In this document: positions 1-58,985 of the stretch, piece by piece
How the letters are laid out: each line of letters opens with the position of its first letter
How positions within the stretch are numbered: the stretch's first letter is position 1
Source: Halanaerobium saccharolyticum
Lineage (GTDB): Bacteria; Bacillota; Halanaerobiia; Halanaerobiales; Halanaerobiaceae
Direction of reading: 5' to 3'
Assembly (NCBI RefSeq): GCF_003053565.1
Contig: NZ_QAXS01000017.1
Coordinates: forward strand, 1-58,985
Length of the DNA stretch: 58,985 nucleotides
Position numbers and translations under genes: made by a program
Notes under the pieces: model-generated
What the model saw: only the letters and a program-made list of their open reading frames with translations
What the model was told of the DNA's origin: nothing
The model's database searches: none

Positions 1-228
1 AAAGGATAAGGTAGTGACTGAATATTCTGTAGATAGTATATGTTCTCAATAACTTAAATTTGACAATGCTTAAATATTTTTATGCAATGCTAGTGAGTTT
101 TTGAATATCAAATTAAGGGAAAACCACCAACAGATAGTAATTTAGAGCCTATTGATACAGGAAAGAAAAAAATAAGTTATAATATTGATGAATTAATATT
201 TGATGATAATAAAAATCAACTGAAAAAA

Positions 229-552
229 ATGACAACAACTTATCAGGCTGAATCTCCATCAAAATCACCAGAAATTTCTCAGTTTGAACCAAATTATAGT
301 GATGGATTTAGCTTTACAGCAAATATTAAAAACTACTCAGCTGATTCTCTGGGTGTGATTTCTCTTGGAGATAAAAATTTATCAGATCCAAATAAAGTTT
401 TAGAAATCAATACTGATCAATTAAGTTTAAATACTAATTTAACTTTAGATGATCCTCATTTTGCTTCAATACTAGTTATTAACCATGATGAGTTAATTAA
501 TCAACAATCTGTACAAACTGGACTAACATCTATGTTAATTGCTGTTCCTTAA
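229..552 (+). CDS. Hypothetical protein, possibly the 3' remnant of a longer gene
   Basis: No family recognised. The product is Ser/Asn/Leu-rich with no hydrophobic segment and ends at the TAA just before a terminator. The same frame stays open upstream to position 97 (the stop is at 94-96) without an ATG, GTG or TTG in good position, and the ATG at 229 has no clear ribosome binding site. The visible ORF may therefore be the tail of a larger gene whose 5' part is frameshifted or absent. Low confidence that it is expressed as drawn. Confidence 0.35.
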   Translation: MTTTYQAESPSKSPEISQFEPNYSDGFSFTANIKNYSADSLGVISLGDKNLSDPNKVLEINTDQLSLNTNLTLDDPHFASILVINHDELINQQSVQTGLTSMLIAVP

Positions 553-580
553 AAAATCTTTAAAAACTAAAGACAAAAAG

Positions 581-617
581 AAAAGGTACCGGGAGCAAAC
601 TGCTCTCAGTACCTTTT
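581..617. terminator. Bidirectional intrinsic terminator
   Basis: A hairpin with arms AAAAGGTACCGGGAGCA and TGCTCTCAGTACCTTTTT around a 3-nt loop, with A-run and T-run on opposite sides. It can end both the 229-552 frame and the converging helicase gene on the minus strand. Confidence 0.85.
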
Positions 618-644
618 TGTTATTTATTCTATTTTTTTATAGTT

Positions 645-2237
645 TTACTTAGCTCTTGCAGCTTCAATGTTAACTTTAGTTCCTTTAATGTAGTTGTCCT
701 TCATGATCTGTAATACTTCATGACCTTTTTCTCTGGGAACTTCCACAAAAGTAAAGTTATCATAGATATCAATTGCTCCAATTAAACCACCGGGCATTCC
801 TGTTTCACCAGCAATAGCTCCTACAATGTGGCGGGGAGAAACTCTATCTTTTTTACCAATATTGATAAATAATCTAACCATTCCCGGCTCAGCTCCAGTA
901 TCACCAAAGCTCTGACCTGAATTTTCGGCCTGATTATCATCATTATCTTCTCTTTCCATTGACTTTTTCATTAAAGCAGCTGCAATTTCAAGGGCAGAAT
1001 ACTGCTCATCAACTAAGTCTTCAATTAACTCAATATATTTTCCTAAATCAGCAGAATCCATATAACTGCTCAGTTCATCATTAAACTGCTCAAATTGAGC
1101 TGCTTCAATATCAGACTGAGAAGGAATCTCTGATCTTTTAATTTTAGATTTTGTATATTTTTGAATATCTCTCAACTTATAGATATCCTTACCCACTACA
1201 AAACTGTGAGCTTCACCACTTTTTCCTGCTCTACCTGTACGACCAATTCTGTGTACATAATAGTCAGTATCCTGTGGTAGATCATAGTTAAATACTGCTT
1301 CTACATCATCTACATCAATCCCGCGCGCTGCTACATCTGTAGCTACCAGTACTTCGATAATTCCATTTCTGAATTTACCCATTACTCGATCACGCTGATT
1401 CTGGTTTAAACCACCGTGGATAGCATCAGATAAATAACCGCGAGCCTGCAGCTTAATATTCAGCTCGTCAACCATTTTTCTGGTGTTACAGAAAACAATA
1501 GCCAGTTCTGGACTGCTTAAGTCAAGGATTCTGGTTAAAGCTTTAAGTTTATCGTGTCTTCTAATCTCATAGTAGTACTGATCAATAGAAGGAACGGTTA
1601 ATTTTTCGTGAGCAACTCTTAAAAACTCTGAGTTTTTCTGATACTTTTTACTCAATCTTTTAATAGATTTGGGAATAGTAGCAGAAAAGAAGAGAGTCTG
1701 TCTGTCTTCTGGAATATCTCTTAACACAGTTTCAATATCATCAATAAAGCCCATATCGAGCATTACATCAGCTTCATCAAGGACAAAATAATCTATATTG
1801 TCAAGTTTCAATGTACCACGACGAATGTGATCCATTACTCTACCGGGAGTACCAATAACAATCTGTACACCTTTATTTAAAGCTTTGATCTGGCGTCCGA
1901 TTGACTGTCCACCATAAACCGGGAGAGTATAAATTCTTCTCTTATATTTTGCCAGTCTTTTTAATTCTTCTGATACCTGAATAGCAAGTTCTCTGGTTGG
2001 ACAGAGAATAATTGCCTGAGGATTTTTGTTCTCAGCATCCATTTCTTCTAAAAGAGGGATACCAAAGGCTGCTGTTTTACCGGTTCCTGTCTGGGCCTGA
2101 CCTACGATGTCTTTACCATTAAGTACAGCCGGAATAGCATTTGTCTGAATCGGGGTAGTTTCCTCAAAACCCATTTCTTCAACTGCCTTTAAAATCTCAT
2201 CTGATACGTTTAGTTCATTAAATTTAATCTTTTGCAA
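645..2237 (-). CDS. deaD: DEAD-box ATP-dependent RNA helicase with DbpA-type RNA-binding tail
   Basis: ATP-dependent RNA unwinding, probably in ribosome assembly and mRNA turnover or cold adaptation (family knowledge, CshA/DeaD/DbpA group). Visible in order: Q-motif with PIQT near residue 30, motif I AQTGTGKT, PTREL, TPGR, DEAD (VLDEADVML), SAT, and in domain 2 the HRIGRTGRAG motif. The last ~75 residues (GAIAGETG...FVEVP) look like the DbpA RNA-binding domain. An acidic Glu/Asp/Asn-rich linker precedes it. A GTG at 2249 is also possible (534 aa), but its SD-like AAGGAA abuts it; the TTG at 2237 sits 5 nt after GGAAG, so I prefer it. It is monocistronic, with a promoter and an attenuator-like hairpin upstream. 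Confidence 0.95.
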   Translation of the reverse strand: MQKIKFNELNVSDEILKAVEEMGFEETTPIQTNAIPAVLNGKDIVGQAQTGTGKTAAFGIPLLEEMDAENKNPQAIILCPTRELAIQVSEELKRLAKYKRRIYTLPVYGGQSIGRQIKALNKGVQIVIGTPGRVMDHIRRGTLKLDNIDYFVLDEADVMLDMGFIDDIETVLRDIPEDRQTLFFSATIPKSIKRLSKKYQKNSEFLRVAHEKLTVPSIDQYYYEIRRHDKLKALTRILDLSSPELAIVFCNTRKMVDELNIKLQARGYLSDAIHGGLNQNQRDRVMGKFRNGIIEVLVATDVAARGIDVDDVEAVFNYDLPQDTDYYVHRIGRTGRAGKSGEAHSFVVGKDIYKLRDIQKYTKSKIKRSEIPSQSDIEAAQFEQFNDELSSYMDSADLGKYIELIEDLVDEQYSALEIAAALMKKSMEREDNDDNQAENSGQSFGDTGAEPGMVRLFINIGKKDRVSPRHIVGAIAGETGMPGGLIGAIDIYDNFTFVEVPREKGHEVLQIMKDNYIKGTKVNIEAARAK

Positions 2238-2354
2238 ATTTACTTCCACTTCCTTTTTTAATTATATTCTTATACTAAATCTACCAACCACACAAATTTC
2301 TTAACAAATAATACTGCATCCGGTTGATAAATCTATACTTATATAAGTAGACGC

Positions 2355-2388
2355 TAAAAAACCCCGACTACATTTCATATAGTCAGGG
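2355..2388 (-). terminator. Intrinsic terminator inside the deaD leader (candidate attenuator)
   Basis: Read on the minus strand this is CCCTGACTA, an 8-9 nt loop, TAGTCGGGG and then TTTTTT. No minus-strand gene lies upstream that it could terminate; it sits between the minus-strand promoter at 2448-2476 and the helicase start, so it would act within the helicase mRNA leader. Confidence 0.6.
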
Positions 2389-2447
2389 CTTAGTTGCTAT
2401 ATTATCTATTAAGTTATAAAACACTAATTTTTTTAGTCAGCTCTTTT

Positions 2448-2476
2448 AGTATATCCCAGCCTGGAGCTAAAGTCAA
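2448..2476 (-). promoter_or_regulatory. Sigma-A-type promoter for the deaD transcript
   Basis: On the minus strand TTGACT (2476-2471) and TATACT (2453-2448) are separated by exactly 17 nt. Start of transcription would be near 2440, giving a leader of about 200 nt before the helicase start. Confidence 0.65.
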
Positions 2477-2480
2477 ATCT

Positions 2481-2524
2481 TTTTAAACCAGGTCCAAAAC
2501 GCCCGATTTGGACCTGGTTTAAAA
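2481..2524. repeat. 18-bp perfect inverted repeat next to the deaD promoter
   Basis: Arms TTTTAAACCAGGTCCAAA (2481-2498) and its exact complement (2507-2524) flank an 8-nt loop. It lies immediately upstream of the minus-strand -35 box and upstream of the plus-strand esterase gene, so it could be an operator or a transcript-end hairpin; there is no clean U-run. A near copy of one arm (TTTTTAACCAGGTCCAA) is found at 15342-15358, next to the XerD-like gene start. Confidence 0.55.
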
Positions 2525-2620
2525 GAAATGATTCACATATTAATTAAATTTTTAAGCAGGAATATTTAAAGTTTAGAATAATTATAATAATAAATAAAAG
2601 AACCGAATAGGAGGATTTTT

Positions 2621-3418
2621 ATGGCACTTTTAGAATTAAATTTATTTAGTGATAGTATAGGTATGGCTTCTCCAGTTAATATTATTTTACCTGAGACATA
2701 CAAAAAAGTAGGTAAATCTGAAAGAGATGTTATCCGAGAATTTGAAGATGAATATCCAGTTTTATATCTGCTCCATGGTTTATCTGATGATCACAGCTCC
2801 TGGATGCGGCGGAGTTCAATAGAAAGATATGCAGAAGATGCTGGACTGGCTGTGATTATGCCCAATGTTCACCGCAGCTTTTATACTGATATGGCAGAGG
2901 GGCAGAATTATTTTACTTACCTCAGTCAGGAGCTGCCGCAGAAATTGGAAAAGATACTGCCGCTCAGTAATAAAAGAGAAGATACATTTGTCGCCGGACT
3001 TTCAATGGGAGGCTATGGTGCTTTTAAACTCGCCTTAAATCAGCCGGAGCGTTTTGCCGCTGCTGCCAGTTTATCAGGCGCTGTAAATATGGCCGAACAT
3101 GTTACAAATAAAAATGAAGCAGGAGAACTTTATGAGGAATTTAAATGGATTTTTGGAGATTTAGAGAAAGTAAAGAATTCAAATAATGATTTATTTTATC
3201 TGCTCAAAAGGTTAAAAGGACGCCAGGCTGAAATTCCAAAATTATATCAGTGCTGTGGGACTGAAGACTTTTTATATCAGGATAATCAAAAATTTAAAAA
3301 ATTCTGCAGCAAAAATAATATTAAATTAAAATATGAAGAAGAAAAGGCTGCCCATGAGTGGTGGTACTGGGATAAGAAAATTCAGACTGTAATTGACTGG
3401 CTGCCGCTTAAAAAATAA
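2621..3418 (+). CDS. Alpha/beta-hydrolase esterase family protein (tributyrin esterase / S-formylglutathione hydrolase-like)
   Basis: Putative esterase of the PF00756 type acting on short acyl esters; the true substrate is unknown. Seen: oxyanion region LLHGLSDDHSSW (around residues 50-60), nucleophile elbow GLSMGGYG near residue 127, and a C-terminal catalytic His in AAHEWWYW near residue 247; an acidic residue lies in GTEDFLYQDN. Length (265 aa) fits the family. There is no signal peptide, so it is likely cytoplasmic. The start is set by AGGAGG 5-6 nt before the ATG. It stands alone between a leader hairpin on the left and the betaine operon on the right. Confidence 0.85.
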   Translation: MALLELNLFSDSIGMASPVNIILPETYKKVGKSERDVIREFEDEYPVLYLLHGLSDDHSSWMRRSSIERYAEDAGLAVIMPNVHRSFYTDMAEGQNYFTYLSQELPQKLEKILPLSNKREDTFVAGLSMGGYGAFKLALNQPERFAAAASLSGAVNMAEHVTNKNEAGELYEEFKWIFGDLEKVKNSNNDLFYLLKRLKGRQAEIPKLYQCCGTEDFLYQDNQKFKKFCSKNNIKLKYEEEKAAHEWWYWDKKIQTVIDWLPLKK

Positions 3419-3504
3419 ACTGCTTATGGACTGCTGTAGTCTGGATGAGTTAAACAGTTAAATATATTATAAATTTAATGACAATTTTTAATTTAGCTAT
3501 CGGT

Positions 3505-3533
3505 TTGACAGACTACAGCGAGTTTGTTATTCT
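3505..3533 (+). promoter_or_regulatory. Sigma-A-type promoter of the betaine ABC operon
   Basis: TTGACA (3505-3510), 17-nt spacer, TATTCT (3528-3533). The predicted transcript begins near 3540 and therefore carries a ~185-nt leader before the ATPase gene. Confidence 0.7.
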
Positions 3534-3545
3534 TGTTAAGGAGTT

Positions 3546-3675
3546 AAGCAAGCGGGTTGATTTTATCCCGCGTTATTATCAGAGTCATTTGCTTGCTGAT
3601 AATAATTAAATGAACGATAATTTTAATCATAAGGTTTAGAATTTGTTCTGTGAGAACATTTTCTAAACCTTTTTT
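3546..3675 (+). promoter_or_regulatory. Structured leader ending in an intrinsic terminator, upstream of the betaine ABC operon
   Basis: AGCAAGC near 3546 can pair with GCTTGCT near 3590, enclosing a small GCGGG/CCCGC hairpin. It is followed at 3631-3675 by a strong terminator (AAGGTTTAGAA...TTCTAAACC and a run of six T) that ends ~48 nt before the first gene. With the promoter at 3505-3533 upstream, this terminator can only act inside the operon leader, as attenuators and riboswitches do. I do not recognise the aptamer; it lacks the ydaO (c-di-AMP) consensus as far as I can judge. Confidence 0.55.
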
Positions 3676-3723
3676 AATGCCAGTAAATTTTCTGGCAAAA
3701 ACCCAAATAAAGAGGTGAAAATA

Positions 3724-4902
3724 TTGAAAATAAAAGCGGAAAATCTTTATAAAGTTTTTGACGGTAAAGGCCAAAAAGAAATTGAAATGCTGAAAAATGG
3801 AAAAAGTAAAGATGATATTTTAGAAAAAACAGGTGCTACCGTCGGAATTAATAACGCCAGTTTTGAAGTAGAAGAAGGCGAGATATTTGTAATCATGGGT
3901 CTTTCTGGTAGTGGTAAATCAACTCTGCTTAGAACTTTAAACAGACTGGTTGAGCCAACAGCCGGCAGTGTAGAGATCGATGGAACCAATATTATGGAGC
4001 TGAATAAAAACGAGCTGCGTGAGTTTAGAAAAGAAAAGTTTGGAATGGTTTTTCAAAATTTTGCCCTCTTTCCCTACCGAACAGTTTTAGAAAATGCTGA
4101 ATTCGGTTTAGAAATTCAGGGAATGGACAAAGAACAGAGAAGAGAAAAAGCGATGACCGCTCTCAAGCAGGTTGGACTGGAAGGCTATGAGGACCAGAAG
4201 CCTGATCAGCTCAGTGGTGGAATGCAGCAGCGAGTTGGTCTTGCCAGAGCACTGGCTGTAGATACAGATATTCTGCTGATGGATGAGCCATTTAGTGCCC
4301 TTGACCCACTGATCAAAAAAGATATGCAGGATAAGCTTTTAGACTTATATGAACATATAGATAAAACCATTGTCTTTATTACTCATGACCTGGATGAGGC
4401 ACTAAAACTTGGTGATAGAATTGCAATCATGAAAGATGGAGAAATTGTTCAGGTAGGTAATCACGAAGAAATTCTGACAAACGCTGAAAATGATTATGTA
4501 GCTGAATTTGTTCAGGATGTTAACCGTTCTCGTGTTTTAACTGCTGAAGATATTATGGATAAACCGAGAGCTGTCCTCTATAAACAGGATGGTTTAAGGA
4601 CTGCACTCCATAAAATGAGGCATAATGAGCTGGGCAGCATTTTTGTACTCGGTGAAAATAGAAAATACAGAGGAATTGTTACCATCGAAGATGTTGTTGA
4701 ATCCTTGAATAAAGACAAGGAAAATTTAGATGAAATTATTAAAGAGGTTCCAATTGCTGAGCCAGAAGAAAGTGTCAACGATTTATTCTCAAAAATTGCA
4801 GATATAGATACACCTCTGCCTGTGCTTGATGAAAATGATAAATTAAAGGGAATAATTGTTAAAACAAATGTGGTAGCAAATCTGGCATCAGAAAAAGTTT
4901 AA
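3724..4902 (+). CDS. Glycine betaine/proline ABC transporter ATP-binding protein with C-terminal CBS domains
   Basis: Energises uptake of compatible solutes (OpuAA/ProV/GbuA family). Seen: Walker A GLSGSGKST near residue 58, Q-loop in MVFQNFALFP, signature LSGGMQQRVGLARAL near 163, Walker B ILLMDEPFSALDP near 185 and switch His in FITHD. Residues ~270-392 form a tandem CBS module (TAEDIMDKPRAVLYKQDGL...), which in this family senses ionic strength or binds c-di-AMP/adenine nucleotides. The start is the TTG at 3724, placed 6-7 nt after AGAGGTG; the GTG at 3715 is part of that binding site. First gene of a three-gene operon with the binding protein and permease. Confidence 0.95.
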   Translation: MKIKAENLYKVFDGKGQKEIEMLKNGKSKDDILEKTGATVGINNASFEVEEGEIFVIMGLSGSGKSTLLRTLNRLVEPTAGSVEIDGTNIMELNKNELREFRKEKFGMVFQNFALFPYRTVLENAEFGLEIQGMDKEQRREKAMTALKQVGLEGYEDQKPDQLSGGMQQRVGLARALAVDTDILLMDEPFSALDPLIKKDMQDKLLDLYEHIDKTIVFITHDLDEALKLGDRIAIMKDGEIVQVGNHEEILTNAENDYVAEFVQDVNRSRVLTAEDIMDKPRAVLYKQDGLRTALHKMRHNELGSIFVLGENRKYRGIVTIEDVVESLNKDKENLDEIIKEVPIAEPEESVNDLFSKIADIDTPLPVLDENDKLKGIIVKTNVVANLASEKV

Positions 4903-4992
4903 ACTTTAATTTAGCTTAATTTTAAACTTTTATATAAATTTGCTAATTCAGTTTAGGTTAAATTAATTAATAATATCTCTGGAGGGATATAA

Positions 4993-5931
4993 ATGTATAA
5001 GACAAAATTAATTTCAACTTTATTAATCGTTCTACTAGGATTTGGACTATTCGCTGCAGTACCACAGGCTCAGGCAGCAGAAGATACAGTTAGATTTGGT
5101 TATGTTCAGTGGCCTGGAGTTACAGTTAAAACTCATGTTGCTGCTAAAATTGCTCAGTATTTAGGCTATGAAACTGAAATGACAGCAGCTCCAGAATCAG
5201 TTATCTTTAAAAGTTTAGAAAACAAAGATCTGGATGTATTCTTAGGTAACTGGCTGCCGACAATGGAAAAAACTTATGCCGAGTATGAGAAAAAAGGTGT
5301 AGTTCATAATGTTAGAGTTAATTTAGAAGATGTAGTATATAGAACAGCTGTACCTGAATATGTTTATGAAGCAGGAGTAAAATCACTGGCAGACCTGCAG
5401 GAAAATGCCGATAAATTTGGCAGTAAGATTTATGGTCTTGAACCCGGTAATGCAGGAAATATTGTTATTCAGGATGCGATTAAGAACAATAACTATAACT
5501 TAAAAGATTGGACTTTACAGTCCAGCTCTACAGCAGGAATGCTTTCTGCAGTTCAGAGAGCTGTTAATAACGAAGAGTGGATTGCTTTCAATGGCTGGAA
5601 ACCTCACTATATGAACTTAATGTTTGACCTTAAATATCTTGAAGACCCTGAAGGAATCTGGGGAGAAGAAGACAGTGTTTATACTGTAGCCAGAGAAGGA
5701 TATCAGGATGAAAACACTAATTTCTATAAATTCTTGGAACAGTTTACTGTTACTGCTCCAATTCAGAATGTCTGGATTGACGAATATCAAAATAAAGAAC
5801 GTGATCCCGAAGTAGTTGCAGAAGAATGGATTGCTAATAATATAGATATTGTTAATCAGTGGGTATTCGGAATGGATAGTGTTGATGGTAGAATGGCCAG
5901 AAAAGTAATAGTAGAAAAAGTAAGTAATTAA
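4993..5931 (+). CDS. Glycine betaine ABC transporter substrate-binding protein (ProX/OpuAC type)
   Basis: Captures betaine-type osmolytes for the adjacent ATPase and permease. It opens with a Sec signal peptide (charged start, hydrophobic stretch, cleavage expected after AQAA/AED) and no lipobox cysteine, so it is a free periplasmic-type protein as in Gram-negative ProX and in diderm Firmicutes rather than a lipoprotein. The OpuAC fold is indicated by VQWPGVTVKTHV, the LGNWLPTM segment, GLEPGN and FNGWKPHYM; the tryptophans in these segments are the usual betaine cage candidates (inference). GGAGGGATATAA-ATG gives the start. Length 312 aa is typical. Confidence 0.93.
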   Translation: MYKTKLISTLLIVLLGFGLFAAVPQAQAAEDTVRFGYVQWPGVTVKTHVAAKIAQYLGYETEMTAAPESVIFKSLENKDLDVFLGNWLPTMEKTYAEYEKKGVVHNVRVNLEDVVYRTAVPEYVYEAGVKSLADLQENADKFGSKIYGLEPGNAGNIVIQDAIKNNNYNLKDWTLQSSSTAGMLSAVQRAVNNEEWIAFNGWKPHYMNLMFDLKYLEDPEGIWGEEDSVYTVAREGYQDENTNFYKFLEQFTVTAPIQNVWIDEYQNKERDPEVVAEEWIANNIDIVNQWVFGMDSVDGRMARKVIVEKVSN

Positions 5932-5990
5932 ACTCTTAGCTAATATAACTGAGAAAATAAATAATTTCGATTAAATAGATTTAATAAAAG

Positions 5991-6017
5991 CTGGTGGTAT
6001 CATTTTGATGCCGCCAG
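5991..6017 (+). other. Intercistronic hairpin between betaine-binding protein and permease genes
   Basis: CTGGTGGTATCA and TGATGCCGCCAG pair across a 3-nt loop with two G-U pairs. No U-run follows, so it is more likely an mRNA stability or processing element that would keep binding protein above permease levels than a terminator (inference). Confidence 0.5.
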
Positions 6018-6033
6018 TTAAAATTAAATAAGG

Positions 6034-6882
6034 ATGGTGATCATTATTAACAGTATTACTGAATTTTTAACTACAAAAATCCCTCTCGGAAACTGGATAG
6101 AAAATTTGGTTAATTTTTTAATAATTAATTTTAGTGGCCCTTTAAATGGTTTTTCTTCAATTATAGAATCAATTGTTGGTACGGCAGAAATGATTTTAGC
6201 TTACCCACACCCTTTAGTTTTAATTGCAATCTTTGCTGCCGCAGCCTGGAAGCTTAAAGGAAAGAGGATGGCAGTCTTTGTTGCACTTGGACTGGGACTT
6301 GTATTAAATATTGAAATGTGGGATCCCTTAATTGTTACTCTAGCTTCAATTATTACTTCAGTCTTAGTGGCACTTGTAATTGGTATTCCAATTGGTATTT
6401 TAAAGGCTCATAACAGAATTGTCGACTTAATAACTCGACCAATTTTAGACTTTATGCAGACAATTCCACCCTTTGTTTATTTAATTCCAGCCCTGATGTT
6501 CTTCGGCCTGGGAAATGTTTCGGGAGTAATTGCAACAGTTGTTTTTGCGATTGCACCTCCAATAAGATTAACTTACTTAGGAATTAAACAGGTGGACGAA
6601 GAGCTAGAAGAGGCAGGTCATGCCTTTGGTGCCAACTGGTGGCAGATTTTATTCAAAATTGAACTGCCGGGGGCGATGCCTTCAATTATGATGGGAATCA
6701 ATCAGTGTATTATGCTTTCACTTTCCATGGTAGTTATTGCAGCCATGATTGGTGCAGGTGGACTTGGTAAACCTGTCTTAAGATCTTTAAATACAGTAGA
6801 TATCGGCTTAGGTTTTGAAGCTGGTCTTGGTGTAGTAATCATAGCTATGGTACTGGATAGAATGTTTGGTAGAGATTCATAA
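6034..6882 (+). CDS. Glycine betaine/proline ABC transporter permease (ProW/OpuAB type)
   Basis: Membrane channel of the betaine importer. About six to seven hydrophobic segments; the cytoplasmic coupling (EAA) loop is visible as EEAGHAFGANWWQILFKIELPGAMP, cited here only by its ends near residues 190-213, and the family segment SMVVIAAMIGAGGLG follows. Start uncertain: the ATG at 6034 lies inside AGGATGGTGATC, which itself resembles a near-perfect Shine-Dalgarno with one inserted base, so translation may begin a few codons later, possibly at an ATT (6046). Last gene of the operon; a terminator follows at 6952. Confidence 0.93.
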   Translation: MVIIINSITEFLTTKIPLGNWIENLVNFLIINFSGPLNGFSSIIESIVGTAEMILAYPHPLVLIAIFAAAAWKLKGKRMAVFVALGLGLVLNIEMWDPLIVTLASIITSVLVALVIGIPIGILKAHNRIVDLITRPILDFMQTIPPFVYLIPALMFFGLGNVSGVIATVVFAIAPPIRLTYLGIKQVDEELEEAGHAFGANWWQILFKIELPGAMPSIMMGINQCIMLSLSMVVIAAMIGAGGLGKPVLRSLNTVDIGLGFEAGLGVVIIAMVLDRMFGRDS

Positions 6883-6951
6883 TCAAGCTGAAATTAAGTT
6901 AAAAGCAGATTTAAAAGCAAATCATTAAAATCATAAATTATTTCAGATAAA

Positions 6952-6991
6952 AAAATCCCGCTCAGCATTAATTTGCCGGGCGGGATTTTAG
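6952..6991. terminator. Bidirectional intrinsic terminator
   Basis: AAAATCCCGC pairs with GCGGGATTTT around a ~20-nt loop, with an A-run on the left and T-rich sequence on the right. It separates the betaine operon from the converging gdhA gene. Confidence 0.8.
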
Positions 6992-7031
6992 TATTTTAAT
7001 TTATTTGATTTTCATAATCGAAAACTATGAT

Positions 7032-8384
<1,353 letters not shown>

Positions 8385-8502
8385 TCAAAAATTTTTTATC
8401 ATTAAACTATCACAAATTAATCTTAATATAAATTTCACTTAAAATCAATTAAAACAGCCAAAGTTTTGAGTGTATACAAGGATACTTCTTTAGCGCTTTA
8501 AC

Positions 8503-8531
8503 TTGACAGTCGAGCTTTAGATTAATATAAT
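8503..8531 (+). promoter_or_regulatory. Consensus sigma-A-type promoter
   Basis: TTGACA, 17-nt spacer, TATAAT: a perfect consensus, 40 nt upstream of the small membrane protein gene at 8571. Confidence 0.8.
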
Positions 8532-8570
8532 CAACGAGTAAGAGCAATATATTACCTGGGAGGATAAAAT

Positions 8571-9065
8571 TTGAAAACAAGAGAACTCACCCATACAGCA
8601 ATCAGTTTATCATTAATTACTATTTCTTTTATTCTTTTTAAAGGATCGACCAATGTCTTTAATGCAGTCACTATTCCTACAATTCTATATTTAAATTATT
8701 CCAAATTCAGTCTCAGAGAATATTCTACTTTAGTTCTACTTAGCTTTATTATGGCCCTGCTTTTCTTTTTTCAGCAGCTATTTTTTATTTTTTTCTACGC
8801 TGTAATGGCAGTTTTAATCAAAAGAATTTTAAGGCAAAACTACAGTAAATTCTTTAGTTTTTTAATTTTAGCTGTCGGCTTTGGAGGCGGTTTTTATCTT
8901 ACTTTAACTCTAACCGATACAATTTTAGGAACGGCGCTGAGAAATGTGCTGGCTTCAGTGGCTGCAGGCAATTCAATATTATTAATACTACTTTACAGTT
9001 TTACTTCTAGCTTTGTTGCTGCTGCCCTTATTTTGATTATCCCGGAAATAGATAAGAGGCTTTAA
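8571..9065 (+). CDS. Small integral membrane protein, function unknown
   Basis: Not recognised. 164 aa, almost entirely hydrophobic with about five membrane segments, and short basic loops (KRILRQNYSK). It is likely expressed well: a consensus promoter lies upstream and GGAGG precedes the TTG start at 8571 by 7-8 nt. Some bacterial DUF2232/YybS-like and transporter S-component proteins look similar in composition, but I see no motif that would decide. The neighbouring lysine riboswitch transcript starts after it, so it is not part of that operon. Confidence 0.7.
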   Translation: MKTRELTHTAISLSLITISFILFKGSTNVFNAVTIPTILYLNYSKFSLREYSTLVLLSFIMALLFFFQQLFFIFFYAVMAVLIKRILRQNYSKFFSFLILAVGFGGGFYLTLTLTDTILGTALRNVLASVAAGNSILLILLYSFTSSFVAAALILIIPEIDKRL

Positions 9066-9116
9066 AGGTTAATAGCTGAAGCTGAAAATTTAGTGAGAAA
9101 AATTATCAGTTATTTC

Positions 9117-9145
9117 TTGACAACTTTTCTTCAATTATATATACT
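9117..9145 (+). promoter_or_regulatory. Promoter of the lysine biosynthesis cluster
   Basis: TTGACA, 17-nt spacer, TATACT. It lies ~55 nt upstream of the lysine riboswitch aptamer. Confidence 0.75.
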
Positions 9146-9200
9146 TAAACAAAGCTAAAAGATAATAAATTTCAATAGGAAAATGCCTCATCACTTCTGG

Positions 9201-9384
9201 TGAGGTAGAGGCGCAAATTTTGATCAGTATTCTGCCTGCTGAAGCTTAAACCGCTGCTGCAGAAGAAAGGCTAATTTGCCGAAGTTTTCAGTCAGGGTTT
9301 AATGGCTGTCTGCTGGGTCTGTATAAAAAATATGCAGAACTGTCATTAAAAGTTTATCCAGACTTTTAATGTTGAGCTATCTCA
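9201..9384 (+). ncRNA. Lysine riboswitch (L-box) aptamer
   Basis: Conserved L-box pieces occur in order: GAGGTAGAGGCGC at the 5' side, AGTAT, GCCGAAG in the middle, CTGCTGGGTCTG, and GAGCTATCTCA at the 3' side. TGAGGTAG (9201-9208) pairs with CTATCTCA (9377-9384) to close P1. It is followed by a terminator at 9421 and then lysA, so lysine binding should stop transcription (OFF switch). GTTGAGCT (9371-9378) could pair with AACTCAGC of the terminator as an antiterminator. Confidence 0.92.
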
Positions 9385-9420
9385 AAAGATGGAAGAGGTG
9401 ATTTCTCTGAATTAGTATTT

Positions 9421-9446
9421 AACTCAGCGATTTCGCTGAGTTTTTG
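9421..9446 (+). terminator. Intrinsic terminator, expression platform of the lysine riboswitch
   Basis: AACTCAGCG, a 4-nt loop, CGCTGAGTT and then TTTTG. It lies between the L-box aptamer and the lysA start. Confidence 0.88.
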
Positions 9447-9525
9447 TTATCTATAGATATTTTTCTTTTGCCAGCAAATTGTGATAAAATAATTTTAGAC
9501 AATAATTTAAAAATGGAGTAGATTT

Positions 9526-10758
9526 ATGAAAACAATAACTATACCTGAAGCAAAAATTAGAGAGACAGTTAGAGAATATGGAACTCCTTTTCATATTTAT
9601 GACGAAAGGACAATTGTAGACCGTTTAAATAGACTGATCAGTGCCTTTAGCTGGGTAGATTTTAAGGAGTATTTTGCCATTAAGGCCAATCCCAACCCTC
9701 ATATTTTAAAGGTGATGAAGGAAAACAGCTGTGGAGTTGATGCAGCAACTGTGCCGGAAATTAAACTGGCAGAAGCTGCCGGCTTTAATGGTGAGGAGAT
9801 AATGTTTACTTCCAATCTGACCACCATCGATGCTTATCAGTATGCAGTTGACCGCGGCTGTATCATTAATATTGACTGGGCTGCAGATATTTATGAGCTT
9901 TTTGAAAATGAGATAATACCGGATAATATCTGTTTTAGACTAAACCCCGGCTCAATTGAAAATGAGATTATGGGTGATTCCAAGGAGTCAAAGTTTGGCT
10001 CAACTGCAGAACAGATTAAAAAAGCGGTGGCTTTTTTGAGTGAGCAGGGAATCGACTCAATTGGACTGCACACGATGGTAGTTTCCAATGAAAATGACCC
10101 GCAGATTTTTGGTGAATATACAGAGATGCTTTTCAACTTTGCCAGAGAGATAATTGAAGAATATCAAGTTGAAATTGACTTCATTAATATTGGGGGAGGA
10201 ATCGGGATACCCTATCAGGCTGAGACAGAGGTTGATGTCGAAGCGATTGCAGGTGCAGTCAACGCAGCCTATGATAAAGTTTTAAGAGAAAATGGACTGC
10301 AGCCCAAGATTTTTATGGAGTCAGGCCGCTACATTACCGGAGAGTCAGGCTATTTAGTAACCAGGGTGATTAAGGAAAAAGAAACCTACAAAAAATATCT
10401 GGGCGTGGATGCCTCAATGTCAGATTTAATGAGGCCGGCCATGTACAGAAGCTACCACCATTTAACAAATATTGATGCAGAAGCCAGAGGAGAAGATAAA
10501 TTTGAAGAATATGATGTAATCGGCTCCCTCTGTGAAAATAATGATAAGTTTGCAATTGACCGCAGACTGCCGCTGAGTAAACTGGGAGACCTGCTGGTTA
10601 TTCACGATACCGGGGCTCACGGACACGCAATGGGTTTTAATTACAACGGCATGCTGAGGAACGGAGAATTTTTATACACAACTGACGCTGAGGTTAAACA
10701 GATCAGGCGGGATGAGACTTTTGAAGATTATACAACTACTGTAATAGGAGGCTATTAA
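9526..10758 (+). CDS. lysA: Diaminopimelate decarboxylase
   Basis: Last step of lysine synthesis: decarboxylates meso-diaminopimelate to L-lysine with PLP. Alanine-racemase-type barrel with the PLP lysine in FAIKANPNP (near residue 52), a glycine-rich phosphate-binding INIGGGIGIP, the ESGRYI segment and C-terminal domain residues LCENND and DTGAHGHAMGFNYNG. 410 aa fits the family. First gene behind the lysine riboswitch; dapA starts 1 nt after its stop, so the two are cotranscribed. Confidence 0.93.
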   Translation: MKTITIPEAKIRETVREYGTPFHIYDERTIVDRLNRLISAFSWVDFKEYFAIKANPNPHILKVMKENSCGVDAATVPEIKLAEAAGFNGEEIMFTSNLTTIDAYQYAVDRGCIINIDWAADIYELFENEIIPDNICFRLNPGSIENEIMGDSKESKFGSTAEQIKKAVAFLSEQGIDSIGLHTMVVSNENDPQIFGEYTEMLFNFAREIIEEYQVEIDFINIGGGIGIPYQAETEVDVEAIAGAVNAAYDKVLRENGLQPKIFMESGRYITGESGYLVTRVIKEKETYKKYLGVDASMSDLMRPAMYRSYHHLTNIDAEARGEDKFEEYDVIGSLCENNDKFAIDRRLPLSKLGDLLVIHDTGAHGHAMGFNYNGMLRNGEFLYTTDAEVKQIRRDETFEDYTTTVIGGY

Positions 10759-10759
10759 T

Positions 10760-11638
10760 ATGTTTAAAGGTGTAGGTACTGCTTTAATTACTCCTTTTAA
10801 AGAAAACGGTGAAGTTGATTATGAGCTCTTTGAGAAGATTTTGGACCACCAGTTAGAAAATGAAATTGATGCCCTGGTTGTGCTGGGGACTACTGGTGAA
10901 TCACCTACCGTTCATTTAGAAGAAAGAAGACTGCTGACAGAAATGGCAGTCAGTAAGGCTGATGGTAAGGTGCCGGTAATTGTTGGAACTGGAACAAATG
11001 ATACCTCTAAGGTTGTTGAAATGAATGAGCTGGCAGCAGAAAATGGTGCTGATGGACTCTTAATAGTAACTCCTTATTATAATAAAACAAGTCAGCAGGG
11101 TTTAGTTGACCACTACACATATGTGGCCAGCAAAACTGAGCTGCCGATTATTGCCTATAATGTCCCTTCCAGAACTGGAGTTAACATTGAGCCGGAAACT
11201 TTTAAGAAAATGGCTGAAATGGAGGACAATATTGTAGCCATCAAAGAGGCCAGTGGAGATATGAGCCAGATTTTAAATGTGATTGAACTGGTCAGAGACA
11301 ATAAAACTATTCTTTCCGGCAATGATGATCAGGCTTTACCGCTTATGATGTCCGGAGGTAGTGGAGTTATCTCTGTATTTTCTAATTTACTGCCGGGAGT
11401 AATGAAAAAAATCACTTCTCATATTTTAGCTGAGGATTATCAGGCAGCCAGAGACTTACATTATAAATACTTAAAACTGATGCGCTTAATCTTTGTCGAT
11501 GTTAATCCAATTCCAATTAAATTTGCCATGCAGCAGCTAGGACTTTCTAATAATAATCTGCGCCGACCTTTAGTTAATTTAAGTAAAGAGCATCAGCAGT
11601 TAATCTTAACTGAAATGAAGGAGCTTGATTTAGTATGA
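10760..11638 (+). CDS. dapA: 4-hydroxy-tetrahydrodipicolinate synthase
   Basis: Condenses pyruvate with aspartate semialdehyde, the committed step to diaminopimelate and lysine. Seen: GTTGESPT near residue 45, the proton-relay Tyr in YNVPSRTG near 133 and the Schiff-base Lys in AIKEASGD near 161. 292 aa is the standard length. The start is set by AGGAGG within the end of lysA; it overlaps dapB by 4 nt (ATGA). Confidence 0.96.
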   Translation: MFKGVGTALITPFKENGEVDYELFEKILDHQLENEIDALVVLGTTGESPTVHLEERRLLTEMAVSKADGKVPVIVGTGTNDTSKVVEMNELAAENGADGLLIVTPYYNKTSQQGLVDHYTYVASKTELPIIAYNVPSRTGVNIEPETFKKMAEMEDNIVAIKEASGDMSQILNVIELVRDNKTILSGNDDQALPLMMSGGSGVISVFSNLLPGVMKKITSHILAEDYQAARDLHYKYLKLMRLIFVDVNPIPIKFAMQQLGLSNNNLRRPLVNLSKEHQQLILTEMKELDLV

Positions 11639-12288
11639 AATATGGAATTATAGGATATTCAGGCCGGATGGGCCAGGCAATAGAAGAATTATTTTCTGAA
11701 GCCGGTCACGAGCTGGTCTATCAGAAGGATGAAAATGGTGAAAAGGAAATTGAAAAACCGGAAGTAATTATTGACTTTTCTTTAAAAGAAGCCTTTGCGG
11801 ATACAGTCAGGGTGATTGAAGAAAAAGAAGTTCCTTTAGTAATCGGTACTACAGGCTTAGATGAAAATGATTTTGCTGAATTAGATAAACTGGCAGAAAA
11901 AGTACCGGTGATTCAGAGCTTTAATTTTTCGATCGGTATTAATATCTTATCTGAACTGATCAAAAAGGTAAATCAGTATGTGGACCAGGACTGGGATATC
12001 GAAATTTCCGAAACCCACCACCGCTTTAAAAAGGATAAACCATCCGGAACAGCGATTATGCTGGGAGATCTTCTGGATAGAGAAGTAGAAATGCATTCAA
12101 AAAGACTGGGCTCAGAGTTTGGAGAACATGAAGTCGACTTTGCCAGTACCGGTGAGGTGCTGACTTTAAAGCACAGAGCTTACTCGAGAGAGGCTTTTAC
12201 CAGAGGTGTCTTGATGAGTGCTGAGGCGATTTTAGACCTGGATCCAGGTTTTTATACATTCAGTCAAATTTTAAGTGATCAAACTTAA
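11635..12288 (+). CDS. dapB: 4-hydroxy-tetrahydrodipicolinate reductase, short form
   Basis: Reduces the DapA product with NAD(P)H. Seen: dinucleotide site GYSGRMGQ at the N-terminus, the VIGTTG loop and the catalytic ETHHRFKKDKPSGTA region. At 217 aa it is shorter than the usual ~245-270 aa, mainly between the Rossmann strands, as found in several Clostridia and thermophiles. Translationally coupled to dapA through a 4-nt overlap. Confidence 0.93.
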   Translation: MKYGIIGYSGRMGQAIEELFSEAGHELVYQKDENGEKEIEKPEVIIDFSLKEAFADTVRVIEEKEVPLVIGTTGLDENDFAELDKLAEKVPVIQSFNFSIGINILSELIKKVNQYVDQDWDIEISETHHRFKKDKPSGTAIMLGDLLDREVEMHSKRLGSEFGEHEVDFASTGEVLTLKHRAYSREAFTRGVLMSAEAILDLDPGFYTFSQILSDQT

Positions 12289-12335
12289 GTCAAAATGATA
12301 AAGTTTAATAAAAAGATATAAGTGGAGGAAAAAAT

Positions 12336-13034
12336 ATGAATTCTTACGATTTAATTGACTATATTTCAAATTCGACTAAAAAAACACCTGTTAAATTTTA
12401 TCTAAAGGGTGAAGGATTAAAAGAAGTTTTAAGCAGCTACGAATATTATGGGGATGACAGCTCAGGAGTTGTTTTCTGTGAGCTGAAAGAAGCAGAAGCT
12501 TTAAAAGAAAAGCTGGGCGATAAATTAACTCAGTCCAGAATTGAAATGGACAGGTTAAATTCTGCTATTCCCTTAGCTGATTACAGCCAGTACAACTGTC
12601 GCATAGAGCCAGGGGTACATATCCGCGATCAGGTTGAAATTGGTGACGGCTGTGTTTTAATGATGGGAGCTGTAATCAACATAGGGGCTAAGATTGGCGA
12701 GAATACAATGATCGATATGAACACAGTGCTCGGAGGACGGGCAACTGTTGGTGATAACTGCCATATCGGTGCAGGAACTGTGCTGGCTGGAGTAATTGAG
12801 CCGCCGAGTGCTGACCCGGTTGTTGTGGAAGATAATGTACTTATCGGTGCCAATGCAGTTGTTTTAGAAGGAGTTCAGATTGGTGAAGGTGCTGTAATTG
12901 CAGCCGGCTCAATTGTAATTGATGATGTACCTGCAGGTACTGTTTATGCTGGTGCTCCTGCTAAAAAGATTAAAGATGTAGATGACAAGACAAAGCAGAA
13001 GACTGAAGTAATGGCCAGTCTGAGGCAGCTATAA
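12336..13034 (+). CDS. dapH: Tetrahydrodipicolinate N-acetyltransferase
   Basis: Acetylates tetrahydrodipicolinate in the acetylase branch of lysine synthesis (typical of Bacillus and other Firmicutes). A short N-terminal helical region (residues 1-80) precedes a left-handed beta-helix of hexapeptide repeats (IEPGVHIRDQVEIGDG, GAKIGENTMIDMN) ending in the DapH-type PAGTVYAGAPAKKI. AGTGGAGG precedes the ATG. It follows dapB by 47 nt with no terminator between and a terminator after, so it probably closes the lysA-dapABH operon. Confidence 0.93.
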   Translation: MNSYDLIDYISNSTKKTPVKFYLKGEGLKEVLSSYEYYGDDSSGVVFCELKEAEALKEKLGDKLTQSRIEMDRLNSAIPLADYSQYNCRIEPGVHIRDQVEIGDGCVLMMGAVINIGAKIGENTMIDMNTVLGGRATVGDNCHIGAGTVLAGVIEPPSADPVVVEDNVLIGANAVVLEGVQIGEGAVIAAGSIVIDDVPAGTVYAGAPAKKIKDVDDKTKQKTEVMASLRQL

Positions 13035-13107
13035 ATCAAAATAGATTTGATATGATTTATTAAAAATAATTCTAAACTAAGTATAACAACTTAAAAGTAT
13101 AAATTCT

Positions 13108-13138
13108 AAGCTGGCTGGATTTATTCCGGTCAGCTTTT
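13108..13138 (+). terminator. Intrinsic terminator after dapH
   Basis: AAGCTGGCTGGA pairs imperfectly with TCCGGTCAGCTT and is followed by TT. The U-run is short, so read-through into the aminotransferase gene is plausible. Confidence 0.6.
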
Positions 13139-13192
13139 AAATAGGCAGGAAAATAAATTTTTCCCAAATAATTTTAAAAAGGGTGTATTAAA

Positions 13193-14311
13193 ATGCGTTA
13201 TTTAGAACTTTATAACAGTTATGATTTTACAATCGAGAAGGCAGAAGGAGTATATATCTACGATCAGGAAGGCAATAAATATTTTGATACCTTTGCTGGA
13301 ATTGGAGTAATGGCCTTAGGCCACAGCCACCCTGAAGTTGTGGATGCAATCAGTGATAAACTGCATAAATATGCACATACATCTAATTATTTTTTGGACC
13401 AGGATACAGAAAGAGTAGCTGAGTTAATAACTGACCCTGGTGATAAAGCATTTTTTGTTAATTCCGGAACCGAGGCAACTGAGCTTGCTTTAAAGATTAT
13501 TAAAAAGAAAATTGGAGAAGGTAAGATACTATTTTTCAGTAATTCCTTCCACGGCAGAAGTCTGGGAGCACTTTCGGTTAATGGTTTCTCCGGGATCAGA
13601 GATCAGTTTAAGCCGCTGCTGCCGGATACAATCGAAGCTGAGTTTAATGATCTTGAGAGTCTAAAAGAGACCGCAGCTCAAAATCCTGAGATCAAGGCAG
13701 TGTTTTTTGAACCGCTGCAGGGATCTGGTGGAGTTCAGCCGGCATCAGCAGAATTTGTGGCTGAATTAAATAAGCAGATTGAGCAAAATGACTGGATTCT
13801 GGCAGTTGATGAGGTTCAGGCCGGTCTTTACAGAACAGCAGAGAGATATTCCTACAAGCACTTTGATCTTAAACCTGATTTAATTACTGCTGCTAAAGCA
13901 CTTGGTGGTGGTCTGCCTTTAGGTGCTGTAGTTATGAAGGGAGAAATGACCGAGGTTTTAGAACCCGGTGATCACGGCTCAACCTTTGCTCCCAATCCAC
14001 TGGCCTTAAGAGGGGCCAAAGTAGTCCTGGAAAAATTAGAAACAATGGAAGCTTCAATCGCTGAAAGAGGAGAATATTTTTTAAATAAATTAAAAGAGCT
14101 TGAATCTGATAAAATTAAAGAGGTTAGAGGAATCGGTTTAATGCTGGGAATTGAACTAAAAGAAGAAATCCCTGATTTAAGAGATCAGGCTCAGGCAGAA
14201 GGGGTTCTGCTGAATATTGTTAAAGGTAAAGTGATCCGCTTCTTACCGGCCCTTAACATTACTAAATTTGAAATTGATGAGCTGGTAGAGAAATTGAAAA
14301 AAATAATTTAA
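13193..14311 (+). CDS. PLP-dependent aminotransferase, acetylornithine / N-acetyl-LL-diaminopimelate type
   Basis: Class III aminotransferase. Seen: NSGTEATELALK, the FHGRSLGALS segment, the cofactor Asp in AVDEVQAG and the Schiff-base Lys in TAAKALGGG near residue 235. Sequence resembles ArgD/acetylornithine aminotransferases, but its place directly after lysA-dapABH, in an acetylase-type pathway, makes N-acetyl-LL-diaminopimelate aminotransferase (the PatA/DapX role) the likely job. At 372 aa it is slightly short. No N-acetyl-diaminopimelate deacetylase is seen in the window. Confidence 0.85.
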   Translation: MRYLELYNSYDFTIEKAEGVYIYDQEGNKYFDTFAGIGVMALGHSHPEVVDAISDKLHKYAHTSNYFLDQDTERVAELITDPGDKAFFVNSGTEATELALKIIKKKIGEGKILFFSNSFHGRSLGALSVNGFSGIRDQFKPLLPDTIEAEFNDLESLKETAAQNPEIKAVFFEPLQGSGGVQPASAEFVAELNKQIEQNDWILAVDEVQAGLYRTAERYSYKHFDLKPDLITAAKALGGGLPLGAVVMKGEMTEVLEPGDHGSTFAPNPLALRGAKVVLEKLETMEASIAERGEYFLNKLKELESDKIKEVRGIGLMLGIELKEEIPDLRDQAQAEGVLLNIVKGKVIRFLPALNITKFEIDELVEKLKKII

Positions 14312-14316
14312 ACGGT

Positions 14317-14356
14317 ACCGGGTACCTGGAGAATATTTCCAGATACCCGGTTTTTT
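14317..14356. terminator. Strong intrinsic terminator
   Basis: ACCGGGTACCTGGA pairs with TCCAGATACCCGGT around a 7-nt loop and is followed by TTTTTT. It ends the aminotransferase transcript and separates it from the converging recombinase gene. Confidence 0.88.
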
Positions 14357-14378
14357 GAATTTAGTTGGTTTTTAAGTT

Positions 14379-15317
14379 CTAAAAATCAGGCATTTCATCA
14401 ATGGCATTTTTCTTTTCTTCAGTGTCGACATGAGTATAGATCTGAGTTGTAGACAGATTGGCATGCCCCAAAAGGTCCTGCAGTACCTTGATATCCTTTG
14501 TCTGTCTGTAAAGAGTAGAAGCAAAGGTGTGGCGGAGTTTGTGGGGAGTAATTTTATCAGCTCTACTTAAACCTGCTTTTTTAGCATATTTTTTAACGAA
14601 AAGCTGAATAGTCCGCGGACTGATCCTTCTGCCGTGGCGGGAAATGAAGACTGCCTGCCTGGCATCACTGTCCTTAATTTTAATCGAATTTCTCTCCCGC
14701 ATATAGCGCCTGATTGCCAGAACAACATCATTATGCAGCGGCACATAGCGCTCCTTTTTACCCTTACCGTAAAACTTAATTGAACCATCTTCAAAATCAA
14801 TATTGTCAAAATCTAAATTAACGAGTTCAGAAATTCGGAGGCCGGCATAGAGAAAGAGCTTAACTATCGCCAGATCACGCAGGCGGTTAATTCCACCATG
14901 CTCATCAATTGCCTGAATAAATTTCTGAGCTTCTTTGAGTTTTAGATAAATTGGCTCCAGCCTGTTATCAGTTTTGCTGCTTTCAATCGCCTCAGCCGGA
15001 TTTTTGGTCACAATCCCGTAGTGGAGGAGATACTTATAAAAAGAGCGGACAGCAAAGAGCTTCCGATTTCTAGTAACTGCCTTATTGTCATTAATAATCA
15101 CTGCATCAGCCAGAAACTCTGAGATATCAAGTCGATCAACCTCATCCGGCTCAAAACCTTCCTCAAAATCTAATTCTTCCCTCAGATATTTATGTAATTG
15201 ATGCAGATCACTGTCATATTCCTTAATTGTCAGCTGTGAATATCCTTTTTCCACATCAAGATATTTTTTAAATTTATTTAAAGCCTGTAAAAAATCTAAT
15301 TGAGAAATCTTAATCAC
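14379..15317 (-). CDS. Tyrosine recombinase, XerC/XerD family
   Basis: Site-specific recombinase of the Xer group (chromosome dimer resolution or related). N-terminal SAM-like core-binding domain (~residues 1-110) and a catalytic domain with Arg in AGLRISEL, the beta-hairpin Lys in GKGKKERYVPL, HKLRHTFAS, the GHANLST histidine and nucleophile Tyr in TQIYTHV. 312 aa is slightly longer than XerD (~300). It is on the minus strand beside clpB and unlinked to the integron 8 kb away; it is the more housekeeping-like of the two recombinases in the window. Confidence 0.88.
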   Translation of the reverse strand: MIKISQLDFLQALNKFKKYLDVEKGYSQLTIKEYDSDLHQLHKYLREELDFEEGFEPDEVDRLDISEFLADAVIINDNKAVTRNRKLFAVRSFYKYLLHYGIVTKNPAEAIESSKTDNRLEPIYLKLKEAQKFIQAIDEHGGINRLRDLAIVKLFLYAGLRISELVNLDFDNIDFEDGSIKFYGKGKKERYVPLHNDVVLAIRRYMRERNSIKIKDSDARQAVFISRHGRRISPRTIQLFVKKYAKKAGLSRADKITPHKLRHTFASTLYRQTKDIKVLQDLLGHANLSTTQIYTHVDTEEKKNAIDEMPDF

Positions 15318-15410
15318 TTCCTTTACTTTGTGCTTTTTTTCTTTTTAACCAGGTCCAATCCTATATATATTATATTCAATTAAAAAGGTTAATTTCCTCT
15401 ATTTTGTCTC

Positions 15411-15439
15411 TTGACCTTCTCTGACCTTTGTATTATAAT
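15411..15439 (+). promoter_or_regulatory. clpB promoter overlapped by a CtsR-type operator
   Basis: TTGACC, 17-nt spacer and TATAAT make a good sigma-A promoter. The same bases carry TTGACCT-TCT-CTGACCT, which on the other strand reads AGGTCAG-AGA-AGGTCAA: the tandem heptad with 3-nt spacing recognised by the heat-shock repressor CtsR. No CIRCE (HrcA) element is seen. Confidence 0.75.
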
Positions 15440-15507
15440 TATTATAGAAAGCAAATTTAAAAAATATATTAAAATTGAATATTTAGAATCAAAGGAGGAA
15501 TAAAAAG

Positions 15508-18090
15508 ATGGATATGGAAAAGTTTACACGCAAGGCACAGCAGAGTCTGGTAGAAGCACAAAATGTTGCTAAAGATTATCAGCATCAGGAAATCTTTCCT
15601 TCCCATTTATTTAAAGCTTTATTAAATCAGGATGACGGAATTGTAATTCCCCTGCTGCAGAAGGCAGAAGCCAATCTAGCAGAGCTGAAGGCTGAAAACG
15701 AAAAACTGCTCAAAAAACTGCCACAGGTATATTCAGAGCAGAGTGGGCAGGCCTACATGTCCCATCAGCTCAATGATATTATGCGGGAAGCTGAAAAACA
15801 GGCAGATGCTCTGGGGGATCAGTATATTTCAACCGAGCACTTTCTGCTGGCAATTTTGAGAGACCGCAAAACTGAGCTGGGGAAAATGCTCTATGAGAAA
15901 AATTTAAATTACAATGACTTAAAGCAGATTATTCAGGAAGTCCGGGGAGGAGATAAAATCGATTCCCAGCAGGGAGAAGAAGGTTTTAATGTTTTAGAAA
16001 AATATACTATTGATATCACCGAGCAGGCCAAAAATGGTAAGCTGGATCCGGTGATCGGCCGTGATAACTTAATTAGAAGGGTGATGCAGGTTTTATCCCG
16101 CCGCCGCAAAAATAATCCGGTCTTAATCGGTGAGCCGGGTGTCGGTAAAACTGCCATTGTCGAAGGACTGGCCCAGAGAATTATTAATGGTGATGTTCCC
16201 GAAGGCTTGAAGAAGAAAAAAGTGATTTCCCTTGATATGGGTTCTCTGGTTGCTGGAACCAAATTTAGAGGTGAGTTTGAAGAAAGATTAAAGTCAGTCT
16301 TAAAGGAGATTAAAAAGGCTGAAGGTCAGATCATTCTCTTTATCGATGAGATGCACACCCTGGTTGGCGCAGGTGCTACAGAAGGCTCTATGGATGCAGC
16401 CAACCTTTTAAAACCAGCCCTGGCTCGGGGTGAACTGCACTGTGTTGGAGCAACAACTTTAGCTGAATATAAAAAGCATATCGAAAAAGATGCCGCTTTA
16501 GAGCGCAGATTTCAGCCGGTACAGGTTTCAGAGCCCGATATTGATGATACAGTTTCAATTTTAAGAGGCTTAAAAGAAAAGTATGAAATTCATCACGGAA
16601 TAAAAATTACGGATAATGCAATAGTAGCTGCCGCCAAACTTTCGGACCGCTACCTGACAGAAAGATTTCTGCCGGATAAGGCAATTGATTTGATTGATGA
16701 GGCGGCTTCTAAAATCAGAATTGAAATTGATTCGATGCCGATAGAGATTGATGAGCTGGACCGCAGAGTTAGAAGGCTGGAAACAGAAAAAGAGGCCTTA
16801 AAAAATGAAGATACAGATGAGGCTCAGGAGCTGCTGGAAGAGATTGAAGTAAAACTGCAGGAATTAAAGGATCAGCGTGATCCCCTGCGCTTGAAATGGA
16901 AAAACGAGAAAGACCAGCTGGCTAAGATGCAGGAGCTGAAGGAAAAAATAGATCAGATTGAATACCGAGCTGAAGCTGCCGAAAGAGAGGCCAATTATGA
17001 GGAAGCAGCCCGCCTCCGCTATGGTGAGTTAAATGAGCTGCGTAAGGAGCTGGCCGAGGTCAGTAAAAAGGTAGAAGAATCACAAAAAGATGTCGGCCAT
17101 CTGGTTAAAGAAGAAGTAACAGAAGAGGATATCGCAGAAATTGTCTCTCTCTGGACCGATATTCCACTGCAGAAGCTGATGGAAGAGGAAAAAGAAAAGC
17201 TGATTCATTTAGAAGATGAGCTGGAAAAAAGAGTCGTTGGACAGCATGATGCCGTTAAAGCAGTCAGCAACGCAATTCGCCGCTCCCGCACAGGTCTTCA
17301 GGATGCCAATCGACCACTTGCTTCCTTTATGTTTATGGGACCAACCGGTGTCGGTAAAACTGAGCTGGCCAAAACTCTGGCGGAATACCTCTTTGATGAC
17401 GAAAGAGCGCTGACCAGAATTGACATGTCTGAGTACATGGAAAGACATGCAGTTTCCAAACTGATCGGTTCACCTCCCGGTTATGTCGGTTTTGAAGAAG
17501 GTGGACAGCTGACAGAAAAGGTGAGACGCAATCCTTATTCTGTTATTTTATTTGATGAGATCGAAAAAGCTCATCCGGATGTATTCAATATCCTGCTCCA
17601 GATCCTTGATGACGGAGTCTTAACTGACAGTCAGGGTAAGGAAGTTGACTTTAGAAACACAGTAATTATTATGACCTCCAATGTCGGCTCCCAGTATATT
17701 CAGGATTTAGATGATGAAGTAAAAATTAAAGAAGAAATTGACGAAGCCCTCAAGGGGCAGTTTAGACCTGAGTTCTTAAATCGAATCGACGAAAAGATTA
17801 TTTTCCACTCCTTAAGCAAAGATGATATCTTTAAGATTATTGATATTCAGATTTCCTATCTGCAGGATAACTTATCTGAACAGGATATAGAAATTGATTT
17901 AACAAGGGCAGCCAAAGAGGAGCTCTTAGAACTCGGCTTTGATCCCGCTTATGGAGCCCGGCCTTTAAGAAGAGTTATTCAAAATCAGATTAAAGATGAG
18001 CTGGCTATGCTCTTACTGGAAGAAAAGATTAAAGAAGGAGATACTGTAGAAGTCGATTTTGAAAATGGTGAATTTAAATTTAATAATTAA
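15508..18090 (+). CDS. clpB: ATP-dependent protein disaggregase ClpB
   Basis: Hsp100 chaperone that extracts proteins from aggregates together with DnaK. Clp N-domain (~1-145), first AAA+ module with Walker A GEPGVGKT (near 208) and [12 protein letters not shown], coiled-coil middle domain (~410-525) that distinguishes ClpB from ClpC/ClpA, and second AAA+ module with GPTGVGKT (near 611) and [14 protein letters not shown]. There is no ClpP-binding IGF loop where ClpC/ClpX has one. 860 aa is full length. AAAGGAGG precedes the ATG by 9 nt. A CtsR-like operator overlaps its promoter. Confidence 0.97.
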
Positions 18091-18127
18091 TTCAACAGAG
18101 TTTGAGTAAATAAAAATAATTCTAAGT

Positions 18128-18157
18128 GCAGACCGGTTAATTACTGGTCTGCTTTTT
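18128..18157 (+). terminator. Intrinsic terminator after clpB
   Basis: GCAGACC pairs with GGTCTGC around an ~11-nt loop and is followed by TTTTT. Confidence 0.85.
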
Positions 18158-18258
18158 GCTTTTAATGAAGGAAAATATTCTTCTATCACGAAATATAACT
18201 ACTGGACATAATTTATTTGTTAAATGAAGTTATTAATCTAAAAATGCGAGGTATTTAA

Positions 18259-19413
18259 ATGTCAAAGAATAAGAATAATATTCGACTCTTTATTTTGGTC
18301 ACCGCTTTTTACTGGTTTTCAATGTATGCCTATATTCCAACTTTTTCTCCTTACATAGAATCACTTGGGGCCTCACATAAGATGATCGGCTTAATTTTGG
18401 GTTCCTATGGCTTTACTCAGATGTTGATTCGAATTCCACTGGGAATATATTCGGACAGGATTAATAAAAAAAAGATTTTTGTCAATATTGGTATTCTGCT
18501 GAGTTTCTTAAGCACCGCAGGGATGTGGTTTGCGGAGACACCGGCTTTAATTTTAGTCTTTCGCTCTCTGGCAGGAGCATCTGCCGCCACCTGGGTCAGC
18601 TTTACCGTGCTTTTTTCTTCCTATTTTGAAAAAGATGATACTGCTCACGCAATTGGTCTGATCAATGCTTCTAATAAATCGGGTCAGGTTGTTGGAATGC
18701 TCCTGGGCGGGATAATAGCTCAAGCACTGGGCCAGCAGTTTCCCTTTTTACTGGCTGCAGCCGGGGCAGTAGTTGGCTTTAGCTTAAGTCTTAAAGTTGA
18801 TGAAAAGAAAGATGTTGATCATCAGGCAATTACTTTTAAAGAAATTTTAAAAGTGGGCCGAAACAAGAGCCTCTTAACCGTTTCTTTTCTGGCGATTTTA
18901 ATGATGATGATTTCGCACTCTACCACCTTTGGTTTTATTCCGGTGGCTGCCAAAAATCTGGGAGCAACTAGTTTTCACCTGGGGCTTTTAACAACCATCA
19001 CAACTATTCCCGGGATTTTGTCCTCCTATTTAAGCGGCAGCTATTTCAGCCAGCGGCTGGGAGAAAAAAATACTGTCACTGTTGGCTTTTCACTGCTTGC
19101 CTTATCCTGTCTGCTGGTGCCTTTAATCGATCACCTCTATCTATTATATTTCAACCAGATGCTGAACGGCTTTGCTCAGGGAATGATCTTTCCGGTTTTA
19201 ATGGGGCTGAGCATCAAAAATGTAGAGGCCAACAAGCGGGGAACTGCAATGGGCTTTTTCCAGGCAATTTACGGACTGGGCATGTTTACCGGTCCAATCT
19301 TTGTCGGAACTATCAGTGATTTGGCCGGTCTCAAAATGGGTTTCTGGATGATCGGTCTGGTAGGAATTCTGGGAGCAGTCTTGAGCCGCTTTTATAAAGC
19401 TGAAAAGGTATAA
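18259..19413 (+). CDS. MFS transporter
   Basis: Major facilitator superfamily permease with about 12 membrane segments and 384 aa. The loop 2-3 signature is visible as GIYSDRINKK (near residues 65-75), and a related repeat occurs in the second half. Acidic and basic residues in TM segments are few, and nothing identifies the substrate; drug or sugar-derivative efflux are both possible. Start by RBS GCGAGG before ATG. It is followed 41 nt later by an acetyltransferase on the same strand. Confidence 0.85.
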   Translation: MSKNKNNIRLFILVTAFYWFSMYAYIPTFSPYIESLGASHKMIGLILGSYGFTQMLIRIPLGIYSDRINKKKIFVNIGILLSFLSTAGMWFAETPALILVFRSLAGASAATWVSFTVLFSSYFEKDDTAHAIGLINASNKSGQVVGMLLGGIIAQALGQQFPFLLAAAGAVVGFSLSLKVDEKKDVDHQAITFKEILKVGRNKSLLTVSFLAILMMMISHSTTFGFIPVAAKNLGATSFHLGLLTTITTIPGILSSYLSGSYFSQRLGEKNTVTVGFSLLALSCLLVPLIDHLYLLYFNQMLNGFAQGMIFPVLMGLSIKNVEANKRGTAMGFFQAIYGLGMFTGPIFVGTISDLAGLKMGFWMIGLVGILGAVLSRFYKAEKV

Positions 19414-19454
19414 ATGTAAAAAATTAATTAGTAGACAGAGTTAGGAAGATAATA

Positions 19455-20216
19455 ATGAATAAAAATGAAATTTTAAAAAAGTTGAGAAAAAATTGGGCTA
19501 AAAATATAAGTATAATCGGGATAATCGAGAACTATGGACTCAAAGAAAGTTTTCAGGCTGGAGAATCGATTTTGATTACTGTTAATACCGACCATCTCTG
19601 GTGCTATCCAGCAGCCGAAAATAAAGAGGAATTAAAAGAATTATTGAAAAAATTTCAATATCGGACTCTTTATTTTGCCTCTCTGGAAAACTGGATGCTT
19701 CCAGTTATCAGTCAGAAGAGAGAAATCGAATGGGAATTAAAGACTGAAAGATTAATTTTAGCTGAAAATGCTGCAGTGAAAGCTGAACTTGAGCATAATA
19801 AGAGGATTGAAAATGAAAGAAGTATAGAGTCTGAATTTAAAATCAGAGACCTTGAAGCTAAAGATGCTGATTTTATCTTTGCTCACTCCCACTATCAGGA
19901 TTTTACTTCTAAAGCCTATATCAGGGAAAGAATAGCAGCAGACTGCTCAGCTGGAATTATTATCAATGGAGAGCTTGCTGCCTGGGGATTGACTCATGAT
20001 GATGGCGCATTAGGTTTTATTCATGTTAGAGAAGCTTTTAGAAAAAAAGGCTTTGCCCGCCTGATTATGCAGAAGCTGATCAGCGACAAAAGGAAAGATA
20101 GGAAGGATATTTTCTTAAATGTCGAGCCTGATAATTTTAAAGCAAAAAAGTTATTCAGTTCACTGGGCTTTGAATTTGACAGAATGATCAGCTGGATTAA
20201 ACTAAAAGAAAAATAG
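19455..20216 (+). CDS. GNAT family N-acetyltransferase
   Basis: Acetyl-CoA dependent acyltransferase; substrate unknown. Residues 1-125 form a less conserved N-terminal half (LWCYPAAENKEELKE), and residues ~130-250 the GNAT fold: acetyl-CoA-binding region FIHVREAFRKKGFARLIMQ, with RKKGFA in place of the classic Q/RxxGxG/A, followed by NVEPDNFKAKKLFSSLGFE. The long N-terminal half is like the FR47/GNAT_acetyltran group. Weak RBS (AGGAAG). Confidence 0.8.
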   Translation: MNKNEILKKLRKNWAKNISIIGIIENYGLKESFQAGESILITVNTDHLWCYPAAENKEELKELLKKFQYRTLYFASLENWMLPVISQKREIEWELKTERLILAENAAVKAELEHNKRIENERSIESEFKIRDLEAKDADFIFAHSHYQDFTSKAYIRERIAADCSAGIIINGELAAWGLTHDDGALGFIHVREAFRKKGFARLIMQKLISDKRKDRKDIFLNVEPDNFKAKKLFSSLGFEFDRMISWIKLKEK

Positions 20217-20303
20217 TCTTAACAAAGGAGCAATTTAAGCAGATAATAAAGTCTACGAATGTAGATTTCACGGTGGAATAATTAAATAATGGAGGCAGTT
20301 AAA

Positions 20304-21110
20304 ATGAAGGAAGCAGATATTATTGAAAAAACCAAAGAACCGGTTACAAAGAAAACATTAATTAACGAATTAAGTAAATTAAACCTAAAAGGGGAAGTTG
20401 TAATTGTTCACACCGCCCTCAGCAAACTGGGCTGGGTCTGTGGAGGAGCAGTAGCTCTCATTGAAGCGCTGCAGAAGGTTATTACTTTAGAAGGAACGCT
20501 GATCATGCCTGCTCACAGTGGAGACTACTCGGAACCCAAATACTGGGGCAATCCACCGGTGCCAGAAGAGTGGTATCAGACAATTAGAGAGGAGATGCCG
20601 GCCTACAGACCAGAAGTCACTCCAACCCGCGGCTTAGGTGTTACTCCAGAAATTTTTCGTAAATTTCCAGGAGTTGTAAGAAGTGATCATCCCTGCCTCT
20701 CATTTGCAGCCTGGGGGAAGGAAGCAGAAGCGATAACAGCCGATCATAAGTTGGATTATGCTCTTGGAGAAAACTCGCCTCTGGCTAAAATCTACAGGAG
20801 AGAAGGAAAAATACTTTTAATCGGTGTTGGTCATGACAGTAATACTTCACTGCATCTTGCTGAATACAGAGCAGAGCATGATCTTAAAATCAAAATCTTT
20901 GGCTCATCAGTTTTAAAGAACGGGAAAAATGTCTGGACAAAATATCAGGATCTAGAATTTAATGATGATCTCTTTCCTGCAATCGGAAAAGATTTTGAGT
21001 CAGAACATGACTACAGCACCGCCAAAATTGGACTAACAGAAGCTAAATTATTTAAGCAGAAAGAAATAGTTGATTTTGCAGTTGACTGGCTGGAAAAAAG
21101 AGGAGACTAG
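20304..21110 (+). CDS. Aminoglycoside 3-N-acetyltransferase family protein
   Basis: Antibiotic_NAT (AAC(3)) fold, acetyl-CoA dependent. Seen: VIVHTALSKLGWVCGGA near residues 33-50, MPAHSGDYSEP, the TPEIFRKFPGVVRSDHP segment and a conserved His/Asp region LLIGVGHDSNTSLHLAE. Chromosomal members often act on cell metabolites rather than drugs, so resistance should not be assumed. The start is the ATG at 20304, 8 nt after GGAGG; the ATG at 20289 is upstream of that site. It heads a run of four closely spaced genes. Confidence 0.88.
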   Translation: MKEADIIEKTKEPVTKKTLINELSKLNLKGEVVIVHTALSKLGWVCGGAVALIEALQKVITLEGTLIMPAHSGDYSEPKYWGNPPVPEEWYQTIREEMPAYRPEVTPTRGLGVTPEIFRKFPGVVRSDHPCLSFAAWGKEAEAITADHKLDYALGENSPLAKIYRREGKILLIGVGHDSNTSLHLAEYRAEHDLKIKIFGSSVLKNGKNVWTKYQDLEFNDDLFPAIGKDFESEHDYSTAKIGLTEAKLFKQKEIVDFAVDWLEKRGD

Positions 21111-21150
21111 TTAGAAATTATTGTTTAGCGGCATTTAAAAGGAGAAAAAA

Positions 21151-21735
21151 ATGAGAGCTTTAATTTTAAATGGAGAAGAGTTGGATGGTATTACTCTGGA
21201 GCAGTTTTCAAAAACAATCAGTAAAGAGCTGCAGGCCAATGATTTTGAGGTTGAAGAGATTTTACTAAAAGAAAAAGAAATTGCTGACTGCCTGGGCTGT
21301 TTTGACTGCTGGGTAAAGACACCAGGAATCTGTATAATTGATGATTACGGCCGAGAGGCTGCAGCCAGGCTGATTAATTCTGATCTTTTGGTTTTTCTGA
21401 CCCCAGTTGTCTTTGGCAGTTATTCCTATCAGCTTAAAAAGGCTCTGGATAGAATGATTCCACTTATTTCTCCCTATTTCAAGAAAGTTAAAGGAGAAAT
21501 CCACCACAAAAAGCGTTATCCTAAATATCCTTCTCTTTTAGCTATTGGAATAATTGAAGAAACTAATGAGCAGACAAGTCGAATTTTTAAAAATCTGGTG
21601 GAAAGAAATAGCATTAATTTTCATTCTCCACATTTCCAGACTGAAGTTTTTGCTGAAACAGATTTGGATTATCAGGAATTAAAAGATACTGTCAATCAAT
21701 TTTCAAAAAAAGCAGGTGAAAAAAATGACAATTAA
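21151..21735 (+). CDS. NAD(P)H-dependent FMN oxidoreductase, flavodoxin-like, with cysteine pair
   Basis: Flavodoxin-fold reductase. The segment DCLGCFDCWVKTPGIC (residues ~46-61) carries the C-x2-C-x7-C pattern of the iron-sulfur flavoprotein/NADPH FMN reductase group, followed by IIDDYGREAAARL and the FMN-contacting TPVVFGSYS. 194 aa. Redox partner or substrate unknown. RBS AAAGGAG before ATG; its end overlaps the next reductase gene by 11 nt, so the two are translationally coupled and may form a functional pair. Confidence 0.85.
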   Translation: MRALILNGEELDGITLEQFSKTISKELQANDFEVEEILLKEKEIADCLGCFDCWVKTPGICIIDDYGREAAARLINSDLLVFLTPVVFGSYSYQLKKALDRMIPLISPYFKKVKGEIHHKKRYPKYPSLLAIGIIEETNEQTSRIFKNLVERNSINFHSPHFQTEVFAETDLDYQELKDTVNQFSKKAGEKNDN

Positions 21736-22435
21736 AAGGGCAGTATTATTAATTGGAAGTCCAAAGGGTAACAATAGTTCTTCAGCCAGCCTGGGATCTT
21801 ATCTACTTTCCAAACTTGAAAAATATGATATTGAAACTGAAGCCCTCCATCTTCATTCTGAAATAAGAACTGACGCGAAACAGACTCTATTTTTGGAAAA
21901 GGTAGAGGAAGCCGATTTAATTATTCTGGCAGCTCCGCTTTATGTTGATACCCTGCCGGCAAAAGTAATTAAGGCCTTAAGCTTAATTGCTGATCAACGA
22001 AAAAAATTATATGTAGATGATATTAAATCAGCTAAAAATCAGAGTTTTGCTGTAATAGTTAACTGCGGTTTTCCAGAAGCTGAGCAGAATAAAACCGCAC
22101 TTAAAGTCTATCAGGAATTTGCCAGAGAAGCTAAACTTAAATATCTTGGGGGAATTGCAGTTGGCATGGGTGGAGCAGTCAGCGGTAAAGCCTTCTCAGA
22201 GATGGGAGGAATGGCTAAAGATCTAATTGAAGGCCTTGATCAGGCAGCTGATGATATTGTAAGAAATCATTATTTATCAAATACTGTAATTGAAAAGACC
22301 TCTAAACCTTTAATTTCTCAAAAGTGGCTTTATACCTTAGTCGGCAATTTAAACTGGCGTTTTCAGGCCTTTAAAAATGGTGTCTACAGAAAGATTAATG
22401 ATCAGCCCTATAAAGGAGAGAGACTTAATGATTAA
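21725..22435 (+). CDS. NAD(P)H-dependent oxidoreductase, flavodoxin fold
   Basis: Second flavodoxin-like protein of the pair: phosphate-binding loop LIGSPKGNNSSSASLG at the N-terminus and AAPLYVDTLPAKVIKAL near residue 80. Lacks the cysteine cluster of its upstream partner. The C-terminal ~50 residues (TLVGNLNWRFQAFKNG) are an extension that might dock to membrane or partner. The start is the ATG at 21725, which follows AGGTG; the GTG at 21716 is in the binding site. 236 aa. Confidence 0.82.
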   Translation: MTIKRAVLLIGSPKGNNSSSASLGSYLLSKLEKYDIETEALHLHSEIRTDAKQTLFLEKVEEADLIILAAPLYVDTLPAKVIKALSLIADQRKKLYVDDIKSAKNQSFAVIVNCGFPEAEQNKTALKVYQEFAREAKLKYLGGIAVGMGGAVSGKAFSEMGGMAKDLIEGLDQAADDIVRNHYLSNTVIEKTSKPLISQKWLYTLVGNLNWRFQAFKNGVYRKINDQPYKGERLND

Positions 22436-22553
22436 AAATCTGGAGTTAAATAAAAAGTTGTGGCTGGTGACTGCTGTTTTCTATCTCATACTATCTCTAT
22501 CTTTTCTGGCCCTCGCCCTGTTAAATTTTCAGCAGCTTAAAATAAAAAAATAA
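22428..22553 (+). CDS. Small single-span membrane protein (41 aa)
   Basis: Begins with MIKNLELNKKLW, has one hydrophobic segment of about 22 residues (VTAVFYLILSLSFLALALL) and a basic tail ending KIKK. The ATG is preceded by AAAGGAGAG and overlaps the stop of the upstream reductase by 8 nt, which supports real translation. Function unknown; a small partner or anchor of the reductases is possible. Confidence 0.55.
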   Translation: MIKNLELNKKLWLVTAVFYLILSLSFLALALLNFQQLKIKK

Positions 22554-22637
22554 ATTAATAAAAATAAAGGAAAAATAAGCCAGATAAAGAAATATAAGAA
22601 TATGGAAACCAATAAGAGATGGGAGCTTATTTACTAA

Positions 22638-23723
22638 ATGAGGTTAAAGTTAGATAAAAATAAAAATTTAATTTGTGTGAGTTTTGATTATGATGAAGTT
22701 ATGATCAGAAAAATGAACTCAATTCCTGGGAGCCGCTGGAATCCAAGAAGAAAGCACTGGACTTTTGAAAATAACTACAGCAATCTAGCCCTGTTTTTAG
22801 AGATGTTCAAAGGAGAATATCTACTTTTTGATTCAAAGTTAGAAGATTTTTCTGCTCCAGAATTAATTGCTGACTATTTTAATCATCATTATCTGCCTCA
22901 ATTTGAAAAGAAGCTGAAATTAAAGGGATATTCCCAAAATTCGATTAAGGCTTATTTAAACCACAATAAAAACTTTATTAAATATCTTCAAAAAGATCTC
23001 TTTGAGATAGAAATGGCTGATATTAATGATTATGTGCTGTATCTTTTGGAGGATTTAAATAACACCCATTCTTATGCCAATCAGTTTATCAGTGCTTTTA
23101 AAACTTTTAATAAGTTAATTTTAGAACTGGATGGAATTAACAACAAACTGCTGCGCCCAAAAAAGAAAAAGAAGCTGCCCAAGGTTTTAAATAAGAGAGA
23201 GGTTAAGGAGATTATTGCGTCTGTTGATAATTTAAAACATCAGTTACTCCTAATTTTAACTTATTCAGCCGGCCTGAGGGTAAGTGAAGTAGTAAAACTA
23301 AAAATTTCTGATATCGATTCTGATAGAATGCTGATTTATGTCCGTTCTGCAAAGGGATATAAGGATCGTTATACTCTGCTGTCTAAAAGTGCTTTAACTA
23401 AACTTAGGCTCTATTTGAAGGCTTTTCAGGTGCATAAATATGATGCACAGTGGCTTTTCCCTGGGCAAAACCAAGATAAGCATCTCTCAAAGCGGAGTGC
23501 TCAGAAGGTTTTTAAGCGCGCCTGCAGGAAAGCCGGGATCAATAAAGAGGTTGGGATTCATTCGCTGAGGCATTCTTTTGCCACCCATCTGCTGGAGCAG
23601 GGAGTTGATCTGAGATATATTCAGAATCTGCTGGGGCACAAGAGCTCGACCACAACTGAGATTTATACTCATGTAAGTAATAAAAATTTGATTGAAATAA
23701 CTAATCCTTTTGATAAGTTATGA
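22638..23723 (+). CDS. Tyrosine recombinase, candidate integron integrase
   Basis: Most likely catalyses cassette insertion and excision at the attC sites downstream. Seen: an N-terminal ~60-residue domain with IPGSRWNPRRKHWTF, a SAM-like core-binding domain (~75-175), and a catalytic domain with Arg214 (AGLRVSE), Lys239 or Lys242 (SAKGYKDRY), His308 and Arg311 (HSLRH), His334 (LLGHK) and nucleophile Tyr343 (EIYTHV). The ~20-30 residue extra helix that classical IntI proteins carry between the catalytic Lys and the W-LFP motif is not present; the spacing here is Xer-like. It is on the same strand as the cassettes with its 3' end 81 nt from the attI-like point, unlike the divergent layout of class 1 integrons. 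361 aa. Confidence 0.85.
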   Translation: MRLKLDKNKNLICVSFDYDEVMIRKMNSIPGSRWNPRRKHWTFENNYSNLALFLEMFKGEYLLFDSKLEDFSAPELIADYFNHHYLPQFEKKLKLKGYSQNSIKAYLNHNKNFIKYLQKDLFEIEMADINDYVLYLLEDLNNTHSYANQFISAFKTFNKLILELDGINNKLLRPKKKKKLPKVLNKREVKEIIASVDNLKHQLLLILTYSAGLRVSEVVKLKISDIDSDRMLIYVRSAKGYKDRYTLLSKSALTKLRLYLKAFQVHKYDAQWLFPGQNQDKHLSKRSAQKVFKRACRKAGINKEVGIHSLRHSFATHLLEQGVDLRYIQNLLGHKSSTTTEIYTHVSNKNLIEITNPFDKL

Positions 23724-23811
23724 TATATACAGATTTTAACGAAAAAAACTACGTGAAGATCCAGCATTTTTACAAATAATGAACTTTTATTCGCAAATTG
23801 ATAGTTATCGG
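23724..23811 (+). other. attI-like region with cassette junction GTTATCGG
   Basis: This is the only non-cassette sequence between the integrase stop and the first cassette. The first cassette's attC has left core CCGATAAC, the exact complement of GTTATCGG at 23804-23811, so the recombination point is between 23804 and 23805. No second core or direct repeats typical of attI1 are obvious. Confidence 0.65.
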
Positions 23812-23884
23812 AAATACTTGGTAGATTTTCTTTTAAATCATTTATTAAACTCATATTATTTTTTAAAGAATGTGGAGTGAAATT

Positions 23885-25036
23885 ATGGAAAAAAACAAAT
23901 GCAAACATAATTATAAAGACGATTTCGGGAAATACCATGAATGTAATAATAAAGCTTGGAAGAATTCAAAAAAAAATTATTGCATATTACATGCTAAAAA
24001 TAACAAAAAACCTAAAGAACTGTTTAATGATAAACTTAACGAAAAAATTAAAAATAATAAAAATAAAGAACTCGATTTAACAGAGGTTTATTTTTGTGAT
24101 TTATCAATTTTTAAAAACAGAGAAATTAAAAAAAGAATTATATTTAATAACAGCTATTTTACTAATGAATGTGTTTTTGAGGGAACTCTTTTTAAAGAAA
24201 AAGTCAATTTTTCTTACGTAAAATCTCCCAAAGGAAGTATAACTTTTAAAAATGTAGTCTTTAAAAAAGACTGCGAATTTTCTTCGATTGATTTTTATCA
24301 AATATATCTTTCAAATGTAAAATTCTTTGGAAGAGCCAACTTTAAAAATTCAAAAATCAAAATGTTGGATATTACAGATTGTGGAAAGACAATTTTTATG
24401 TCATTAGCAGATTTTTCAAATACAAAATTTGTATTAAAGGCAAATTTTTCTGATTCAATATTTGAAAAGGAAGTTCGTTTCTATAATACAAAATTTCATA
24501 ATAATGTTAACTTTGATAGATCTATATTTAAGAATTCTGTTAAATTTTCAGGATCTGAATTTAAGGAAGTCACATGTAAAAAAACATTTTTTGAAGATAA
24601 AAAAGTGCAAGAGTTTTTATGTAGAAAAGCTAGATTGTTTTGTGAGGAAACTGGTGATAGAGAAGAAGCTGATAAATATTTTAAATTAGAAAGAAGAGCT
24701 AAAAGAAATCAATATAATTCTTATTTGCATAAATTTTTGGAGTTTTGTTTAGCCGACTTTACTACTGAATATGGTACAAGTTGGTTACGGATTTTATTCT
24801 TATGGATTTCAACAATTTTAGGTTCAAGTTTTATTTATTTCTTTTCGGGAGGCTTAAAAGATTCAACTTTTTTAGAAAGTTTATATTTTAGTATGGTAAC
24901 TTTTGTAACTCTTGGCTATGGTGATCTTGTACCAACAAAATCTTGGATAAAATTATTTGCTAGTTTTGAAGCTTTAATTGGAGCATTTTTAATTGCTGCA
25001 TTCATTTCAGTTTTTTCTAGAAAGTTTATGAGATGA
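23885..25036 (+). CDS. Cassette 1: pentapeptide-repeat protein fused to a two-TM ion channel, with N-terminal Cys/His motif
   Basis: N-terminal ~45 residues hold CKHNY...HECNN...NYCILHA, a possible zinc-binding knuckle. Residues ~65-240 form a pentapeptide-like beta-helix (repeats such as ANFKN, VNFDRSIF, ANFSDSIF). A ~50-residue linker (CRKARLFCEETGDREEADK) leads to two membrane helices around a pore loop with the K+ selectivity filter TLGYGD near residue 342. Sensor-gated channel effectors occur in phage defence, but that role here is inference. Start ATG 23885 follows GGAGTG; the ATG at 23870 lies before it. First cassette after attI, so the best placed for expression. Confidence 0.85.
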   Translation: MEKNKCKHNYKDDFGKYHECNNKAWKNSKKNYCILHAKNNKKPKELFNDKLNEKIKNNKNKELDLTEVYFCDLSIFKNREIKKRIIFNNSYFTNECVFEGTLFKEKVNFSYVKSPKGSITFKNVVFKKDCEFSSIDFYQIYLSNVKFFGRANFKNSKIKMLDITDCGKTIFMSLADFSNTKFVLKANFSDSIFEKEVRFYNTKFHNNVNFDRSIFKNSVKFSGSEFKEVTCKKTFFEDKKVQEFLCRKARLFCEETGDREEADKYFKLERRAKRNQYNSYLHKFLEFCLADFTTEYGTSWLRILFLWISTILGSSFIYFFSGGLKDSTFLESLYFSMVTFVTLGYGDLVPTKSWIKLFASFEALIGAFLIAAFISVFSRKFMR

Positions 25037-25058
25037 TATTAAAAACACGTCCGTACAT

Positions 25059-25192
25059 CCGATAACATGGGATTGGCGTCATGCCTTCTGTCATAAAGCT
25101 TGCAGGTTAACCAATAACGGATATGAAAAAGCAAGCTTTACGCCAGTTCCTAACGGAATCAGGCACAAGCGCAAATCCCAGGGACGTTATGT
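25059..25192 (+). repeat. attC site 1 (family A)
   Basis: Left core TCCGATAAC complements the start of cassette 1; right core GTTATGT opens cassette 2. Arms GGGATTGGCG/AATCCC, GCCT/AGGC and AAGCTTGC/GCAAGCTT fold into one long interrupted hairpin. Confidence 0.88.
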
Positions 25193-25222
25193 GAAATATT
25201 ATTCTAAAAAAGGGGAGTAATT

Positions 25223-26905
25223 ATGTCTTTTAACAGTATACTTACAGTGGGATCTATAATAATTGCAATATATAGTATTATGCCTAAATATAAAAAATTG
25301 GAATTAAAAACCAAAAGCAGGAGAATAGATTTTATAATTTTCACTATTTTTATTTTAGTAGTTCACTATTTATTGTATTATAATATATTTGTAAATTTCA
25401 ATTTAAATTTGGGATTTGGATTATCGAAATATGGAGTTACACCAGCTAATTCATTATATATGTTGTTTATAATTATGTTTTTATATTTATTTTTGAGAAT
25501 AAAATATGGAGAAATACCTACCTATAAAATAGATGTTTTAAAATTAACCTTAGAAGAATTGCAATTTAAAGAAAATTATAATGAATTAATTTATTTGCTA
25601 AGTAGTAATATGAATGTATTGAGGAAAATATTAAATTTTAACATTTCTAAAAAGAAAAATAAGCTAGAAGATTTTCTTTCAGACGATTTTGAGAACTCCA
25701 AGACAAAAAACAAAAAGATAAATAAGATTAAGTCCTCTTTATTTAAAATTTTTAATGATAATAAAATCAAAAAACAAGAAAGTGTTGAAGAACTATTGAG
25801 AATACTTTTTACAGATGAAAATTTTATTAGGAATCTTATAAAAATTAAACCTTATTTTGCATTAGATTTGGTAAAATTAGAAAAAAATTATTATACAAAT
25901 AATTTCCTTGAAACATTCTTAAATTTTTGTATACTTGATCCTAAAAGTATCTTATATAAAGAATTAGACGAAACTTCTTATATAAGTACTTTAGATTATG
26001 ATCAATGTGAGAAAAAGCCAAATAATGATAATGAAATATTATTCTTTTTATTTAATGATATCAGTGTAGCAAAAGAATATGAGGTATATAGACCAATTGG
26101 TGAAGGAATTATTAGTACTCTACTTGAAATGAGGCGAACTGATAATGATAAATTCAATGAACCTTATGAAAATGAAGATGAGGAATTATTAGAAAAAAAT
26201 CCTATTGTTAAAGGAAGAAAATTTTTTGTATACATGATTTATAATTCTATTCTTCAAGAAATTGACTGGCATATGTGGTTATATTATTATTACTACTTTG
26301 TAAAAGAAATATGTATTAATTATAACCCTAATAAATATGTGAATTTAGATGACGAGTTTCCCACAAAATATAATTATATTTTATATTTATTATTTTCTGA
26401 TGTTAGGGATTGGATAAAGTCTATTGAATACTTAAATGAAGAAAACAATCATGCTAAAATTGAAATTGATCGTGTAGAACATCAAAATGATAATATAATT
26501 ATTAGTAGTATAATTTTATTAGGACGTATGCTAGCAGAACTAATAAATAATAGAAAGATCACAAAAAAATTTAAAGAATATATGTTATCTATAAGTTTTG
26601 ATTTATATTATGATTTAATTAACAAAAAAGAAAATGTTGCGAGACTTTTAATTAAAAGTATTATGCATGGTGGAACAGAATTGATGTCATTAAAAAAGAA
26701 ACATTTAGGTTTTATAATTAGATATTTAATGATGAGTAGAGATATTATTGTACGTGGAAATGGACAACCAGTTAAAATAATTGCAAAAGAATTTTTAGTT
26801 AATTTTTCATTAGATGATTTAAATACCTATGTGAATGCAGTTAGAGATAATGAAAAAATAATATTGAGATCTAGTTATTGTCAGATTGAAATAGAGGCCG
26901 AATAA
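25223..26905 (+). CDS. Cassette 2: membrane-anchored protein of unknown function
   Basis: Not recognised. 560 aa with three hydrophobic segments in the first ~95 residues (SILTVGSIIIAIYSIM, FIIFTIFILVVHYLLYY, LYMLFIIMFLYLFLRI) and a large Lys/Asn/Glu-rich cytoplasmic part that appears all-helical. AGGGGAG precedes the ATG by 8 nt. It fills its cassette alone. The layout (N-terminal membrane helices plus large soluble domain) resembles some defence and sensor proteins, but no catalytic motif is visible. Confidence 0.75.
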   Translation: MSFNSILTVGSIIIAIYSIMPKYKKLELKTKSRRIDFIIFTIFILVVHYLLYYNIFVNFNLNLGFGLSKYGVTPANSLYMLFIIMFLYLFLRIKYGEIPTYKIDVLKLTLEELQFKENYNELIYLLSSNMNVLRKILNFNISKKKNKLEDFLSDDFENSKTKNKKINKIKSSLFKIFNDNKIKKQESVEELLRILFTDENFIRNLIKIKPYFALDLVKLEKNYYTNNFLETFLNFCILDPKSILYKELDETSYISTLDYDQCEKKPNNDNEILFFLFNDISVAKEYEVYRPIGEGIISTLLEMRRTDNDKFNEPYENEDEELLEKNPIVKGRKFFVYMIYNSILQEIDWHMWLYYYYYFVKEICINYNPNKYVNLDDEFPTKYNYILYLLFSDVRDWIKSIEYLNEENNHAKIEIDRVEHQNDNIIISSIILLGRMLAELINNRKITKKFKEYMLSISFDLYYDLINKKENVARLLIKSIMHGGTELMSLKKKHLGFIIRYLMMSRDIIVRGNGQPVKIIAKEFLVNFSLDDLNTYVNAVRDNEKIILRSSYCQIEIEAE

Positions 26906-26908
26906 TAC

Positions 26909-27044
26909 TTCACATAACATGGGATTGGCGTCATACCTTCTGTCATAAAGCTTGCAACTTAACCAATTACGGATATGAAAACGCAAGCTTTACGCCAGTT
27001 CCTGACGGAATCAGGCACGAGCGCAAATCCCAGGGACGTTAGAC
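26909..27044 (+). repeat. attC site 2 (family A)
   Basis: Left core TTCACATAAC complements the start of cassette 2 (GTTATGTGAA); right core GTTAGAC opens cassette 3. The two cores of this site do not match each other, showing that it is a hybrid of two cassettes. Confidence 0.9.
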
Positions 27045-27066
27045 GACATAGAATTGGAGGCATATT

Positions 27067-28512
27067 ATGAATAAATGTAACAATAATATTAATTTAAAAA
27101 GAGGAGTTAAAAGATACTATTTGCCAATAAACTTTAATTTAAATGTTAATTTTTTTGTATTAAACTCACATATTAAAACAATAAAGGAATTACCTAACAT
27201 AAAAAGTGAATCGGAAGGGTTAGATTATTTATCTAAAGATATAAAAAAATATATATTAATAGAAATTGAATCACCATTATATGAAATTGATTCAGTTATA
27301 GAAATATCTAGGTATGTCAGACCACGTTTGTTAATCATACTTAGTGTATTAAGTTTTTTAACAGAATATCCATTTACTTCATATGAAATTTTAAGTACAG
27401 AAGCTGAAAAATTATGTGAAGGAGATAGAGTTGCTGAAATTGAAAATGTTAAAGTAATGAATTTTGAATTTGATGGTAAAAATTTAAATAATGATGCTGA
27501 AATATTGTTAGAAAAAGTCTCTTCCAAAAATAAATCAACAAAAAGGCTAGTGTCATCATTATTAGATAGATGGAGAAAGGCCTTATATTTGTTAAAAGAA
27601 ACAGAAGAGAGAAGTTATTTACACGATGATGAAGCTTTATTGTCTTTTTTTCATATATTAGAGCTTCTTTCAACAGAGTATCAAAAACAATTGAAATTTG
27701 AGGTTAATAAAAAGATAGAAAAAGTGTTTAATGATATATTAGAAAATATGTTTAATTTATATGGTGATCATTTATTACAGGAAAAAAACAAAAATATAAA
27801 TTATTTTAATGATGCTTTATTGGGAAATAATTTATCTGTTTATACTAAAATATGTTATATGTTAGATAATCTTAATTTGCTAGATAAAAAGGTGCAAAAT
27901 TTAGTGAAGATATTAATCAAATCAAGAAATAAAGTTGCTCATGGACGACAAGTTTATCAAGATAAAGTTATATGGCCTTTACCTCCCTTTTTTCCTCTCA
28001 CTGATATTGATTTTTCATATATACAGGTTATAAAAACATTAACAGCTAGAACAATATCAATGGAACTTGGATTAGGCATTTGGGAAAATAGGTGGAATAA
28101 AATACATAATGAACTGTATTCTAGTGTTGAAGAAGTTCGTTCTTTCATAAAAAATAAAGATTATATGAAAATTTCTGAGGATGAATTTTTCCAAGAAGAT
28201 AATAAAGAAATATCTCTCGCAGCTATTACTGAATATTATATAAAAGGAAAATTAAATTACATTGATATAAAAAAATCATTAAATAATGTAATTAAAAAAA
28301 TCAATTTAAATAATCAAAATATAAATGAATTAGCGATTTTAACAATATTTTTTGCTGATGATAAAGATAATGAATTAGCAAGAAAATCAAAAAAAATTAT
28401 AAAGAAATGTAGTAAGGATATAAATTATAAAGAAATATTGATGTGGCTAGAATATGAAGGTTTAAAACCTAATTGGTTAAGAAAGTGGATAATGAATGGT
28501 AGTAAAATATGA
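27067..28512 (+). CDS. Cassette 3: HEPN-motif protein (Apea-like), putative RNase
   Basis: 481 aa, AT-rich, largely helical. The HEPN signature R-x4-H is seen in KSRNKVAHGRQ near residue 288, preceded by a helix ending VKILI, as in Apea-like and abortive-infection HEPN proteins. The N-terminal ~200 residues look like the extra domain often found before the Apea-like HEPN. HEPN proteins with this motif are usually metal-independent RNases used in defence or toxin roles (family knowledge). RBS TTGGAGG before ATG. Sole gene of its cassette; no antitoxin partner seen. Confidence 0.7.
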   Translation: MNKCNNNINLKRGVKRYYLPINFNLNVNFFVLNSHIKTIKELPNIKSESEGLDYLSKDIKKYILIEIESPLYEIDSVIEISRYVRPRLLIILSVLSFLTEYPFTSYEILSTEAEKLCEGDRVAEIENVKVMNFEFDGKNLNNDAEILLEKVSSKNKSTKRLVSSLLDRWRKALYLLKETEERSYLHDDEALLSFFHILELLSTEYQKQLKFEVNKKIEKVFNDILENMFNLYGDHLLQEKNKNINYFNDALLGNNLSVYTKICYMLDNLNLLDKKVQNLVKILIKSRNKVAHGRQVYQDKVIWPLPPFFPLTDIDFSYIQVIKTLTARTISMELGLGIWENRWNKIHNELYSSVEEVRSFIKNKDYMKISEDEFFQEDNKEISLAAITEYYIKGKLNYIDIKKSLNNVIKKINLNNQNINELAILTIFFADDKDNELARKSKKIIKKCSKDINYKEILMWLEYEGLKPNWLRKWIMNGSKI

Positions 28513-28520
28513 AATTCTAC

Positions 28521-28655
28521 GTCGTCTAACATGGGATTGGCGTCATGCCTTCTGTCATAAAGCTTGCAGATTACCCAATCATGGATACGAAAAAGCAAGC
28601 TTTACGCCAGTTCCTGCGGAATCAGGCACGAGCGCAAATCCCAGTAACGTTATGT
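28521..28655 (+). repeat. attC site 3 (family A)
   Basis: Left core GTCGTCTAAC complements the start of cassette 3 (GTTAGACGAC); right core GTTATGT. Same hairpin arms as site 1. Confidence 0.88.
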
Positions 28656-28978
28656 GCAATAATAATTGAACATCAGCAAATAAGAGAAAGAGATAAAAGA
28701 AGGGTTGGGGCATCGCTAACTGAGATGTATTAACTCCTGCAAATGAAGAGAATATTAACTGTTAGGTTTCTGTGGTTTTAACAATATACTTGGGCAATTA
28801 TAATTTACAAATTTTTTTACATATATCTGAAGGCAAATTAGTCACTGTTAGATCTTCACGCACTTCGTGAAGATTTAATATAGTACAGAATTTATGAACT
28901 TTTTTGCTGGTTAAGAGTTAATATCAGCATTTAGTAAGTTGAAGTAGTGAGTAACTTTTTACGCAGCAAATTATTACA
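28656..28978 (+). ncRNA. Cassette 4: ORF-less cassette, candidate structured RNA, subtype a copy 1
   Basis: No ORF with a start and ribosome binding site fills this 330-nt cassette. It is nearly identical over its length to cassette 6, with small indels that would break any shared frame. Shared core AGGGTTGGGGCATCGC at 28701-28716, flanked by a short stem, and a perfect 9-bp hairpin ATCTTCACG/CGTGAAGAT at 28852-28874. The core and the TTAACAAT..ACTTGGGC block also align with cassettes 5 and 10. Function unknown; no Rfam family recognised. Confidence 0.5.
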
Positions 28979-29164
28979 GCACATAACAAGAGCATTGACG
29001 CTACTGGGTATAAAATTTAACATTAAAACGTCCGTGCCCTTCGGGACATGGCTTTTGTCACATCTCTTGCAGCTGTTTAAGCTGAAAATGCAGAGGAAAG
29101 GCAAGAGATGCGCCAACCTTAAAGAGCAAGGACAGCCACGTCGTCAATTCTCAGGACGTTATCT
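28979..29164 (+). repeat. attC site 4 (family C, 186 nt)
   Basis: Left core GCACATAAC complements the start of cassette 4; right core GTTATCT. Longer than the other families, with an apical hairpin GTCCGTGCCC/GGGACATGGC near 29030-29052. Partner of site 6. Confidence 0.8.
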
Positions 29165-29459
29165 GACATTATAGCAAAAGTTACTGCAGCTAATAAGACC
29201 AAGAGAAAGGGTTTGGTTATCGCATGATGATATTTTTATACTCTCTCCGGGGTAGGGAAATAGAAACTGCCAGGTATTAACGAACCTGAGTGCATTAATG
29301 GAGAGCATGATCAATTTTATGATAGGTTACAGCATTATCTTCAAAACTTCCGACTGATGGTTAAGGTTTTTTGCGGGCAGACCGTTGCAAAAAAGTGGAT
29401 ATATGTCCGGAGTTTTGAAGATAAATGAGAAGTAATAGAGTCGATGTTGCTATAACAGA
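29165..29459 (+). ncRNA. Cassette 5: ORF-less cassette, candidate structured RNA, subtype b copy 1
   Basis: No convincing ORF on either strand. Begins CAGCTAATAAGA, then core AGGGTTTGGTTATCGC (29208-29223) closed by GAGAAAG/CTCTCTC, hairpin CAGGT/ACCTG with TTAACGA loop, and a long terminal hairpin (29337-29422) whose closing stem ATCTTCAAAACT/AGTTTTGAAGAT holds an inner TTTTTTGC/GCAAAAAA stem. Cassette 10 is the second copy; its closing stem GAGAAAG/CTTTCTC is better paired, a possible compensating change. Confidence 0.5.
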
Positions 29460-29588
29460 CAGATAACATGGGATTAGCGGCATGCCCTCTGGCACAAAGT
29501 TAGCACTTAAACAATTGTGGATATGATAGCTAACTTTGCGCCAGGTCTGTGGACACCGGGCACACCGCGAATCCCAGTATCGTTATAT
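29460..29588 (+). repeat. attC site 5 (family B)
   Basis: Left core CAGATAAC complements the start of cassette 5 (GTTATCTG); right core GTTATAT. Arms GGGATTAGCGGC/GCGAATCCC and AAAGTTAGC/GCTAACTTT. Partner of site 10. Confidence 0.85.
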
Positions 29589-29914
29589 GCAATAATAACT
29601 GAACATCGGCAAAGAAGAGAAAAAGATAAAAGGAGGGTTGGGGCATCGCTAACTGGCATGAACTAACTCCTGCAAATGAAGAAAATAGTAATTGATAGAT
29701 TTCTGTGGTTTTAACAATAGACCTGGGCGATTATAATTTACAAAATTATTTACATATATCAGAAGGTAAATTAGTCACTGTAATTTATCTTCACGCACTT
29801 CGTGAAGATTTAATATAGTACAGAATTCATGAACTTATCTGCTGGTTAAGGAAGAATAGTGATATTTCATTAAGTTGAAGCAGAGATAAACTTTTTACGC
29901 GGCAAGTTATTACA
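29589..29914 (+). ncRNA. Cassette 6: ORF-less cassette, candidate structured RNA, subtype a copy 2
   Basis: Second copy of the cassette 4 sequence, with scattered substitutions and indels. Core AGGGTTGGGGCATCGC at 29634-29649; the flanking stem is AGGAG/CTCCT here, fully paired. The 9-bp hairpin is at 29787-29809. It carries the same attC family as cassette 4, so whole cassettes were duplicated. Confidence 0.5.
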
Positions 29915-30097
29915 GCATATAACAGACCATTGGCGCTACTGGGTATAAAATTGAGCAGCAAGACATCCGTGCCCTTCGGGACATGGCTTTTGTCACATCT
30001 CTTGCAGCAGCTTAAGCTAAAAATGCGAATTAATGGCAAGAGATGTGCCAACCTAAAGAGCAGGACAGCCACGTCGCAAATGCTCGTAACGTTATAT
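29915..30097 (+). repeat. attC site 6 (family C)
   Basis: Left core GCATATAAC complements the start of cassette 6 (GTTATATGC); right core GTTATAT opens cassette 7. Same apical CCGTGCCC/GGGACATGG hairpin as site 4. Confidence 0.8.
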
Positions 30098-30150
30098 GAA
30101 ATGGTGCGCTGAAATAATAAATTAATATAATTAAAAGGGAGACAACCTAT

Positions 30151-30327
30151 ATGTTAAAAAAAAATAGTATTATAAGTTTTATGTTAGGAGTCTTAAGTTA
30201 TTTTGTGATATCTACAGTTTTAGAAAAGTTTGGTGTTGAAAGAGACTTTATTATTGAGTTTATTATAATTAGTATAATATTATTGAGTTATTTAGTAATA
30301 AAGTATAAAAAAAGTAATGATAAATAA
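30151..30327 (+). CDS. Cassette 7: small two-span membrane protein (58 aa)
   Basis: Too short to be obvious but well placed: AAAGGGAG precedes the ATG by ~9 nt and it is the only frame in its cassette. Two hydrophobic segments (IISFMLGVLSYFVIS and FIIEFIIISIILLSYLVI) joined by a short charged turn, with a basic C-terminus (KYKKSNDK). Resembles small toxins or holin-like proteins in size only; function unknown. The stretch from 30328 to 30455 holds nothing recognisable. Confidence 0.55.
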   Translation: MLKKNSIISFMLGVLSYFVISTVLEKFGVERDFIIEFIIISIILLSYLVIKYKKSNDK

Positions 30328-30455
30328 ATAAGTCTGTATTAGTATTGGTAAATAGAAGTTTATCCTATAGTAAGGTTATGAAATCAATTAAATAGAAATA
30401 AAAGAAATTCATAATAATTAAATTATGGTTTATAAACGTGGGATAGCGCTCCACA

Positions 30456-30569
30456 TCATATAACAATATATTGCCGACTCCGCTCCTACGTCACTTCGTC
30501 CAAATCCATCAGACCAAGATAGGAGCTATCTAAGGTCTGATGGACTTCGGCAATACGGTTACGTTATGT
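30456..30569 (+). repeat. attC site 7 (family D)
   Basis: Left core TCATATAAC complements the start of cassette 7; right core GTTATGT. Arms ATATTGCCG/CGGCAATA and CCATCAGACC/GGTCTGATGG. Partner of site 12. Confidence 0.85.
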
Positions 30570-30635
30570 GAAATATTAAAACTTAGATTATTAAAAACTT
30601 ATTTAAGGGAGTTTTATTAAGAGAGGGAAATAATA

Positions 30636-31103
30636 ATGAAAAACCAATTAATATTTGCCCCGAACAAACAATACAAAGTGGAGTTAGAATTAGTTGATAT
30701 GTATCAACCAAAACTCATGCCAAGCAAAGCAGATAATTTTATACCTTATTATAAAATATCAGTAAATCAAAAGAGGATTAGTAATAGATACTTTTCTAGT
30801 AATTATAAATGGTCTTTATGTTCAAGATATTTTATTATTGAAGAATGGTTTACAAATAATTCAAGTAATAATGAACTTATAAATGCTTTAGAAAATATAA
30901 TTGTAAAACTAACTATTTTTGATTTAAATAATAATATGAATGGGTTAGTTGCAACAAACAAAAATGGAAGAATAATACCGAAAGAAATAAACGAAAAACA
31001 AATAATATATATTAAAGATAATAAAGGACTTTATCGAGAATTGGAAGTAAATTTGGTCGATATTAATTGGAAGAAAGATAATGATTTAAAAGGTGAGTTT
31101 TAA
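30636..31103 (+). CDS. Cassette 8: hypothetical protein (155 aa)
   Basis: No family recognised. Soluble, beta-rich looking and tryptophan-containing (YKWSLCSRYFIIEEWF); a short motif VKLTIFDLNNN in the middle. No membrane segment or signal. GAGAGGGA precedes the ATG. Only gene in its cassette, so its expression depends on an internal or upstream cassette promoter. Confidence 0.65.
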   Translation: MKNQLIFAPNKQYKVELELVDMYQPKLMPSKADNFIPYYKISVNQKRISNRYFSSNYKWSLCSRYFIIEEWFTNNSSNNELINALENIIVKLTIFDLNNNMNGLVATNKNGRIIPKEINEKQIIYIKDNKGLYRELEVNLVDINWKKDNDLKGEF

Positions 31104-31107
31104 TACA

Positions 31108-31212
31108 TCACATAACATGGGATTTAAGATTCCACTACGTTCCATCCAAATTCATTCACCAAGCGCGTCGCGCTAAGGTTCATGAACTTCTTAAATCCCT
31201 GATACGTTATGT
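31108..31212 (+). repeat. attC site 8 (family E)
   Basis: Left core TCACATAAC complements the start of cassette 8; right core GTTATGT. Arms GGGATTTAAGA/TCTTAAATCCC and a TTCAT-containing stem with apical AGCGCG/CGCGCT. Shortest site in the array (105 nt). Confidence 0.85.
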
Positions 31213-31298
31213 GACATACTTCTTGATTAGCATCTGCCTTATATTAATTATACAAGTCTTCTATAATATTATATGAAAAAATTGAGAAAGGTGATAAT

Positions 31299-33056
31299 AT
31301 GATAATAAGTCAAGTGAAACTTAAAGGATTTAGAAATTTTAAAAATGAAACAATTAACTTCAATCAAAAATCTTTAATTATGGGAGCTAATGATGTTGGA
31401 AAATCAAATTTATTACATGCTTTGAGAATTTTGTTAGATAAAAGTTTTTCAGAAGTTGATATAGAACCAAAGGACAGCGATTTTTATGCTTATGAAGAAA
31501 CTAATGAATTGTCTATTTTAATAAAATTTGAAGAAGTTAAAGAAGAATGTGTTATCTCTAAGATGAAAGGTTATATAAGTGATAATGATATACTATACTT
31601 AAAATATAAGGCTACAAGAGACCCAGAAACAAACGCAAAAAGTTATGAGTTTTATGCTGGACATAAGGAAAATGAAATGGAAGAATTAAGAGAACGATTT
31701 TATCGTCGTTTTTTGCATTTGAAATATATTAGCAGTAATAGAGATTTATTTTCATATATTAGCAGAGAAAAAAAATATCTACTACAAGAAGCTAAAGAAA
31801 AAAGAGTAGAATCAGAAATAAGTCAAGATAATAGAAAATTAAATGAGATAGAAGGCAGCCTTGATCAAGTTAATAACCAAGTTACAAATTTATCTTTTAT
31901 TAAAAAAGCTACTACTAGTATAAATGAAGAACTAGAGGATTTAGCTTTTCATCATGAAAATCAACAAATTATATTTGATGTTGGAGCTTCCAATGTATCT
32001 CATTTTGTAGATAATATTAAATTATCTTCTAAAGCTAATGGGAAAAGTCTGACAATTGGTGGAGATGGTCGTAATAATCAAATATTTTTAGCATTATGGG
32101 CAGCTAAAAATGAGATAAAAGAATCTAATCCTCTTGAAGTTGTAATTTATTGTATTGAAGAACCTGAAGCTCATCTCCATCCTCACCAGCAAAGAAAATT
32201 AGCTAGATATCTTTATAATACTTTGAATGGACAAGTTATAATAACTACACATTCACCACAGATTACTTCTGAATTTTCTCCTAATTCAATAATAAGATTA
32301 TATGAAGATAATTTAAAGACTATGGCTGCAAATAAAGGATGTGGAAGAAAAATAAATGAAGCATTTGAGGAATTCGGTCATAGAATGAGTATTATACCAG
32401 CTGAAGCATTTTTTGCAGATTTAGTTTTTTTAGTAGAAGGAAAATCAGAAGTTATATTTTATAAAACGTTGGCAAAAGAATTAAATATAGACTTAGACCG
32501 TTTGAATATCAGTATATTAATGGTTGATGGAATAGGTTTTAAAAATTATATTAATATTTTAAATGCATTAAACATAGAATGGTTAGTTAGAACAGATAAC
32601 GATATTTTTAAAATCAAAAATAAAAATAGATATAGATTTGCCGGAATTAAAAGAGCATTAGGGATATACGATGATTTTTGTAAACAAGATGAAGTTATTG
32701 AGAGTTTAAAAGAAAAAGAAATAGAATTAATAAATTGTTTTAAGACTAAAAACCCACCTGATGAAAGTGTTGAATCGGCAACTAGATTTATTGATCAACT
32801 AAAAAAATATGAAATATTTTTAGCAGAAACTGATTTAGAAAATGATTTGTTAGTCAGTGAAATAAAAGATGAAATAATGGATTTCTTAGAAACTAGTGAT
32901 GTAACTGATGCATTGAAAAAAATGCAAGATAAAAAAGCAACTTTTATGTTTGATTTCTTGTTAAGAAATAGCGATTGTTTATCAAAATTAGAAAATAATG
33001 ATATTGCCAAACCATTATACTGTTCTAAGAAAATTATTAAAGGTGAATTAAAATGA
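31299..33056 (+). CDS. gajA: Cassette 9: Gabija GajA-like OLD family ATP-dependent endonuclease
   Basis: Class 2 OLD nuclease: ABC-type ATPase plus TOPRIM nuclease. Walker A GANDVGKSN near residues 29-37, ABC Walker B YCIEEPEAHLHPHQ near 286-298 and H-loop TTHSPQ, then the TOPRIM metal site LVEGKSE near 378 and the RTDND acidic pair near 432. GajA nicks DNA at specific sites when NTP levels fall during phage infection (established for Bacillus cereus GajA). 585 aa against ~578 aa for the type protein. AGAAAGGTG precedes the ATG. Overlaps the helicase gene by 4 nt (ATGA), the standard two-gene Gabija layout. Confidence 0.9.
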   Translation: MIISQVKLKGFRNFKNETINFNQKSLIMGANDVGKSNLLHALRILLDKSFSEVDIEPKDSDFYAYEETNELSILIKFEEVKEECVISKMKGYISDNDILYLKYKATRDPETNAKSYEFYAGHKENEMEELRERFYRRFLHLKYISSNRDLFSYISREKKYLLQEAKEKRVESEISQDNRKLNEIEGSLDQVNNQVTNLSFIKKATTSINEELEDLAFHHENQQIIFDVGASNVSHFVDNIKLSSKANGKSLTIGGDGRNNQIFLALWAAKNEIKESNPLEVVIYCIEEPEAHLHPHQQRKLARYLYNTLNGQVIITTHSPQITSEFSPNSIIRLYEDNLKTMAANKGCGRKINEAFEEFGHRMSIIPAEAFFADLVFLVEGKSEVIFYKTLAKELNIDLDRLNISILMVDGIGFKNYINILNALNIEWLVRTDNDIFKIKNKNRYRFAGIKRALGIYDDFCKQDEVIESLKEKEIELINCFKTKNPPDESVESATRFIDQLKKYEIFLAETDLENDLLVSEIKDEIMDFLETSDVTDALKKMQDKKATFMFDFLLRNSDCLSKLENNDIAKPLYCSKKIIKGELK

Positions 33057-34678
33057 TTACTCCTACTAAACAACAAAAAGAAATAATAAATGAAAAAAAT
33101 AATATAGTTGTAATTGCAAAACCCGGAAGTGGAAAAACTTATGTTCTATCAAAAAAAATACGTAAAATTCTTCCTGAAGGTTTAGATTATAAAGGTGTTA
33201 TTGCAATATCTTACACTAATAAAGCAAGTGATGAATTAAAAAACAGATGTTTAAAAGATGGTTTGGATAAGAAAGCTTCTTTTTTTGGAACAATACATAA
33301 TTTTTTACTTGTTGAAATTATTATACCTTTTGGAAAACAAATTTTTGGACTTCCTAATTCGGAAATAAAAGTAGATAAACAACTAGATGAATTATATTGG
33401 ATAACAGACTTAAATTATAAGGATTTGACAAAAGATAAAATAGATTGTTTAAAAAATTTATTTATTGAAGGTTTAATTGGGCTGGAAAGTATAGGTTTGC
33501 TAGCTTTGTATATTTATGATAATTCACTTGCTTGTCGAAACTATTTAAAAGCTAGGTATACTCATATTATTATCGATGAATATCAAGATTCTAGTCTTGA
33601 GCAACACCTTATGTTTCTTAGATTGAAAGACTTAGGTTTAAAAGCTATTGCGGTTGGAGATATAGATCAATCTATTTATGCTTATTCTGGTAAAAAATCT
33701 AAATATCTAGAATCTTTAGCTAGTGAGGAGGGGGGTAATGATGACTTTGAGTTCTATCCATTAACAGTAAATCATCGTTGTCATCCTTCAATAGTTAATT
33801 ATTCTGCTCGTTTATTAAATAAGAAAGCAAAATTAATAACTTGTGAAGATGTAAGAGTGTTTGACAAAAAAATAATTGGATTAGAATCTAATATAGCTGA
33901 CTGGTTGAGTGTAGCAATTCCTTATTTTTCTAAAAAATTTGATATAGATAATAATAAGAAATTTGCAGTTTTAGTTAGAAGTAATAGAACGGGGAAAATA
34001 ATAGATAATTCATTAGTTTTAGAACATAAATTTTTTACTACTACAGATCTGGATAAAGATATAAATCGATGGTCAATAATTTTTAGAAGATTATTATATG
34101 TTTTATTTGATGATAGTAAAACAAAAATAGGAATGCTTGAAGATTTTATTGATTTTACAAAACAAAAAAATAAATTACAAAAGTTAATTGATCTAATGAA
34201 AAAATTAGAAGAATTAGTTTCTGATATTAGCAGTAATTTTAAATTTTTAGTAGATTATTTTATAAAAATTGCTGAAATTATTTATCCGAATAATAAGTGT
34301 GAAAAATCAATTAGTCTTATAAAAGAAACTTTAAAAGACCCTAAATCATTAGATGTTTTTAAACCAGCTAAGGAAAGTGAAGTTCAGATTATGACTATAC
34401 ACAAATCTAAAGGGTTGGAATTTGATGTCGTGTTTCATTTAGACTTATATGAATGGATTTTACCATCAAAAAGAATCAAAAAAGGGGAAAAGTATTATCC
34501 TAATCCTAAACAGGATATTAATTTACATTATGTTGGAATAACTCGTGCACGAAAAGCTTCTATACTATGTACAAGTACTAAAAGACATAATTATAAAAAT
34601 GATATTAAAAACGGTAATCCATCTGAGTTTTTTAAATATAACAAATTGTATGAACTAAGAAATACTGTAGATATTTAA
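33053..34678 (+). CDS. gajB: Cassette 9: Gabija GajB-like UvrD/PcrA superfamily helicase
   Basis: SF1A helicase partner of GajA. Walker A AKPGSGKT near residues 22-29, SYTNKASDEL, motif II DEYQDSS near 176, GDIDQSIYAYSG, HRCHP, the MTIHKSKGLEFDVVF block near 448 and YVGITRARK near 497. GajB of B. cereus senses DNA ends and hydrolyses nucleotides to activate GajA (family knowledge). 541 aa, somewhat longer than the ~494 aa type protein. Start ATG overlaps the GajA stop, so translation is coupled. The two genes share one cassette. Confidence 0.9.
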   Translation: MITPTKQQKEIINEKNNIVVIAKPGSGKTYVLSKKIRKILPEGLDYKGVIAISYTNKASDELKNRCLKDGLDKKASFFGTIHNFLLVEIIIPFGKQIFGLPNSEIKVDKQLDELYWITDLNYKDLTKDKIDCLKNLFIEGLIGLESIGLLALYIYDNSLACRNYLKARYTHIIIDEYQDSSLEQHLMFLRLKDLGLKAIAVGDIDQSIYAYSGKKSKYLESLASEEGGNDDFEFYPLTVNHRCHPSIVNYSARLLNKKAKLITCEDVRVFDKKIIGLESNIADWLSVAIPYFSKKFDIDNNKKFAVLVRSNRTGKIIDNSLVLEHKFFTTTDLDKDINRWSIIFRRLLYVLFDDSKTKIGMLEDFIDFTKQKNKLQKLIDLMKKLEELVSDISSNFKFLVDYFIKIAEIIYPNNKCEKSISLIKETLKDPKSLDVFKPAKESEVQIMTIHKSKGLEFDVVFHLDLYEWILPSKRIKKGEKYYPNPKQDINLHYVGITRARKASILCTSTKRHNYKNDIKNGNPSEFFKYNKLYELRNTVDI

Positions 34679-34707
34679 AATACAATATATTTTTAGAAAC
34701 GAAGTAC

Positions 34708-34841
34708 GTCACATAACATGGGATTGGCGCCATGCCTTCTGTCATAAAGCTTGCAATATTAGATAGCAACAAATATTAAAGCAAGCTTTACGCCAGTTCC
34801 TGCGGAACCAGGCACGAGCGCAAATCCCAGGAACGTTATCT
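34708..34841 (+). repeat. attC site 9 (family A)
   Basis: Left core GTCACATAAC complements the start of cassette 9 (GTTATGTGAC); right core GTTATCT. Same arms as sites 1-3 with a different loop. Confidence 0.88.
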
Positions 34842-35134
34842 GACATTATGACAATGTCACTGCAGCTAATAAGACCGAGAGAAAGGGTTTGGTCATCGCT
34901 GGATGAAGTGATTATACTTTCTCCGGGGAAAGTAAATAGAAACTGCAGGGTATTAACGAACCTGGGTGCGTAAATGGAGAACATGATCAATTTTATGATA
35001 GGTTACAGCATCATCTTCAAAACTTCCGACTAATGGTTAAGTTTTTTGCGGGAAGACCGTTGCAAAAAAGAGGATAGAGGTTCGGAGTTTTGAAGATAAA
35101 TGAGAAGTAATAGAGTCGATATTGTCATAACAGA
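34842..35134 (+). ncRNA. Cassette 10: ORF-less cassette, candidate structured RNA, subtype b copy 2
   Basis: Second copy of the cassette 5 sequence 5.7 kb downstream. Core AGGGTTTGGTCATCGC at 34884-34899 between GAGAAAG and CTTTCTC, the CAGGGT/ACCTG hairpin with TTAACGA, and the long hairpin closed by ATCTTCAAAACT/AGTTTTGAAGAT. A minus-strand frame is open in both copies but has many replacement differences and no ribosome binding site. Confidence 0.5.
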
Positions 35135-35263
35135 CAGATAACATGGGATTAACGGCATGCCCTCTGGCAAAAAGTTAGCACTTGACCAATTGCGGATATG
35201 ATTGCTAACTTTTCACCAGGTCTGTTGACATCGGGCACACCGCGAATCCCAGTATCGTTATGC
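35135..35263 (+). repeat. attC site 10 (family B)
   Basis: Left core CAGATAAC complements the start of cassette 10; right core GTTATGC opens cassette 11. Near-copy of site 5. Confidence 0.85.
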
Positions 35264-35302
35264 GAAATACAAACAAAACTACAGTTAAGTGAGGGATACT
35301 TA

Positions 35303-36454
35303 ATGAATGAAGAAAAGCATATATTAGGAAAAGGTTATTTCTCTATAGTCTTTTTAAAAAATGATAATGGTAGCAAGTATGCAGTAAAAAAACTTAAAAG
35401 AAAATTTTTAAAAAATAGAGAGTATACCCACAGATTCAAGAGGGAATATGAAATAATGAAAGATTTTAATGAGTCTTGTTATACAGTGTCAGTATACAAT
35501 TTTAATGAAGAAGAATATTCTTTTGAAATGGAGTTAGCTGATTGTACTTTAGAAGAATATATTAAAGAAAAAAATGATGAAATTTCTTTATCTAAAAAAG
35601 AAGAATTATGTGAAAAGGTAATTCTTGGAATGAAAGAATTACATAATAATACAATACATCGTGATTTGAGTTATAACAACATTCTTATGTTTAATGACAA
35701 TCCAAAACTAGCTGATTTTGGATTAGGTAAAGATTTGACTCAAATTTATTCTTACGAAACTAAATTTGAAAAACAAGTTGGAACTGCACATTTCGCGGAT
35801 CCTATACAATTGGATAATATTCAAAATGCAAATATTCAAACAGAAATATATTCTTTAGGAAAAATTATAGATTATATTTTTAGCGGAAGTATTGCAAGTA
35901 TAGAACATAAATATTCAAGTATTGTAGATAATGCAACGAATAAAAATTTAGATAGAAGATACAAAGATATTTCTGAATTGTATAATGCATACAAAGAATT
36001 AAAAAATTCTAGTTATTCATTTGAGCCATCTGAAGAGCTAGAAAAAATGTATAAAGAAAATGATATTTCTACGGAAAAAATGTATAGTTTATTAATTCGA
36101 AAAGACGCAGGTAATACTATGCTAGAATTAATATTAAGTAATAGAAGAATAGCATATGAATTACTGGAAATTTTTAGTGTTCAATATAATCATGAATTAG
36201 AGCTTTTATTAGAAAAGTTATTTGAGAAAATAAAAAATAAAAAGTTAAGTTTTCCTGATTACGATGAATTTGGATATATTGCAATAGATTTATTAAAAGA
36301 AATAAATAATAATCCATCAGCATGTAAGGTATTAGCAAATATTGTTAATTATTGTGCTTATAATGTGGGAAGATTTAATATTCAAAGATTGATTAATGAA
36401 AATGAAGATAATAAAAATATTCCCTACAAAATAAGAATAGAATGGATTGAATAA
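35303..36454 (+). CDS. Cassette 11: Hanks-type serine/threonine protein kinase
   Basis: Kinase domain: glycine loop GKGYFSIVF (near residues 8-16), ATP Lys in YAVKKL, catalytic loop HRDLSYNN near 119-126, metal-binding ADFGLG near 136-141 and activation-segment VGTAHFADP. Residues ~240-383 are a helical C-terminal domain without recognised family, instead of the usual membrane-PASTA tail of housekeeping PknB, so it is a soluble cassette-borne kinase. Related stand-alone kinases act in abortive infection (Stk2), but this is inference. Start ATG 35303 after GAGGGA; the frame upstream of it lies in the attC site. Confidence 0.85.
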   Translation: MNEEKHILGKGYFSIVFLKNDNGSKYAVKKLKRKFLKNREYTHRFKREYEIMKDFNESCYTVSVYNFNEEEYSFEMELADCTLEEYIKEKNDEISLSKKEELCEKVILGMKELHNNTIHRDLSYNNILMFNDNPKLADFGLGKDLTQIYSYETKFEKQVGTAHFADPIQLDNIQNANIQTEIYSLGKIIDYIFSGSIASIEHKYSSIVDNATNKNLDRRYKDISELYNAYKELKNSSYSFEPSEELEKMYKENDISTEKMYSLLIRKDAGNTMLELILSNRRIAYELLEIFSVQYNHELELLLEKLFEKIKNKKLSFPDYDEFGYIAIDLLKEINNNPSACKVLANIVNYCAYNVGRFNIQRLINENEDNKNIPYKIRIEWIE

Positions 36455-36483
36455 GAATATTATTAATAAAAAATAGTTTGTAC

Positions 36484-36619
36484 TTCGCATAACATGGGAT
36501 TGGCGTCATGCCTTCTGTCATAAAGCTTGCAGGTTAACCAATCACGAATACGAAAAAGCAAGCTTTACGCCAGTTCCTGGCGGAACCAGGCACGAGCGCA
36601 AATCCCAGGGACGTTATCG
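36484..36619 (+). repeat. attC site 11 (family A)
   Basis: Left core TTCGCATAAC complements the start of cassette 11 (GTTATGCGAA); right core GTTATCG. Same arms as sites 1-3. Confidence 0.9.
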
Positions 36620-36737
36620 GAAAGATGAGGCGAAAAAATTGAAAATCTAAAAAACAAAAAAATATTGCAGACACATCTTTAGTATTTTATTAATCATAAA
36701 TTTTAGAAAAAAATACTTTATTCAAGGGGGTAATTAA

Positions 36738-37103
36738 ATGAGTCAAATTATAAGAAGTGATATAAATGAGAAATGGGCACATTCTGGAATTGTTGAAGCT
36801 GGTGACTTTGTTTTCATAAATTATTGTGTAGGAAATATAGGACAGTCTATTGAAAATCAAATAAATGGTGCGTTTGATCATTTGAATAGCCGATTAGAGT
36901 CAATTGGTTTGACATTAGAATCAGTAGTAAAAATTGATTGTATGTTTAGGGATATTTGGGATATACCTGTAATGGAAAAAATTATAAAAGAAAAATTCCA
37001 GGGTGAATATCCAGCTAGAAAATCAATACAAACAGAGTTTGCTCATCGTGGCGGACAGGAAGGGCTTTTATTTCAACTTGATGCTATCGCGTTTAAAGGA
37101 TAG
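36738..37103 (+). CDS. Cassette 12: RidA/YjgF/UK114 family protein
   Basis: RidA-like fold: VEAGDFVFINYCVGN near residue 20, NQINGAFDHLNSRLESIGL and the signature region YPARKSIQTEF near 97, whose Arg is the residue that binds the imine/carboxylate in active RidA. 121 aa is typical. Classical members hydrolyse reactive enamines/imines from PLP enzymes; members of the wider family bind other small molecules, so activity here is uncertain. RBS AAGGGGG before ATG. Shares its cassette with a second small gene 41 nt downstream. Confidence 0.85.
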   Translation: MSQIIRSDINEKWAHSGIVEAGDFVFINYCVGNIGQSIENQINGAFDHLNSRLESIGLTLESVVKIDCMFRDIWDIPVMEKIIKEKFQGEYPARKSIQTEFAHRGGQEGLLFQLDAIAFKG

Positions 37104-37144
37104 TTGTTAAGTAATATCTATATTATAAGAAAAGGTGAAAAATT

Positions 37145-37531
37145 ATGGATAGTGATTTTCTTAAAGAACATATTTTGAATTTAGAAAAAAGTTTATTAAA
37201 GCCGGAAGTACGTCTATCTGCAGAAAAGGTTTCTGGATTATTATCTGACGAATTTACTGAGTATTGTAGTTCAGGAAAAATATATAAATATAAAAAAGGT
37301 GATGTTATTAATAGTAAAGACAATAGTGATGTTCAGATCTGGAAAATTAAAGATTTTTCAATTGATATTTTGGCAGAAGATATAATATTGGCAAAATATA
37401 AGGCAATAAAAAATAACAAGCTAGAAGATAAAAAAATATGTTCTATTCGTAGTTCAATATGGAAATATATAGAGGGAAGTTGGAAAATGATTTTTCATCA
37501 AGGGACATTAACAAATCAGAAGATTACATAG
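37145..37531 (+). CDS. Cassette 12: SnoaL/NTF2-like protein (DUF4440 type)
   Basis: Cone-shaped NTF2-like domain suggested by the opening helix LKEHILNLEKSLLKPEVR, followed by LLSDEFTEYCSSGKIY, VQIWKIKDFSI and the C-terminal strands SSIWKYIEGSWKMIFHQGT, which are characteristic of DUF4440 proteins. 128 aa. Often annotated as ligand-binding or small enzyme; function unknown. AAAAGGTG precedes the ATG. Second gene of a two-gene cassette with the RidA-like protein. Confidence 0.78.
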   Translation: MDSDFLKEHILNLEKSLLKPEVRLSAEKVSGLLSDEFTEYCSSGKIYKYKKGDVINSKDNSDVQIWKIKDFSIDILAEDIILAKYKAIKNNKLEDKKICSIRSSIWKYIEGSWKMIFHQGTLTNQKIT

Positions 37532-37587
37532 ACTCTAGGATTAAAAGATCATTATTATATTGCAGTTTAACGGGGAAACCTCATCCA

Positions 37588-37695
37588 TCCGATAACAAAA
37601 TATTGCCGGTTTCGCTATTGCCTCATCCAAATCTATCAGACTAAGATAAGAGCTACCTAAGTCTGATAAACTTCGGCAATACGAATACGTTATCT
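37588..37695 (+). repeat. attC site 12 (family D)
   Basis: Left core TCCGATAAC complements the start of cassette 12 (GTTATCGGA); right core GTTATCT. Same ATATTGCCG/CGGCAATA arms as site 7. Confidence 0.85.
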
Positions 37696-37721
37696 GACAT
37701 TTGCCGATTAGTAGATTACGA

Positions 37722-37759
37722 AACAAAAAACCTCCTGATATATTAATTCAGAAGGTTTA
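37722..37759 (-). terminator. Terminator of the doc toxin-antitoxin operon
   Basis: On the minus strand AAACCTTCTGA pairs with TCAGGAGGTTT and is followed by TTTG. It ends the minus-strand operon inside cassette 13. Confidence 0.75.
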
Positions 37760-38155
37760 TCAATTTATAAATTTTGTGTTATTTTTAAGCCATAATGTTA
37801 GTTCTTTTTTTGATAACTGACCAGAAGATACCTGGATCATCATTTTATAGGCTTCTTTCTCAGAAGATGTAATTTCTAGACCATTTTTTTGCAAAAAAGT
37901 ATCCATAGCTACAAAAGCTATTCTTTTATTTCCATCAATAAATGGATGGTTATTACAAAGATGATAGCCATAAGCTGCTGCCATTTTTAGCAGTGAATCA
38001 TGTAAATATTCACCCTGATAAGTTGCTTTAGGCTGTTCAAGAGCTGAATCTAATAAATTTTCATCTCTAATATCAAAACTACCACCATAAATTTTAACAA
38101 GTTGTTCGTGGAAAAAAAGAATTATATCTTTAGGAATAAATTTAATGTCATTCAT
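37760..38155 (-). CDS. doc: Cassette 13: Doc-type (Fic fold) toxin
   Basis: Death-on-curing toxin; Doc phosphorylates elongation factor Tu in the P1 phage system. The Fic motif reads HPFIDGNKRIAF near residues 73-84 (HxFx(D/E)GNxR with Lys before Arg as in Doc), and the N-terminal LYGG-type region is KIYGGSFDIRDENLLDSAL. 131 aa is typical. It overlaps the antitoxin gene by 4 nt (ATGA). The operon is on the minus strand, against the array, and has its own terminator and presumably promoter. Confidence 0.9.
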   Translation of the reverse strand: MNDIKFIPKDIILFFHEQLVKIYGGSFDIRDENLLDSALEQPKATYQGEYLHDSLLKMAAAYGYHLCNNHPFIDGNKRIAFVAMDTFLQKNGLEITSSEKEAYKMMIQVSSGQLSKKELTLWLKNNTKFIN

Positions 38156-38382
38156 TTAGCCAATTCCTTAAGAGCATCTTTATATTTTTGATTAGTTCGA
38201 TCAAAAGCTTTAGCCCATTCTTCAAATTCAGGATCAAAAGGAGTTAACTTAAATCCATCTTCAGTTTCAATAACATGAAGTTCTTCTCCTTCTTTAAGAT
38301 TATATTTTTCTTTAAGTTCTTTAGGAATTGTAAAGCCATAACTGTTACCAACTTTTCTTAATTTTATAGTTTTCATAGTCAT
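38152..38382 (-). CDS. Cassette 13: AbrB/MazE-type antitoxin
   Basis: 76 aa. Residues 1-50 form an AbrB/SpoVT swapped-hairpin DNA-binding domain (IKLRKVGNSYGFTIPKEL, then YNLKEGEELHV). The C-terminal ~25 residues (EFEEWAKAFDRTNQKYK) are the expected toxin-neutralising tail. It precedes doc in the operon, so it should repress its own promoter. GAGGTGAATGACT before the ATG fits a start at 38382. Its tail resembles the start of the protein at 39794-40210. Confidence 0.85.
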   Translation of the reverse strand: MTMKTIKLRKVGNSYGFTIPKELKEKYNLKEGEELHVIETEDGFKLTPFDPEFEEWAKAFDRTNQKYKDALKELAK

Positions 38383-38485
38383 TCACCTCAACTATATTAT
38401 AACATTTGTATTACTATAAAAGCAAGCAGGAAAATTAAAGAGAATAAGTAATTATATTAAGGGAAGATCAAAAGAAGTAAACGAA

Positions 38486-38618
38486 CAGATAACATGAGAT
38501 TGGCGTCATGCCCTCTGTCATAAAGCTTGCAAGCTAACCAATAACGGATATAAAAAAGCAAGCTTTACGCCAGTTCCTGCGGAATCAGGCACGAGCCCAA
38601 ATCCCAGAGACGTTATGT
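38486..38618 (+). repeat. attC site 13 (family A)
   Basis: Left core CAGATAAC complements the start of cassette 13 (GTTATCTG); right core GTTATGT. Arms GAGATTGGCG/AATCCC. Confidence 0.88.
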
Positions 38619-38658
38619 GAAATAATGACTATGTTATTATTTTCTAGGAGGAATAAAT

Positions 38659-39180
38659 ATGTCAAACAAATTATTATTAATTGAACCATCTTATGAATAT
38701 AAAGATAAGTTTCTAAAAGCTGTAAAAGATTACAAAAATGCAAATGAAAATGTTCACTATAATTTATATAAACCTGCTTTAGAAAATTTTAAACAATTTG
38801 TTAATGATCTACAAGATCATGCAAAAGGAAAAAACCTACCAAAGGGATGGCGACGATATTCAACTTACTGGCTAATCACTAGTAAAACTCAAGAGATAAT
38901 AGGAATTATTAGAATAAGAAACAAGCCATTAAAAATATATGGACATATAGGATATGATGTACCTCCATCATATCGAGGTAATGGTTATGGAACAAAATTA
39001 TTAAAATTAAGTTTAGAAAAAGCAAAACAAATGAATATTAAAAAATTAATGGTAACATGTGATGAAGACAATATTGGATCCATAAAAATAATAGAAAAAA
39101 ATAGTGGTAAATTTGTTGACAAAGTATTTGATAAAGAAGATCAAGTTTATGTAAATAGATATAAAATAAATATTGAATAA
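38659..39180 (+). CDS. Cassette 14: GNAT family N-acetyltransferase
   Basis: 173 aa. Acetyl-CoA-binding motif A is seen as VPPSYRGNGYGTKLLKLSLEKA near residues 106-127 (RGNGYG is the Q/RxxGxG/A element), followed by CDEDNIGSIKIIEKNSG. N-terminal region has YHALYK-like and GWRRYSTYWL strands. Resembles the GNATs annotated for small amine or aminoglycoside substrates; substrate unknown. AGGAGG precedes the ATG by 8 nt. Sole gene of its cassette. Confidence 0.88.
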   Translation: MSNKLLLIEPSYEYKDKFLKAVKDYKNANENVHYNLYKPALENFKQFVNDLQDHAKGKNLPKGWRRYSTYWLITSKTQEIIGIIRIRNKPLKIYGHIGYDVPPSYRGNGYGTKLLKLSLEKAKQMNIKKLMVTCDEDNIGSIKIIEKNSGKFVDKVFDKEDQVYVNRYKINIE

Positions 39181-39208
39181 AATAATTTGTATATGAAGAT
39201 GCCATTAC

Positions 39209-39369
39209 TTCACATAACAGAGAGTTCTCGTAACGCCAAAGAGCGGGCTACCCTACGTGATATGCTCTCTGTCACAAAGTTTACAATTAATAAGGTAAGT
39301 AATTTTGAGGCAAACTTTCTGCCAGGTCCTACGGACCCGAGCACGATGGGAACCCTAGGAATATTATAT
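39209..39369 (+). repeat. attC site 14 (family F, degenerate right core)
   Basis: Left core TTCACATAAC complements the start of cassette 14 (GTTATGTGAA). The right core reads ATTATAT instead of GTTATAT, so the essential G is lost. Arms GAGAGTTCTCGT..AAGAGCG and AAAGTTT/AAACTTT. Longest non-C site. Confidence 0.7.
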
Positions 39370-39443
39370 GAAACCGTAGCAAACGCTTTAATAACTAAAA
39401 ATTTAAAACACAAAAAAACAGTGCCGTTGAACCTTCAGCACTG

Positions 39444-39722
39444 TTATTTAAATCTAATTTCAAGTTTTTTACCAATTGCATGAGCAACTTTATCAAGAAA
39501 TTCAACACCCGGATTATAACCATCATTTTCTAGTCTGGAGATAGCAGACTGTTTAGTTCCTATTTTTTCTGCTAATTCTTTTTGAGATAAATTATTTTCG
39601 ATTCTATACCTAATTATCTGCTTTTTTATTTCATACATAACATTCAGCTTTTCATATTTTTCTTTAACTTCTTCAGATTCAAAAAGTTCGTTCTTAAGAT
39701 CTTTGTGATCCATAAAGTCCAT
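39444..39722 (-). CDS. Cassette 15: XRE-family helix-turn-helix protein, probable antitoxin
   Basis: 92 aa with a C-terminal HTH: NNLSQKELAEKIGTKQSAISRLEN near residues 43-66, then GVEFLDKVAHAIGKKL, as in HigA-type antitoxins of RelE/HigB systems. The N-terminal ~35 residues are charged and helical. GAGGTG precedes the ATG. No toxin gene is adjacent in the usual place, so it is an orphan or a solitary regulator. On the minus strand within cassette 15. Confidence 0.82.
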   Translation of the reverse strand: MDFMDHKDLKNELFESEEVKEKYEKLNVMYEIKKQIIRYRIENNLSQKELAEKIGTKQSAISRLENDGYNPGVEFLDKVAHAIGKKLEIRFK

Positions 39723-39793
39723 TTTGTTTCACCTCACTTGCTAAAATTAAATCTATTTATATTACATAAAATTGATATATAATTTAACTGAAA

Positions 39794-40210
39794 TTACTTC
39801 TCGAGTTCTTTTCTAATTTTTTTGATCAATTTATCATGAGAAGTACCAACCTTACTATCTTTACTTTCGTTTTCAGCTTTCTCTAGTTCTCGGTATAATT
39901 CTAAAAGTTCTTCTTTTTTCTCATCATTTATTAGATTATACAATCTATCACTCTCACGATCTTTTCTAACTAATTCAACAGGATCTAATATTTCTTTAGG
40001 ATCATTTGTTTTTTCATTATTTTGTTCAATTTCAGCTAATATCTTTTTCCTTAAATATTTTCTAAGTTCTTTTTTATCCGGGACTGTCTCATCTTCAAAA
40101 ATACCATATAAGTTTTCAGTATCACCCTCAGGACTGGCCAGTCTTTTTAAAGCTTGATGATATTTTTGTTCTGTTCGTAAAAATGATTTTAACCATTTTT
40201 TAAATTTCAT
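39794..40210 (-). CDS. Cassette 15: charged protein, probable PIN-type antitoxin relative
   Basis: 138 aa, highly charged and helical. Starts FKKWLKSFLRTEQKYHQAL, like the tail of the AbrB antitoxin at 38152, and contains ILDPVELVRKDRESDRLYN near residue 86. A fragment at 43184-43236 reads EEILDPVKLVREDRER and directly precedes a VapC-like PIN start, so this protein most likely belongs to the antitoxin of a PIN-toxin pair whose toxin is missing here. Start at 40210 is set by GGTGAT 6-8 nt upstream; an ATG at 40216 is also possible. Confidence 0.6.
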   Translation of the reverse strand: MKFKKWLKSFLRTEQKYHQALKRLASPEGDTENLYGIFEDETVPDKKELRKYLRKKILAEIEQNNEKTNDPKEILDPVELVRKDRESDRLYNLINDEKKEELLELYRELEKAENESKDSKVGTSHDKLIKKIRKELEK

Positions 40211-40328
40211 TTTCATCACCTATAAATATTATACTATTTGTATTATTTATAAAGCAAGTAAACATTATATTTTCAGACATTTAATTAACCAAAAATAAAG
40301 AACATCCCTCAAGGAAGGATAAAGACTT

Positions 40329-41231
40329 ATGAAACCCAAATTAGAATCTGCTTACATTGCTGCAGAAAATATTGAGAGAGCAATAAATTTTTATGAATGG
40401 TTTTTAGAAAGATCAGCAGCTAAGAAAGGTGATAGTTTATTTCTCTTTGAAGTAGATGGATTCCGCCTTTTCTTATTTGATCATAATAATGAGAATGAAA
40501 AAGTAAAATATGGAGATAACTGTTTATTGAGTTTTGAAGTTGATGATGCTGAGAAAACAAAAGAAAAGATAGAAGACCGGGGTTTAAAGATCATTTTTCC
40601 TTTAACTAAAATCCTGGATAATATAGTCTTTGAATTTGAAGATCCTGAAGGAAACCAGATAGAAGTTTTTTCTAAGGTATCAAAGAGAAAGAAAATGAAC
40701 AATATCAGTTATAGATCATTGAAAATTGACGAAATGAAACTATCATTATTTTCAAACTTCGACAGACATCAGGAAGTTACTAAGTGTTGGCGAAAAGAAA
40801 ATAAAAAATGGATATTAAAAAATATATCATTTACTGAAAATTGGGGAATTGATGAATATGAATTTTTAGTGAAATGCTTACAAAAAACTATAAAGACAGG
40901 TGGAACAGTGTTTGGAGCATTTAAAGGAAAAAATCTTGTTGGCTTTGCTTCTTTAGAAAATCAATTTTTGGGTTCAAAAAATAACTATTTACAACTTTCC
41001 AGTATTCATGCATCTAATAATTATCGTGGTCAAGGCATAGGGAAAAACTTATTTAAACTAGTATGTAAAAAAGCAAAAGACGCAGGTGCAGAAAAACTTT
41101 ATATATCGGCACATTCATCTGAAGAGACACAATTATTTTATACGGCGATAGGATGTAAAGAGGCGGTTGAATATAATGAAGAATTAGTAGCTAAAGAACC
41201 TTATGATTGTCAGTTAGAATATGTTTTATAA
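40329..41231 (+). CDS. Cassette 15: fusion of a VOC/glyoxalase domain with a GNAT acetyltransferase
   Basis: 300 aa. Residues ~1-115 form a vicinal oxygen chelate domain (ESAYIAAENIERAINFYEWF, VEFEDPEGNQIEVF), the fold used by glyoxalase and fosfomycin/bleomycin-resistance proteins. Residues ~120-300 form a GNAT (SSIHASNNYRGQGIGKNLFKL with RGQGIG motif A, then ETQLFYTAIGCKEA). The fusion is uncommon. Start ATG at 40329 after AAGGA. The last ~15 residues have a duplicated remnant at 43955-44000. Confidence 0.85.
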   Translation: MKPKLESAYIAAENIERAINFYEWFLERSAAKKGDSLFLFEVDGFRLFLFDHNNENEKVKYGDNCLLSFEVDDAEKTKEKIEDRGLKIIFPLTKILDNIVFEFEDPEGNQIEVFSKVSKRKKMNNISYRSLKIDEMKLSLFSNFDRHQEVTKCWRKENKKWILKNISFTENWGIDEYEFLVKCLQKTIKTGGTVFGAFKGKNLVGFASLENQFLGSKNNYLQLSSIHASNNYRGQGIGKNLFKLVCKKAKDAGAEKLYISAHSSEETQLFYTAIGCKEAVEYNEELVAKEPYDCQLEYVL

Positions 41232-41272
41232 ACTGAATTTTATTATTAAAGATAAAAAAATTGAGGGATAAT

Positions 41273-42016
41273 ATGCAGAAAATAACCAAGAACTTTGTAA
41301 AAAAATCTTTTGAAAAAGCTACAGAAAACTATAGTAATGCCATTGAAAATATCGGCTTATGGGAATCAGAGAAATATGTAATCAATAAGTATTTTGATAA
41401 GAATAAATCAATATTAGATGTCGGTTGTGGAGCAGGAAGAACAACATTTAACCTTTATGAAATGGGCTATAAAAATATTATCGGTTTAGATTTAACTCCG
41501 GAAATGATATCTGCAGCTAAAACAATAAATAAAGAAAAAAAGACTGAAATTGAATTTATAGTTGGAGATGCAACTGACTTAAACTTTGAAGATAATTATT
41601 TTGATCAAGCATTGTTCTCATTTAATGGATTAATGCAGATACCAGAGAGAAAAAATAGAATTAAAGTATTAAAAGAGATAAAAAGAGTCTTAAACGAAAA
41701 TGGTATTTTTATTTTTACAACTCATGATCGCGAAAATAACGAGAACTTTAAAGAGTTCTGGGAAAAAGAAGAAAAGATCTGGGAAGCGGGTAATCAAGAT
41801 AAAAGAACTTATGAATATGGAGATAAGATCCTGCCATCAGATAATGATAATAGAGATTTATTTATACATTTTCCAAACCGGGAAGAAATAATAGAATGTC
41901 TAGAAGAGACCGGCTGGGAGCTAATAGAAGATTTTTATAGAGAAGATCTATTTAAAGAGAATAAAGAAGTAAAAGAGTTTTCAACTGAATGTCGCTTCTG
42001 GATAGTACATAAGTAA
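41273..42016 (+). CDS. Cassette 15: class I SAM-dependent methyltransferase
   Basis: 247 aa. SAM motif I ILDVGCGAGRTTFNL near residue 49, motif II with acidic LDLTPEMI, DATDLNFEDNYFD and a substrate-domain YMNxxGL-like segment further on. Methyltransferase domain 25-type, substrate unknown. Start ATG 41273 after GAGGGA; the TTG at 41261 is part of the binding site. It follows the VOC-GNAT gene by 41 nt and is the last gene before attC site 15. Confidence 0.85.
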   Translation: MQKITKNFVKKSFEKATENYSNAIENIGLWESEKYVINKYFDKNKSILDVGCGAGRTTFNLYEMGYKNIIGLDLTPEMISAAKTINKEKKTEIEFIVGDATDLNFEDNYFDQALFSFNGLMQIPERKNRIKVLKEIKRVLNENGIFIFTTHDRENNENFKEFWEKEEKIWEAGNQDKRTYEYGDKILPSDNDNRDLFIHFPNREEIIECLEETGWELIEDFYREDLFKENKEVKEFSTECRFWIVHK

Positions 42017-42028
42017 AGCTGTGCTACA

Positions 42029-42160
42029 GCGTATACATGAGATTGGCGTCATGCCTTCTGTCACAAAGCTTGCAATAATAACTGCAAGAAATTTGGAAGG
42101 CAAGCTTTCCGCCAGTTCATACGGAACCAGGCACGAGCGCAAATCCCAGTAACGTTATAC
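42029..42160 (+). repeat. attC site 15 (family A, degenerate left core)
   Basis: Left core GCGTATAC has lost one A of ATAAC and does not match the expected start of its cassette; right core GTTATAC is intact. Arms GAGATTGGCG/AATCCC and AAGCTTGC/GCAAGCTT. Confidence 0.75.
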
Positions 42161-42350
42161 GAAAGAGCTGGTTTAAAAAAGTCTTTTAAAATAATATGTT
42201 ATCTATCAAATTAATCCCTTAGAAAACGATAAATATTAATCAAAATAAATTAAAACTAAAAATATTGCAATTGATTTTACATAAAATTTAATGTATAATT
42301 TAATTAAGATAATCATTTATGAAATATTTTAATTTATGGAGGTGCAGATA

Positions 42351-42650
42351 ATGGTTACTTTAAGAATTGATAGAGATCATATGGTCTCATCTTCTGAAAT
42401 TGTTCGTAATTTTAGTAAAATGTTAGATAAAACAAAAGAGTCCGCGCTTTTTATTACCAGAAATAATGATATTGAAGGTATTATGATGGATATTGAAGAA
42501 TATGAAATGTTACTAGAAAAAATCGAATTTCTGGAAGATCAATTAGAAGATGCCCATATTGAAGAGATTATAGCCAAAAGAAAAGAAAACTTTGATCTTA
42601 AAGATGCAGTAAGCGAAAAAGAGATAATGGATTTATTAGATAAAGAATAG
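42351..42650 (+). CDS. Cassette 16: Phd/YefM-type antitoxin
   Basis: 99 aa. N-terminal Phd DNA-binding fold: SSSEIVRNFSKMLDKTKES and the typical ALFITRNNDIEGIMMDIEEYEMLLE. The C-terminal ~30 residues (EIIAKRKENFDLKDAVSEKEI) are the toxin-binding tail; the same tail ends the membrane protein at 51417. GGAGG before the ATG at 42351 sets the start. Followed 20 nt later by a ParE/RelE toxin. Confidence 0.88.
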   Translation: MVTLRIDRDHMVSSSEIVRNFSKMLDKTKESALFITRNNDIEGIMMDIEEYEMLLEKIEFLEDQLEDAHIEEIIAKRKENFDLKDAVSEKEIMDLLDKE

Positions 42651-42670
42651 ATTTTAGGGAGCTTAAGTTG

Positions 42671-42994
42671 ATGAAGCTTAAATTTCATCCTGAAGTTAAA
42701 AATGATATTGATAATTTAGATGGAAGTATTAAACCGAGACTTAAAAGTACACTTAATAAAATTAAAAGATCACCTGAATTAAGAAAACCACTTGGAAATA
42801 AAAGTGGAATTGATCTATCAGGTTGTTTAAAAATCTACTTTTATCGGAAAAAATATAGAGTTGTTTATCAAATATTGAATGAAGAAGAAGTTATGGTTTG
42901 GTCTGTTGGTAAAAGAGAAGATCAAGTTGTTTATATAAGTGCATATAAAAGAATACTTGAAAAGGGGGAGATAAACCCCTTTTTTTATTTATAA
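42671..42994 (+). CDS. Cassette 16: RelE/ParE-superfamily toxin
   Basis: 107 aa. RelE/ParE fold: KFHPEVKNDIDNLDGSIKPRL, LGNKSGIDLSGCLKIYFYR, KYRVVYQI and VWSVGKRED near residue 77, the pattern of Phd-partnered ParE/RelE toxins. Start ATG 42671 after GGGAG; the TTG at 42668 is adjacent. The last codons (EKGEINPFFYL) overlap an intrinsic terminator, so the normal C-terminus may have been replaced or extended. Confidence 0.85.
   Translation: MKLKFHPEVKNDIDNLDGSIKPRLKSTLNKIKRSPELRKPLGNKSGIDLSGCLKIYFYRKKYRVVYQILNEEEVMVWSVGKREDQVVYISAYKRILEKGEINPFFYL
42959..42989 (+). terminator. Terminator overlapping the end of the toxin gene
   Basis: AAAAGGGG, a short loop, CCCC and TTTTTTT at the 3' end of the toxin coding sequence. 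It would end the cassette 16 transcript within or just at the stop codon. Confidence 0.7.
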
Positions 42995-43032
42995 AAATTT
43001 CTAAATTTTATCAAAAGAGCAAACCCGCTCTA

Positions 43033-43091
43033 TCGTATAACATGAGATTGGCGTCATGCCTTCTGTCATAAAGCTTGCAGATTTAACCCAG
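43033..43091 (+). repeat. attC site 16, truncated (left half only)
   Basis: Left core TCGTATAAC complements the start of cassette 16 (GTTATACGA), followed by GAGATTGGCG and AAGCTTGCAG as in family A. The right arm and right core are missing; at about 43091 the sequence runs directly into a PIN-domain coding fragment on the opposite strand. Confidence 0.78.
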
Positions 43092-43183
43092 TCTGCGTCA
43101 TTTAATATATTTATAATATCTTTTTGTCTTTTACCACCCATCACTATTTCAACAGCTGCACTTACATCGATTGTAATTCTCAT
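43092..43183 (-). pseudogene. VapC-like PIN toxin, 5' fragment only
   Basis: The minus-strand frame starting at 43183 reads MRITIDVSAAVEIVM, with the PIN first-strand Asp, and continues about 30 codons before it runs into attC sequence. The downstream catalytic acids of a PIN domain are absent. It begins right after the antitoxin remnant and overlaps it by ATGA. Confidence 0.65.
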
Positions 43184-43236
43184 CTTTCACGATCCTCTCT
43201 AACTAATTTTACAGGATCTAATATTTCTTCATCTTA
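43180..43236 (-). pseudogene. Antitoxin 3' fragment, related to the 39794-40210 protein
   Basis: Reads EEILDPVKLVREDRER then TGA, overlapping the PIN start as ATGA. Near-identical to the middle of the charged protein at 39794-40210, including at nucleotide level. Confidence 0.6.
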
Positions 43237-43538
43237 ACAATAATGCATGAAATATGCATGTATAATGTTTTTGATATTTATGCAGGTATTTTTTTCTATT
43301 AAAAGAATTATATTATTAACGTTCTTAATTAATAAAGATAAGAGCAAAGGCCATCAAAAAAAGAAGCTAAACTTTTAGAAATGGTCCTGTACTGATCAGG
43401 TGACAGAACTTTTCGTTTAACAAGCTTTTGATATTACTAAAGTTGAGCTTAGAAATGATCTTAAGTACTTGTTCGAGAAAAGTTTGAAGAAATTATAGAA
43501 AAGCAATTTGCAATCAGCTTAACTATTTTAAAAAAGAG
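43237..43538. other. Gene-free stretch with possible coding debris
   Basis: No intact gene. A plus-strand frame near 43437-43497 reads VELRNDLKYLFEKSLKKL and stops, which looks like the tail of a lost gene. No attC site is seen from here to the right end of the window. Confidence 0.4.
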
Positions 43539-43898
43539 GTGATTAAAATTAAAATAAAGAATTTTTTATCTTCAAAAGTGAAAGAGGAGAATAATTGTCA
43601 TAATGGTAAGGGAATAGTAAGAAATTCCCTTGTACTTGACGATGATGATTTTGAGACTAATTTAAGATTTATAAGGTATATGGAATTACCACCAAAAACA
43701 TCTATTGGATATCATAAACATGGTGATAATGAAGAACTTTATATAATATTAGAGGGACAAGGAGTTATGAAAATTGATGATGAAGAAAAAAATGTCACAA
43801 AGGGTGATATCATTACTAATAAGCCATTTGGATCACATGGTTTAATTAACAATTCAGATGATGTGATAGAAATGTTAGTTTTAGAAGTGTATAAGTAA
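43539..43898 (+). CDS. Cupin-domain protein
   Basis: Small single-domain cupin: HKHGDNEELYIILEGQGVM near residue 66 holds the cupin 1 metal-binding His/Glu pattern and GSHGLINNSDD the cupin 2 His. Preceded by a short N-terminal extension. Function unknown; such proteins can be isomerases or sensors. The start is uncertain: the GTG at 43539 is inside AGAGGTGAT, the probable Shine-Dalgarno, and the next in-frame candidate is an ATT at 43548. Confidence 0.8.
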   Translation: MIKIKIKNFLSSKVKEENNCHNGKGIVRNSLVLDDDDFETNLRFIRYMELPPKTSIGYHKHGDNEELYIILEGQGVMKIDDEEKNVTKGDIITNKPFGSHGLINNSDDVIEMLVLEVYK

Positions 43899-43954
43899 AA
43901 ATACTAATAAATCATAGACTGATATCTAATTTATTTGAAGTAAAAAATATTCTC

Positions 43955-44000
43955 AGTAGCTAAAGAACCTCATGACTGTCAGTTAGAATACGTTTTATAG
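43955..44000 (+). pseudogene. Duplicated 3' fragment of the VOC-GNAT gene
   Basis: Reads VAKEPHDCQLEYVL then TAG, nearly the same as the end of the gene at 40329-41231. Only the last ~15 codons are present. Confidence 0.6.
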
Positions 44001-44356
44001 TATTAGAATTTATATTTTAAAAGTTTAAAAACTACGCATTAGATAAGATTGAAGAGTTCACAGCACATTCCATGCAAATTTATTAGCGTTAGTGAAATTT
44101 CAAGGCAAAAGAAAAAAATGACTGATAAAAGTAGAGAAATACTTAAATTCTGACTTGAAGAATTAGACCCTAAACAATGGTTTAATTCTACTGGATCAGT
44201 TTTCCAGAAACATATATCGTGGAAAGCCAGGCTCATCTTTTTAATTTTAAAAATAAACAAACTAATAATTTTATCTAATACAAAAACATTCAAGCTTTTG
44301 ATAAAATTATTGAGCAAAGATTATTATCTTAATCAAATAGAAAGTAGGAATTATTG
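44001..44356. other. Gene-free stretch with a decayed reading frame
   Basis: A plus-strand frame from about 44119 reads MTDKSREILKF, stop, LEELDPKQWFNSTGSVFQ and on without a useful start. It looks like an old broken gene; I do not recognise the family. Confidence 0.35.
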
Positions 44357-45043
44357 ATGAAATCATTTAAATATGAAATGCATGCTCATACAACTGAAGG
44401 AAGTAAATGTTCTAATATATCTGCAGTTGAACTTGTTAATCTATATAAAAAAATAGGATATAGTGGAATATGTATAAGTGATCATTTTTTAAATGGAAAT
44501 ACAACCGTTCCCGAAAATCTACCGTGGGAAGAACGAATTGAATTGTTTTACAATGGTTATAAAAGAGCATATAATGAAGGGAAAAAAGTTGGTATTGATG
44601 TATTTTTTGGCTGGGAGTATTCGTATCGCGGGACAGATATCTTAACTTATGGTTTGGATAAAAAGTGGCTTTTAAGGCATCCTAATTTACTTAGTCTTAG
44701 TCTAGTTGAATACTGTGATTTGGTTCATGAAGATGGAGGGTTTCTAGTTCATGCACATCCATTCCGGGAAGCAGAATATATAGATATGATCAGATTGTTC
44801 CCCCGCAAAGTAGATGCTGTTGAAATATTTAATGCCGGCAGAACTGATTTTGAAAACAAACGGGCTCTTGAGTATGCTGACAATTATAAATTATTAAAGT
44901 TAGTAGGTTCAGATACCCATAAGAAGCAGATTAATAAGTCAGCTGGAATTCAGTTTGAGAGAAAAATAAAGGATATAGATGATATGATTGAGAGTATAAA
45001 GGATGGCCAGGGAGATTTGTTTGTATCTTCAATTTTAAGGTAG
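44357..45043 (+). CDS. PHP-domain phosphoesterase family protein
   Basis: Polymerase-and-histidinol-phosphatase fold with its metal ligands: MHAHTTEGS (HxH near residue 8), ISDH near 37, FFGWEYS (Glu), VHAHPFRE near 135 and GSDTH near 193. 228 aa. Family members hydrolyse phosphoesters such as histidinol phosphate or nucleotides; the substrate is unknown. Start ATG 44357 after AGTAGGA; the TTG at 44354 is adjacent to it. Confidence 0.85.
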   Translation: MKSFKYEMHAHTTEGSKCSNISAVELVNLYKKIGYSGICISDHFLNGNTTVPENLPWEERIELFYNGYKRAYNEGKKVGIDVFFGWEYSYRGTDILTYGLDKKWLLRHPNLLSLSLVEYCDLVHEDGGFLVHAHPFREAEYIDMIRLFPRKVDAVEIFNAGRTDFENKRALEYADNYKLLKLVGSDTHKKQINKSAGIQFERKIKDIDDMIESIKDGQGDLFVSSILR

Positions 45044-45075
45044 AATTAAATTAGATATCAGAGGAGACATATACC

Positions 45076-46116
45076 ATGATTGAAATTAGAGCCATGAAAA
45101 AAAGTGAAGCAGAGGAAGTAAAAAAATTAGGAAAGAAAACTTTTGAATGGTTTGAAGGGCTTTTTATACCAGAACCAAAAAACTGTTTTGTTGCTGTTGA
45201 AGAAAATAATATTATTGGTGCAGTATTATATAAATTCTTCACTGTAGCTGATAAAAAGATTGGTTATGTTGATTACATTTTTGTAGATGAAAATGTTCAT
45301 GATAAAGGTATTGGCAGCAAACTTGTTGACCGCTGTTTAAAAGCAATGGAAAAAGAAGACTGTGATGGTTGCAGTGCCCTCGTTAGAGATGACAATGTTG
45401 GCTCCTGGAAAATGTTTATTAATCGAGGTCTGCAGAGAGTTGGTCTGGATGATTTAGTGAGAAATTTTGGTATCCTAGATATGTTAAAACTTACATTTAA
45501 AACTCCTTTTATTTTTGCAACTGGTATGGATTATTATCTTAAATTAGGGGCTGATGATCTTTCTACTCGAAAAGGAAATTCCCTTTTCCAAGCTTTTAAA
45601 TATTTAATTCTCACAGCTTTATTATTATCGCCAGGATTCATCCACGGTATCGAAAATGCTTTATCTATTATTGCCGCAATTGCAGCTATTATTGTAATTA
45701 GAATAGCTTTTGGTTATCTTGGGACACTGTTTTCAAAGGAAAATTGGCATTTTAGAGTTTGTGATGGTGGGTATATTATACCGTTTATAGCTTCTTTTTT
45801 TAATGGTATCTTTCTAATTTCAGGAAACTGGTATCCAGAAGTTTATAGAAAAGAGTCAGACTTTAAACGTTCTCTGGGATTCACCGCACTGGCCCAATGG
45901 ATATCTCTGATAACTATTATATTGATAACTAAAACCCAGCTGGGCCAAACACAATTTCTAGGAATTATGGGAGAAATGTCAGTTTTTATAATGATGATCA
46001 GCATTGTCCCACTCTATCCGCTTGCCAGTTTCGGTGGTAAAAGAATATTTGAATGGAATAAATGGATCTATATAATTGTTTTATTAATTTCTTTTTATAT
46101 ATTATTTTTGTATTAG
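45076..46116 (+). CDS. GNAT acetyltransferase fused to a polytopic membrane domain
   Basis: Residues ~1-145 form a GNAT (VDYIFVDENVHDKGIGSKLVD with KGIG motif A, then DDNVGSWKMFINRGL). Residues ~165-346 form a membrane domain with about six hydrophobic segments, including IIPFIASFFNGIFLISGNWYPEV and MMISIVPLYPLASFGGKRIFEW. The last is reminiscent of the NxxPxxxLDGG segment of S2P/M50 membrane proteases but lacks the Asp, and no HExxH is present, so any protease activity is unlikely. Similar GNAT-S2P-like fusions occur in anaerobes. Function unknown. Confidence 0.8.
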   Translation: MIEIRAMKKSEAEEVKKLGKKTFEWFEGLFIPEPKNCFVAVEENNIIGAVLYKFFTVADKKIGYVDYIFVDENVHDKGIGSKLVDRCLKAMEKEDCDGCSALVRDDNVGSWKMFINRGLQRVGLDDLVRNFGILDMLKLTFKTPFIFATGMDYYLKLGADDLSTRKGNSLFQAFKYLILTALLLSPGFIHGIENALSIIAAIAAIIVIRIAFGYLGTLFSKENWHFRVCDGGYIIPFIASFFNGIFLISGNWYPEVYRKESDFKRSLGFTALAQWISLITIILITKTQLGQTQFLGIMGEMSVFIMMISIVPLYPLASFGGKRIFEWNKWIYIIVLLISFYILFLY

Positions 46117-46135
46117 AAATAGGGAGTTGATATAT

Positions 46136-46780
46136 ATGAAAAAAGAATTTAGCCATAAACCAGATCTATATGAAGATCAGTGGCCTGGAGAATTTAATAC
46201 TTTTTCCTGGGGAGATTATTTAACAGCAATTCCATCTCCAATATTTTTAATTACTACTTATAAAAGTAATAGAAAGCCAAATGCCTGTTTGCAGTCCTGG
46301 TCAACATTTACTGGGGATGCAGGAGAATTTATCTGTCTTATTGGTTCAGTTTCAAAAAAGGGACACTTATATGAGAGTCTCTTGAAGACAAAAGAATGTG
46401 TCTTAAATTTCCCTGCAGCCGATATATATGATAAATGTCAGGCAACTATTCAAAATAATGATTTTGAAGATGATGAAATTGAAAAATCAGGTTTAACAGC
46501 TGAAAAATCAAAAACAGTTGAGGCACCCAGAATAGCTGAATGCTTTTTAAATATTGAATGTGATTTTTTATGGAAAAAAGACCATTTTAAAGGGGCTAAT
46601 GACGTTGTTGTCTGTTTAAAAATGAAGCATATAGCAATGGATGAAGACTATTATGACGAAAATAAAAAAGGGAGATATGGGAAGACAGGATATATATATA
46701 ATATTCATTCTCCCAGAAATCCAGAAAACGGTGAGATATTTGATACTGACCTGGGGATTTTAAAAAAATATTCAGAATGA
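46136..46780 (+). CDS. Flavin reductase-like (FMN-binding split barrel) protein
   Basis: 214 aa of the flavin reductase-like family: FNTFSWGDYLTAIPSPIFLITTY, ACLQSWSTFTGD, ICLIGSVSKKGHLYES and VLNFPAADIYDKCQAT are the split-barrel FMN-binding elements seen in NADH:flavin oxidoreductase/flavoredoxin proteins. Likely binds FMN and passes electrons to an unknown partner. Start ATG 46136 after AGGGAG; the TTG at 46127 belongs to the leader. Follows the GNAT-membrane gene by ~20 nt. Confidence 0.85.
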   Translation: MKKEFSHKPDLYEDQWPGEFNTFSWGDYLTAIPSPIFLITTYKSNRKPNACLQSWSTFTGDAGEFICLIGSVSKKGHLYESLLKTKECVLNFPAADIYDKCQATIQNNDFEDDEIEKSGLTAEKSKTVEAPRIAECFLNIECDFLWKKDHFKGANDVVVCLKMKHIAMDEDYYDENKKGRYGKTGYIYNIHSPRNPENGEIFDTDLGILKKYSE

Positions 46781-46870
46781 GGATAATAGAAGCTGGAGAA
46801 ATCCTGGAAAACTCATTTTGTTAATGTATTAGATATTCAAATTGAAGATTTTAGTGGAGGAAAGATATAA

Positions 46871-47515
46871 ATGAAAATAAATAATAATTATTTAAAAGAA
46901 AAATTAAAACATGTCTACTGGCTAAATGGTGGGCCCTGTGCTGGAAAAACTACGATGACCAAAAAATTTGTAAATGAATTAGGCTTTCAAACTTTAAAAG
47001 ATGATGTTTTAAAATATAGATCTTTTTCTAATCCAGAAATACATAGTGCTCTTCAAAAACCAAATCAAAATTTAGACTGGGATAAATGGTTTAATAAACC
47101 AGTCGACTTACATTTACAGTGGCTGGTTGATTTTGCCCGGGAAATGATGGAGTTTTTTGTGGTTGATTTATTAAAAATGCCAGATGACAGGCCAGTTATC
47201 GTAGATTTAGGAGTTATGCCAGAAGATATATTACCTTTTATCTCTAAAAATAATATAATAGGACTTTTTACCTCAAAAAAAGAAATTGAAAACTTATATT
47301 TTTATAGAGATGATCATAAAATGATTCTTGAGTGTATAGAAAATAATACAGAAAATCCTCAACAAACAATTAAGCACAGCAATAAATCGATGGTTAAATT
47401 CTCTAATAAGATAAAAAAGGCCTGTATTAAAAATGAGATAAAGATCTTAGAAAGAACTACTGAAATGAGCGTTGATCAACAATTTGAACTGATCTATAAA
47501 CATTTCGGATTTTAG
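46871..47515 (+). CDS. P-loop kinase/ATPase family protein
   Basis: 214 aa with Walker A NGGPCAGKTT near residues 16-25 and a lid-like helical part, but no recognised second motif; the middle has VIVDLGVMPEDILPF, which may be the Walker B strand. Looks like the AAA_33/nucleoside-kinase-type small kinases, with unknown substrate. GGAGG is 9 nt before the ATG. Confidence 0.78.
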   Translation: MKINNNYLKEKLKHVYWLNGGPCAGKTTMTKKFVNELGFQTLKDDVLKYRSFSNPEIHSALQKPNQNLDWDKWFNKPVDLHLQWLVDFAREMMEFFVVDLLKMPDDRPVIVDLGVMPEDILPFISKNNIIGLFTSKKEIENLYFYRDDHKMILECIENNTENPQQTIKHSNKSMVKFSNKIKKACIKNEIKILERTTEMSVDQQFELIYKHFGF

Positions 47516-47561
47516 AAATAATTTAGATTAAAATCTATTTTCTATAACTGGAGAGATTTTA

Positions 47562-48049
47562 ATGTCAATTATTCAATACAATCAAGGCTATCATAAAATT
47601 AATAATCATAGAATCTACTGTAAACATTGTCAAAATGGTCAGCCAACAGTAATTTTTGAATCAGGCTTAGGAGATGACAGCAGTACCTGGAAAGAGATAC
47701 AGGATGAAATATAATCAATTACCTCAACATTTTCTTATGATAGAGCAGGGACAGGAAAAAGTGAAAGCAGAGATGGCCCCAAGAGTGAATAAATATTGTC
47801 CAGGATCTGACTAAAATTCTTGATAATAGATCTTTAGGACCACCTTATATATTAGTAGGTCATTCTTTTGGCGGATTGATTTCAAGATTATTTGCAAGCA
47901 TCAATCCAGAAAATACAGCAGGGATGGTATTACTTGATGCCGCTCCTGTAAATAAAGAAATTGTTTTTCAAAATATATTAACAGGAAAACAAAAAGAATT
48001 TTTTATTAAAATTTATCCCAGACCATTACCTCTGATAAAAATTTTTTAG
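47562..48049 (+). pseudogene. Decayed alpha/beta hydrolase gene
   Basis: The start reads MSIIQYNQGYHKINNHRIY and continues VIFESGLGDDSSTW, then TAA at about 47713, SYDRAGTGKSESRDG in the same frame, another stop, and after a frameshift ILVGHSFGGLISRL with the nucleophile Ser of GHSFGG. The remainder is cut off where the converging nitroreductase gene ends. So it carries at least one internal stop, one frameshift and a truncated 3' end. Related in type to the intact gene at 54857. Confidence 0.85.
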
Positions 48050-48515
48050 CAGGCATACTCACATCATTCTCATCATAATACCCAACAGACATCAGAGTCA
48101 TTAATTCCATCTCCTGAGGACAATTAACCAGCTCCTTAATTTTTGGTGAATGTTCTTTCTGATAAGAATTAACCCAGCAGGTCCCCAGATCATGCGATTT
48201 AGCAGCTATCATGATATTTTCGGTAGCTGCAGCGGCATCCTGCATTGGAGTAGTAGCTTTATCCTGATTAACAAAAACTGCTATACAGGCACCAGCTTCT
48301 TCAATAAATCTACCATAGCGGGCATAAGAAGCGATTTTATTTTTGATCTCATCATCAGTAATGACTAGAAAAGACCAGGCCTGTCTATTATTACCGGTAG
48401 GAGCCAGACGAGCACAATCAATTATTTCTTTCAGTGTTTCTTCTGGTATTTTTTTATCAATGTACTTTCTGACACTTCTCCGTTCTTTGATATTTTGAAT
48501 AGTTTCATTTGACAT
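48006..48515 (-). CDS. Nitroreductase family protein
   Basis: FMN-dependent NAD(P)H oxidoreductase of the nitroreductase fold, 169 aa. Typical opening ERRSVRKYIDKKIPEE, FMN-binding PTGNNRQAWSFLV near residues 36-49, AAAATENIMIAAKSHDLGTCWVN and LMTLMSVGY. AAAGGAGG precedes the ATG. Can reduce quinones or nitro compounds; the natural substrate is unknown. Its 3' end overlaps the remains of a hydrolase gene. Confidence 0.9.
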   Translation of the reverse strand: MSNETIQNIKERRSVRKYIDKKIPEETLKEIIDCARLAPTGNNRQAWSFLVITDDEIKNKIASYARYGRFIEEAGACIAVFVNQDKATTPMQDAAAATENIMIAAKSHDLGTCWVNSYQKEHSPKIKELVNCPQEMELMTLMSVGYYDENDVSMPAKKFLSEVMVWDKF

Positions 48516-48729
48516 AATATATTCCTCCTTTTTTTGAGTAGTTTTATTTCTATTCTTAGATTATCATTTAAAAGGCTGATTATGCAAATTGTTAGTAATT
48601 ATTAAATTATCAGCCTGGGCCTGGACTTTTTAAAACCCTTAATTATTATTTTTGCTTTCTTCAAAGTCAATTTCTTGCTATAATGATTACAGTTAATATA
48701 ATTTTATCTAGATTTGGGATGGTGATCAG

Positions 48730-49242
48730 ATGAGTTTATCAATAATTGCAGCAATGGATCAGAATCAATTAATCGGAGAGCAGGGAAAAATCCCCTGGGA
48801 CTTACCGGCTGATTTAAAATACTTTAAAAAAACAACTATGGGAGCACCAGTTATCATGGGAAGAAAGACCTTTGAATCAATAGGTTTTCCTTTACCAGGC
48901 AGGAGAAATATTATCCTGACCAGAAACAAAGATTATGCAGCTGAAGGCTGTGAAGTAGTTCATTCAAAGAAAGAAATCCTGGATGAATTTTTGGAGAAAG
49001 ACAAAGAAGCGTTTATCATCGGTGGTGCAGAAATTTATAAACAGTTTTTAGCATACAGTGATAAATTATATCTAACAATCATTGAGCATCAGTTTTCTGG
49101 AGATACATATTTCCCGGAGATAGACTGGCAGAAGTGGGATAAAGTATCAGAAAAGCAGGGAACTACTGACAGCGATAATCCTTATTCATATTCTTATCAT
49201 CTTTATCAGCGAAAAAATAAAATTTCTAGGAGTGATTTTTAA
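48730..49242 (+). CDS. folA: Dihydrofolate reductase
   Basis: Reduces dihydrofolate to tetrahydrofolate with NADPH. Seen: [26 protein letters not shown] with catalytic acid in DLPAD near residue 25-29, [15 protein letters not shown] and [13 protein letters not shown]. 170 aa, standard for chromosomal enzymes. GATGG upstream; a weak promoter-like TATAAT lies at 48679. The stop is directly followed by thyA (TAATG), so the two are cotranscribed and coupled, as is common for folA-thyA pairs that recycle folate. Confidence 0.95.
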
Positions 49243-50033
49243 TGAAGCAGTATCTTAAGATGTGTCAGCAAATTTTAGATAATGGAGTCGATCGCGATGA
49301 TAGAACAGGTACAGGAACCAGGAGTATCTTTGGTCATCAGCTGAGGTTTGATCTGCAGGAGGGTTTTCCCCTAATGACCACCAAAAAGGTTTACTGGAAA
49401 GGAGTTGCTCATGAGCTGCTCTGGTTTTTAAAGGGAGATACCAATATCAAATATTTAAATGATAATGATGTACATATCTGGGATGAATGGGCTGATGAAA
49501 ATGGAGATTTAGGAAATGTTTACGGCCACCAGTGGCGGAGCTGGGAAGGCAGAGAGGGCACAATCGATCAAATATCTGAGGTTATTGAACAGATTAAAGA
49601 AAATCCTTATTCCAGAAGATTAATTGTAAATGCCTGGAACGTGGGAGACTTAGACAAGATGGCTCTTCCTCCCTGTCACCTTTTATTTCAGTTTTATGTA
49701 GCTGACGGTAAACTTTCCTGTCAGCTATATCAGCGCTCCTGTGATACTTTCTTAGGAGTCCCCTTCAATATTGCAAGCTACAGCTTATTAACTCATATGA
49801 TTGCTCATGTAGTTGGCCTCGAGGTTGGGGAATTTGTCTGGACCGGTGGCGATGTTCATATATACCACAACCATTTTGACCAGATAAAAGAACAGCTGAG
49901 TAGAGAACCCAGACCTTTACCGCAGATTAAAATAAATAAAGAGACTGATAACATTTTTGAAATTGATTTTGAAGATATAGAGCTGATCGATTATGATCCT
50001 CACCCTACCATCAAGGGAGAAGTTTCAGTTTAG
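49242..50033 (+). CDS. thyA: Thymidylate synthase
   Basis: Methylates dUMP to dTMP using methylene-tetrahydrofolate, which yields the dihydrofolate that the upstream FolA reduces. Seen: [17 protein letters not shown] near the start, nucleophile Cys in [11 protein letters not shown] near residue 147, [21 protein letters not shown] and HIYHNHFDQ. 263 aa is the standard size. The ATG shares an A with the folA stop codon. Confidence 0.97.
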
Positions 50034-50090
50034 TAGATAATAAGTGGTGATTTAGCTTATCCAGTCAGTTTCTAAAAAAGGATGATCACT

Positions 50091-50807
50091 ATGAAAAAAG
50101 CAGTTATTGTTGGGGCCTCCTCAGGTATAGGAAAAGAACTGGCAAAGATTTTATCTGATAAAGGTTATACTCTGGGTCTAGTTAGCAGGAGAAAAAGCCT
50201 ATTAGAAAAACTTCAGGAGGAACTGCCCAATAAATCATTGATTAGAAGCTTGGACATCACATCAATGAATAGTATAGAGAAATTAAAAAGACTTATTCAA
50301 GAGATGGATGGCGTAGATTTAATTATAATTAGTGCTGGCTGTATTTATATTAATCAAGAGCTTGATTTTGAAAAAGAAAAAAAGACTATTGACCTTAATG
50401 TTTCAGCTTTTACTGCTGTAATAAATACTGCCTATAAATATTTCAGTAAAAGAGGAAAAGGACATATAGTAGGGATTTCATCAATTGCTGCTCTGAGGGG
50501 AGCAGATGATGCTCCCGCTTATCACGCTTCAAAAGCATATGTCTCAAATTACATGGAGGGCTTAAGAGTTAAAGCTGAAAAAGAAAATTTATCATTAAAG
50601 ATTACAGATATTAAGCCAGGTTATGTAGATACAGATATGGCAGTTAAAGATAATCAATTCTGGGTCGCTTCAGCTGAAACGGCTGCCTCACAAATCTTCA
50701 GGGCTATAGAAAAAAAGAAAGACCATGCTTATATTACAAAACGCTGGAGATTAGCAGCCTGGCTGCTCAAAATTATACCAGGTTTTTTATACAAAAAAAT
50801 ATTATAA
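50091..50807 (+). CDS. Short-chain dehydrogenase/reductase (SDR)
   Basis: 238 aa. Rossmann cofactor site GASSGIGKE near residues 7-15, NADP-type SRRK after strand 2, catalytic Ser in GISSIA and the YxxxK pair in YHASKAYVS near residue 143. A Lys-rich C-terminal tail with LLKIIPGFLYKKIL could be membrane-associated. Substrate unknown. Start ATG 50091 after AAAGGATG; an ATG at 50082 is part of the binding site. Confidence 0.9.
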   Translation: MKKAVIVGASSGIGKELAKILSDKGYTLGLVSRRKSLLEKLQEELPNKSLIRSLDITSMNSIEKLKRLIQEMDGVDLIIISAGCIYINQELDFEKEKKTIDLNVSAFTAVINTAYKYFSKRGKGHIVGISSIAALRGADDAPAYHASKAYVSNYMEGLRVKAEKENLSLKITDIKPGYVDTDMAVKDNQFWVASAETAASQIFRAIEKKKDHAYITKRWRLAAWLLKIIPGFLYKKIL

Positions 50808-50832
50808 ATTAATTGTTGAAGGAGAATTAACA

Positions 50833-51372
50833 ATGGAATTTAGGAAATATAAAAATGAAGAAATAGATAAAATTGAAGCATTATTTGTGAAAACTTTTTC
50901 AGATTCAGAAGGCGAGGCAGAAGGAAAGCTAATAGGAGAACTCGCATCTGCTTTATTGACCAAAACTAATAGTGAAGACCTATATGCCTACAATGCTCTG
51001 GCAAATGGCCAAATCATAGCCAGTATTATTTTTACTAGATTAGAATTTGAAAAAGGCAAGTTTAACGCTTTTTTATTATCACCGGTTGCTGTACTTCCAG
51101 AATATCAGGGAAGAGGAATCGGACAGAAGTTAATTAATTTTGGCCACAAAGATTTAAAGAAAAAAGGTATAGAACTTGTCTTCACCTATGGTGATATCAA
51201 CTTTTACTCAAAAGTTGGTTATAAAAAAATATCTGAAGAAATAGTAAATGCTCCTTTAAAACTTTCCTATCCCGAAGGATGGCTGGGCCAGAATTTAAAT
51301 AATGGTAAAATACCAGTAATTACCGGTGCCTCCCACTGTGTTGAGGCGTTGAATCACCCAAAATACTGGTAG
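50833..51372 (+). CDS. GNAT family N-acetyltransferase
   Basis: 179 aa. Motif A VAVLPEYQGRGIGQKLINFG near residue 93 (QGRGIG) and TYGDINFYSKVGYKK further on; the opening FRKYKNEEIDKIEALFVKTF is typical of the YhbS/putative acetyltransferase group. Substrate unknown. GAAGGAG before ATG. It shares the type with the GNAT at 52090. Confidence 0.88.
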   Translation: MEFRKYKNEEIDKIEALFVKTFSDSEGEAEGKLIGELASALLTKTNSEDLYAYNALANGQIIASIIFTRLEFEKGKFNAFLLSPVAVLPEYQGRGIGQKLINFGHKDLKKKGIELVFTYGDINFYSKVGYKKISEEIVNAPLKLSYPEGWLGQNLNNGKIPVITGASHCVEALNHPKYW

Positions 51373-51416
51373 AAATTTTTTGTGATTTTTTAGGACTTAA
51401 AAAGTGAGGTTTATCT

Positions 51417-51977
51417 ATGAAACTAAAAGCTCTATTTTTAAAAGCTGCTGTTATTCTAATTGGAATCCTCGTCACAGCTCTATTAATCTTTGTCTTACCC
51501 TTAATAGCTGAGGATGCTGCAGCCAGCAGTTTAAAGATGGCCTATGTGTTGTATGCCATTTTAACTATAATGTATATTAGTTCTGCACCTTTTTTTGCCC
51601 TCTTATTTCAGATATTTAAAGTTTTAAACTATGTTCGAGCAGAAGAGTTTTTTTCTAAGCCAATATTAAATGCTCTAAATAAGATAAAAAGGTATGGATA
51701 TATTATCAGCTTTCTTTATCTACTGGCCCTGCCGCTTTTTTATATTGTTGGAGAAGTAGATGATGCTCCAGGGCTTATTCTAATCGGGATGTTTTTTCTT
51801 TTTGCTTCCCTGGTGCTTTCAGTTTCTACTGATCTGTTTCAAAACTTACTCGAAAGCGAATATGATAAAATAGAAGACACTATTATCGAGAGAATAGTAA
51901 AAGCGCGAAAGGAAAACTTTAATCCTAAAGATGCTTTAACTGAAAAGGATATAATTGATTTATTGGATAAAGATTAA
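51417..51977 (+). CDS. DUF2975-like membrane protein with a Phd-type C-terminal tail
   Basis: About four membrane helices in residues 8-150 (ALFLKAAVILIGILVTALLIFVL and others), of the kind that in many Firmicutes sits beside an XRE regulator. The last ~30 residues, ERIVKARKENFNPKDALTEKDII, are soluble and almost the same as the tail of the Phd antitoxin at 42351-42650, so the natural C-terminus seems to have been replaced by antitoxin sequence. GAGG precedes the ATG. Function unknown. Confidence 0.75.
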   Translation: MKLKALFLKAAVILIGILVTALLIFVLPLIAEDAAASSLKMAYVLYAILTIMYISSAPFFALLFQIFKVLNYVRAEEFFSKPILNALNKIKRYGYIISFLYLLALPLFYIVGEVDDAPGLILIGMFFLFASLVLSVSTDLFQNLLESEYDKIEDTIIERIVKARKENFNPKDALTEKDIIDLLDKD

Positions 51978-52089
51978 AGCTATTATTTTTCTTAGATATA
52001 AGACTGATGATCTAGCGAAAAATATTCAGAATTTTGGGAAGTCATATATATTAAGCCTGATTAAATATTTTTATAGGAAGGAAAATAAA

Positions 52090-52674
52090 ATGACTAAATC
52101 AATCAGAAAAGATATTAAAATTCGTCCAGAAACACATAAAGATTATCAAGATATCGTATCACTTGTATTACGATCTTTTAAGGAAGGGACTCCATATTCA
52201 GATGGTACAGATGTAGTAGCATTAATTGAAGAAATTAGAGACTCTAAGTATTATATACCGGAATTATCATTTGTAGCAGAGCTTGAAAATAAAGTTGTAG
52301 GACATTTTATGTTCTCACATTTTCCTTTATCTCCGACCAAAGAAGGCGGACATCATAATAATGCTAAAACTGAAATAATAATGCTGGCCCCGGTAGCAGT
52401 CCATGCTGATCACTTCAAACAGGGAATAGGTACTGCTATGTTAACTCAGGGAATTAACAAGGTAAAAGAATTGGGATACCGAGGAATAACAGTTGAAGGC
52501 GACTTTAATTTTTATAATAGACTTGGTTTTGAGACTTCAAGTAACTATGATATTTATCCAACCAGTGGTTTTCCTATGGAAGAACCGCGATGTATGATGT
52601 GTCAGGAAACTTATCCTGGGTCACTTGCAGAGATTAAAGGCTATGTTGTCTACGATATGTATTATAATGCTTAA
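52090..52674 (+). CDS. GNAT family N-acetyltransferase
   Basis: 194 aa of the YhbS-like group: IKIRPETHKDYQDIVSLV, FVAELENKVVGHFMFSHF, motif A VAVHADHFKQGIGTAMLTQ near residue 107 and EGDFNFYNRLGFE. Substrate unknown. Start ATG 52090 after AGGAAG; the frame extends to an earlier ATG at 51955 that overlaps the preceding gene and has no binding site. Its stop overlaps the start of the interrupted CPBP gene. Confidence 0.85.
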   Translation: MTKSIRKDIKIRPETHKDYQDIVSLVLRSFKEGTPYSDGTDVVALIEEIRDSKYYIPELSFVAELENKVVGHFMFSHFPLSPTKEGGHHNNAKTEIIMLAPVAVHADHFKQGIGTAMLTQGINKVKELGYRGITVEGDFNFYNRLGFETSSNYDIYPTSGFPMEEPRCMMCQETYPGSLAEIKGYVVYDMYYNA

Positions 52675-52767
52675 AAAATCAAACGCTTTACTATATGAAA
52701 TGATTGCTGTTATGGGTCTGACTGTAATATTTTCGTTTCTCTATCCTGAATATAAGAGTTTCATTAC
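52667..52767 (+). pseudogene. CPBP protease gene, 5' part (interrupted by a TnpB element)
   Basis: The ATG at 52667 opens a frame MLKKSNALLYEMIAVMGLTV...KSFIT that hits the insertion at TTAC (52764-52767). The first hydrophobic segment lies here. Joining 52767 directly to 54246 continues the frame without change into the rest of the protease (ends at 54795). Confidence 0.8.
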
Positions 52768-52934
52768 CTAATTTAGCCGAGAAAGCCTCGCTTATGTCAA
52801 TGGGCGGGGATGAATCGGCTAATTTATATGTTGAACACTTGTTCTTTTAGTGGTATAATATACTTAGTAATAAAGTTTTTTGCATTGGATTAAAATATCA
52901 TTGATATCTAATAATTAATGAAAAGGTGTTTGCT

Positions 52935-54023
52935 ATGCAATTAACATATGTGCTGGAGTTATTAAAACCAACTAAAAGAAAAGAAAATATATTCTTAAAT
53001 AATATTGCAGAAGTAGTTAAAAATCGTCAGGCTATTGCTATTAAACTTAAAGCAGGAAAAACTGAATTGAGTTCTGCTGATTTTAAGAATATAAACCTAC
53101 CTTCTGCTGTTAAGAATCAGAATATTAGGGAAGTTAAAGCTCTCCACAAATTATTTTTAAAATCTGGTTCTGATAAAGATAATATCGAATTCAAAGCTAA
53201 CCAGCCTATCTGCTATAATAATCAAAATTATAAGATTGATCACCATATAATCTCAATTCCTCTTTATACAACTAAATGTCAAAGATTTGCTTTTCCTGTT
53301 AAGCAGACTGAAAGATTTGAAAAGCTGCAGCAGCATATCAATAGTGGCTGCAAATTGGGTAAAGCCAGTCTCTTCTACAAAAGAGGCAAATGGTATTTTG
53401 CTGTAACAATTAGAATTGCGGCTAAAAAAACTTCTACCTCTAATTTAATGGGAATTGACATAGGGCTTCGTCAATTAGCGGTTGCCAGTGTTAAAAATCC
53501 CCAAGGCAAAGAAATTAATCGCCAATTTCACAATGGTAAACAGGCAGGTTTTATCCGCAAAAAGTATCGTATGTTAAGAAGAAAACTGGGTCAATCAAAA
53601 AAAGTTAAAGCTATTAAAAATATTAATGACAAAGAGCAGAGATGGATGACTGATTTAAACCATAAAATTAGTCGCCAGCTTATTAATTTTGCTGTGCAAA
53701 AGAAAGTTGGTACTATAATTATGGAGAATCTAGAAAATATCCGTAATACTGCTAATAGTCTTAATAGAGCAGATAGAAACATCCACAGCTGGACTTTCTA
53801 TCAACTTCAACAATTTATTGAATATAAGGCTGAATTAGCTGGGATTAAGGTGGAATACATAAATCCAAAGTACACTTCCCAGAGTTGTTCTAGATGTGCT
53901 AAGGTTAAAAAATCTAACCGCAAAGCTAACTTATACTCTTGCGAGTGTGGTAATCATATCCACTCTGATTTAAATGCAAGTCGTAATATAGCTAATAAAT
54001 ATTTAGAGCAACAATCTGCTTAG
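52935..54023 (+). CDS. tnpB: RNA-guided endonuclease TnpB (IS200/IS605 OrfB)
   Basis: 362 aa, with an intact RuvC-like nuclease: first Asp in MGIDIGLRQLAVAS near residue 172, Glu in IIMENLENIR near 262 and last Asp in HSDLNASRN near 343. The zinc-finger between reads SCSRC...SCECG. TnpB cuts DNA next to a transposon-associated motif using a guide from the transposon right end, and so keeps the element from being lost (established for ISDra2). The start is the ATG 52935 after AAAAGGTG. Probably functional as no stop or missing catalytic residue is seen. Confidence 0.93.
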   Translation: MQLTYVLELLKPTKRKENIFLNNIAEVVKNRQAIAIKLKAGKTELSSADFKNINLPSAVKNQNIREVKALHKLFLKSGSDKDNIEFKANQPICYNNQNYKIDHHIISIPLYTTKCQRFAFPVKQTERFEKLQQHINSGCKLGKASLFYKRGKWYFAVTIRIAAKKTSTSNLMGIDIGLRQLAVASVKNPQGKEINRQFHNGKQAGFIRKKYRMLRRKLGQSKKVKAIKNINDKEQRWMTDLNHKISRQLINFAVQKKVGTIIMENLENIRNTANSLNRADRNIHSWTFYQLQQFIEYKAELAGIKVEYINPKYTSQSCSRCAKVKKSNRKANLYSCECGNHIHSDLNASRNIANKYLEQQSA

Positions 54024-54245
54024 ATGGTAATAGTCTAAGTGCCTGAGTGCCTATATTAGCATAATGCTAGGATTATACTATTGAAATGTATAGTCGGCTA
54101 TCTCAGGAGGGCTGATGGCACAGCCTCGAGTCGAAGTCGAATTGGGCTACTAGAAATAGACTGCCTTCTAATCATTCGACAACCTCGCAAGTTCTTTTAA
54201 GGAATCCTCGTTCGTGACGATAGGAACGGGCGGGGAGGATGTCAA
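54024..54245 (+). ncRNA. Predicted omega RNA / right end of the TnpB element
   Basis: GC-richer, hairpin-rich stretch after tnpB that ends GGGCGGGGAGGATGTCAA. Contains TGGCACAGCCTCGAG and the stem AATCCTCG...GGGGAGGAT. In TnpB elements the 3' end of this RNA is the element end and the next ~16-20 nt are the guide; here the guide would be TCTAGCACCCCTAATTTA, the protease gene sequence. Confidence 0.7.
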
Positions 54246-54795
54246 TCTAGCACCCCTAATTTATCTACTTATTGAGCGCAAGAAAAGGGGAAGAAGTTGG
54301 AATGATATAGGTTTTAAGTTTAAACAAACACTATCTGATCTAAAAAATAATTGGTATTTAGTCATCTTAGTGGTAATTGTTACCCAGGTGCTTACCCTAA
54401 TAATTGGTGAATATTTTTTTGCTGGTTTTCTGCAGCATATACAATCTAGAATTCCTTTAATTGATCCTTCACACTTAATCCCCTTTATGATCATGTTATT
54501 TGCAGCAACACTGGGAGAAGAATTAATATTTCGCGTATTTTTTCAGAAAAGATTAAACTGGTATATCGGGATTATACCAGCAATTTTAATATCTTCAGCT
54601 GTTTTTTCTTCTCTGCACTATGCTAGTGGACCACTTTCTATTATTAGTTTTGATATTATCACTATTTTCATAGACAGTATTATCTATGGGATAATCTATT
54701 ATAAAACTAAAAATGTTTTTGCTGCCTGGATTCCCCATCTTTTAGCAGATGTTGTTGCGATTTTTTTAATAGTAAATTTTTTATCTATAAGTTGA
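54246..54795 (+). pseudogene. CPBP intramembrane metalloprotease, 3' part (interrupted gene)
   Basis: Continues the frame of 52667-52767. CPBP (CAAX/Abi) motifs: GEELIFRVFF (EExxxR), SSLHYASGP (His) and WIPHLLADV (HxxxD-like). Several membrane helices. Reconstructed protein is 216 aa. As it stands the start is lost and only a GTG-like frame from 54214 is open, so it is a pseudogene unless the element excises. Confidence 0.82.
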
Positions 54796-54856
54796 TCTAT
54801 TTAAATAGAGATAAAATTAATTTGGGGATTATAAAAAAATATGCTGGAGGGATGAA

Positions 54857-55819
54857 ATGAAAATATTTGGGAAGCTTTTATTATTAGGTAGTGGATTAAT
54901 AGCAGCACTTTTGATTTTTTCCACTTTTTATCATATATATCAGCTCAGAAATGAAGCCAAAAAATATCCTCCTCCTGGTAAATTAATAACGGTTGATAAT
55001 AATAAAATGCATGTATTTACTGAGGGCCAGGGTGATATTACTCTTGTATTTATGGCAGGATCTGGCACAAGTGGCCCGACAATAGATTTTAAACCTTTGT
55101 GGAGTAAATTATTAGATGAGTATAGGATTACAGTAGTAGAAAAAGCTGGTTATGGCTGGAGTGAACAATCAGCAGGCTCAGGAGACATAGAAAAAATGCT
55201 TGAAAAAACAAGAAAAGCACTAAAACTTTCAGGGGAAGATGGGCCATATGTACTTGTACCTCATTCAATGTCAGGTTTAGAAGCAATTTGCTGGGCTCAA
55301 AAATATCCAGACGAGATTAGAGCAATTATAGGACTTGATCCAGCAATTCCAGATCATTATTTGAATTCAGCTTTTAAACTCCCCAGTAAAAGTCAATTAT
55401 ATATCATGTATTTTATGTCAAAAATAGGATTAACCAGATTTATGGGGAGGTCAGAATTAGAAAAAAATTTACCTCTACTTAAATCTAAAGATTTAACAGT
55501 TGAAGATAAAGAAAAACTTACTGCAGTTTTTTATAAAAGTTCTTTGACAAAAAATATGTTAAACGAAATTGATTATATTGAAGAGAACGCTTCCCAAGTA
55601 AAAAGAAACGGCATACCTTCAGATATCCCAATGTATTTTTTTATAGCAGAAAATAGTGATATCAGTATTATTCCCAATTGGACAGCAGATTTATCTAAGT
55701 ACTTAGATGAGGTTAAAAGTGGAAATTATAAAATGCTTAATACTGGACATTATGTCCATCATGAAAAATCTGATCTTATAGCCCAGGAAATAAAAAGATT
55801 TATAAGAGAAAAATTCTAA
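54857..55819 (+). CDS. Alpha/beta hydrolase with N-terminal membrane anchor
   Basis: 320 aa. Residues 1-30 form a signal-anchor (FGKLLLLGSGLIAALLIFSTF). Then the hydrolase fold: VFMAGSGTSGP near residue 66, VEKAGYGWSE, nucleophile elbow VPHSMSGLEA near 134 (HSMSG) and a C-terminal His in NTGHYVHHEK near 297. Likely esterase or peptidase of the proline iminopeptidase/lysophospholipase type facing outside the membrane (inference). GGAGGG precedes the ATG. Confidence 0.88.
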   Translation: MKIFGKLLLLGSGLIAALLIFSTFYHIYQLRNEAKKYPPPGKLITVDNNKMHVFTEGQGDITLVFMAGSGTSGPTIDFKPLWSKLLDEYRITVVEKAGYGWSEQSAGSGDIEKMLEKTRKALKLSGEDGPYVLVPHSMSGLEAICWAQKYPDEIRAIIGLDPAIPDHYLNSAFKLPSKSQLYIMYFMSKIGLTRFMGRSELEKNLPLLKSKDLTVEDKEKLTAVFYKSSLTKNMLNEIDYIEENASQVKRNGIPSDIPMYFFIAENSDISIIPNWTADLSKYLDEVKSGNYKMLNTGHYVHHEKSDLIAQEIKRFIREKF

Positions 55820-55832
55820 GAGGGAGGTTATT

Positions 55833-56912
55833 ATGACAAAGATTAAAGATCTAAAAATTTATAAGGCAAAATCTAAGACTTCTCGAAAAATTTCTGACGC
55901 AACCCATGATATTTCAGATATTTCTTTTCATATTCTAGAGATAGTTACTGACAAAGAAATTAGAGGACAGGGTTATCTGCTTTCCTTTCATTATTCTCCT
56001 AATGCAATAAAAGGTGCTCTAGAAGATTTAAAGAATTTTATTTTAGAAAGAGAATATCATATTTATGAAACAGTTAAATTAAAAAAAGATTATGAAGCTG
56101 AAACAGAATATTTTGGTAATCCCGGTCTGCAGAGATGGGCTTTAGCAGTTTTAAATATTGCAATGTGGGATGCCTGGGGCCATCAATTAGAGCAGCCAAT
56201 CTGGAAAATTCTTGGAGGAAGCAAAATCAAAATTCCTGTCTATGGAAGTGGGGGCTGGTTATCTTATTCAGAACAAGAATTATTAGAAGAGGTTAAAGAT
56301 TATAAAAAACGGGGGTTTAAAGCAGTAAAAATAAAGGTCGGTTCAGAAAATATTGAAAGAGATGTTCAAAGAATTAAAAAAGTAAGAGAAACTGTTGGAA
56401 GAGATATAAAGATTATGATTGATGCAAATCAGGGCCTGGAAGTTCCAGAAGCAATTAAACTCTCTAAACTTGCTTCAGAGATAGGTATTCACTGGTTTGA
56501 GGAGCCAATTTTGCACAATGACTTTTCCGGTTATGAAATTATTAGACGTAAAACAAATATTGCTCTTGCAATGGGAGAAAGGGAATACAATTGTACAGCT
56601 TTAAAAGAACTCATTAGAAGAAATGCTATAGATCTCTGGCAGCCAGATATCATAAGAATTGGTGGAGTTGAAGAATGGAAAAAATCAGCTTCTTTAGCTA
56701 TTTTAAATAATATTCCTGTTCTTCCTCATTATTATAAAGATTATGATGTTCCCCTGCTCACAACAATTTCGAAACCATATGGAGCTGAATCTTTTGACTG
56801 GATTGATCAATTAATAGACAATAAAATGAAAATAGAAGATGGATATATATATCCGAGAGAAAGAAATGGCTGGGGCTTTAAATTCAAAAAAGAGTATTTA
56901 GAAGAGATTTAA
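55833..56912 (+). CDS. Enolase-superfamily enzyme (mandelate racemase / muconate lactonising type)
   Basis: 359 aa. Barrel active site of the superfamily: KxK motif FKAVKIKVGS near residue 163, metal-ligand Asp in MIDANQG near 195, Glu in HWFEEPI near 221 and the next acid in MGEREYN near 246, with DLWQPDIIRIGG near 269 and the general His/Asp near FLPHYYKDYD-like PHYYKDYD near 306. Racemase or dehydratase on a hydroxy- or amino-acid is typical; the substrate cannot be read from sequence. AGAGGGAGG before the ATG. Confidence 0.88.
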   Translation: MTKIKDLKIYKAKSKTSRKISDATHDISDISFHILEIVTDKEIRGQGYLLSFHYSPNAIKGALEDLKNFILEREYHIYETVKLKKDYEAETEYFGNPGLQRWALAVLNIAMWDAWGHQLEQPIWKILGGSKIKIPVYGSGGWLSYSEQELLEEVKDYKKRGFKAVKIKVGSENIERDVQRIKKVRETVGRDIKIMIDANQGLEVPEAIKLSKLASEIGIHWFEEPILHNDFSGYEIIRRKTNIALAMGEREYNCTALKELIRRNAIDLWQPDIIRIGGVEEWKKSASLAILNNIPVLPHYYKDYDVPLLTTISKPYGAESFDWIDQLIDNKMKIEDGYIYPRERNGWGFKFKKEYLEEI

Positions 56913-56975
56913 GTTGAAGAAGATTATTTTTCATAAAACATTATATTAATCTTTGCCAGCATAGAGGAGGTAATT

Positions 56976-57392
56976 ATGGAAATTCCAAAAGAAATTAAAA
57001 CTTTACTGAAAAACAATAAATTGTGTAGTATGGCAACCTGTTGGAATGAAAAGCCTTACTTATCATTGATGAATTATACCTATCTAGAATCAGAAAATAT
57101 AGTTATCTTAAGCAGTAGAAAAAACAGCAAAAAATATACTAATATTCAAAAAAACAAAAATATATCACTGCTCATATTTTCAAATTCAACTAATAAAAGT
57201 GCTATGTTTTTAGGCACAGCTCTAACTTTAAATACGGGAGATGAAAAAGAAGAGTACTATAGAAAAATGCACATGAAAAACTGTGAGATGCCTCAATTTA
57301 TTCTGGGAGAAGATATTAATTTAATAATTTTTAACATTGAAGAGGTTATTGTTTCTGACAGAGAGGACAATGTTAAATATATTGGTGAATAA
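56976..57392 (+). CDS. Pyridoxamine 5'-phosphate oxidase-like flavin-binding protein
   Basis: 138 aa split-barrel protein: LCSMATCWNEKPYLSLMNYTY near the N-terminus and VILSSRKNSKKYTNIQKNKNISLLIF, the FMN-binding pattern of PNPOx-like proteins. True pyridoxamine oxidases are longer; this is of the short general stress or heme-utilisation-type class and its role is unknown. AGGAGG precedes the ATG. Confidence 0.82.
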   Translation: MEIPKEIKTLLKNNKLCSMATCWNEKPYLSLMNYTYLESENIVILSSRKNSKKYTNIQKNKNISLLIFSNSTNKSAMFLGTALTLNTGDEKEEYYRKMHMKNCEMPQFILGEDINLIIFNIEEVIVSDREDNVKYIGE

Positions 57393-57482
57393 AAATATCT
57401 TAAAACCCTAACTTTAGATGGGTGTATTTGTTTATAGAATAATATATTATTAATTCACAATAAATCTTTAGGAGGGGTATTT

Positions 57483-58946
57483 ATGATATTTTCAGTAAAT
57501 CAATCAAGTATATTACCAGTTAATAGGATTATTTTATCTGCAGTGATCTTTATTTTCTGCTCACTTATTTTACTATTTTCATTTATTGCATTAAGAAGGA
57601 AACTAAAGGGCCAACGAATAAAAATATTTGGGGTTTGGACGGTTTTCAGTTTGCTGGCAGCTTTGCTCTTGTATTACACAGGTTTTTTCGGCACTTATAT
57701 TGATGTGCAGGCTGCTCAAGATAAAAACTACAGCAGAGAGGAATTAGTTCAGGATTTAAAGCAGATAGAAAGCGCTATTATGGATGAAAATCCACTTATA
57801 TTTACTTATAGAGAGAAATTAAAAGCAGATTTTGCTCAAAGATATAATCTGATTGAAGATGGAATGACAGAGTTAGAATTTTATAGATTGATTAATCCTT
57901 TAATTGCTAATATCAACTGTGGACATACAAATCTGTATATTTCAGAGGCATTAGAAAAAAATAGAGAAGAAAAGGCAAAGTTTTTTCCTCTGCAGGTAAC
58001 TCTGATAAATAATGAACTTTTTTTCTTAGAAGATGATCCAGAAAGTGGAATTAAGACAGGTAATAAAATCAAAACAATTAATGATTTAAACAGCGAAAAA
58101 ATCATAGAAAAGCTGATTGAAAACATTAGTGGTGACGGAGATGGTGAGGCAAAACAGCGGTATATAATCAGCAACTATTTTAACAGCAGTTTCTATGATT
58201 TTGTTGATAATTCAGATAAATTTATTGTTGAATATTTTGATGGAAATGGAAATCAGTTAACTGCTGATTTAAATGCAGAACAAAATAGCAGTTATAATTT
58301 AAACTCCTGGAGCCTTCAATTTGCAGACTATAGTGACGGAAATTATTATGACAGTGAAATATATAATAATTATGCCCTGCTTGATTTAAATGTTTTCATG
58401 CAGGAAAAAGACGAAAAATTTGATTCTTTTTTAGAGGAATTTTTCAAGGAACTAGATGAAAAAGAAATTTCTAATTTAATTATTGATCTTAGAGGTAATT
58501 TTGGCGGTAATCCATTCATGTCAAAAACATTACTTTCCTATTTAGTTAGTAAAGAAACTGACTATTTTACTGATGATCTTCCTTTTCTCCAGCGCTTATT
58601 AGGCTTTACAGATCCAATTGAAGCTGCCGAAAATAATTTTGAGGGAGAAATTGTTCTTCTAACAGATGGTGCAAATTTTTCAACAGCCGCTCATTTCGCT
58701 GCCTTTTTTAAATACAATAAACTTGGTACCATAGTGGGAAGTGAAACTGGCGGATCATATGTCTGTACCGATAGTTCCAAAGACTTAGTTTTAAGTAATA
58801 CCCGGATGCGCCTCCATTATTCTACCCTGACCTATGAACTTGCAATAGAAGGAATGCCCAAAAGAAAAGGAATTCAACCAGATATTACTGGGTTATGTCA
58901 AAAAATCTATGAAAAAGTGATGTTGAAGACAGAATTTAGTTTTTAG
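57483..58946 (+). CDS. S41-family C-terminal-processing-like peptidase, membrane anchored
   Basis: 487 aa. Two N-terminal membrane helices (residues ~15-36 and ~50-72) anchor an extracytoplasmic part beginning at the DVQAAQDKNYSREELVQDL region. C-terminal ~180 residues resemble S41/Tsp peptidases: LIIDLRGNFGGNPFMSKTL, ILLTDGANFSTAAHFAAFF-type nucleophile region with Ser in NFSTAA, and VGSETGGS. The usual PDZ domain is not evident. GGAGGGG precedes the ATG. The 39 nt after it to the window end hold nothing recognised. Confidence 0.82.
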   Translation: MIFSVNQSSILPVNRIILSAVIFIFCSLILLFSFIALRRKLKGQRIKIFGVWTVFSLLAALLLYYTGFFGTYIDVQAAQDKNYSREELVQDLKQIESAIMDENPLIFTYREKLKADFAQRYNLIEDGMTELEFYRLINPLIANINCGHTNLYISEALEKNREEKAKFFPLQVTLINNELFFLEDDPESGIKTGNKIKTINDLNSEKIIEKLIENISGDGDGEAKQRYIISNYFNSSFYDFVDNSDKFIVEYFDGNGNQLTADLNAEQNSSYNLNSWSLQFADYSDGNYYDSEIYNNYALLDLNVFMQEKDEKFDSFLEEFFKELDEKEISNLIIDLRGNFGGNPFMSKTLLSYLVSKETDYFTDDLPFLQRLLGFTDPIEAAENNFEGEIVLLTDGANFSTAAHFAAFFKYNKLGTIVGSETGGSYVCTDSSKDLVLSNTRMRLHYSTLTYELAIEGMPKRKGIQPDITGLCQKIYEKVMLKTEFSF

Positions 58947-58985
58947 AGTAAATTTTAATGGTTGGGATGACCGCATTGCCCTTGA

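What the first reader, a model, noticed from the sequence alone, without database searches (positions are those of the whole stretch)
31207..34841. Complete Gabija-like defence pair carried as one cassette
OLD-TOPRIM nuclease and UvrD-like helicase overlap by ATGA and lie between two intact core sites, so the whole two-gene system can move as a unit of ~3.6 kb. Cassettes are usually below 1 kb with one gene, so a multi-gene defence cassette of this size is remarkable.
Basis: partly seen in the sequence, partly recalled or inferred. Interest (0 to 1): 0.75.

Follow-up and report, generated by a model that had tools for sequence, protein, structure and literature searches.

The report
Full-size Gabija cassette in unusual integron
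A complete two-gene antiviral defence system sits as one movable cassette in a gene-collecting array of a salt-loving bacterium, and the enzyme that seems to run this array lacks a helix thought essential for such enzymes.

Summary
GajA (31299-33056) and GajB (33053-34678) are a full-length Gabija pair. They are the only genes of one cassette, 31207-34835 (3,629 bp), between two attC sites. Its two ends match each other (GTTATGTGAC); own-end matching holds for 15 of 16 cassettes.

The larger result is the platform. None of 38 genomes of the order, this Halanaerobium included, has an integron integrase over the curated cut-off. The recombinase at 22638-23723, with an attI-like junction about 80 bp downstream, lacks the ~37-residue IntI-specific stretch that holds the I2 helix. 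Many relatives across the phylum, and one on a Bacteroidota plasmid, stand beside attC arrays (14 of 20 testable loci). Those attC lack the canonical pair of extrahelical bases (1 of 150 sites; 14 of 18 in an I2-bearing control), yet are covarying hairpins favouring the bottom strand (138 of 150).

Best reading: an integron lineage that recombines folded attC without I2 and carries full-size defence systems; a relative holds a two-gene PD-Lambda-5 cassette. Recombination and defence are inferred.

The parts
31207..34835 (+). Gabija gene cassette, G|TT to G|TT, 3,629 bp
   Evidence: matching ends GTTATGTGAC
31299..33056 (+). gajA, OLD-family ATPase with TOPRIM nuclease domain, 585 aa
33053..34678 (+). 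gajB, UvrD-like helicase, 541 aa
31107..31215 (+). attC of the preceding cassette; left border at G31206|TT
34708..34844 (+). attC of the Gabija cassette; right border at G34835|TT
31207..31298 (+). cassette leader with a ribosome-binding-like AAAGGTG; no sigma-70-like promoter found on this strand
   Evidence: sequence
22638..23723 (+). XerA/IntI-like tyrosine recombinase, 361 aa, without the IntI-specific stretch; presumed integrase
22638..22835 (+). extra N-terminal domain of the recombinase, weakly HARP-like
23760..23818 (+). attI-like site; junction G23804|TT matches the R'' box of the first cassette
25057..43083 (+). array of 15 attC sites plus a 16th that is cut off; first cassette begins at 23805
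35294..36454 (+). Stk2-like protein kinase, a second defence-like cassette gene (cassette 35258-36613)

Best explanation
The Gabija pair is one gene cassette of a chromosomal integron in Halanaerobium. SHOWN by sequence: a complete gajA-gajB pair; flanking attC sites with self-matching ends; a co-directional array that starts at an attI-like site just downstream of a tyrosine recombinase; absence of the I2 region in that recombinase; the same layout beside many of its relatives. INFERRED: this recombinase captures and excises circular cassettes by cutting the folded bottom strand of attC at G|TT and joining it to attI; GajA cuts phage DNA with help from GajB, as in Bacillus Gabija. Because I2 and the canonical pair of extrahelical bases are both missing, strand choice must rest on something else; the likeliest candidates are G.T wobble pairs that make the bottom strand fold better, and recognition of the hairpin by the extra N-terminal domain.
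For: Gabija: PADLOC 759 and 630 bits, PDB GajA and GajB. Cassette: end matching, no attC inside. Recombinase: the IntI model TIGR02249 matches in two pieces, 2-187 and 231-315, 195.7 bits against a cut-off of 265; 40 related rows have 65-72 residues where 7 of 7 IntI have 106-108. Link to arrays: attI-like junction in 15 of 17 loci; arrays or attI in 14 of 20 full-length loci with at least 2.5 kb downstream; 12 of 15 genomes with the recombinase and 5 of 23 without it carry arrays (p 0.0007). No IntI over cut-off in 38 genomes. attC: 1 of 150 against 14 of 18 with two '' bulges; covariation score 0.526 against 0.198 shuffled; bottom strand more stable in 138 of 150; 2.97 G.T pairs on the bottom strand against 0.59 on the top.
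Against: No recombination or defence assay. 6 of 20 full-length loci with enough downstream sequence show neither array nor attI. 5 of 17 array-bearing genomes of the order lack a recombinase match at 1e-40, and G014 keeps a large array beside a recombinase with stops. G022 has an array beside a copy without the N-terminal domain, so that domain cannot be needed everywhere. 25 of 150 sites do have at least one single '' bulge. The I2-bearing control is one genome. HARP matches are below the cut-off, and unrelated proteins score similar Z. The counterpart of GajA K541 is unclear. No promoter was found in the leader.
Confidence: 0.72

Rival explanations
1. Orphan array (CALIN): the cassettes were collected by a standard IntI that is now lost or acts from elsewhere, and the neighbouring recombinase is an unrelated Xer-like enzyme.
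For: The recombinase passes the XerA family model (230.7 against 220 bits). Several genomes carry arrays without an intact recombinase.
Against: 0 of 38 genomes of the order have an IntI over the cut-off. An attI-like junction lies just after the recombinase in 15 of 17 loci. The attC lack the pair of bases that IntI is known to use.
Confidence: 0.15
2. The recombinase works on double-stranded attC like a Xer enzyme, and the hairpins are only inverted binding sites.
For: No I2 region. Xer-like rows have a similar short spacing, 65-90 residues.
Against: A stem far from the core boxes covaries as well (helix 4: 7 of 8 pairs with changes on both sides). The bottom strand is favoured in 138 of 150 sites, which double-stranded use would not need.
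Confidence: 0.1
3. The pair is not a true cassette: a deletion or fusion placed the genes between two attC sites.
For: It is the largest end-linked cassette of the window.
Against: Its own ends match. GajA relatives elsewhere in the order are at most 30% identical, while relatives of 41-45% lie in other families and on plasmids of other bacteria.
Confidence: 0.03

Closest known systems
Gabija (GajA-GajB)
   Same: Two overlapping genes, OLD-TOPRIM nuclease and UvrD-like helicase, full length
   Different: Carried as a single integron cassette with its own attC; proteins are not shortened (585 and 541 aa; PDB chains 578 and 499)
Sedentary chromosomal integrons with IntI (Vibrio type)
   Same: attI, array of self-matching cassettes, attC hairpins with R boxes and an unpaired spacer
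   Different: Integrase without the I2 region; attC without the paired extrahelical bases; extra N-terminal domain; defence cassette not streamlined (contrast: PMC12409362, passages)
CALIN (attC clusters without integrase)
   Same: No IntI with the additional domain in the genome
   Different: A linked recombinase and an attI-like site are present
XerA / XerC / XerD recombinases
   Same: XerA model passed; PDB 4a8e and 5hxy are the best sequence matches
   Different: Extra N-terminal domain and place at the head of attC arrays

Membership tests
Gabija | GajA with AAA ATPase and OLD-like TOPRIM domains | tested here: met
Gabija | Adjacent GajB UvrD-like helicase | tested here: met
Gabija | Active-site residues of GajA | tested here: inconclusive
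   E380, D433, D435, D512 aligned with E379, D432, D434, D511; K541 counterpart unclear. Their catalytic role is recalled.
Gabija | Protection against phages | not testable with these tools
   needs an assay
Integron gene cassette | attC on both sides and self-matching ends | tested here: met
Integron gene cassette | Excision as a circle | not testable with these tools
   needs PCR
Canonical integron | IntI with the additional domain (I2) | tested here: not met
Canonical integron | attI next to the integrase gene | tested here: met
   by sequence only
Canonical integron | attC folds as a hairpin | tested here: met
Canonical integron | Pair of extrahelical bases on the '' arm of attC | tested here: not met
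   1 of 150 sites against 14 of 18 in the control
HARP domain (PF07443) at the recombinase N-terminus | Pfam gathering score | tested here: not met
   only Pfam or best Pfam hit in 7 of 10 relatives, E 0.001-0.016, all under the 25-bit cut-off
HARP domain (PF07443) at the recombinase N-terminus | HARP/XPB-like fold | tested here: inconclusive
   XPB Z 5.4, HARP Z 3.8 on a weak model; unrelated proteins reach Z 5.1-5.3

The most novel reading that the evidence does not exclude
Bacillota and Bacteroidota carry a separate integron lineage. Its integrase recombines folded single-stranded attC without the I2 helix, which is held to be the invention that made integrons possible. Strand choice is written in G.T wobble pairs instead of extrahelical bases, and a HARP-like DNA-structure-binding domain may take over hairpin recognition. 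Such integrons are invisible to finders that require the IntI-specific domain, and they move full-size two-gene defence systems (Gabija, PD-Lambda-5).
Probability: 0.5. Interest if true: 0.92.

Novelty: new variant of a known kind. Interest (0 to 1): 0.8.

Why it matters
I2 is described as necessary for cassette capture and as found in no other protein (PMC7790495, abstract and introduction). Array-bearing recombinases without it would give a natural test of how single-strand recombination arose. They could also explain attC arrays without IntI in Firmicutes, where one survey found a single complete integron and a few CALIN (PMC9024848, passages); a search whose profile is the IntI additional domain (as used in PMC8352920, passages) cannot see them. 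The Gabija and PD-Lambda-5 cassettes show complete two-gene defence systems as single cassettes at full size, against the reported trend to small, streamlined defence cassettes (PMC12409362, passages).

Tried and rejected
A first helix scan was too strict and found 2 sites per strand; looser ones replaced it. One search mixed strands and was redone with fixed strands. AlphaFold of the recombinase with 5 near-identical rows was poor (mean pLDDT 44.2); only about residues 1-60 were usable. A viral-contig search for GajA found no relative. Rfam found nothing over 22400-43400. The two nearest GajA loci in the phylum sample (L141, L142, about 4 kb or less each side) showed no attC candidates. Literature searches seen as listings: integron+Halanaerobi+attC 0 papers; integron+Halanaerobium 2 and integron+attC sites+Bacillota 2, off topic by title and start of abstract; attC sites+integron integrase+Clostridia 0; integron+Gabija+cassette 14, none about a Gabija cassette by title and start of abstract; attC/integron integrase/I2 helix 78 papers, 15 listed. 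Only open-licence PMC text was searched, so print elsewhere may exist. Of PMC7923331, which mined halophiles for integrons, I saw passages; the word Halanaerob is not in its main text. Of PMC9668308, PMC2426708 and PMC8618304 I saw passages.

Rows left out: two partial recombinases (G307, G288) were left out of the tree. The attC statistics used 20 stretches chosen because they held linked sites; L041, L096, L106 and L109 (1-2 links each) were not in. The G159 contig and the class 1 plasmid gave no linked control sites, so all 18 control sites are from G342. PADLOC was run on 30 of 97 array genes of relatives, the largest first with few exceptions (list): 9 of 30 hit a defence model at E<=1e-10, one of them a reverse transcriptase that may belong to a group II intron. 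It was run on 14 window genes, of which GajA, GajB, the kinase and, weakly, a Fic protein matched.
Full report
WHAT IS THERE. Two genes overlap by ATGA: gajA 31299-33056 and gajB 33053-34678. PADLOC matches both nearly end to end (759 and 630 bits). Pfam gives AAA_15 plus OLD-like TOPRIM, and UvrD helicase N and C domains. The nearest solved structures by sequence are Gabija GajA (E 4.3e-38) and GajB (E 1.2e-29). In the alignment E380, D433, D435 and D512 fall on E379, D432, D434 and D511 of the PDB GajA (counted by hand); the counterpart of K541 is unclear. That these residues are catalytic is recalled, not tested. The nearest GajA relatives found are 41-45% identical, in two other genomes of the phylum sample and on plasmids of other bacteria; in the order none exceeds 30% at E<=1e-15. 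The pair therefore probably came from outside the order (inference).

THE CASSETTE. The window is a whole contig of 58,985 bases. The genus is Halanaerobium, inferred from named relatives with 87-91% identical recombinases and the genome kinship labels. An array of 15 attC sites plus a 16th that is cut off runs on the + strand from 25057 to about 43083. In an integron each cassette enters as a circle, so its 5' end should match its own R'' box, which lies in the attC at its 3' end. This holds for 15 of 16 cassettes (14 printed; the first corrected; exception 39364-42154). The sum of matches is 67 against 23.6 when ends are shuffled, and 0 of 100,000 shuffles reach it; pairing the two halves of the same attC gives only 20. 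The Gabija cassette is 31207-34835; both ends read GTTATGTGAC. No attC is found inside it.

THE INTEGRASE IS NOT A STANDARD IntI. The recombinase at 22638-23723 matches the IntI model TIGR02249 in two pieces (2-187 and 231-315) and stays below the cut-off (195.7 against 265 bits). None of the 38 genomes held for the order passes that cut-off; 2 of 398 sampled from the phylum do. Between the motifs KGxKDR and HxLRH, 7 of 7 IntI have 106-108 residues; the window's enzyme and its 39 relatives have 65-72, as do or nearly do other Xer-like rows (65-90). In a maximum-likelihood tree of 50 rows the 7 IntI form one branch (97/96). The Halanaerobium enzymes lie in another branch of 24 rows of the same phylum (99/95), inside a wider one with Bacteroidota and short relatives (95/90). 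The order of branching between these groups is not firmly resolved, and two outgroup rows have long branches.

IT SITS AT THE HEAD OF ARRAYS. A junction whose bases match the R'' of an early cassette lies 59-279 nt after the recombinase in 15 of 17 loci tested (14 with 9 nt, L038 with 8 nt; none found in L107 and L109). In several Halanaerobium loci it shares the flank TTCGCAAA. Of 26 loci with a full-length extended recombinase, 15 show linked cassettes or attI; of the 20 with at least 2.5 kb downstream, 14 do and 6 do not. Linked ends were almost absent in shuffled sequence. One case is a Chryseobacterium plasmid, 42.0% identical over 98% of the protein. In the order, 12 of 15 genomes with the recombinase (E<=1e-40) and 5 of 23 without it carry attC arrays (Fisher p 0.0007). 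I counted a genome as array-bearing if model R1 or R2 gave at least 3 matches with a best E under 1e-10. The models were built partly from these genomes, which favours close relatives. G014 keeps a large array although its recombinase holds stops.

attC WITHOUT THE PAIR OF EXTRAHELICAL BASES. I aligned the two arms of 150 end-linked sites from 20 stretches. Two single-base bulges on the '' arm, the canonical mark, occur in 1 of 150; at least one such bulge in 25, a bulge on the other arm in 57, a 1x1 mismatch in 98, and perfect pairing in 30. In the I2-bearing control genome G342 the pair occurs in 14 of 18 (p 4.8e-16). Sites within an array are related, so this p overstates, and the control is one genome. 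G342 may be Limnochorda pilosa, the one Firmicute with a complete integron in PMC9024848 (passages); that is inference from its single 3.8 Mb contig. The sites are nevertheless conserved as hairpins: in 22 short attC, 16 of 26 pairs show changes on both sides (shuffled mean 13.0, reached by 7 of 500), 97.2% of cells pair, and the covariation score is 0.526 against 0.198 shuffled and at most 0.107 slid; only the number of further pair types is not raised (23 against 26.8). The bottom strand folds better in 138 of 150 sites (control 4 of 18), with 2.97 G.T pairs against 0.59 on the top strand (control 0.83 and 1.72). One stretch, L097, goes the other way (2 of 6). Strand choice could thus be written in wobble pairs. 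This is inference.

THE EXTRA DOMAIN. The extended recombinases carry a further domain of about 66 residues before the usual core. HARP (PF07443) is the best Pfam hit in 7 of 10, each weak (E 0.001-0.016, under the cut-off). The only confident part of a poor AlphaFold model resembles the N-terminal domain of archaeal XPB (Z 5.4, 2.1 A over 54) and HARP (Z 3.8, 2.2 A over 48), but unrelated proteins score 5.1-5.3. HARP and XPB domains bind unusual DNA structures (recalled), so a role in hairpin recognition is attractive but unproven; G022 has an array beside a copy without the domain.

HOW IT COMPARES. The review PMC12409362 (passages) reports that integron defence systems are streamlined and that systems of more than two genes are absent. 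Here GajA and GajB are full size. A second two-gene case lies in G012, whose contig length equals that of H. kushneri ATCC 700103: cassette L039:2414-5051 (2,638 bp, linked ends) holds PD-Lambda-5 A and B (529 and 420 bits). Cassettes of this family have a median of 1,019 bp (n=118). PMC7790495 (abstract and introduction) holds that I2 is necessary for cassette capture and unique to IntI. If the enzyme here works, that statement needs a limit.

VERDICT. The finding is upgraded because the platform looks like a variant integron: it fails two defining tests of the canonical kind (I2 and the pair of extrahelical bases) while meeting those others that sequence can test. It works like an integron; I do not file it as a canonical one.

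Noticed in passing
window 28650-28977 and 29583-29913; also L038:4630-4955, L040:3908-4235, L040:4793-5123, several copies in L049: A cassette body of about 330 bp without a gene (longest ATG frame 21-25 aa) recurs in several Halanaerobium arrays with 86% mean column identity over 10 copies and a fixed hairpin ATCTTCACGCACTTCGTGAAGAT; in L038 and L040 one copy is the first cassette after attI. It does not fold better than shuffles as RNA (z -0.82). A promoter or small-RNA cassette is possible.
   Followed up: partly
window 29159-29457 and 34836-35132: A second gene-poor cassette (longest ATG frame 49 aa), 89% identical between its two copies, one directly after the Gabija cassette; relatives in L040 and L049.
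   Followed up: partly
L039:2414-5051 and L039:718-2271: In G012 (contig length as H. kushneri) a two-gene PD-Lambda-5 cassette, with an OLD/GajA-like gene in a neighbouring cassette.
   Followed up: partly
window 42155-43083: Last cassette (genes 42336-42650 and 42668-42994, looking like a RelBE-type toxin-antitoxin pair by eye) has matching ends but an attC cut off at about 43083, so the array seems broken there.
   Followed up: no
window 39364-42154: The only segment whose ends do not match; it holds several genes on both strands and probably more than one former cassette.
   Followed up: no
G000:C1:66663-66767: A solitary attC-like site far from the array, E 1.4e-11.
   Followed up: no
L049:7336-8421 and L046:3558-4643: SoFic-like Fic genes with similar scores (401 and 403 bits) in the arrays of two different genomes, which may reflect cassette exchange.
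   Followed up: no
window 37760-38382: Doc/Fic toxin gene with a short upstream AbrB-like partner, on the - strand against the array direction (the partner's class is by eye).
   Followed up: no
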